Shown here piece by piece: positions 1 through 32,538 of a stretch of 32,538 bases of DNA; position 1 is the first letter of the stretch; each line of letters begins with the position of its first letter. This stretch comes from a virus. The DNA is taken from the IMG/VR virus record IMGVR_UViG_3300034198_033630, positions 1 through 32,538 of that record; one strand, written 5' to 3'. Made by a program: the position numbers and the translations under genes. A model generated the notes under the pieces. That model searched no databases, was not told where the DNA came from, and saw nothing but the letters and a program-made list of their open reading frames with translations.

Positions 1-243
1 CGTATAGGGCGCGAACAAGATGCCATTAGAAATTTGGTCGCTGCGAGCAAGCCTGATGTAAAATCTCCAGAAAAAGTTTCGGCAGCAAAAGGAGCGGCAA
101 AATCTCCACAAGATACTGGCGGTCATCCGCACGGAGGAATTCCATTCTTTTGCACTAAATGCCAAAAAACTATTTTAGAAGATTTATCTAGATTATTAGG
201 AGCGGACCCCAACGCAAACGCGGCAAGCTCTACAGGCAATTGA
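1..243 (+). CDS. C-terminal end of an unknown protein (5' truncated)
   Basis: Frame 1 is open from the first base to a TGA at 241-243, giving about 80 residues, so this is most likely the tail end of a gene that starts upstream. A TTG at 34 could be a start, but nothing like a ribosome binding site precedes it. The visible part is a Lys/Ala/Pro-rich linker, then a short segment with two histidines and a CxxC pair (HPHGGIPFFCTKC), then a short helix-like stretch and an Asn/Ala/Ser-rich end. The His/Cys spacing could bind a metal, but a single CxxC is weak evidence. I do not recognise the family. It sits 12 bases ahead of a tail gene in the same direction, so a structural or assembly role is plausible but inferred only from position. 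Confidence 0.5.
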   Translation, partial: RIGREQDAIRNLVAASKPDVKSPEKVSAAKGAAKSPQDTGGHPHGGIPFFCTKCQKTILEDLSRLLGADPNANAASSTGN

Positions 244-255
244 TAGGAAAAATAT

Positions 256-1173
256 ATGGTGACCATCAAAGATATTACTGATCTTAATGATTCTATCAAC
301 AATCTGAGCAATGTAAAAGAGCAAGGGTTCAGTGCCCCCAATGCGCCTGGCTCAGATGTAGGATTGCCATTCACCAAAGTTCCTTATGGCGTCACTGCGG
401 CTCAGAACAGTAAAAGACATTTAATTAATTGGTTTGTTCCGGATATGGGCGTCGTTAGAATGTATGTTAATCCGGAAAATATATCTTATTCTTTTAGAAA
501 AGCAATTCAAAATCGAAGAACCAAAGGCGGATATAATATTCAGTATTGGGGAGAGGAGCTTACTACAATAGCTCTTGCTGGAACCACTGGCAGCTCCGGC
601 GTAGAAGGAATAAACGCATTGTATGAAGTTTATCGTTCCGAACAATACGCCTTCGATGCTGTAGGACTAACTTTATCCAGTAATAATGCCGCAGAAAATT
701 TAGCAAACAACATTGTTGGTAAAGGCGCAAATTATATTGGAGGAAAAATAAGTGACGGCATTGGAGGCGGCTTTGGAGCCATTACTGGTGGAATTACTTC
801 GGCGCTTCTTTCTCCTGCATCTAATGCATTATCTCCTCGAAATTTACCTACCTTAGCCAATCATGCATTAACTGTGGAGATGTATTACATGGGCTGGGTA
901 TTCAGAGGCTACTTTAATAGTATTACTGTTCGAGAAACTACTGATTTATTGTTTTCCTATGATATATCATTTACAGCCACTCAAAGAAGAGGGTATAGAA
1001 CTAATTTCTTACCATGGCATAAAACACCAATTGGAGGAGGTGGAAATCTCGGAAGTCATTTTGATCAAGATTTTAACCCAGCTTCTGGTAATCTTGGTTC
1101 AGATTATAATCAATCAACTGGGACAGCAACCTCTTCCCAATATTCTTTTAATAAAAAAATTAATACAAGGTAA
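256..1173 (+). CDS. Putative phage tail/baseplate protein with glycine-rich insert
   Basis: This 305-residue protein begins at an ATG about 7 bases after AGGAAA. Residues about 55-135 contain the patch VRMYVNPENISYSF, then RRTKGGYNIQYWGEELTTI and ALYEVYRSEQYAFD. I associate this pattern with tail or baseplate proteins encoded just before the hub in large myoviruses, comparable in position to XkdP-like or tube-end proteins; that link comes from memory, not a search. A second conserved-looking part (HALTVEMYYMGWVFRGYF to FTATQRRGYRTN) follows. Between them, residues about 152-185 are very rich in Gly, Ala and Ile, with no charged residue in the second half, like a flexible or membrane-seeking segment. 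No LysM domain is obvious. The C-terminus is Gly/Asn/Ser-rich. The next gene starts 2 bases downstream, so the two are almost certainly co-expressed. Confidence 0.55.
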   Translation: MVTIKDITDLNDSINNLSNVKEQGFSAPNAPGSDVGLPFTKVPYGVTAAQNSKRHLINWFVPDMGVVRMYVNPENISYSFRKAIQNRRTKGGYNIQYWGEELTTIALAGTTGSSGVEGINALYEVYRSEQYAFDAVGLTLSSNNAAENLANNIVGKGANYIGGKISDGIGGGFGAITGGITSALLSPASNALSPRNLPTLANHALTVEMYYMGWVFRGYFNSITVRETTDLLFSYDISFTATQRRGYRTNFLPWHKTPIGGGGNLGSHFDQDFNPASGNLGSDYNQSTGTATSSQYSFNKKINTR

Positions 1174-1175
1174 TT

Positions 1176-4100
1176 ATGGGATTTTTAAGTGATTTAGGAA
1201 ATCAATTAGCTGACCAATTTTTAGGAGGAGAACTTCCAGAAGATCAAAGAACTTTAAGTGGTAAATTAGATGGTCAGCAAAATAATTTCGCTAAATTAGG
1301 AGATTTTGCCAAAAATATAGATCAATCTGCTCAAAGAAATTATCTTGAAGAAGGATATCTTCAAAATAATTACGGAACAGCTTCTGCTAAAATGATGGAA
1401 ATAAGTATGCAGGAGCCCAATGTAACTGTTTTAATAAAAAAGAAAATGTATTCTTCTTTAGCTGGAAACTTCGTTCCAGAATTTATGAATGAAGAAGAGA
1501 AGTTAGTTTTCTTGGCAATGGATAATTTATTTTTAAATAAATGCAAGCAGATATCCGCATATGAAAAATTATGCAAAATACAATTGGCTTCACAAAAAGT
1601 AGGCGAAATAGATGAACAAGTATTGCCTTTTATTATAGGATTGTCTGACTTTATTTCATCTACCACTATCAGTGGAGAGCCTGGAGAATTTAGTCAAACA
1701 GTTAGAAAAATAAAATCTATTTTCAATTACTCCGCTCCTAATTTTTACACTCAATGGATTGAAGATATTGTCACTCCATACTCTTTAAGATATGGGCGAG
1801 GCACCGGAGTAATTGAGTTAACTAATTTTACCAACGTATCCTGTAGCTGCTCTCTTTCTTCTGGAGGAATGTGCTCCATTGGAATTGATGATCCATATGA
1901 AATAATGACCGTCACGCCAATGGATATCGAATACGCCATTAGCGATACAATTAACGTCAATAACGCTTTTGAAAGTAAAAAAGGGTTCAGCTCTTCTATT
2001 TCTTTAGGCAAAGAAACTGCCGAAGATTTAGTTGAAAAAAAGATAGGTCAACTAAATCAAACAAGAAGATCTCGTGGCGCTTCAGAAATATCTTTTAAAA
2101 TTAATCCCGATACGGTTTATGGCAGAAGAGTAATTGCAATTGTAGATGTGACCGGGCAAGAAATAATTTTTGAACCAAGTAATCTTAATCTTAGCCAAGT
2201 AAAAGTAGCGGATCCATATCTCTTAGGGGGAGCCGTTCTAGGAGAGCAAGGACTATCGCCTCTAAGAAGTCGTCACAAAATATCCGCTGATTCTAATGTT
2301 CTAGCAGATGCTACAAACGAGCTAAATTTATTTTCTGACACCATTAACGCAATTTATACTAAAATAAAATTAGATAAAGCCACAATTAGAAATTATGATT
2401 TTGTGAATGGAGCTTCTGAGATAATAAATAATGTCAGAAGAAAATTAACATTTTATTTTTCTGGAAAAAATATAATCCAACCAATGGATACTGTAAATAT
2501 TTTTATGTCCAGCAAAACAAAATTTGACGGAAAAGTTATGTCCGGAATTCAAAATGCTTTTAATGGATTTGGATTGTTTACTAATTTTTCTAATACTATT
2601 TATGATATTAAAAATTCTTACAATAACTTTTTTCTACCCTCTAATAATTTAGATTTGCAAACAGAAAAGTCTATATTTTTAGGAAATACGGATATTCCTA
2701 ATTATCTCTGGAATATGTTAAGGTCCCAATTTACTAGTGAAAAAGAAGGGGCTCACGTATTTGCAGGCGTAGTGACGTCCGTAGGAAGTTCGTATAGTGG
2801 AGGTGTCTTTGGTGTCGATATAACCGCTAGAGATAATACTTATTATTTAGAACAAGGACGAGTAAACTTTAATCCCGGAGTAGATACCACGGCAGCTGGA
2901 ATGCTTTACGATCCACTAACTCCGTACAAGACTGGATTTGATCAGACCTATTCTTTAAATCAAAATTTAGAATTGTTAGATGAAAATCAAGCTCTCATTA
3001 ATTCTGGTTTAATAAGATTTTCTGCCGGAAATAATGCAGGGAGGGCGCCCTCATTACAATCATTGCACTCTGAAATTCAATATGGCAAAGCAGATTATAC
3101 TTTGCGAGGTAAAAAAATAATTTTTGCTCCAGATGGTCTTTTATATAAATGGAAAGAAGGAATTGGAATCTTAAGCTTAGGCGGCTCCTCCGATGAAATT
3201 TTTACTGAAGAGCATTATGGGCAACAAAGCTCTACCACCGAAGTGTTAGCCAACCAAGACGTCATGAACACAATTTCTTTGCTGGTTACTGGAACTCCTT
3301 ATAATTATCCTAATTATTTTAAGGCGGGAATTGATACGGGCGGACTAAATTTAAACAAAGACAATTCTCGTTTGGTAGCATCTAGATTATCTCAATTATC
3401 TTCAAATATACAAAAAAATAATTCTCTTTGGGGAAACTTTGTTCCTTTTAAAAATTTATCTATTGATGAGAAATCTTATACGGAAATGATTTCTTTGAGA
3501 ACGCAAGATTTAATTAAAGCCCAGGTAACGCTTCAAGAAAATTACAAATCCTTACAGGAGCTTCAATTTTCTATCATTGTTGCATCCTTGAACAATGATT
3601 CAACTATTAATCCTTCCGCAATAATGGAGCAAAATAAAGAAAAAATATCAAAATCTCAAAATATTTTGCAAGATCAAGAGCAGTCCTTTACTAATTTTTT
3701 AAAAACTGATAATTTTACTATTATTGGAAATGATATTTCTACTGATTATAATTATTATCTTAGCAAGGGAATTAATTATGAAGATCCTAATAATCGACGG
3801 GCGCTAAGAAGAAAAATAAATTTCTTAACAAGAAGACTATCTTGGGCTGTTCGGTCTAATCAAGATGTTAATTATTTTATAGTTGATGATTCCTATGATA
3901 AAAGCTATGATTTATCAGCCTTTGAAGCGGATATCGCTGGGCAAAAAATAGATCTCTATAATAACAGATATAGTACCGTATTAGAAAAAATAAAATCTGC
4001 CGCAAAGGTACTAGATTTAGAATTTTTTGCAGATACTCAGGGACATCTAAGAGTTAGAACTCCGCAATATAATAGAATGCCCAAGTCTGTTTTTTACAAA

Positions 4101-6179
4101 ATGCTTCAAAATAAAAACAGCAAAAGCAATATTCAAATATTTCCTCAATTTCTAAATAACCTATTCTTTAATCAAATACAATCTCTTTATAATAAAATTA
4201 CAGCTATTGAAGATGAGCTAAGAATATTTGCAGCTATTTCTGGTCAAAAAAATAATCGTACCGACGACACTCCCGTTATTAATTTTATTAAATCATCTAC
4301 ATCTAATGATTTGGGATCTCCGTTAGCCTCTCCAAATTCGGCAGGCAAAGCAAATTTTAATTTATTATCCGATCCATACAATGGAGAAATAAAGGGATTC
4401 GCTGAGTTGTACTCCTTTCTAGATTCTAATGGGAACATTAACTCAGACAGGACAGAAAGAGATGATAATTTTGAAAAAACAAAAAATTTAAATGGAATTT
4501 TAAAACCTCAATTAAATATTAAAAGCACTTTTGATTTAGGTGGTAGATTAAATAATTTTAGAAATACTGTTCTTAATTCTCAATTGCTTCAACAACAATT
4601 ACTGTCTACGCAGGAAGACGAAAGTAAGGATAAGCTAATTAATTATTTAATTGATAGAGTGTACAAAAAAATAGGAGTAAGAATTAAGCCACAAGATTAT
4701 ATTTATTCTAATTCTTATGGAGGGTCTTCTGAAGAATCTGGAAGTGTTATTGGGGAGGTAGTTTTTCCAAAATTTTACCAGGTAGATTCTTTTAAAATAA
4801 CAAATGAAATGGCTAAAAAAATCTTTGAAAGACAAAAAGCGATTAAGTCATTATATTCAGTAATTAAAAATGCATCAGAGCTAAATTCTTTAAATAATTC
4901 GGAAACAACAACTCAGTTACTATTTCCTTCCTCGACTACTTCCAGCCAAACATTTCCAGAAGCATTTGAATACCTGATTGAAGATGAGTCATATGATGAT
5001 TACGGTCCTGGGTCAGGTTCCAGATATATTATTAAAAATTCTCAAATTATTAATTATAATATAGATTCTAATGGGCCAGAATATACCTCTGTAAGAGTAA
5101 CTGGTCGGCTAGATAAAAATTTACCCAAATCTGCAACTCAATCTGGCGGACCTGGATTTGATTTTCTCCCTAACGGAGGTAATGCGCTTATCTCTTCAGA
5201 TGCAATTGATTATGATTTATGGAAAATGTATGGTCTCAAAGAGGCATCCGAAGTAGATATGCCATTCTTAACCAATCCACAGTCGCAAACTGGACCATTT
5301 GCAGCCGCCTTGTTATCAAGGCAAAGAAAAAATATAATTAAAGGATCGGTTACCGTTATTGGCAATGAGTTCTCCCAACCAGGAGAAGTTGTGTATTTAG
5401 AGCAAAAAGGAATGTTATTCTATGTAGAATCAGTAAGACATACTATTAGTATGGGAGGAGAGTTCGCAACCACTCTAGATCTTTCTTACGGACATTATCC
5501 TGGAGAATATATTCCAACTAATTTAGATATAGCCGGAAAAATGCTTTACAATAACAGAGACAATGTCACCATAGATAATAGAAAAAATTTGAACGTTGTC
5601 GACGGTACTGCGGTAGGTTGTTTCGTCCTAGATCCTCAAATAATTTTACAAAAAGGAACAACCGAAGAAATAAATCAAAAATTATTATCTGAAAAAACTC
5701 CTATTGGCAATACTAATTCTAATATTTTAAAACAAATATCTTCTGCTTTTGATAAAGCTATAAATTCAAATAATGATCCAAATTTTGACTTAGAATTAAG
5801 ATTAGTAATTTATGAAGATAAGGCTTTTAAAAAGTCAGATATCACAAAAAATTTCGCCAATTATATTAAATCAATTTTTGACGGAACTTCAACTTTTAAT
5901 GACGAGGATCCTTCGTTACTTAATTTTAGAAATAGATCTAGGGCAACGGTCACTGTCGCCCCAGCTGTAGATTTATCAAGTTCAAGCAGAAGGTCCAGCC
6001 CATCTAGATTTGCTTTTAATGCAGCCGATCAGCTTGCAAAAAAAGATACTTCCAGCATTACGCCAGCGGCAGACCCCAACGCAATCTCTAAAACTCCCGT
6101 AGAAATTGTGTATAAGAAAAAGAAATACTTAGTTGGATATATAATAGATTGCTTTATTAAACCCGTCCTTAGAAAATAA
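1176..6179 (+). CDS. Giant baseplate hub-like protein (gp27/gpD/XkdQ-type)
   Basis: This 1667-residue protein starts at an ATG after AAGG. Several segments match the hub fold at the centre of the baseplate. Residues about 209-245 form a beta region with CSCSLSSGGMC and IDDPYEIM. About 421-452 have a Lys-rich strand ending IIQPMDTVNIFM, and 525-555 include AGVVTSVGSSYSGGVFGVDI. About 935-970 carry AAKVLDLEFFADTQGHLRVR, and 1283-1315 carry IINYNIDSNGPEYTSVRVTG. About 1387-1447 end in YVESVRHTISMGGEFATTL and SYGHYPGEYIP. Residues about 775-850 look like a helical coiled coil. T4 gp27 and Bacillus XkdQ are only about 330-390 residues, so this protein is several times longer, with long insertions between recognisable blocks and a Ser/Arg-rich C-terminus. 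No lysozyme domain is visible. The spike gene follows one base after its stop, as expected for partners. The general role is fairly sure; domain limits are approximate. Confidence 0.75.
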   Translation: MGFLSDLGNQLADQFLGGELPEDQRTLSGKLDGQQNNFAKLGDFAKNIDQSAQRNYLEEGYLQNNYGTASAKMMEISMQEPNVTVLIKKKMYSSLAGNFVPEFMNEEEKLVFLAMDNLFLNKCKQISAYEKLCKIQLASQKVGEIDEQVLPFIIGLSDFISSTTISGEPGEFSQTVRKIKSIFNYSAPNFYTQWIEDIVTPYSLRYGRGTGVIELTNFTNVSCSCSLSSGGMCSIGIDDPYEIMTVTPMDIEYAISDTINVNNAFESKKGFSSSISLGKETAEDLVEKKIGQLNQTRRSRGASEISFKINPDTVYGRRVIAIVDVTGQEIIFEPSNLNLSQVKVADPYLLGGAVLGEQGLSPLRSRHKISADSNVLADATNELNLFSDTINAIYTKIKLDKATIRNYDFVNGASEIINNVRRKLTFYFSGKNIIQPMDTVNIFMSSKTKFDGKVMSGIQNAFNGFGLFTNFSNTIYDIKNSYNNFFLPSNNLDLQTEKSIFLGNTDIPNYLWNMLRSQFTSEKEGAHVFAGVVTSVGSSYSGGVFGVDITARDNTYYLEQGRVNFNPGVDTTAAGMLYDPLTPYKTGFDQTYSLNQNLELLDENQALINSGLIRFSAGNNAGRAPSLQSLHSEIQYGKADYTLRGKKIIFAPDGLLYKWKEGIGILSLGGSSDEIFTEEHYGQQSSTTEVLANQDVMNTISLLVTGTPYNYPNYFKAGIDTGGLNLNKDNSRLVASRLSQLSSNIQKNNSLWGNFVPFKNLSIDEKSYTEMISLRTQDLIKAQVTLQENYKSLQELQFSIIVASLNNDSTINPSAIMEQNKEKISKSQNILQDQEQSFTNFLKTDNFTIIGNDISTDYNYYLSKGINYEDPNNRRALRRKINFLTRRLSWAVRSNQDVNYFIVDDSYDKSYDLSAFEADIAGQKIDLYNNRYSTVLEKIKSAAKVLDLEFFADTQGHLRVRTPQYNRMPKSVFYKMLQNKNSKSNIQIFPQFLNNLFFNQIQSLYNKITAIEDELRIFAAISGQKNNRTDDTPVINFIKSSTSNDLGSPLASPNSAGKANFNLLSDPYNGEIKGFAELYSFLDSNGNINSDRTERDDNFEKTKNLNGILKPQLNIKSTFDLGGRLNNFRNTVLNSQLLQQQLLSTQEDESKDKLINYLIDRVYKKIGVRIKPQDYIYSNSYGGSSEESGSVIGEVVFPKFYQVDSFKITNEMAKKIFERQKAIKSLYSVIKNASELNSLNNSETTTQLLFPSSTTSSQTFPEAFEYLIEDESYDDYGPGSGSRYIIKNSQIINYNIDSNGPEYTSVRVTGRLDKNLPKSATQSGGPGFDFLPNGGNALISSDAIDYDLWKMYGLKEASEVDMPFLTNPQSQTGPFAAALLSRQRKNIIKGSVTVIGNEFSQPGEVVYLEQKGMLFYVESVRHTISMGGEFATTLDLSYGHYPGEYIPTNLDIAGKMLYNNRDNVTIDNRKNLNVVDGTAVGCFVLDPQIILQKGTTEEINQKLLSEKTPIGNTNSNILKQISSAFDKAINSNNDPNFDLELRLVIYEDKAFKKSDITKNFANYIKSIFDGTSTFNDEDPSLLNFRNRSRATVTVAPAVDLSSSSRRSSPSRFAFNAADQLAKKDTSSITPAADPNAISKTPVEIVYKKKKYLVGYIIDCFIKPVLRK

Positions 6180-6180
6180 A

Positions 6181-8268
6181 ATGAACGCTAGTAGTTTAAA
6201 ATTTACCCCACCTCCTGGATTAATTATTACCGGGAAGGTCACCGGAACCGTAGACGATTCTAGTAATAGAATTCCGTTAAGTATTTCCTTGGGCGGAAAA
6301 AAGAATTCTCAATACGATTTTTATTATACATATTCAGATAATAATGGCGTGCTTATTGGCGCCAAACCGCCGCCAAATACACCAGCCCTCATTCTGCAAG
6401 GACAAAGCAGTCAATATGTCCCTATTAAATATTACGCCACGAATCATGGTATTTTGCCGCAAAATTTAGTCCCAGGGCAGTTACTACTAAGAAGTAATCC
6501 GGAAAATAATATTTTATTAAGACAAAATGATATTATTTTAGGAAAATCAGAAAATAAAAGATTACTTCTTTATAATGGAGAATACGCATCTGATAATTGG
6601 TACGATAGTTCTAATAATAATTACAATTATCATTTTAATTTTTCTCAATCTTCTAGAAAAATTGATGGGGAAATAAGAAGAGAAATTGGTGAAACCAATT
6701 ATCCAGACAGTTTAAAACTAATTAAAGAAGATTTTTATAGAAACATACCGTCAATATCTTTATTTTCTTTCAATGATTTTAATTCTACAGAATTAAATGA
6801 GTTTGTTTCATTAAAAAGCCCCAATTTTACAGAAAATAGAGAAATTGTTTATGAGTTTTCCTACTCTTCTAATGTTTTAGATTTAAAATCTGAATCCGAA
6901 AATTATCTCTCGTCCTCAGAAAAAGCCAGCAAATCTTCGACCTTGCCAACGCTTAAAAAAGATAGGCGGGCGAGTAGGGCAGATACTCTGAGTTTAGGGT
7001 TAACTTCACCCAATTATTTAATGGAGTCAGTAAAAGGTACCGTAGTAGATATTTATGGAAATCTTTTAGATTTAAATAGATTCCCAATTAAAAATAAACT
7101 TAATGGAGATCTTCAATCTTCTCAAGCAGATAATTATTTTAAAATCAGGGAAAATCAAAGACGAGGAATAGCTTTTCATTTTGAAATAAATGCTAAAAAA
7201 GATCTTGGAAAACTCAATAATCCTCCCGACGTAAACGATACGTCGGACTATGCTCGCAGTAGAAGTAGATTTTTCGTTGACGTAGATAAAGAGGGTCAGT
7301 TCAAAATAAATATTCCCGCTTCTTCGGAGTCGGGAAATGTGCCCCTATTAACTCGATATGAGAATTATAATACGGTTGCCGCAGCAAATGATCCGTCTAT
7401 TAATCCAAATGAATTACTATTTCCCAGTGATGCGGTTGATGTTTTGCATGATTCATTTGCGGCAGGAATGGTTAATTTTAATTTAAAGTATGAAAGTAAA
7501 AAAGACCAAATAAAAAGCAAAGGTGGATATAATCGTGGATTAATTTCTATTAAAGATAAGGATGGTGCAGAAGTTTCGCCCATTGATAGAATCTCTAAAA
7601 AGATTACTGATGGAAATAATGTCTCTCATCTTGCTCATGGAACAGCTTATCACGATATTACTGCCACTTGTATTTCTCATCAACTTCCCGACCTTACAAA
7701 TTATCTTTATAATCCACCAGAAACACTTATTTTTCCAAATCAAGTCATCACCCATCCGATCGTCAGCGAATCTATAATTGTTGGTAAAAATGCCGGAGGT
7801 CGTAGCGGATCTATTAATTTAGATGGCTCCATCGAGCTTAATGTCGGAGCAAATACGATAGATAGACAGTCAATTTGGCTTGATACTGCCGGAGGAATGA
7901 TAGCTAATATAGGTAAAGATAAAAATAATATTAGTGCAGCTATTGGGATGGATGGTCAACTTCTATTGCAAGTAGGTGGATTCGGCATTAATGAAAGCCA
8001 AGATAGTAGGTTTGATAGCAAAGGGATAAACAATGCGTACACTTCTGGAGCCATTGATATTCGGGTTATAACGGAAGGAAACAATGCTACTGTTATTAGA
8101 ATAGATAAAACAGGGATATCCCTAATATCTCCAACCAAAATATTTATTGAGTCTAATGGGGAAATCGATATAAGATCTAATTCAAAGGTTTCTATTTCCG
8201 GAGAAATAGTTGAAATTGAAGGAAGGCGAGTCGAGAAAATAGCGCAAAGCCTAAATCCAACGATATAA
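6181..8268 (+). CDS. Baseplate central spike (gpV/gp5/VgrG-like, OB fold plus beta-helix)
   Basis: This 695-residue protein starts one base after the hub stop, with only a weak AGAAAATAAA before the ATG. The N-terminus (residues about 10-80: GLIITGKVTGTV, IPLSISLGG, then a proline-rich loop and PALILQGQ) resembles the OB-fold collar of T4 gp5, P2 gpV and VgrG. The last 150 residues are short repeating strands (GSINLDGSIELNVGANTI, IWLDTAGGMIANIG, AAIGMDGQLLLQVGG, ISPTKIFIESNGEIDIRS, VSISGEIVEIEG), typical of the intertwined trimeric beta-helix of membrane-puncturing needles. The middle (about 150-520) is unassigned. I see neither a gp5-type lysozyme domain nor a clear metal-binding tip motif. 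Its inferred job is to sit under the hub and pierce the cell envelope on contraction. Hub followed directly by spike supports the call. Confidence 0.75.
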   Translation: MNASSLKFTPPPGLIITGKVTGTVDDSSNRIPLSISLGGKKNSQYDFYYTYSDNNGVLIGAKPPPNTPALILQGQSSQYVPIKYYATNHGILPQNLVPGQLLLRSNPENNILLRQNDIILGKSENKRLLLYNGEYASDNWYDSSNNNYNYHFNFSQSSRKIDGEIRREIGETNYPDSLKLIKEDFYRNIPSISLFSFNDFNSTELNEFVSLKSPNFTENREIVYEFSYSSNVLDLKSESENYLSSSEKASKSSTLPTLKKDRRASRADTLSLGLTSPNYLMESVKGTVVDIYGNLLDLNRFPIKNKLNGDLQSSQADNYFKIRENQRRGIAFHFEINAKKDLGKLNNPPDVNDTSDYARSRSRFFVDVDKEGQFKINIPASSESGNVPLLTRYENYNTVAAANDPSINPNELLFPSDAVDVLHDSFAAGMVNFNLKYESKKDQIKSKGGYNRGLISIKDKDGAEVSPIDRISKKITDGNNVSHLAHGTAYHDITATCISHQLPDLTNYLYNPPETLIFPNQVITHPIVSESIIVGKNAGGRSGSINLDGSIELNVGANTIDRQSIWLDTAGGMIANIGKDKNNISAAIGMDGQLLLQVGGFGINESQDSRFDSKGINNAYTSGAIDIRVITEGNNATVIRIDKTGISLISPTKIFIESNGEIDIRSNSKVSISGEIVEIEGRRVEKIAQSLNPTI

Positions 8269-8278
8269 TATATAAAGT

Positions 8279-10546
8279 ATGTGTCCTTGCGATCCCAATA
8301 GCATTAATATAAATATACCGGATGGTCCATCCGGACCAGCAATACCTGGCTTTGGGCTTCCTGGCGTCCCAAATCTGCCCATTCCTGACTTTAAAGGTCT
8401 TCTCGGACCACCAGATTTGTCTGGCATTTTTGAATTGGTTAAAGTTTTACTGCCAGTAGGAGAGCTAAAGTCACCATTAAACCCTAATTTTGGAAAAGAT
8501 ATTATTGACGGGGTGATTAAAGTATTAGATCAATTTTTGCCATTTTTGATGTTGTATAAATTTTTTCTACCACTGCTAAAAATGATCTTGTGCGTGATTG
8601 AAGTAATTTGCGCATTACCTAATCCGGTAAAAACGGCAAACGCCGTGCAAAGACTTTTTAGAGAATGTATTCCTTTATTCTTGGCATTATTTCCATTATT
8701 AGCATTGATTGTAATGATCATTGCCTTATTAATATTAATAATTCAAATTATACAATACGTAATACTTTTAATTGTACAACTAGTTAAGTTAATAATTATA
8801 AATATTAGAACTTTGTTCAAGGCTATAGATAGAGCTGACAAAGAAGTAATACTGGCAGTTGCTAAAAAAATTGGTATAATTCTCTGCTTATTTCAAAATG
8901 TTTTCGTTGTGTTTTTAATGATATCTTTAGTGATTCAAATTTTTAAAGATATTCTGCAGCTTGGATTTGCTATACCGCCATGCGACAGCAGCGATTTTCA
9001 AAACTGCTGTACCGCCGATGTTTGCCCTAATTTTATAAAATATTCTAACTTTATTCGAACTACCGGGTCCTTCCAGTACATTAGCCAAGTTCAGTCACTT
9101 CCAAATCTTGCAGGAATAAACCAAAACGACCCGTTATACTCTGTTTTAATTGGCTCCTTGCCCCAAAAAATAGACAGAGAGTCCAGTTTTAGATTCTATG
9201 ACCAAGCTTCTGCACACGCTCCTTCGGGAGAATACACTACAGAAGGCTATAGCGCCGGTCCGAACAGTTATCTTTATCAACAATTCATTAATATGATTGA
9301 TGCTAAGGACATTCCTGAGCCTCCAAAACCGGTATTTTTCCCCACAGATTCAAATTATACTGCGTCAACCCCACCGAACCAAGCCCCCTATCTAGTGGAT
9401 ATGAAGTTTTTATACAATCCATCAGATTGGGGAAGATCAGTATCTTCGACAAATAAGATAAGGCATCTAGTATTTAAAGATTGCATTATAACCAATCCAA
9501 CAGAATCTCTTTTAATTCAACCCGACAATTCCTTTAAAGTAAATCCAACGGGAGTCTTAAAAATGGCGGGAGGAAAGGGATTTGAAGAGGATGGAGTTAC
9601 TGTTGTAACCGGTTACGATACTAATGCAAGCAATAATACTACAGAAGTAAGTGCACAAGCCACAATAGAGAATTTTCTTTTCATAAAAAATCCTCCAAAA
9701 ACAATTTTTCAATCAATTACAGATTTTCCAACAGTCATTATTAACAATATTGAATATACATTTAAAATAAATCACTCTGTATTGCTATCAAAAGATCTTA
9801 TTACTAATGGGTGCATGCCTCAAGTAAATATTGATAAAACTTTTACAAATGCCGTATTTAGCAATGATTTTAATACTAAGATTGCGCAATTACAAAATCT
9901 TGTTTTCCCGGATGTTACAAAAGCTCAGGAATGCGTATTTTCAGCTATCGATGCCTTTAGAAACGATGTGACGGAAAGTGGCGCTCAACAACTGCAAGCT
10001 ACCGCAATTGCTTGTATGCAGCAACTGCAACAAGAAACAGAAAGCACAATAAACTCGATTATACCAATCGGTTTCGATCAATACAGGTCTACCATAGAGA
10101 TAAATCCCTCCGTTCAATTTACAAGCAAGAAAATTCAAGTAAAGGTGGATTTAAAAGAAAGCTCCGGAGCCTCTTTGTGCGGCTCATTGCCGAGCGCTTC
10201 CGCATCTTCATTGGCTGAAAAAATAATTCCTCACGTAACTTTTGGAGATATCACCTCTTTCTCTTATGATGGAAGTCGATACTTTATCGCAGAAATAGGC
10301 AGTAAGACGGCTGGAGTTGGAGAATTAGAAATATCATTTGATAATAAAAAAATATCTGACACTAATATTCCCGCCGATCTATCAAAACAATCTAGCGTTT
10401 CTGTTAGAAAAATAGAGTATCAATTCATTTACGCATCTTCTGGAGTTGGAACTACGTCTGTCGGAATAGGCGACTCCTCGGATGGTCAACCTAGAAGAGA
10501 CGACGGAGACGTATCTAGAGAAGAAATTTCTTCAGGAGATAGCTGA
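8279..10546 (+). CDS. Tail-associated protein with multi-pass hydrophobic N-terminal part, function unknown
   Basis: This 755-residue protein begins MCPCDP, followed by about 45 Pro/Gly-rich residues. Three long hydrophobic stretches follow at about 86-112, 131-177 and 197-222. The middle one is almost uninterrupted Leu/Ile/Val and long enough to cross a bilayer twice. Directly after comes a cysteine cluster (C235, C243, C244, C249). Residues 250-755 are soluble-looking and beta-rich, and the last 25 residues are strongly charged (Asp, Glu, Arg). No family is recognised. The gene lies between the spike and the wedge genes and ends in a TGATG junction overlapping the next start by one base, so it is probably a structural or injection protein. 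A role in reaching or lining the host membrane during DNA entry is an inference from the hydrophobic block and position. The SD is weak (AAAG, with the start soon after). Confidence 0.6.
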   Translation: MCPCDPNSININIPDGPSGPAIPGFGLPGVPNLPIPDFKGLLGPPDLSGIFELVKVLLPVGELKSPLNPNFGKDIIDGVIKVLDQFLPFLMLYKFFLPLLKMILCVIEVICALPNPVKTANAVQRLFRECIPLFLALFPLLALIVMIIALLILIIQIIQYVILLIVQLVKLIIINIRTLFKAIDRADKEVILAVAKKIGIILCLFQNVFVVFLMISLVIQIFKDILQLGFAIPPCDSSDFQNCCTADVCPNFIKYSNFIRTTGSFQYISQVQSLPNLAGINQNDPLYSVLIGSLPQKIDRESSFRFYDQASAHAPSGEYTTEGYSAGPNSYLYQQFINMIDAKDIPEPPKPVFFPTDSNYTASTPPNQAPYLVDMKFLYNPSDWGRSVSSTNKIRHLVFKDCIITNPTESLLIQPDNSFKVNPTGVLKMAGGKGFEEDGVTVVTGYDTNASNNTTEVSAQATIENFLFIKNPPKTIFQSITDFPTVIINNIEYTFKINHSVLLSKDLITNGCMPQVNIDKTFTNAVFSNDFNTKIAQLQNLVFPDVTKAQECVFSAIDAFRNDVTESGAQQLQATAIACMQQLQQETESTINSIIPIGFDQYRSTIEINPSVQFTSKKIQVKVDLKESSGASLCGSLPSASASSLAEKIIPHVTFGDITSFSYDGSRYFIAEIGSKTAGVGELEISFDNKKISDTNIPADLSKQSSVSVRKIEYQFIYASSGVGTTSVGIGDSSDGQPRRDDGDVSREEISSGDS

Positions 10547-12228
10547 TGCCGTTTTACCGAGATAACGCAAATTACACTATAGATCTAGATGACCTGTATT
10601 CTAAATGGATTAAGCATATTGATGGGTACCGTGGAAATAATTATATTTCTGGAATTATAAATGAAAATAATATTTACACAATTGATAGTCCAGAAGTAAC
10701 TAAAGGAGATCCTCCTCCCGTATTGGTCTTCAACGATGACTCATCTTATGCTTTTAAAGAATCTAGGTGTCACGCTTTCTACAGAATATTAGGGATGCCG
10801 GTAATTGATAATGATAATTTCTTTAATCCCGGGTACGACTCTAATACCGATAATATTGAAAATAAAATAAAAATATCAAATAATTTTACTAAAACAAAAT
10901 GCTACATAACATCTAATGATAGAAATTTATATTTAAATCAAATATTATCTATTTTTTCTAGGAATGAAAGTATTGGGGCGAGCGTTTTAGCACTAGTTAC
11001 AAAAAATCCAAGAAAATTTGATAGTTGCATGAATAATCCAGAAAAAAATCCCTTAGAAATAGAATCTAAGGATTGTAAATATAATGTCTCTACAGAATCC
11101 GTGGATGGCAAAGATATGATGACGTATGTTAATTTATTTAATCGGACCGCTCTTGACGATCTTTCACCTTATATTAAGTGGTTCGGCAAAAATGCAACCG
11201 AAAGATACCATTTCATTATGCCATTTGTAGTTGATCCTCGAGCATCTTTTGCAGCGGGAGATAGCAATCATATTAACGTTCCCTTTTTTATATTTGATGG
11301 TAAAACTCCTGATACTAAAATCCAATATCCTGCGGCTGGCTTGCAACAAATATGTATTGATAGACTTTCTTCAAATAATCAAAAAGAGCAATTAAGTGAT
11401 TATCAAAAAAGCCAGATCGATTACATTAAGCAGGTGACCAGTACAGGATCTATCTCATTAGATAGCTCAGATTTAAATAAAATCTATACAAATACAAATG
11501 CATCAGGAAATACATCGGTTTATTATGCTAGTTTCATAGGACTTGCTAAAAAAATGATGGCAGAGCTTAAAAAAAACGTAGATGTAATTAATGAAAATCA
11601 AAGAAATTATAATTTAATACCCGTACCGAGTCAATCTGGACCAGAGTATGGATGCAACTTAAGAAAAATACTCTCATCAGATCCTAATAATAAAGATAAA
11701 AGAGAAATTGAAATAGTGTATTTAACGGCAAAAAATGCTACAAATCAAATAGATATTCTCTTTAACAAAATTATAAAAACTTCTAGTTTATCTGAAAACC
11801 CTTTCTTAGCTCAATTACAAAGCGCTCTGGGAGCGATTACTGATTTTATCAATGGACCACCGATAGATTCTACCTTAGATCAAAAAAACTTGGAGCAACT
11901 CAATAAAGCAAGGTCCAATGCATTTTCTTATACCAACAACGCCCTTAAGTATATAGAATATATAATGGGAGAATTTAGTGGTCTTGGATTATGCGATGTT
12001 TTAGTAATTACTTCAGCACTTTATTTAATAGATGAGCAGGTTTTAATTTCTTTCTTTGATGATACCGCCTATGCTAGAATGCAAAATAAAATTTTTAATT
12101 TAAGGACCCCTCTTCCCGAAAGAATTGGAATTAAAGAAGCTCTATCTAGATTTTCAGTTTTAGTAAAATATTTATATTCTATATGTGATGCCATCTATCT
12201 GAACCTTAAAAAATCGGCATCCTCTTGA
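10546..12228 (+). CDS. Unrecognised structural-region protein, 560 residues
   Basis: The ATG overlaps the previous TGA by one base and has a good SD, AGGAG at 10534-10538, seven bases upstream. This fits translational coupling to the hydrophobic protein before it. The product is soluble-looking and mixed alpha/beta, without signal peptide or transmembrane segment. The first 250 residues are rich in Asn, Asp and Tyr. The C-terminal 200 residues look helical (for example SVLVKYLYSICDAIYLNLKK near the end). I recognise no motif or family. Its place between the membrane-type protein and the gp25-like wedge gene suggests a baseplate component or a chaperone for its upstream partner, but that rests on context alone. 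Confidence 0.55.
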   Translation: MPFYRDNANYTIDLDDLYSKWIKHIDGYRGNNYISGIINENNIYTIDSPEVTKGDPPPVLVFNDDSSYAFKESRCHAFYRILGMPVIDNDNFFNPGYDSNTDNIENKIKISNNFTKTKCYITSNDRNLYLNQILSIFSRNESIGASVLALVTKNPRKFDSCMNNPEKNPLEIESKDCKYNVSTESVDGKDMMTYVNLFNRTALDDLSPYIKWFGKNATERYHFIMPFVVDPRASFAAGDSNHINVPFFIFDGKTPDTKIQYPAAGLQQICIDRLSSNNQKEQLSDYQKSQIDYIKQVTSTGSISLDSSDLNKIYTNTNASGNTSVYYASFIGLAKKMMAELKKNVDVINENQRNYNLIPVPSQSGPEYGCNLRKILSSDPNNKDKREIEIVYLTAKNATNQIDILFNKIIKTSSLSENPFLAQLQSALGAITDFINGPPIDSTLDQKNLEQLNKARSNAFSYTNNALKYIEYIMGEFSGLGLCDVLVITSALYLIDEQVLISFFDDTAYARMQNKIFNLRTPLPERIGIKEALSRFSVLVKYLYSICDAIYLNLKKSASS

Positions 12229-12236
12229 TTAAAGTA

Positions 12237-12274
12237 ATAATTTTGCATTTTTATATAAAATAAGGCAAAATTAT
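12237..12274 (+). promoter_or_regulatory. Perfect 10-bp inverted repeat masking the start of the gp25-like gene, with a late-promoter-like loop
   Basis: ATAATTTTGC (12237-12246) is the exact reverse complement of GCAAAATTAT (12265-12274), whose last two bases are the AT of the ATG at 12273. Five more pairs (ATTTT with AAAAT) can form inside, leaving a TATAT loop and an AAG bulge that is part of the AAGG SD. In RNA the fold would hide both SD and start codon. The loop DNA holds TATATAAAATA, close to the T4 late promoter consensus TATAAATA; a transcript started from it would lack the left arm. The sequence is seen directly; the regulatory reading is inferred. With few G-C pairs and no T-run outside it, it is not a convincing terminator. 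Confidence 0.45.
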
Positions 12275-12704
12275 GTCCTTTGATCTAAAAATAATTTCTG
12301 GAGATTTGGTAGTCAATAACGGTAACTTAAATGTTGTTACCGATACGGATAAATTAGCCCAGGATTTGTTAAAAATATGCATTACTCCTACCGGAACTAA
12401 CCCACTTTATCCGTGGTACGGTTCCCTTCTCTCAAAAACAATGATTGGCTCACCCCTAAGCAATGACATTATCTTGCAGGTATCTAGGGTTCAATTAGAA
12501 AATGCCATACAAAATTTAAAATCTTTGCAAGAAACACAATCAAAACAATTACAAACATTATCCCCTTTTGAGCAAATTAATTATATTATGGATATATCAA
12601 TTAGCAGGGATACAAATGACTTTAGGTTGTTTTTGGTTCGAGTGAAAGTTTTGAGTAAGGGATTAAAGGCTCTAGCCACTGATTTTACCGTAACCACTAT
12701 ATGA
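12273..12704 (+). CDS. Baseplate wedge protein, gp25/gpW-like
   Basis: The 143-residue size matches T4 gp25 and P2 gpW (about 115-135 residues). The family pattern is visible in order: an N-terminal beta hairpin with SGDLVVNNGNLNVV, a helix around TDKLAQDLLKICITPTG, then the conserved NPLYPWYGSLLSKTMIG, a helix (ILQVSRVQLENAIQNL) and C-terminal strands. In contractile tails this protein helps join the wedges to the inner baseplate and sheath. The gene sits directly before the baseplate J gene, the usual W-J order. It is the only gene in the structural block preceded by a gap above 40 bases, and that gap contains the inverted repeat at 12237-12274. Confidence 0.88.
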   Translation: MSFDLKIISGDLVVNNGNLNVVTDTDKLAQDLLKICITPTGTNPLYPWYGSLLSKTMIGSPLSNDIILQVSRVQLENAIQNLKSLQETQSKQLQTLSPFEQINYIMDISISRDTNDFRLFLVRVKVLSKGLKALATDFTVTTI

Positions 12705-12722
12705 GGAGCCTGAGAAAAGTAA

Positions 12723-15700
12723 ATGGTAACAATAAGAAATGTAAATGATATTATCTTAGGCTTAATTGATTATTTTAAGCTGGTTCAGCCAGATCTAGAT
12801 ACTAAACCTGGAACTGTTGCCAGAGATTTATTTATTGATGCCCCCGCTAGCCAAATTTCTTTAATTTATGATGAGCTTGCTAACGTTTCAGATTTACAAT
12901 CTATTAAATTGGCTGCTGGGGCAGATTTAGACAAACTAGCAAAAAATTTCGGGTTGTCTAGAAAACAAGCTGTACCGGCTAATGGGGTAGCCCTTCTTAC
13001 TTTTAATTCCGTAGATGCTCCATTTGCAGTTAATTCAGGAGATTTAGTTATTACCAGTAGCGGAGTTTCTTTTCAAGTAACTACCGGAGTCTCTATTATT
13101 CCAGCTTCAGCCAACTCATACGCATCTACGGCTACTAGATTCAAAAATGATTTAGACTTCGTAGGTATTAAAGATCAATACGCGATACAAGTTTTAGTTC
13201 AATGTGTTTCTCCTGGAGCCATTGGAAATATTGGCAAATATTATATCTCTAGATCTACGACCACTGGAATCACCGGGGCAACAAATACTAATAATTTTAC
13301 TGGCGGCTCGAATCAGGAAAACGACGCTGCTTTTAGAAATAGAATTCTAGCTCTTTTTAATGGCTCTAGCATTGGCACTGCCCTTGGTTATAGAAGCACC
13401 GCCCTCGCCACTACCAATGTTATAGATGCCACGGTTATCGAGCCGGGTGACCCCTTGATGACAAGAGATGGGACCGTAGTCTCGACCGACTCTAGCGGCA
13501 ATAAAACAATTATTTCCGAGGGACAAGGCGGCAAAGTTGATGTTATTATTTTGGGGCAAAATTTACTCCAAACAATAGATACCTATATCTATCAAGATAA
13601 AAGTAATACGAATAACTCTTCCAATGATAAAAACGATATTGTCTTGGGACAAATATCCGGAGATGAAAACAAGACTGTTAACAAAAGAAGAGTAGATAAT
13701 ATAAAGAATGGGACCTTGCCGTCTCAGCCAGTCGACTCTCTTGTTACCGTAGTAGGTTCTCTGAGCGGACCTAATTTCATACCCAAATCAGTCGATTCTC
13801 TCGGAAGAGTTTCCGGAAATTATGAGCTAGTAAAAGACACGGGAGTGTATGCAGGATCTCCCTGGGGATTTGATAAGTTTAAATGGACATCAAATAAAAT
13901 ATCTGCCTTCTCCCAGGACTTAATTAAAAATAAATTTAATGGACAAGATCCATTGTCATACACTGATGTGCTGAACATTCCAAATATTCAGCAAAATATA
14001 TCTATTGTTAATGAGAATAGCGTTATTACTAGCGACAGATCAATTATTCAATTATTTCACTATCCCTTAACAAATGTAACTAGAGTATTTAATGTTAATA
14101 CCGGGGAAAGATATTTCATAGTAAATCAAAATGTAGACGGAACCGGAAGCGTCAATACAACTGGAAGAATAAAAATTTCTGGTAATACTTTACCGGTTGC
14201 CACTGATGTCCTTCAGGTAGATTATACTTGGATATTTGATTATGATCAATATTCGGATTATGATGGAAAATATTTAAATGATAATTTACGTCCTTCAATT
14301 GATAATGTTGACTGGGGTTATTGCTCAGAAATAAAAGACGAAAAAGCATTATTTATCAAAGACGCTACGGCAAATATATTTACGGGATCCGTATCTCACC
14401 CAATAAGCTCAGTAATATCTTGCAATACTTTTGAACAAAAAGACGGTATTGTCTCGGATGTAACCTCTGGGATATACGCCGGGAGAAAATCCGTTCAATT
14501 ATTAAATTTACCAGTTCCAGTTCAATCAATACAAAATATTTATTTAAAGAATACTTTTGTTGAACTATATAATACGGCTGAAAATAACGGATCTTTTACA
14601 GCCAGCACATCAGTCATAGGCATTAAAGTTGTCTATGGCGCAAATATAATTCTACCGGCAGACACTACCGCAGTAAGTGGTCAAAAAGTCTCTATTATTT
14701 TTGATAGTAAAAATACTTTTTATGTAGATAATATAAATGGCAGCTTTAATTCTAGTACAATTAATATACCGGCAAGCAATATCGTAACAGACTCTTCTCA
14801 AATTTATTTAAATGTTTCTTACATAGCCAATGTCCCTTCGCTCTACTCTTCCGCAACGACCCTGCTCCCAGCGAGCAGAGTCTCTAATGGATTTAACTTA
14901 AATAACCTGGGATTTATAAATAACAATATATTTAATAATTTAATAAGAGAGAGCTTATTAATTAATAAAAATGTTAGCAATCAGCTTTACATTGAATTAT
15001 CCATTAATGCAAATAACTTCACCCTGGGCACATCGGACATCTTATCTATTATAAGAATTAGTGATGGCGCTGTTCTTTGGGATAGCATGCATCCAGGAAC
15101 TATAACTTTTAATAATTCTAATAATAATTATCAGTTAATACTATCTAATTACAATTCTCCTTTGGAAAAAGATCAAGTAGTTACATTCTACTACTCCAAG
15201 GATAATACGAGATATCAGCCAGTTAGTTTTTCTAATGAAGTAATTGCATTACAACAATCAGAGGTAAAATCTGATGCTGATCAAAAACTATATGTTGATA
15301 TTTTAAATTTTATAGATAATGTCGGACCATTAAGATTTGAAATATTAGACCCCGCCTCCCAAATAGTTTACGGAGAAGTTCTTGATGGGTATTTGCAAAA
15401 AGATCCGTCAAACCCTCAACAGATCTTAGTTACTAGCCCGACAATGAATCTTAATTATATTACTGCCATATCTAATTATAAATTAAAAATTTATGATGGG
15501 TATAATTTTAATAACAATGGTATATTTGATATAATTAATTTTAATTCTAGTTTGCAGCAATTTACAGCGACTATTTCCCTAGAAAATATTAGTAAATCTC
15601 AAATTTCTATTACTAGGATCTCAGATAATCAAGAAGTGTGGAACGGATCTGGCACGATAAATTTTGCAAATAATAAATTAATTCTATCATCTTTTGGCAA

Positions 15701-16826
15701 TCCTAAACTATTTGATAAAGTTTTTATAAATTATTATAATTATAATAATTTAAGAACCTCTCCAACAAACATTTCTTCTTTAATTTTCGATCAAAACGTA
15801 TCTAATGGCTCGATTGCCATTACAGGAAAAACTATTTTTAAAATAAAAGATGTAATCTTTACCTCAACTGCGTCCGGGCTAGAGGTCAATTTACTAGAAG
15901 CAGTTGTTAAAGGGTTAAGTTTATCTTCTACATCTGCTATACCTTCTTCTCTTAAATTGGCTAGAATAGTTAAGCTAGAAAAAGTTCAAACTGCAGGAAA
16001 CCTAGATGAAGTTACTAATGTTATTGTTAATTATGATTTAATTAACTCAAAAATAAGAGATAACTCTTACTATATAGGAGAGTTAATCGAAAACCCTCTT
16101 TTAGATAGATTTAGTGTGATTTTGCCATCGACTAGCACGAATATGCTAGATACTTCGACTAACCCTTATCTTCCAAAAATTGGAGATAAGATGCGAGCCA
16201 CTATTTGTGTAGTTAATTCTGCGGACTCTGAAACATTAAACTATACTGCTCCTGGTTTATTATATACGGGTAAAAAATTCTTATTAATTGATAAAGTCTA
16301 TGTGAGTAGCGGGTTTAAATCAACCGCATCTTCCGTTTTAAATTTAAATACAATAAATCAACCCCCTCTTGGCTCTAGATACAAAGTATTCTACGATTAC
16401 ACTGCGCCAAAGACAAATGAAAGAATCACTATAACTTATAATTATAATCAAACAATTACGGATGCCACTTTTAATATAGAAAATAACAGACCGATAAATG
16501 CAGATGTTATTGCAAAAGAGGCAATCGCAATACTTGTAGATGTAACTATGAATATAGTGGTTAGCTCTATCTTTACTAACAGTTCATCTATAGTTGCTCA
16601 AAATGTCAGAAACATATTAACCTCTTCTATTAATTTAAATTCTTTAGGAGGAATAATTGATGGATCGGATTTGGTAAATTCTTCTTACTCTATTAATGGC
16701 GTAGATAGATCAAGAATAATTTATTTTAATAAAACAGGGGTCCCAGGTCAAGTTCTTAGCTTAACGGCTCAAAAGAACGAATACTTTGTGGCAAACAACG
16801 TTATAGTGAATATTGAGACAAGATGA
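12723..16826 (+). CDS. Baseplate J-like protein with a very large central insertion
   Basis: The 1367-residue product starts at an ATG after GGAG and GAGAAAAG. Residues 1-110 and 180-250 carry the J signature: TKPGTVARDLFIDAPASQIS, LAAGADLDKLAKNFGLSRK, then TGGSNQENDAAFRNRI and GTALGYRSTALATTNVIDAT. The C-terminal 130 residues (IAKEAIAILVDVTMNIVV through SRIIYFNKTGVPGQV) resemble the J end domain. J/gp6-type proteins form the wedge ring around the hub. P2 gpJ is about 300 residues and T4 gp6 about 660; here nearly 1000 residues lie between the two conserved ends. That insert is Asn/Ser-rich, beta-type, and includes modules shared with the next two genes (about residues 755-830, 869-940 and 945-1015). 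The final ATGA overlaps the following start by 4 bases, implying coupled translation. Confidence 0.85.
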   Translation: MVTIRNVNDIILGLIDYFKLVQPDLDTKPGTVARDLFIDAPASQISLIYDELANVSDLQSIKLAAGADLDKLAKNFGLSRKQAVPANGVALLTFNSVDAPFAVNSGDLVITSSGVSFQVTTGVSIIPASANSYASTATRFKNDLDFVGIKDQYAIQVLVQCVSPGAIGNIGKYYISRSTTTGITGATNTNNFTGGSNQENDAAFRNRILALFNGSSIGTALGYRSTALATTNVIDATVIEPGDPLMTRDGTVVSTDSSGNKTIISEGQGGKVDVIILGQNLLQTIDTYIYQDKSNTNNSSNDKNDIVLGQISGDENKTVNKRRVDNIKNGTLPSQPVDSLVTVVGSLSGPNFIPKSVDSLGRVSGNYELVKDTGVYAGSPWGFDKFKWTSNKISAFSQDLIKNKFNGQDPLSYTDVLNIPNIQQNISIVNENSVITSDRSIIQLFHYPLTNVTRVFNVNTGERYFIVNQNVDGTGSVNTTGRIKISGNTLPVATDVLQVDYTWIFDYDQYSDYDGKYLNDNLRPSIDNVDWGYCSEIKDEKALFIKDATANIFTGSVSHPISSVISCNTFEQKDGIVSDVTSGIYAGRKSVQLLNLPVPVQSIQNIYLKNTFVELYNTAENNGSFTASTSVIGIKVVYGANIILPADTTAVSGQKVSIIFDSKNTFYVDNINGSFNSSTINIPASNIVTDSSQIYLNVSYIANVPSLYSSATTLLPASRVSNGFNLNNLGFINNNIFNNLIRESLLINKNVSNQLYIELSINANNFTLGTSDILSIIRISDGAVLWDSMHPGTITFNNSNNNYQLILSNYNSPLEKDQVVTFYYSKDNTRYQPVSFSNEVIALQQSEVKSDADQKLYVDILNFIDNVGPLRFEILDPASQIVYGEVLDGYLQKDPSNPQQILVTSPTMNLNYITAISNYKLKIYDGYNFNNNGIFDIINFNSSLQQFTATISLENISKSQISITRISDNQEVWNGSGTINFANNKLILSSFGNPKLFDKVFINYYNYNNLRTSPTNISSLIFDQNVSNGSIAITGKTIFKIKDVIFTSTASGLEVNLLEAVVKGLSLSSTSAIPSSLKLARIVKLEKVQTAGNLDEVTNVIVNYDLINSKIRDNSYYIGELIENPLLDRFSVILPSTSTNMLDTSTNPYLPKIGDKMRATICVVNSADSETLNYTAPGLLYTGKKFLLIDKVYVSSGFKSTASSVLNLNTINQPPLGSRYKVFYDYTAPKTNERITITYNYNQTITDATFNIENNRPINADVIAKEAIAILVDVTMNIVVSSIFTNSSSIVAQNVRNILTSSINLNSLGGIIDGSDLVNSSYSINGVDRSRIIYFNKTGVPGQVLSLTAQKNEYFVANNVIVNIETR
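14988..15240 (+). repeat. RxSDG-W protein module, copy 1 (in baseplate J)
   Basis: This codes for about 80 residues centred on SIIRISDGAVLWDSMHPGTI, followed by YQLILSNYNSPLEKDQVVTF. The pattern, an Ile-rich strand, R-x-S-D-x3-L/V-W, then a strand reading LILS and a hydrophobic pair before Tyr, recurs at 15555-15770 in the same gene and at 19220-19480 in the next gene. Similarity is at protein level only. Edges are approximate. Confidence 0.6.
15319..15545 (+). repeat. DPSNP/FDII protein module, copy 1 (in baseplate J)
   Basis: About 75 residues run from LRFEILDPASQIVYGEVLDG through KDPSNPQQI to NNNGIFDIINFNS. The same order of landmarks (strand, DG-x-L, DPSNPxQ, Lys-Leu-hydrophobic strand, NN-x-G-x-FDII-x3-S) occurs at 25894-26106 inside the dockerin region of the fibre gene. 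The DNA has diverged, so the similarity is not recent duplication. Edges are approximate. Confidence 0.6.
15555..15770 (+). repeat. RxSDG-W protein module, copy 2 (in baseplate J)
   Basis: This second copy in the J insert reads ISITRISDNQEVWNGSGTI and then KLILSSFGNPKLFDKVFINY. It aligns strand for strand with copy 1, with Asn replacing Gly after SD. It directly follows the DPSNP module, so three small modules stand in a row. Confidence 0.6.
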
Positions 16827-19800
16827 GCAACCTAAGAGTAGAATCAGTTACAGTTGTTGATAGCTCTAATTTAATAGCTAGTTTTACTGAAAAATTAACT
16901 AATAATTTAGATGTTAGCAACATTCAAATTTTATCTCAAACTTTAAATGTTCCAGATTCTAAAGCTCTTAAAGTCCAAGTGGTCAATAATGTCTTAAAGA
17001 TTTATTGCCAGCCTTTGACTCCTTATGCCGCTTATGATATCGTGTTTCGCTCAACTTCTAATCACCCATTTCAATCTTTAAATGGTGAGTTTAAATTACT
17101 GGAAGATAATGTAGGCAACTTAAAGATAATCTTAGGTCCAGAAGAGCCCGATAATATCATTAGAACTTATTTAGTAAATTTCTTAAGAGAAAATATTTAT
17201 AATGTAGAAGACCCAACTACTGCAGTTTACAAAGTTATTGGTTCTTTTGTAAATAGCATATCTAAATCCTTATATGATGTGCGTCAAGTAAAAAATGAAA
17301 ATTATTTAAGTAACACTATTGAAGATGAGCAAAAAACAAGAGGCGGTGGACCTTTTGATCGGTTAGATCAAGAAGGCGCCTATGAAATTATTAGGGTTGG
17401 ACTTACCCCTTCTGGAAATAAAGTCTCTGGTTTTTATAGCGTAGACACTTTTCCATTCTATCCGTTTACGCTTCAATCAACTCAAGTTACTAGAGAGCTT
17501 TTAACTCCAGACTCTGTAGATGTGGACGGCAAATTTAACATCAATAGTTTAATTTTAAATTTAAATTCTTCACCTGTAATTAAGCTAACAAAATTAACTT
17601 TTATATTGAGTTCCCTGCCTTCAATATACGAATATGATATTCAGACTCTTGGGTATCAAATAAAAGAAAATAAATATGATCAGGATTTTGGATTTAAATA
17701 TTTATTGTTAGAAGATAATCAAATAAAGCTAAACGAGCAGATACTTCAAGATCCTTCTTTTAAATTAGACGCTATTGTCAGAATAGAGTGCTCTTATCAA
17801 TATAAAGATGTTGGTAAAATAATTTATTCTGATTCCTTAAGAGTAGAAGAGGTGCTAACGTCTAGTAGAGAAACGCTTCCATCAATTATAAATATTTTTA
17901 ATTTAAAGCACGCCCCAATTGTAGATTTAAATAATGACGTTCCTCAATTAGGCGGGGTTACTTTTACCGATCCTAACAGCATTAACGTTAATGCTAAGCA
18001 TCCCGCCTTCCTATATGAATCTCCCTTTAGATTAGAGGCTCTCCCATCTTTTCCTGGAGCTTATAGCGTAGACTATACCACTGGAAGAGTGTATGTTTAT
18101 GGCGCAGACGGCTCTAAGTCCGGAACAGGGGCATCTCCTCCCGTCGCCACTTATAATTATAGATTTTCCTATCAAGATGAAGTAGACTATGTGTATGATT
18201 CAGATACTAAAGATTTAGTTTCTTTACCAAAAGGTAATTTAAGAGACAACTCTGCATTAATTAATTTTAGCTATGAAAAAGTATTGATTCCAAATAAAGA
18301 TTATGTGGCGGAAGTCCATAATGAATCATTGCAAGAGAGAGTCGAGAATAGGTTACTTAATTTAGGGACAATACAAACCACGAACTCACCTGTAACTAAT
18401 GTCTTTAGAATCTACAATGAAACTTCGGGTGAGCTGTACTCGATTAATCGTTGGAACGATAATAAAGTTTATTTTGATTATAACATAGCTCCAAGAATAG
18501 ATGATGAAACTTCGGAAAGAGTTACTTTTGAGGCGGTCTTAAATGAGTTCTTGTTTGTTAATAGCAGCTCTATTAATCAAAGCTCTCTTAACATTTTTAA
18601 AATTTTATTAAATAATAACAGTTTAATAGCTTCAACAGAAGATTGTATCGGGTCTTCTATTAATTCCAGTGCAAGCTTTTCCAATAAAAGTATCTTTCAA
18701 AAAGAAAAATATTTTCAAAAAGATTCAAATATTCAAATTAACTTAAATAATTTAAATAATATTGGAGAATACTGTATCGATTATGTTAACGGGATAGTCT
18801 ATTGCGCAGTAAGTGCAAATCAAAATAATGATATCGGCACTATTTCTTATCGAAAAAATAATATCATTACAGCGAAAAAACATATCATAAGCGTAAATGA
18901 CATTTATTATCAAGTAAACCCTCTTAATCCAAAAAATAAAAGTTTTACTTATTTGTCTTTTGGTGACAATAATATTTTCCCAGAAAATCTTCAATATTCC
19001 GATGAGCTATATTACAATAATGAACAGACAAAGCCGTATCAAATTAATAATGGCGTAATAGGTTATTTTGATCAATTATCTTTTTATGGGAAAGTATCTG
19101 AACAAATAAAATATGTTAGAGGTGTTTTTGAGTATCAGGACTTAGTTAATAATTTAAACCCAATTAATTTTTCTAATTTTTCTTCTTTTAGCGGAAATAC
19201 AATAACTGTTTCTCCAATCCCTCAATCTCTAATCACTCAAGTCAATGATGACGGGGTTAATTTATACATACCTTTACCAGAAAATACCAGCTACCTATCT
19301 CCAAATATTTCTTATGATATTAGCATCATCAGAAATTCAGACGGAAAACAGCTCTGGGATTCTGGCGGACAAATTGTAACCGGAAATCTTGCAAAATTAA
19401 TTCTATCGGGAGTAAATTCTCCCGCCGCAGGGCAGATAGTTAATCTATCTTACACTGTATCCATAAACGATCTCTCTAGAGTCGTAGTAGATTATAACAA
19501 AGGCGACCTTTACGCAGACTATACTTATTTACTTGATGAAATTGTTATCAGTTATGAGTACGGAGATAACGTAATTGACTTTAGACAAAGCAATGCCGTT
19601 TCCGAAAACACTACTTACTATGTGTCATATCGAGTAGGCGCCCTCAGAGACGCTTTATTGAAAAATTTCGGATCCTTATTACTTATTCCGGAATTGAATG
19701 TTTTTAATGTTGATCTGGACAGAGAAAGATATCGAGATGCGTTAACCGGCGCCCTATCTTCTTTTTTGAAAGGTCCAACAATTAGTGGCATTAAGAACTT

Positions 19801-22800
19801 GGTAAATAAAATAACACACATCGATCCTCAAATTATCGAGTCGGTATTCAATAGCTGGTCTCTTGGGAGTAGCTTACTTTATCCAAACCAAATAACTACC
19901 GAAGGAAACTTTCAATTAATACCAGTTAAGTTCGGAAATGGAGCATTGATAGACTCTCCTTCTCAAAGAATTTCTTTACCACGCTCCTCGAATCTTTCCA
20001 TTAATCAAGGAACTTTCGAAACATGGATTTTGCCGCAATGGGATGGCATAGACAATAATGCAAAATTAACTTTTAAAATATTAAAGGACAACTCTCCTGT
20101 CGCACAAAATTCTATTTTTATCGGAGATAGAGAGCATCATCCATTACTAATAAATAATTCTTTTACAATAGATAAGAATTCTAATTCTTCTGGAATCCCT
20201 CAGAAAAATAAGAACGGCGTATTTATCTACTATGCTCCAGATATTTCTGGATTATTTAATAGATGGTACGTTGACATTATTGATAATACTGGAAATGGTC
20301 AAAAATATTCTGTTCAAATAAATTCAGATGGTAATTTTTATGATGTTAAAAGTGCAAGTAGCGGCGCTGACATTACAACTACAACTACTAACAATAAAGT
20401 TGCAATTAAAATAAATAATTTAAAGGATCAATCTCAAATATTTACTTTTATTTCTGATCACGAGTATTATATACTTGATTCCGGGGAGAAAGAAAAGAAT
20501 AGACTCTCTATTTATAAAGATATTGCGGGATATTTAAACTTTAAAATTATTGATAAGTTTAAAACAGTTTATGTGGTTAGTGCAGACGTATCTAATTGGA
20601 AGAAAAATGAAAAGCATTTTATCGGTGCATCTTGGAAATTAAATTCTGGAAATCATCGAGACGAAATGCATCTATTTATAGATGGATTTGAAGTCCCGAA
20701 TATAATTAAATATGGTCAAAAATTACTTCCTTTCCCCCATGAAAAATTTAGAACCGTTAATCCTGAAACCTTAGTAGGATCCTCTGATAAAGATATTGTT
20801 GGGAGTGATGATCTAGCCACTTCTGCGGGCAGCAATGTTGTTAATTCTTCAATAAATTTTGGAAATTACAATATTAATATTGGAGATTTAATTTATATTG
20901 AAGATGGATTGTTTAATCAATCCGGATATACCATTGACGCCATTAATGGTAATGATCTTACTCTAGATCAACCAATGCCTGTCACGTTAAGTAATTTAAA
21001 ATTTTCCGTTAATAAAGCTAGCTATACTCTAAAATTAGATGCCAATGTTTATCCGAGCGTTGCGGTTTCAACTCTTAGTGTGATTTATGAAAATAATGAT
21101 CTAAGTACTTCACTCAGCAACAATGTCGTCACTTCGGCTTCATCTAATTTCACCCAAATAAAACCCGGATACTTGCTTAGAATATTGGATGGCGGATTTG
21201 AATTAATTTATAATATTTTAAATGTAAACGGGCAGCAATTAACACTAGACCAAAAAATGCCAGTTACATTAAGCGGTCTAACCTTTTATATTTACTCTAA
21301 TATAGAAAAAGAAATTCCTGGAGTAAAGGCATTACGCCCATCTTATCAACTGTCTTCAGATAATTTATTCAATGCTACCTTGACCATTACCAATGATGTT
21401 CTTGCAAAAGATTTGGTATTATTAAATACTTTTGGGTTAAATCATCGTAAAATTAAGCAGCTTCACTATGTTTGGGGGAATCAGATAGAAAATGTAATAC
21501 CGACCAGACTACCACCGCCAGTATCTTTGAATGACGTTAAAATTACCAGAGTAATCTCTTCAAATAGCGTAGTTAATTCTCATAACTCTACGGTAATTTC
21601 TGGAATACTGCATTATCTATCTACCGACAATCCTCCGTCAAACTCTGAAAAAGGTAGAACTTTATCTGCAACTATTTCAGGAACAAATAATGTAGATTTC
21701 TCTACTCCCGTTCAAATTATTCTAGGTGGATATGATTACGATTATAACATAATTAGCGAAACTATTTACTTTGACGATTACGGAAAATTAGATTTCTCTA
21801 ATAAGTTTATTACCGTAAATCATATTCAAGTAATTTGCAAGCCATTTAATCTCTTAAAAGATTGCTTAGCATTTGAAATAAAAGAAAAATACCCTATTAC
21901 TTATGCCGAGGATAGTTCACTGGTTCCGCTTATTCGATATAGTTATCAAATGAGCACCGGTCAAACATTAAGAAAAACGGGAGAAAATATTGTCACAGAT
22001 GACAATAACTTCTTCTCTTCTTTGGATAAGGACAATATCTTAATTGTACAGCAGCCATTGGCAGCGGCAGGAATCTATAGAATATCAGACGTTAGCCAAG
22101 ATCACAAGAGTTTAATTCTAGATTTGTCAATCCCCTTGGGTGATTTTACCGATGGGTACTATAAAGTATTAAATGTCACGGATTATAGAACTGGTTTTCA
22201 AAATGGATTTTTCGTACTAGAACAAACTCAATTCGTCGGAGAGCCTTACTTCTTAAATGTTGGTTACTACGAATTTGAATATAGTACTTACACAACTATA
22301 AAATTTGACCCTCTCGCTAATGAAGAAATCTATCTTGGTTGTGATATTTTAAAATCTCATCAGTCTAATGCGGCTCTTGATCAGGTAAAAATATATTCAA
22401 TACAGTTATCGGATACTCGTGTAGGTCAAGTAATTCCATCCAATCAAAGATCTATCACTAAAGATTATAATTCTTTAATTCCATTAAGGTCTGATATTAA
22501 CACTTTGACTCTAATTGATTTTAATTTTTATCCTTTTGTTAATTCTGCGTCTTTCTATGTTAAAAACATTGGAGGTAACTTCATTCAATCGGACGTATCC
22601 ATTAATAGTAATTTTCAAAACTCTATCTCGTTAGTTAACAATCCTGTTATTTTAGATAATTATGGAGTACTAGATACCAAAAAAGATGGCACAATAGAAT
22701 TTTGGGTTAACCCACTCTATGATTCCGCCAAAGATCCAAATTATAGGTATTATTTTGATGCTTACGGAGCTAAGGTGGTTGAGACGGTCAGCTTAAATAA

Positions 22801-23926
22801 TTCAGAAATTAAATTAAGTGAGCCAGTAAGCAATATCATTAGCGTTACATTAAAAAACGGAGATCCTAATATAAATTATTTTGCAGGAGGCAAGCTGGAG
22901 ATAGGGCTAGACAACGCAATTGCAGAGGTGACCACCAGCAACAATAACAGCTCTGTTAGTGTTAAAAATCAAATCCTACAGGTAATTTCTGTAGTTGTGG
23001 TAGGAGATCTATCTAGAGTTAATTATTTTGAAAATGGAGCAGTTAGTCTGGATAAGAAAACAATTTATCTAGGAAAACCTCTGCCTTTAAATAATGCAAA
23101 TTTAATTGTTACCTATAAGCCTATAAATGGATCAAATAATATCTTAAATTATCAAACTATTTATTTAAATAAAAAATTGCCAAAAGACAATACTCCTGTA
23201 ATAGTTAAATTTATTCCCAAGGGATTCAACGGAGATAGGTTATCTATTTATAAAGATCCTGGCGGATATTTAAATTTCGATGTAACTGCTTCGGGTAAAA
23301 ATTATAATATAACCTCTCCTATATACTGGTCTCGAGATACCTGGCACAGAGTTAAGGTTAGCTTTAAATTCAATAGTCAAGTAAACTCGGATGAAATAAG
23401 AATGTTCGTTGATGGGTACGAAAGATCTAGTTTGTTAATTAATGGTCAGGTTAATTTTGGAGCTTTCTCCGATCTCGGAGCGGGGACTGCGGGCATCTCT
23501 ATTGGAAACCAAAATATTTCTTTTAAAGATACCATTAACCAAGTTTATTTAGGCGCTGATTATTCTTTGAACAGCGAGGCGGATTGCCTAATAGATAATT
23601 TAAGAATATCTAATATTTCTAGACCCATCTATAGTCCGTATGGGGAGCCACTAGATCCTAACTATTCTTCCAATTTAGAAGTCGCTTTCCCGGTAACAAC
23701 TGACCTATATACTACATATCTCTTAAATTTCGATAGTTCTGCCACTTTAAATGAAGATTTTGCCTTTATTGTAGCTAACCAAGGCTCCGCTTTTGATTTT
23801 ACTGTAAATATTTTTGATTCTTTTGGTATAGTTAGCAGTAGCGATACGGTTAAGCAGATTTTAGAAAAACTAATATACATGCTTAAGCCAGCTAATTCTA
23901 AAGCATATCTACAGTACTATCAATGA
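16823..23926 (+). CDS. Giant tail-protein-I-like / LamG-domain host-recognition protein
   Basis: The 2367-residue product starts within the ATGA overlap with the J gene. Residues 1-160 include a beta domain and the helix EEPDNIIRTYLVNFLREN. At about 945-1015 a helical block (VSYRVGALRDALLKNFGS, then YRDALTGALSSFLKGPTISG) resembles the baseplate-proximal part of gpI-type tail proteins. Two LamG/concanavalin-like folds follow. The first (about 1034-1299) has ISLPRSSNLSINQGTFETWI, RLSIYKDIAGYLNF and MHLFIDGF. The second (about 1889-2272) has GTIEFWVNP, RLSIYKDPGGYLNF, IRMFVDGYE and VYLGADYSLNSEADCLIDNL. The closing strand of the first fold (IYLGCDILKSHQSNAALDQV) appears only at about 1833. LamG folds commonly bind glycans, so this probably touches the host surface. 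Position after J matches P2 gene I. The ends of the protein and the exact gpI relation are uncertain. Confidence 0.75.
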   Translation: MSNLRVESVTVVDSSNLIASFTEKLTNNLDVSNIQILSQTLNVPDSKALKVQVVNNVLKIYCQPLTPYAAYDIVFRSTSNHPFQSLNGEFKLLEDNVGNLKIILGPEEPDNIIRTYLVNFLRENIYNVEDPTTAVYKVIGSFVNSISKSLYDVRQVKNENYLSNTIEDEQKTRGGGPFDRLDQEGAYEIIRVGLTPSGNKVSGFYSVDTFPFYPFTLQSTQVTRELLTPDSVDVDGKFNINSLILNLNSSPVIKLTKLTFILSSLPSIYEYDIQTLGYQIKENKYDQDFGFKYLLLEDNQIKLNEQILQDPSFKLDAIVRIECSYQYKDVGKIIYSDSLRVEEVLTSSRETLPSIINIFNLKHAPIVDLNNDVPQLGGVTFTDPNSINVNAKHPAFLYESPFRLEALPSFPGAYSVDYTTGRVYVYGADGSKSGTGASPPVATYNYRFSYQDEVDYVYDSDTKDLVSLPKGNLRDNSALINFSYEKVLIPNKDYVAEVHNESLQERVENRLLNLGTIQTTNSPVTNVFRIYNETSGELYSINRWNDNKVYFDYNIAPRIDDETSERVTFEAVLNEFLFVNSSSINQSSLNIFKILLNNNSLIASTEDCIGSSINSSASFSNKSIFQKEKYFQKDSNIQINLNNLNNIGEYCIDYVNGIVYCAVSANQNNDIGTISYRKNNIITAKKHIISVNDIYYQVNPLNPKNKSFTYLSFGDNNIFPENLQYSDELYYNNEQTKPYQINNGVIGYFDQLSFYGKVSEQIKYVRGVFEYQDLVNNLNPINFSNFSSFSGNTITVSPIPQSLITQVNDDGVNLYIPLPENTSYLSPNISYDISIIRNSDGKQLWDSGGQIVTGNLAKLILSGVNSPAAGQIVNLSYTVSINDLSRVVVDYNKGDLYADYTYLLDEIVISYEYGDNVIDFRQSNAVSENTTYYVSYRVGALRDALLKNFGSLLLIPELNVFNVDLDRERYRDALTGALSSFLKGPTISGIKNLVNKITHIDPQIIESVFNSWSLGSSLLYPNQITTEGNFQLIPVKFGNGALIDSPSQRISLPRSSNLSINQGTFETWILPQWDGIDNNAKLTFKILKDNSPVAQNSIFIGDREHHPLLINNSFTIDKNSNSSGIPQKNKNGVFIYYAPDISGLFNRWYVDIIDNTGNGQKYSVQINSDGNFYDVKSASSGADITTTTTNNKVAIKINNLKDQSQIFTFISDHEYYILDSGEKEKNRLSIYKDIAGYLNFKIIDKFKTVYVVSADVSNWKKNEKHFIGASWKLNSGNHRDEMHLFIDGFEVPNIIKYGQKLLPFPHEKFRTVNPETLVGSSDKDIVGSDDLATSAGSNVVNSSINFGNYNINIGDLIYIEDGLFNQSGYTIDAINGNDLTLDQPMPVTLSNLKFSVNKASYTLKLDANVYPSVAVSTLSVIYENNDLSTSLSNNVVTSASSNFTQIKPGYLLRILDGGFELIYNILNVNGQQLTLDQKMPVTLSGLTFYIYSNIEKEIPGVKALRPSYQLSSDNLFNATLTITNDVLAKDLVLLNTFGLNHRKIKQLHYVWGNQIENVIPTRLPPPVSLNDVKITRVISSNSVVNSHNSTVISGILHYLSTDNPPSNSEKGRTLSATISGTNNVDFSTPVQIILGGYDYDYNIISETIYFDDYGKLDFSNKFITVNHIQVICKPFNLLKDCLAFEIKEKYPITYAEDSSLVPLIRYSYQMSTGQTLRKTGENIVTDDNNFFSSLDKDNILIVQQPLAAAGIYRISDVSQDHKSLILDLSIPLGDFTDGYYKVLNVTDYRTGFQNGFFVLEQTQFVGEPYFLNVGYYEFEYSTYTTIKFDPLANEEIYLGCDILKSHQSNAALDQVKIYSIQLSDTRVGQVIPSNQRSITKDYNSLIPLRSDINTLTLIDFNFYPFVNSASFYVKNIGGNFIQSDVSINSNFQNSISLVNNPVILDNYGVLDTKKDGTIEFWVNPLYDSAKDPNYRYYFDAYGAKVVETVSLNNSEIKLSEPVSNIISVTLKNGDPNINYFAGGKLEIGLDNAIAEVTTSNNNSSVSVKNQILQVISVVVVGDLSRVNYFENGAVSLDKKTIYLGKPLPLNNANLIVTYKPINGSNNILNYQTIYLNKKLPKDNTPVIVKFIPKGFNGDRLSIYKDPGGYLNFDVTASGKNYNITSPIYWSRDTWHRVKVSFKFNSQVNSDEIRMFVDGYERSSLLINGQVNFGAFSDLGAGTAGISIGNQNISFKDTINQVYLGADYSLNSEADCLIDNLRISNISRPIYSPYGEPLDPNYSSNLEVAFPVTTDLYTTYLLNFDSSATLNEDFAFIVANQGSAFDFTVNIFDSFGIVSSSDTVKQILEKLIYMLKPANSKAYLQYYQ
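19220..19480 (+). repeat. RxSDG-W protein module, copy 3 (in the LamG protein)
   Basis: The core reads YDISIIRNSDGKQLWDSGGQ, then AKLILSGVNSPAAGQIVNLS. It matches the two copies in the upstream J gene in the R-x-S-D-G-x2-L-W-D core and in the LILS strand, so the module is shared between adjacent genes. Confidence 0.6.
19925..20720 (+). other. LamG-like domain 1 (main body)
   Basis: Residues about 1034-1299 of the 2367-residue protein carry the jelly-roll landmarks GTFETWI, a long beta region, RLSIYKDIAGYLNF, a Trp before the HFIGASWK strand, and HLFIDGFEVPN. The usual last strand, with LG-x-D and LD-x-V-x-IY, is about 530 residues later, so the fold appears interrupted. A calcium or glycan site is likely for this family but was not traced here. 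Confidence 0.6.
20830..21010 (+). repeat. Beta-repeat with LDQPMPVTLS, copy 1
   Basis: This encodes INIGDLIYIEDGLFNQSGYT, then ING-x-DLTLDQPMPVTLSNL. Near-identical landmarks recur at 21115-21300, and a weaker copy lies at 21975-22170. The repeats fill the segment that separates the main body of LamG 1 from its last strand. Confidence 0.6.
21115..21300 (+). repeat. Beta-repeat with LDQKMPVTLS, copy 2
   Basis: This encodes IKPGYLLRILDGGFELIYNI and then NGQQLTLDQKMPVTLSGLTF. It matches copy 1 strand by strand, with the MPVTLS run identical in protein sequence. Confidence 0.6.
21975..22170 (+). repeat. Divergent third copy of the beta-repeat
   Basis: This encodes LDKDNILIVQQPLAAAGIYR, then ISDVSQDHKSLILDLSIPLG. 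The order (D/GD-x-hydrophobic strand, loop, G-x-Y-x-I, then a L-x-LD strand ending in Pro) matches copies 1 and 2, but identity is low. Confidence 0.35.
22490..23640 (+). other. LamG-like domain 2 with internal insertion
   Basis: Residues about 1889-2272 run from TLTLIDFNFYPF to VYLGADYSLNSEADCLIDNL and RISNISRP, the usual end of a LamG/Concanavalin-like fold. Between GTIEFWVNP (about 1960) and RLSIYKDPGGYLNF (about 2139) sits an insert of about 150 residues (1983-2136) with its own half-repeats (NGDPNINYFAGGKLEIGL and GDLSRVNYFENGAVSLDKK). Confidence 0.65.
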
Positions 23927-23935
23927 GAGTAAAAG

Positions 23936-26900
23936 ATGACTAAACGCAATCCAGTTTCAGCCATGCAAAATGTATGGTTCGACGCAGAGCAGGTAGATGC
24001 CTCAGATCTAAATTTAGAGCAAAATTACAACAATTCTATTCAATCTGCTATAATTAATAATCAGTTTGGGACTGGGATATTGGTAGATGCTTTGCAGGAT
24101 AGAATTTTATTTAATTCAGATGCCACAATAGGATTGCTTGATGGCACAATAATTGAGGCTCAAAATCAACCTTCAGATAATAATTACGGAAATCAATTAG
24201 AAATATCTCTTTCAGAATCAAAAACTGGCGGGAAAAGATCGGTAAAAATAGGAATTATAGGTTTAGATTTTCAACAAAATCTTCAATATGAGACCTTTTA
24301 CTTTAGAGTGAATGAATCTCAAATTACTAAAAAGCATTATACTGCTGTTTTACAAATATTAATTAATGATTTTAGAGGGGAATCCAATCAATCTTTTAAT
24401 TTAGGTGGCAAGATTCTTATCAAAGAAGCTAAGCCTTATTCTTTATCAAGAAGCGCCTCTATGGTGGCTCAAACAACTCAGCCAAATTTATTTTTTAGAG
24501 ACTTCTTTTCCTCCTTATATTCATCTCCGCTAGATTTATTAAGAGCTGGACTGCCTTATTATAATATTGATAATTTAAATATTAGAATGGCTGAGAGAGA
24601 TAATAAAATTATTAATTTTAATGATGTTACTACTCAAATAGGTCAAAAATTCCAAGCAAAAACCAATAATATTCAAAAAATTACTTTATTATTAGCCGCT
24701 ACCAATCCCGATGCAGTTGTAGATGATTATAAATGGAATGGGGAAATTGTTGTTAGCGTTTATCCTCTACAAACTGCGCTTCAGTGCCCTACGGATATAC
24801 CCCCACAAACATTAATAGATTATTCTCCCTCTCCAGTTCCGTTGGCTCAGATTAGTTTTAGCTACGACACCTTGCTTGCCGCCGGAACACAATTAAATAC
24901 CGTTCCTCAGCCTGTAGATTTTATTTTTAGCAATACTGCTTTAGGAGGAAGTTATTCTATAGTTCCTGAAAGCTATTACGCTTTTACCATTAAGCGCTCC
25001 GGCGCCGCTGATAAGGGCAATATACTGATTTCTACCGGAAATAAAGAGCTATCTAACTCTAAATTAACAGTATTTAATGGAACTCTTTGGGTAGACTTAG
25101 TGGATGAAGATTTATGGTTTAATATAGCTACTGATGCGGCTAAGGTGACAGACGGGCAAGCTTATGTTTCGGGTAATGGCGTAACTCTTCCAAAAGTAAC
25201 CGAAGATCTTAATACAGGAGCTACGGTAGATTATTGTTTAGATAATTTATATTTTAGTGGAGCAGATACTTTTAGGGGTGTTGTTTTTGCCGAAACAGAA
25301 AAGAATACGCCTGTTCAAGATTTAAGAACCGGCAACCTGATTTTCTCTAGACAGCAAAATGTTCCAAATGTACAGTTATTAAGTTCATTAGATATCGCCA
25401 ATTTATCTCAGACTACCGACCCTCTTTTAATTGGAGCTATTGCAGATAAGAATATTAAGTTTTTTGACGCATCTAGCGATGCTAATTTTAACGCCAAATT
25501 ATATACTTTCTCTTTTATTAATAATGAAATTTTCATTAAAATAGTAGAAGATCCTTCTGATCCAAAGTATGATGAGAGTGTTAAGTTCTTGCAAACTCAA
25601 TTATTAACTGGAAATCTAACTAAGATTAAAATTTTCCCAGATTTTTCTAGTAGCCCAAGTATTTATTATCGAGTAGCTACTGCAGAAATAATTTCCATGC
25701 TTTATGGTGACGTTAACGGTGATGGGGTTGTTAATGACGAAGATTTTAATTTAATTAACACTTATCTTGGATTTAATTTCAATCAGACTCCACCCTTACA
25801 TTCAACTTTTAATCCGGACATTGTTAACAATACAGTTACTTTTGTTAATGGCTACTCTTCTTATCAGTATCCTTTCGGAAATGCTACAAATATAATTTTC
25901 CAAGTCGTCAACGTTGAAAATAATAAGATAATTGCTTCTGGCGCAGACGGTATCTTAGTCCCCGATCCCTCTAATCCAAGACAAGCTAATTTCTCTAGCG
26001 CATCAGTAGATTTCTTTAATTTATCTCCCGCTGTTGGTGGAAACAAATTGCTAATATTTAATAGCGGCAATGCGGCAAACAATGGCGGGTTCGATATTAT
26101 CGGAATCGATAGTATGTTAGACATTCTAACTATTAGAAAAATTTTATTAAACTCTAAATCTATTCCAGAGCTGTTTAGATCTGATCTTAACGAAGATTAT
26201 TTAGTAAATGCTCAGGACGCTGATCTACTAAATAAGTATATAAATAAAGAGTCATTTATCCCTCCAGTAGATCCAGTATTTAATAAAATAGGAAAACCAT
26301 TCAATGTTATTAAATTAACTCTTGAAAAATATCAAGTTAGCGCCTCAAGCCTGGATAGAAATGATGATTATTTTACTTCTTTAGCCACTCGAAATACAGA
26401 TATTCATTTGCTAGGAGATGTCTTTGTAGATGACGCTCTATTGCAGGGGAGAAATATCTCTGCGTTACCAGCTAATTTATTTTTTCAAAAACAATTCTCC
26501 TGGGAAGATTATCTAGTAGTTAGTAACTCTAAGAATAAACTCGTTCCTACCATTTTTGATAATGGTCAGGATACCATCATCTATAGCAAAGATCTAAATG
26601 GAATTCAGGTCGAAACTTACAATATGCGACCCGAATTTGATCCGGGCAGAGTAGATACGTTTGTTCCTGATAATTTAATTATCGGACCTGGCGGAGAAAT
26701 TGTTAGAGAGAATGGGGATTTTTATAAGATAGATTTTGAAGTTGGAACTATAATTTTAGAAATTCCTCCAGGAATGATTGGGTCAGAAAGAGATATTAAT
26801 GTTTTTGATGATTTCGTCAGAGACTATAACGGCAATGGTATAACTAGATTAGGCTTTCCGGCAATGAGATTTGCCGACTTCTCTACTGTTCAATCAGATG

Positions 26901-27874
26901 CCCTATCTAAAGATCAACTCAGATTATCTGTATCGATACAGTCATTTTCTCCCAATACCAATGGAATTGACCCGAATGGAATACAAGGAATTATCGTAGA
27001 CGGCAAAATAGGCGTTAGTATTGATTATGCTTCTGGAATAATTACTCTTAATTTTACTAATTTATACCAGGACCCCGTTCTCTCCACTCTCACTACCAAG
27101 GTTCAAATTAATGTCTTTTTGAAAAAAGGCGGATTTAACAATAAGCCCTTGTATGTTGACTCTACTAAGGTATCTAATTTAATGAAGTTAATTAGTATCT
27201 TTAGCGGACCAGTTGTCGGAGGTGCTTCTGCCCTTGTCGACTTAGAAACTGATGTTGTTGGTGTTTTGCCAATACTTCATGGCGGAACTGGCTTAGATGC
27301 TGTAGGCGCATCTGGAACTGTTTTAATGAGTAATGGAGCCTCATTAAGCTATCAATTCGCAATTAATAGCACTTCCGGAGTTTCCGATGCCAATAAACTA
27401 ATAAAGACAGACAGTAATGGATTGCTTAGCCCCTCCTTTTATTATAAAAATCCAGTTTATATTTATGGCGTGTCGGGATATGTTCAAAATTCAATATCAA
27501 ACTCTCAAATTATAGCCGCTTTCCCATTTTCTTTTAATTCTTTTATTTTACAAGACATTAAAGATATTCGCCTTGAAGTTGTCGTACAATCTTTTTCTGG
27601 AGATGTTGCTCAAATTACAATGCAAGACGATGGAGGTGACATTTATTTAGATGGAAATAGTTTTTATTTGGGAGATGATACCGGAACTCAATTTATGTTA
27701 TTTAAGAGCAAAGATCTAAAATCTCAGTTAATAAATTATCCGTCAGACAGTATCTGCGTATTGCGACTTAATTCTTCTGTTTCTGGAAACGCTATTTGCA
27801 CAATGGCTCGATTAGTAATCACTTATAATAATCCTGATAATGGAATAGATTTCCAATCTCTTCCTCCTGTTTGA
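23936..27874 (+). CDS. Tail fibre protein with split dockerin-like domain
   Basis: The 1312-residue product begins MTKRNPVSAMQNVWFDAEQV after a GAGAGTAAAAG leader; this N-terminus resembles baseplate-attachment ends of fibres. Residue 590 onward has a textbook dockerin calcium loop (GDVNGDGVVNDEDF, D592, N594, D596, N600, D603). A second, DLNEDYLVNAQDADLL, starts at D750. About 130 residues, including the module shared with the J gene, lie between them. Near the C-terminus, LPILHGGTGLDAVGASGTVL and MSNGASLSYQ form the typical fibre motif (GGTG-L, G-x-VL-x-SNG). The last 190 residues are a beta-rich tip. Position after the LamG gene corresponds to fibre gene H of P2. It probably contacts the host surface; the receptor is unknown. 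No separate fibre-assembly chaperone gene follows in the window. Confidence 0.75.
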   Translation: MTKRNPVSAMQNVWFDAEQVDASDLNLEQNYNNSIQSAIINNQFGTGILVDALQDRILFNSDATIGLLDGTIIEAQNQPSDNNYGNQLEISLSESKTGGKRSVKIGIIGLDFQQNLQYETFYFRVNESQITKKHYTAVLQILINDFRGESNQSFNLGGKILIKEAKPYSLSRSASMVAQTTQPNLFFRDFFSSLYSSPLDLLRAGLPYYNIDNLNIRMAERDNKIINFNDVTTQIGQKFQAKTNNIQKITLLLAATNPDAVVDDYKWNGEIVVSVYPLQTALQCPTDIPPQTLIDYSPSPVPLAQISFSYDTLLAAGTQLNTVPQPVDFIFSNTALGGSYSIVPESYYAFTIKRSGAADKGNILISTGNKELSNSKLTVFNGTLWVDLVDEDLWFNIATDAAKVTDGQAYVSGNGVTLPKVTEDLNTGATVDYCLDNLYFSGADTFRGVVFAETEKNTPVQDLRTGNLIFSRQQNVPNVQLLSSLDIANLSQTTDPLLIGAIADKNIKFFDASSDANFNAKLYTFSFINNEIFIKIVEDPSDPKYDESVKFLQTQLLTGNLTKIKIFPDFSSSPSIYYRVATAEIISMLYGDVNGDGVVNDEDFNLINTYLGFNFNQTPPLHSTFNPDIVNNTVTFVNGYSSYQYPFGNATNIIFQVVNVENNKIIASGADGILVPDPSNPRQANFSSASVDFFNLSPAVGGNKLLIFNSGNAANNGGFDIIGIDSMLDILTIRKILLNSKSIPELFRSDLNEDYLVNAQDADLLNKYINKESFIPPVDPVFNKIGKPFNVIKLTLEKYQVSASSLDRNDDYFTSLATRNTDIHLLGDVFVDDALLQGRNISALPANLFFQKQFSWEDYLVVSNSKNKLVPTIFDNGQDTIIYSKDLNGIQVETYNMRPEFDPGRVDTFVPDNLIIGPGGEIVRENGDFYKIDFEVGTIILEIPPGMIGSERDINVFDDFVRDYNGNGITRLGFPAMRFADFSTVQSDALSKDQLRLSVSIQSFSPNTNGIDPNGIQGIIVDGKIGVSIDYASGIITLNFTNLYQDPVLSTLTTKVQINVFLKKGGFNNKPLYVDSTKVSNLMKLISIFSGPVVGGASALVDLETDVVGVLPILHGGTGLDAVGASGTVLMSNGASLSYQFAINSTSGVSDANKLIKTDSNGLLSPSFYYKNPVYIYGVSGYVQNSISNSQIIAAFPFSFNSFILQDIKDIRLEVVVQSFSGDVAQITMQDDGGDIYLDGNSFYLGDDTGTQFMLFKSKDLKSQLINYPSDSICVLRLNSSVSGNAICTMARLVITYNNPDNGIDFQSLPPV
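25700..26250 (+). other. Dockerin-like calcium-binding domain, interrupted
   Basis: Two EF-hand-like loops at residues 592-603 and 750-761 of the fibre protein carry the dockerin pattern (D-x-N-x-D-x3-N-x2-D). In the second loop Asp follows Glu where Gly is usual. Classic type I dockerins are about 60-70 residues with loops about 35 apart; here the loops are about 158 apart because a foreign module lies between them. Confidence 0.65.
25894..26106 (+). repeat. DPSNP/FDII protein module, copy 2 (inside the dockerin region)
   Basis: Residues about 653-725 of the fibre protein run from IIFQVVNVENNKIIASGADG through PDPSNPRQA to NNGGFDIIGIDS. They align with residues 869-940 of the J protein. The module occupies most of the space between the two dockerin loops. 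Confidence 0.6.
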
Positions 27875-27898
27875 TTATTTTTTTACCAATGTTATATT
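27871..27898 (+). promoter_or_regulatory. Candidate sigma-70-type promoter before the glycosyltransferase group
   Basis: TTGATT (27871-27876) and TATATT (27893-27898) are 16 bases apart, matching 4 of 6 and 5 of 6 consensus positions. They lie at the junction of the tail genes and the sugar genes, just ahead of an SD and GTG start. The window is AT-rich, so a chance match is quite possible. Confidence 0.35.
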
Positions 27899-27916
27899 AG
27901 CCTCCAAAGGGCTAAT
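27896..27916 (+). promoter_or_regulatory. Inverted repeat at the ribosome binding site of the GT4 gene
   Basis: ATTAGCC (27896-27902) and GGCTAAT (27910-27916) are perfect reverse complements around a 7-base spacer. The SD AAAGGG (27906-27911) runs from the loop into the right arm, and the GTG start is at 27920. The left arm overlaps the -10 candidate, so a transcript started there would lack the left arm. It could be an RNA mask or a protein-binding operator. Confidence 0.4.
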
Positions 27917-27919
27917 TAA

Positions 27920-29008
27920 GTGAAGATAAAAATACAGCAATTTCTGGGCGCTAATTATAGTTGGGCAATAGTCGGTCAAAATCTCGCTCGTGCCTTTATT
28001 AAGAGCGGGCACGAAGTTGATCTATTTAGTACAGACGGAGTTCAGTATCTACCGCCAGACCTAAAGCCATATTTAAAGTCTATTCCTGAAGCAGAATATC
28101 CAATGCAGCTTAGTTATACTGCTTTTAGAAATTTTCCTAATTATTTAAAAAATGGAAATAAGAACAGATTCGGAATTTGGACTTATGAATTTGATGGTAA
28201 AAATAGCTTACCTTCGGGATTTGCTAAAAACTATAAAGAGTGCGACCAGATACTTCCACCCTCCCAATTTGCAAAACAAGTCTTTATCAATTCTGGAATC
28301 CCAGAAAACCATCTAACTGTAGTTCCGCACGGAGTTAATGCAGAGGAAATTCTCTCAGCCCACCCATACCCATTAAAAACAAAAAAGAATTTTAAGCTAT
28401 TCGTTAACGTTGCTCAAGTTCATAAAAGAAAAAATCTTTTTGGATTATTAGAGATGTTTGGGAGGGCTTTTACTAAGACAGATGATGTTTGTTTAGTAAT
28501 TAAAGTTCATGAGAAAAAGCCAACTCAACTTTTTGAGGTAAATTTCCAAGAAATATTTAATGATTTTAAACAGAAATACAAAAATCATGCAGAAATAGAA
28601 ATAATTAGGCAGTTCGTTCCCAATATTTATTCTCTTTACAAATCTTGCGATGCTGCTTTTTCCGCTTCGTATACCGAGGCATTTGGGATGACGGGGCTAG
28701 AGGCTCAGGCAGCCGGGTTATTCAATATCGCCCCAAATTATGGAGGGTTTTTAGATTTTTTAAATGAAGAAAATTCTTTATTAATTGAGGGAAAAGAGTT
28801 TTTTGTTAAGCCAGACATGGTCTATTGGTCCTACCAACCAGGAAGCAAAGCTTTCATGCCTAACATTGACTCTGGTGTAGAAAAATTGAAACATGCTTAT
28901 GCGAATAAAGACTCTCTAAAGGAAAAAGCTCAATTACTAGCCCCCTCTATATTGGAAAAGTATTCTTGGGACAAAATAGGCGATCAAATTCTAGGTTTAG
29001 TAAAATGA
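27920..29008 (+). CDS. GT4-family glycosyltransferase
   Basis: This 362-residue protein is read from a GTG at 27920, placed 8 bases after AAAGGG. The fold is GT-B. The N-terminal half begins with a short strand and QNLARAFIKSGHEVDLFS, and the C-terminal half carries LFVNVAQVHKRKNLFGLLEM, the glycosyl-transferase-1 signature. The GT4 EX7E motif is clear as EAFGMTGLE at about residues 253-261, followed by AQAAGLFNIAPNYGGFLDFL. Such retaining enzymes transfer a sugar from a nucleotide donor; donor and acceptor cannot be read here. It opens a group of sugar genes directly behind the fibre genes and shares a 4-base ATGA overlap with the next gene. Glycosylation of virion proteins or alteration of host surface glycans are both possible. 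Confidence 0.85.
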   Translation: MKIKIQQFLGANYSWAIVGQNLARAFIKSGHEVDLFSTDGVQYLPPDLKPYLKSIPEAEYPMQLSYTAFRNFPNYLKNGNKNRFGIWTYEFDGKNSLPSGFAKNYKECDQILPPSQFAKQVFINSGIPENHLTVVPHGVNAEEILSAHPYPLKTKKNFKLFVNVAQVHKRKNLFGLLEMFGRAFTKTDDVCLVIKVHEKKPTQLFEVNFQEIFNDFKQKYKNHAEIEIIRQFVPNIYSLYKSCDAAFSASYTEAFGMTGLEAQAAGLFNIAPNYGGFLDFLNEENSLLIEGKEFFVKPDMVYWSYQPGSKAFMPNIDSGVEKLKHAYANKDSLKEKAQLLAPSILEKYSWDKIGDQILGLVK

Positions 29009-29688
29009 AAAAATTAAGTATTGCAATTTGCGTTTATAATAAATGGAACTTTACTAAAAGTTGTTTATCTGACTTATCAAAATTATCAAATGATCATGAA
29101 ATTATTATTGTAGATAATGGTAGTTCAGATGAAACTAAACATCAATTAGAGAATTCAAAAGAAATTACTTATTTTAGAAGCGAAGAGAATAAAGGTTTTG
29201 CCTGGGGAAGCAATAAAGGCTATTCGCTATCCTCCGCTTCCAATGTATTATTTCTAAACAACGACATCAGGGTTAGATCTAATTTTGAAAACTGGACCCA
29301 GCCAATTATCGATAAATGCTCTGAAGGCTTAGTTGGACCAACCATGGGATTGTTGGATAATCAACTTAATTTTGTTAAAGAGTCCAATACTTATCTTGAT
29401 AGCCCTTATTCTTATATGTCCGGGTGGTGCTTGGCGTCCTCTAAAGAAATCTGGGATAAATTAATAATCAATAATTACAGCGGTCCATTTTCTGAAGAGT
29501 TTTTTTGTTATTTTGAAGACACTCATACCAGCTTTCTTGCCAGAAAGCTCGATGTAAAAATGAATGTAGTTGAAATCCCTGTTGTGCATTTTGGAAGAGT
29601 CTCCAGCCAACAATTAAATACTCATTTGCTTTATAAAAAGGCAAGAGAAATATTTATCAGTAAGTGGAGTCATTTAATTAAAAAATAA
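29005..29688 (+). CDS. GT2-family glycosyltransferase (rhamnosyltransferase-like)
   Basis: The start is taken at the ATG inside the ATGA overlap (29005), giving 227 residues that begin with the GT-A strand KLSIAICVYNKWNFT. An in-frame ATG at 28966 would add 13 residues with no match to the fold. Conserved elements follow in order: IIIVDNGSSDETK (nucleotide site), NKGFAWGSNKGY, LFLNNDIRV (the DxD-type metal motif as NND), and FCYFEDTHTSFLARKL near the end, where the E-D acid is expected to be the catalytic base. The layout resembles rhamnosyl/WbbL-like inverting transferases but is short, since most have about 280-300 residues. It is coupled to the GT4 gene upstream and probably acts in the same pathway. 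The sugar is not known. Confidence 0.83.
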   Translation: MKKLSIAICVYNKWNFTKSCLSDLSKLSNDHEIIIVDNGSSDETKHQLENSKEITYFRSEENKGFAWGSNKGYSLSSASNVLFLNNDIRVRSNFENWTQPIIDKCSEGLVGPTMGLLDNQLNFVKESNTYLDSPYSYMSGWCLASSKEIWDKLIINNYSGPFSEEFFCYFEDTHTSFLARKLDVKMNVVEIPVVHFGRVSSQQLNTHLLYKKAREIFISKWSHLIKK

Positions 29689-29689
29689 T

Positions 29690-29717
29690 TTGCACCTCCA
29701 CCAAGCATGACTATGAT
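29690..29717 (+). promoter_or_regulatory. Candidate promoter before the DNA glycosylase gene
   Basis: TTGCAC (29690-29695) and TATGAT (29712-29717) are 16 bases apart. The -10 element matches 5 of 6 consensus positions and the -35 only 3 of 6. It lies in the longest gap of this part (29689-29738), and its expected transcript start is about 10 bases before the SD. Evidence is moderate to weak. Confidence 0.33.
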
Positions 29718-29734
29718 AGAGGCGTAATTGGAGG
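29695..29734 (+). promoter_or_regulatory. CCTCCA / TGGAGG pair that can mask the SD of the DNA glycosylase gene
   Basis: CCTCCA (29695-29700) is the exact reverse complement of TGGAGG (29729-29734), which contains the strong SD GGAGG four bases before the ATG at 29739. In a transcript read through from upstream the two could pair over a 28-base loop. A transcript from the promoter candidate at 29690-29717 would lack the CCTCCA arm. Six pairs with a long loop give only modest stability. Confidence 0.35.
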
Positions 29735-29738
29735 AACT

Positions 29739-30572
29739 ATGCCGGAATCACCAGAGCTAAAAACAAGTTGTGACCATTTAAGAAAAATTATTTGCGGGAA
29801 AACTATCATTAATTCATTTTTTTCTAAAAATGGAAGATATAGCAAGAAAATTCCCGAAAATTATAACTCAACTATGCAATGCTCCGTTCTTGATATTAAT
29901 GTTAAAGGAAAATTCATGTATTGGTCCTTGAGCAATGGTCAATATATGTTTTGCACCTACGGAATGACTGGTCAATGGGAAAATAAAGAAGACAAGCATA
30001 CTTGTTTTACTCTTCAATATGTTGATAAGTTCGAATCAATAGATCAAGCAATTTCCGATTTTAAATTTTTGTATTTTAATGACCCTCGACATTTTGGTAC
30101 AATTAAATTTGTTAACTCAAAACAAGAGTTACTTGATAAGCTCGATTCTCTTGGCTGGGATCCTTTGTCAGAAGATATTTCTTCAAAAATAGAGTGGTTA
30201 AAAAATAAAATAAATAAATCCACTCCTATTGGTCAGATATTAATGGACCAATCTATTTTCTGTGGAGTGGGCAACTATATTCGTGCTGAGGCTTTATATC
30301 GCTCTAGGATTAGTCCCTGGAAAAAAGGAAAAGAATTAACTAATTTAGAATTAATTTCTTTATGTGATCATATTTATAATGTTATGAATGAGTCATATCA
30401 AGCCCAGGGAGCCAGCTTCTCCACTTATCAGAATGTTGATGGTAATGCCGGTAAATATTCTTTTAATTTTCAGGTTTATAGTCAAAAAAAGGACCCGCTC
30501 GGATATAATATTATAAGAGAAAAAATGGGTACCCGAACTATTCACTGGTGCCCGGAAATGCAAAGAGCTTAA
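29739..30572 (+). CDS. Fpg/Nei-family DNA glycosylase with degenerate zinc finger
   Basis: The 277 residues match the family's usual length. The N-terminus MPESPELK supplies the catalytic Pro2 and Glu3. NVKGKFMYWSLSNG with the following YGMTGQW matches the conserved lysine loop and MTG region. FNDPRHFGTI is the family's R-FG patch, and QSIFCGVGNYIRAEALYRSR is the helix-two-turn-helix that binds DNA. The enzyme would remove oxidised bases and nick the strand by beta/delta-elimination. The C-terminal finger (FQVYSQKKDPLGYNII and GTRTIHWCPEMQ) keeps the arginine-bearing turn but only one of four zinc cysteines, so it is probably a zincless or broken finger, as in NEIL1-type members. SD GGAGG precedes the ATG. 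Lying among sugar genes is odd; it may protect phage DNA or be a late moron-like gene. Fpg versus Nei cannot be settled by eye. Confidence 0.85.
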   Translation: MPESPELKTSCDHLRKIICGKTIINSFFSKNGRYSKKIPENYNSTMQCSVLDINVKGKFMYWSLSNGQYMFCTYGMTGQWENKEDKHTCFTLQYVDKFESIDQAISDFKFLYFNDPRHFGTIKFVNSKQELLDKLDSLGWDPLSEDISSKIEWLKNKINKSTPIGQILMDQSIFCGVGNYIRAEALYRSRISPWKKGKELTNLELISLCDHIYNVMNESYQAQGASFSTYQNVDGNAGKYSFNFQVYSQKKDPLGYNIIREKMGTRTIHWCPEMQRA

Positions 30573-30573
30573 T

Positions 30574-31605
30574 ATGTCAGATTTTGAAAAAAGAATTATT
30601 ATCTATCTTTCTGTAATTTGTTTGGTTTGCGGTATTTCTTTCATGATCTATAAGCAATTTCAAATCTCTAATATGCAGAAAGAAATTGAATCTTCTATGG
30701 TAAAGCAAAAAGATCTAGGAGACGCAATTACTCGTTCCATGTCCCAATATGCTACATCTAAAGATATTGATTCTATGATTAAAGCTAATGGAATGGATCT
30801 TGCTAAAATTAACAAAGACTTACAGAGTCTTCATGCTAAAGTAGATTCGATTAATACGGTTCTTGTTTCTTCAATAGGCTATGATTGGAACAATCTTCCC
30901 TCAAGCGGTCATACTGAAATCACCCCACATAATGGAGTGGAAGACCCCGTGGAGCCAACAGTAGTTACTGTGCCCTGTGGGGATAAAACAATAGAGTGCT
31001 TAAAAGATAGAAATAATTATTTTACTACCACCCAGTGGCTTAAAATTAATGAATTATTTAAAGGAAATCTTCAAGTGCCATTTGGACAAGCTGGATTTAC
31101 TGCCGCCAAGGATAAGCCATGGAGCCTAGACGTACTCCCTCGTGAATACAAACTCTCTACGGTAACTGCTACAGATGAAGATAATAGAGTCACTAACTAT
31201 AATAAAATGCAAATTAAAGTAGATGGAAAAGATTATGACATCCCTATCTCGCAAGCAGAAACTGCTCAAGTATTTCCTGAAGCTAAGTTCAGGGTATTTG
31301 ATCCTCGACTCTATCTTGGGGTCGAAGGCGGGGCTAACGACAAGTTAAGTCCTCAATTCGGACCCTCCCTCTCTATGTCCTTAATGAATTATGGAAGATA
31401 TCGTGGAACTCCAGATTTTGCTATTCTTCAAGTTGGAGCTATGGCAACCATTCCAGATAAGAAGATTTATTTTTCTCTCACTCCGGTTTCTTATAATATT
31501 GGCAAGCATATCCCCTTTATTCAAAGCACTTATCTCGGAGCTTCCGTTAACATGTCAACCGATAAGGACCTTTCCATTACCGCCAGCGTTAAGGTAGGTT
31601 TATAA
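30574..31605 (+). CDS. Membrane-anchored coiled-coil protein, function unknown
   Basis: This 343-residue protein starts one base after the DNA glycosylase stop, with AAAGAG as a weak SD. Residues 8-26 form one uncleaved-looking transmembrane helix after a short charged start. Residues about 30-95 are a likely coiled coil. A Pro-rich linker and a cysteine pair (C135, C142) follow. The last 200 residues are beta-rich: FGQAGFTAAKDKPWSLDVLP and REYKLSTVTATDEDNR, then RLYLGVEGGAND and, at the end, YLGASVNMSTDKDLSITASV. I recall similar membrane-anchored proteins in other uncultured tailed phages, without a known function. The topology is reminiscent of an inner-membrane spanin subunit, but the large beta end does not fit well and no outer-membrane partner is seen nearby. 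It could instead be a surface or superinfection-related protein. Confidence 0.6.
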   Translation: MSDFEKRIIIYLSVICLVCGISFMIYKQFQISNMQKEIESSMVKQKDLGDAITRSMSQYATSKDIDSMIKANGMDLAKINKDLQSLHAKVDSINTVLVSSIGYDWNNLPSSGHTEITPHNGVEDPVEPTVVTVPCGDKTIECLKDRNNYFTTTQWLKINELFKGNLQVPFGQAGFTAAKDKPWSLDVLPREYKLSTVTATDEDNRVTNYNKMQIKVDGKDYDIPISQAETAQVFPEAKFRVFDPRLYLGVEGGANDKLSPQFGPSLSMSLMNYGRYRGTPDFAILQVGAMATIPDKKIYFSLTPVSYNIGKHIPFIQSTYLGASVNMSTDKDLSITASVKVGL

Positions 31606-31608
31606 TTG

Positions 31609-32409
31609 ATGCTACATATCATTACCCTCTCTTGGAATGGCTTAGACAAACTATCTAAGTTAAAAGATTCTTTACTTCCCTGCCTTTCCAATGTTGATTG
31701 GAAATGGACCATTAAAGATAACGGATCTACCGACAACACTTATTCAGTAGCTTCGCAATGGCACCCGCAGATTGAAGTAATAAATTATAAAAATAACTTA
31801 CAAAGTTTTTCTGCCGGAGTCAATTATACTATTAATCATGCTACGCCGGAAGAGAATGATTTTGTACTATTATTAAATAACGATATCATTTTTAATGATA
31901 CTACTTCCATTAATAGTATGATCCGCTCATTCGACAATTCGGTTGGCGTTGTTGGCGCCAAGTTATTATATACTGGAACTAATAAGATTCAACATGCAGG
32001 AGTAGTATTTCACAAGCAAACTAAAACTCCAATTCATTTTCGAGCCAGAGAAGAGTGCAATAAATATGATTCTCTAGACCGTGAGTTTCAGGCAGTTACC
32101 GGAGCTTGTTTGCTGACCAAATACAAATATTTAAAGAGCGCCTCTTCTAAAAGTAAAATGCTAGATGAGTCTTATTTTTGGTGCTTCGAAGATATTGATT
32201 TTTGCTTAGATGTTAAATATCTTCAAAAGAAAAAAGTAATTTATTGTGGAAATACCAGCATCTACCATGAGGAAAGTGCCACATTAAAGAAGAATCCGGT
32301 GCAAAAAATGTTCCTGCAACAAAATATTAAAAATTTCCTTGATAAGTGGAAAGATATAATTACTATAGATCAAGATCACTACCTAGACCCCAAACATAAG
32401 TTATTGTAA
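31609..32409 (+). CDS. GT2-family glycosyltransferase (rhamnosyltransferase-like), second copy type
   Basis: The 266-residue reading uses the ATG at 31609, about 12 bases after GGTAGG; a TTG three bases earlier is a less likely start. GT-A landmarks follow: LHIITLSWNG, WTIKDNGSTDNTYSVAS, SFSAGVNYTI, VLLLNNDIIF (metal motif), AVTGACLLTKYKYL and FEDIDFCLDVKYLQKKKVIY with the predicted catalytic acid. It resembles WbbL-type rhamnosyltransferases and is related in layout, though clearly not identical, to the GT2 at 29005-29688. It is followed by a sugar-nucleotide enzyme with a one-base overlap, supporting a role in building a deoxysugar-containing glycan. Acceptor and sugar are unknown. Confidence 0.83.
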   Translation: MLHIITLSWNGLDKLSKLKDSLLPCLSNVDWKWTIKDNGSTDNTYSVASQWHPQIEVINYKNNLQSFSAGVNYTINHATPEENDFVLLLNNDIIFNDTTSINSMIRSFDNSVGVVGAKLLYTGTNKIQHAGVVFHKQTKTPIHFRAREECNKYDSLDREFQAVTGACLLTKYKYLKSASSKSKMLDESYFWCFEDIDFCLDVKYLQKKKVIYCGNTSIYHEESATLKKNPVQKMFLQQNIKNFLDKWKDIITIDQDHYLDPKHKLL

Positions 32410-32538
32410 TGGAAAAACATAAAATATTATTTACAGGAAGCCTAGGGTTTCTTTTTTCTAATTTTATTAGAAAAGCTGCCTATGAAAAATATCCTTATAC
32501 TTTTTGCGGAGTAGATAAGGCAGTTAGCAAGAAATATC
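32409..32538 (+). CDS. NAD-dependent epimerase/dehydratase (RmlB-like), 3' truncated
   Basis: The ATG at 32409 overlaps the previous TAA by one base and the frame stays open to the window end, giving 43 residues. These form the first Rossmann unit of an extended short-chain dehydrogenase: strand KILFTGSLGFLFSNFIRKA, with the glycine-rich loop in the GxxGFL form, then a second strand ending GVDKAV. This is how dTDP-glucose 4,6-dehydratases and related sugar epimerases begin. The next-door rhamnosyltransferase-like gene makes RmlB or a similar deoxysugar enzyme a reasonable guess. The catalytic YxxxK lies outside the window, so the exact reaction cannot be stated. Confidence 0.7.
   Translation, partial: MEKHKILFTGSLGFLFSNFIRKAAYEKYPYTFCGVDKAVSKKY

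Follow-up and report, generated by a model that had tools for sequence, protein, structure and literature searches.

How does a phage tail protein accommodate a dockerin whose two calcium loops lie 158 residues apart? The question is raised by P0001, a protein encoded in a stretch of viral DNA of 32,538 nucleotides (IMG/VR record IMGVR_UViG_3300034198_033630, positions 1 to 32,538), hereafter the window. The initial annotation had noted this distance between D592 and D750 and proposed that the dockerin is interrupted by a module also present in the baseplate protein J. Spacing and coordinates are correct, and the split is strongly supported by 30 uninterrupted and 34 interrupted orthologues as well as by two AlphaFold models.

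A dockerin within a phage tail gene cluster

The dockerin of P0001, a fold otherwise familiar chiefly from bacteria that degrade cellulose, sits in a cluster of phage tail genes, together with J, sheath-initiator-like and other structural genes. Family searches with the window ORFs identified sheath-initiator-like, baseplate J and LamG-containing proteins upstream of P0001. A cellulosome component would carry its dockerin on a secreted plant-polysaccharide enzyme or on a scaffoldin, and P0001 is neither. Several neighbouring genes were also annotated. The 2367-residue protein encoded between J and the fibre (window 16823-23926) has a LamG-like domain (PF13385) at residues 2123-2219, near its C-terminus. 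The ORF immediately 3' of the fibre (window 27920-29008) appears glycosyltransferase-like, as judged by eye from its translation, and an Fpg/MutM-like formamidopyrimidine-DNA glycosylase (PF01149, PF06831, PF21025) is encoded just 3' of the tail genes (window 29739-30572).

Relatives of P0001, about 50% identical, were found in huge-phage contigs. Neither the fibre nor the uninterrupted type of fibre described below had a match among named phages in 50,697 phage records, and the only matches of J among named phages were to baseplate wedge proteins, from Bacillus phage G and from mycobacteriophages (28-30%). One scan of cellular genomes returned a single short match in Prevotella (query residues 240-290), which we put down to chance or to the dockerin alone.

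Two calcium loops separated by an inserted segment

Loop 1 (D592) lies in GDVNGDGVVNDED, which starts at residue 591, and loop 2 (D750) lies in SDLNEDYLVNAQD, which starts at residue 749. The elements of this region are as follows (window coordinates, strand, feature and basis).

23936..27874, +: baseplate/fibre-like tail protein P0001, 1312 aa, with interrupted dockerin (ORF, gene context, relatives)
25667..25702, +: predicted beta strand, residues 578-589, leading straight into calcium loop 1 (DSSP on AlphaFold model)
25709..25744, +: calcium loop 1, residues 592-603, DVNGDGVVNDED (PF00404 positions 1-24; conservation in 64 fibres)
25736..25762, +: predicted dockerin helix 1, residues 601-609 (AlphaFold model/DSSP)
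25772..26158, +: inserted segment, about residues 613-741, helix 1 to helix 2 (absent in 30 orthologues)
25895..26143, +: beta module proper, residues 654-736, homologous to J and tail sheath modules (sequence, profile and structure searches)
26159..26182, +: predicted dockerin helix 2, residues 742-749 (AlphaFold/DSSP; equivalent helix 86-92 in the uninterrupted model)
26183..26218, +: calcium loop 2, residues 750-761, DLNEDYLVNAQD (PF00404 positions 12-57; conservation in 64 fibres)
26210..26242, +: predicted dockerin helix 3, residues 759-769 (AlphaFold model/DSSP)
26297..26329, +: predicted beta strand after the dockerin, residues 788-798 (AlphaFold/DSSP; equivalent strand 124-134 in the uninterrupted model)

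Both halves pass the Pfam Dockerin_1 cut-off, with E = 8.3e-7 (profile positions 1-24) and 5.7e-7 (profile positions 12-57). In addition, a profile of residues 470-870 made from 34 sequences retrieved dockerins of known structure, one of which, that of Xyn10B (2ccl), aligns with both halves. As judged from the sequence, the window thus has the two loop-helix motifs of PF00404, with putative ligand residues at positions 1, 3, 5 and 12. In loop 2, Glu and Tyr stand in place of Gly at positions 4 and 6, so that calcium binding at this loop is not assured. The contiguous arrangement of about 60-70 residues with a short linker that is typical of PF00404 is not seen in the window but is present in 30 more distant orthologues.

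Interrupted and uninterrupted orthologues

Scans of viral contigs yielded relatives from contigs of up to 481 kb, with about 40-54% identity across most of their length. The insert-bearing set comprises 34 distinct sequences including the window, plus one near-copy; all keep both loops, 136-174 residues apart, and none of these closer sequences lacks the insert. A second, distant set (within L129-L162) was reached with a profile led by the most divergent members. Here, 30 distinct orthologues align on either side of the insert in the profile alignment and skip the insert itself. They offer the comparison with insert-less fibres that had been proposed for this locus: in each, the dockerin at this position is unbroken (GDVNGDGVIDDSDITLISTLIGESLYFSSTQQKIVDGYINTLDLLRADLDGDGYITSNDADLLSLYVNK in L131, for instance), with Dockerin_1 matches at E <= 0.01 in 30 of 30 and a best value of 9.8e-16.

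In an unrooted tree of the 64 fibres, calculated on 905 columns from which the insert region had been removed, one branch divides the sequences with insert from those without (SH-aLRT 100). This separation of the two states by one branch of an insert-free tree indicates, at the sequence level, that a domain was inserted into the dockerin linker in the window's clade. Gain of the insert is also the simpler direction, since ordinary dockerins are without such an insert. Five uninterrupted dockerins (L156, L153, L158, L159 and L161) have a longer linker, with about 8 to 15 extra alignment columns near the module site, which suggests that this site is tolerant.

A beta module shared by fibre, J and tail sheath

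As had been proposed, the space between the loops holds a module that is also found in J. The inter-loop segment of the fibre matches J residues 872-948 with 35% identity over 78 aa (E = 1e-8), and profile-profile comparison of the two modules (hhalign) gives 99.5% probability (E = 8e-23). The copy in J is located as follows.

15333..15572, +: module copy in baseplate J, residues 871-950 (sequence and profile matches to the fibre module)

Three elements mark the core of the module: DG close to the start, a central S..F and, towards the end, NG.(F/Y)(D)I. DPSNP, which had been taken as part of the shared signature, is private to the window phage: relatives of J do not have it, and relatives of the fibre mostly have NPxD. 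The codons of DPSNP differ between the fibre and J copies in the window. Because the motif is peculiar to this phage and its codons differ, it is neither a hallmark of the module nor the trace of a recent copy. The sharing of the module with J stands; DPSNP as its signature does not.

The sharing extends beyond J. Across 27 phage records, the fibre module profile matched the fibre, J and a protein of 820-950 residues, identified by family searches as the tail sheath. Judged by the alignments, fibre, J and sheath modules have a common sequence profile. Insert phages carry two tandem copies in the sheath. Among 11 uninterrupted-dockerin records searched, seven gave one match, in a sheath-sized frame, four gave none, and none gave a match in fibre or J; a related sheath copy is hence already present in most of the insert-less phages. 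In the insert clade, the three earliest-branching phages have a J without the module, and the region that holds it is missing from J of all 30 uninterrupted-dockerin phages. The window contains no further copy elsewhere.

In a tree of 94 module copies, sheath copy 1 and the single sheath copies are set apart from sheath copy 2 together with the fibre and J copies (support 96/98); its 86 columns do not resolve the sequence in which sheath copy 2 and the fibre and J copies arose. We give slightly less than an even chance to the scenario of a travelling module that came from the tail sheath, was duplicated into the dockerin linker of the fibre and later into J, and turned the dockerin into a calcium-locked display scaffold. 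In L202, whose fibre and J are 100% identical to those of the window, the sheath gene is flanked by ORFs that look HNH endonuclease-like by eye (277-927 and 3808-4407, both on the minus strand).

No PDB sequence and no convincing Pfam family matched the module, and Foldseek comparison of its fold with the PDB gave no significant match. A PilZ-like identity was considered and rejected, as the Foldseek matches were not significant. An Ig-like beta sandwich likewise found no convincing Pfam, PDB-sequence or significant PDB-fold match.

Predicted structure of the split dockerin

In an AlphaFold model of window residues 470-870 (pTM 0.77), pLDDT is 92-97 for the dockerin parts and 80-97 for the insert. 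The chain runs from strand 578-589 through loop 1 and helix 601-609 into the insert with its beta strands, and continues with helix 742-749, loop 2, helix 759-769 and strand 788-798. The model of the uninterrupted L131 fragment has the same order without the insert, plus an extra short linker helix. Its first 24 Foldseek matches in the PDB are without exception dockerins (probability 1.00 for 22 of them, 0.98 for the other two). The window model had no significant dockerin match in the PDB, where no match bridged the insert and 8x39 was found at probability 0.66 (E = 0.63). Against viral structures, it matched, at probability 1.00 in each case, a phage protein named 'Dockerin domain-containing protein', a baseplate protein resembling J and a tail sheath protein. 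For the arrangement helix 1 - linker/helix 2 - helix 3, secondary structure and pLDDT of the window model agree, and the fold match comes from the uninterrupted orthologue only.

Helices 1 and 3 of dockerins with known structures run antiparallel, and the calcium ions lie on opposite sides (PMC8063739). Loop 2 would therefore lie near the end of helix 1. Consistent with this arrangement, DSSP assigns isolated bridge residues in both models at position 23 of repeat 1 and position 7 of loop 2 (in the window residues 614 and 756, in L131 residues 69 and 99); the window model has one more, residue 617, and the DSSP output names no bridge partners. From the bridge residues at the same two dockerin positions in both models, we infer that the halves fold together. 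The models suggest that the window halves form one dockerin with the module looped out, in agreement with the arrangement proposed by the initial annotation: pLDDT, pTM and DSSP concur, the prediction does not show the loops in separate, unrelated domains, and the structural match to a dockerin is found with the orthologue model.

Two unrelated calcium loops, or two degenerate dockerins, one represented by loop 1 alone and a second with MLDILTIRKILL as its helix 1, would be a different arrangement. In the Pfam alignment, residues 727-770 correspond to dockerin positions 12-57, and this helix-1-like stretch is part of the match. However, residues 730-734 are modelled as a beta strand and not as a helix. 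The stretch is part of the module and is missing in the 30 uninterrupted orthologues, in which loop 1 to helix 3 are contiguous; its equivalent also occurs in the J and sheath copies, which have no dockerin at all. We therefore rejected MLDILTIRKILL as helix 1 of a second dockerin and regard the two-domain arrangement as extremely unlikely. We retain the single interrupted dockerin in what follows.

Conservation of ligand and recognition positions

In all 64 fibres, loop 1 has Asp at positions 1 and 12, its glycines and Val2, and positions 3 and 5 are always D or N. In loop 2, ligand positions 1, 3, 5 and 12 are acidic or amide in nearly all fibres, and Asp at position 12 is invariant (64/64), as is the Arg before the loop (R748). 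These dockerin positions are invariant despite overall fibre identity falling to about 50% and below.

The dockerin might also be a vestige, recruited long ago, which has lost calcium binding and tolerates an insert in a functionless domain. Degeneration of loop 2 in some members, such as GNITGN in L032 and, in the window, E at position 4 and Y at position 6, is what such a history could leave, but it fits poorly with loop 1 glycines, positions 1 and 12, R748 and Asp12 of loop 2 that are unchanged in every fibre at such low overall identity. We consider a vestige very improbable.

Positions 10 and 11 of dockerins are cohesin specificity determinants in cellulosomes (PMC8063739). In the 64 fibres, their entropy is 2.6-3.3 bits, compared with 0-1.4 for ligand positions 1, 3, 5 and 12. 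This bears on a third alternative, a true docking module in which the dockerin would bind a cohesin-like beta sandwich of the host surface or of another virion protein and the insert would tune or display it. Dockerins are known for tight cohesin binding (PMC5864761, PMC8063739), the dockerin-like pattern is kept in helices 1 and 3 of the 64 fibres, and a lineage-specific partner could co-vary with positions 10 and 11. On the other hand, recognition positions 10, 11, 17 and 18 are highly variable, the domain lies inside the protein with beta strands on either side, and the search for a cohesin-like partner that had been called for found none in 48 phage records, many of them fragments. We thus hold a docking module to be unlikely. 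Mimicry of a host surface-assembly signal, as suggested in the initial annotation, has no positive evidence in its favour, and the cohesin-recognition positions are unconserved.

The tripeptide DGY occurs 11 to 16 times above composition expectation in the long ORFs of L003-L010, L038-L053 and L129-L162 (near-duplicates were removed, related sequences otherwise not down-weighted). Because its codons are varied, a protein-level cause is suggested. In the window, the excess is only 2.6-fold, with 5 occurrences.

A probable structural bracket that displays a module

Sequence comparison establishes the homology, the insertion relative to uninterrupted orthologues, the ligand conservation and the module copies in sheath and J. 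With the conserved ligands, the variable positions 10 and 11, the lack of a cohesin in the phage records and the internal position of the domain, flanked by beta strands in the window and L131 models, we favour an intramolecular role. The split dockerin is likely an internal calcium-stabilised structural bracket, whose two halves make one fold and display the module. On this reading, it is not a cellulosome-type docking tag. The suggestion of a calcium-stabilised joint between fibre parts in the initial annotation is the best-supported of its functional proposals, given near-invariant putative ligands and an internal domain.

Mechanistically, one dockerin-type domain (loop 1, helix 1, helix 2, loop 2, helix 3) would stand between two beta strands of the tail protein. 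In the window's clade, a beta module of about 85 residues and roughly 20-45 further residues were inserted between helix 1 and helix 2. According to the models, both halves may still fold as one dockerin and carry the module outward as a side domain. The dockerin would then act as an internal bracket, rigidified by calcium, that orients and holds adjacent beta domains in the fibre or baseplate, and the dockerin linker would be a tolerant site for displaying a tail-surface module. By analogy with extra tail sheath domains, for which a role in adhesion or virion stability has been proposed (PMC9230969), the module probably serves adhesion or virion stabilisation.

All 64 compared fibres carry the dockerin, and 34 of the 64 have a whole extra domain in its linker. 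The split dockerin is a natural test of what a dockerin requires for calcium-dependent folding, apart from cohesin binding. With its copies in sheath, J and fibre, the module allows the spread of a domain to be traced between proteins of a single virion.

Comparison with known systems

Type I dockerins (PF00404; Xyn10B 1ohz/2ccl of C. thermocellum, ScaB 4uyp/4uyq and the double dockerin 8x39) have the same two loop-helix calcium motifs, ligands at 1, 3, 5 and 12 and three helices, and the contiguous phage orthologues match them by sequence and predicted fold. Unlike them, the phage domain is internal in a tail protein and without a cohesin partner in the phage records searched, and in the window's clade the linker holds an inserted domain where about a dozen residues are usual.

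The additional beta domains of tail sheaths (PMC9230969) are likewise extra beta domains on large-phage tail proteins. Here, in contrast, one module family is found in the sheath, in J and inside a dockerin, and an Ig-like fold is not supported by the searches. Gp02 of phage vB_EcoS_HSE2, a 'dockerin carbohydrate binding module' (PMC5967307), is another structural protein of a phage whose annotation uses the term dockerin. Its residues 519-624 were modelled on PDB 2wz8, the structure to which that paper gives the name dockerin carbohydrate binding module, and the protein is tailspike-like; no pair of calcium loops like that of P0001 is described.

Our literature searches found no paper joining dockerins with huge or jumbo phages, nor one in which a dockerin is described as a structural component conserved in phage tails. 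The closest entry is UniProt A0A6J5RS54 (BFVD), a 'Dockerin domain-containing protein' of an uncultured Caudovirales phage, with 41% identity to the window fibre over the modelled region; the searches returned no paper on it, and it is known here as a database name. Given this entry, the presence of a dockerin is itself not new; the contribution made here is its interruption, its conservation and the distribution of the module.
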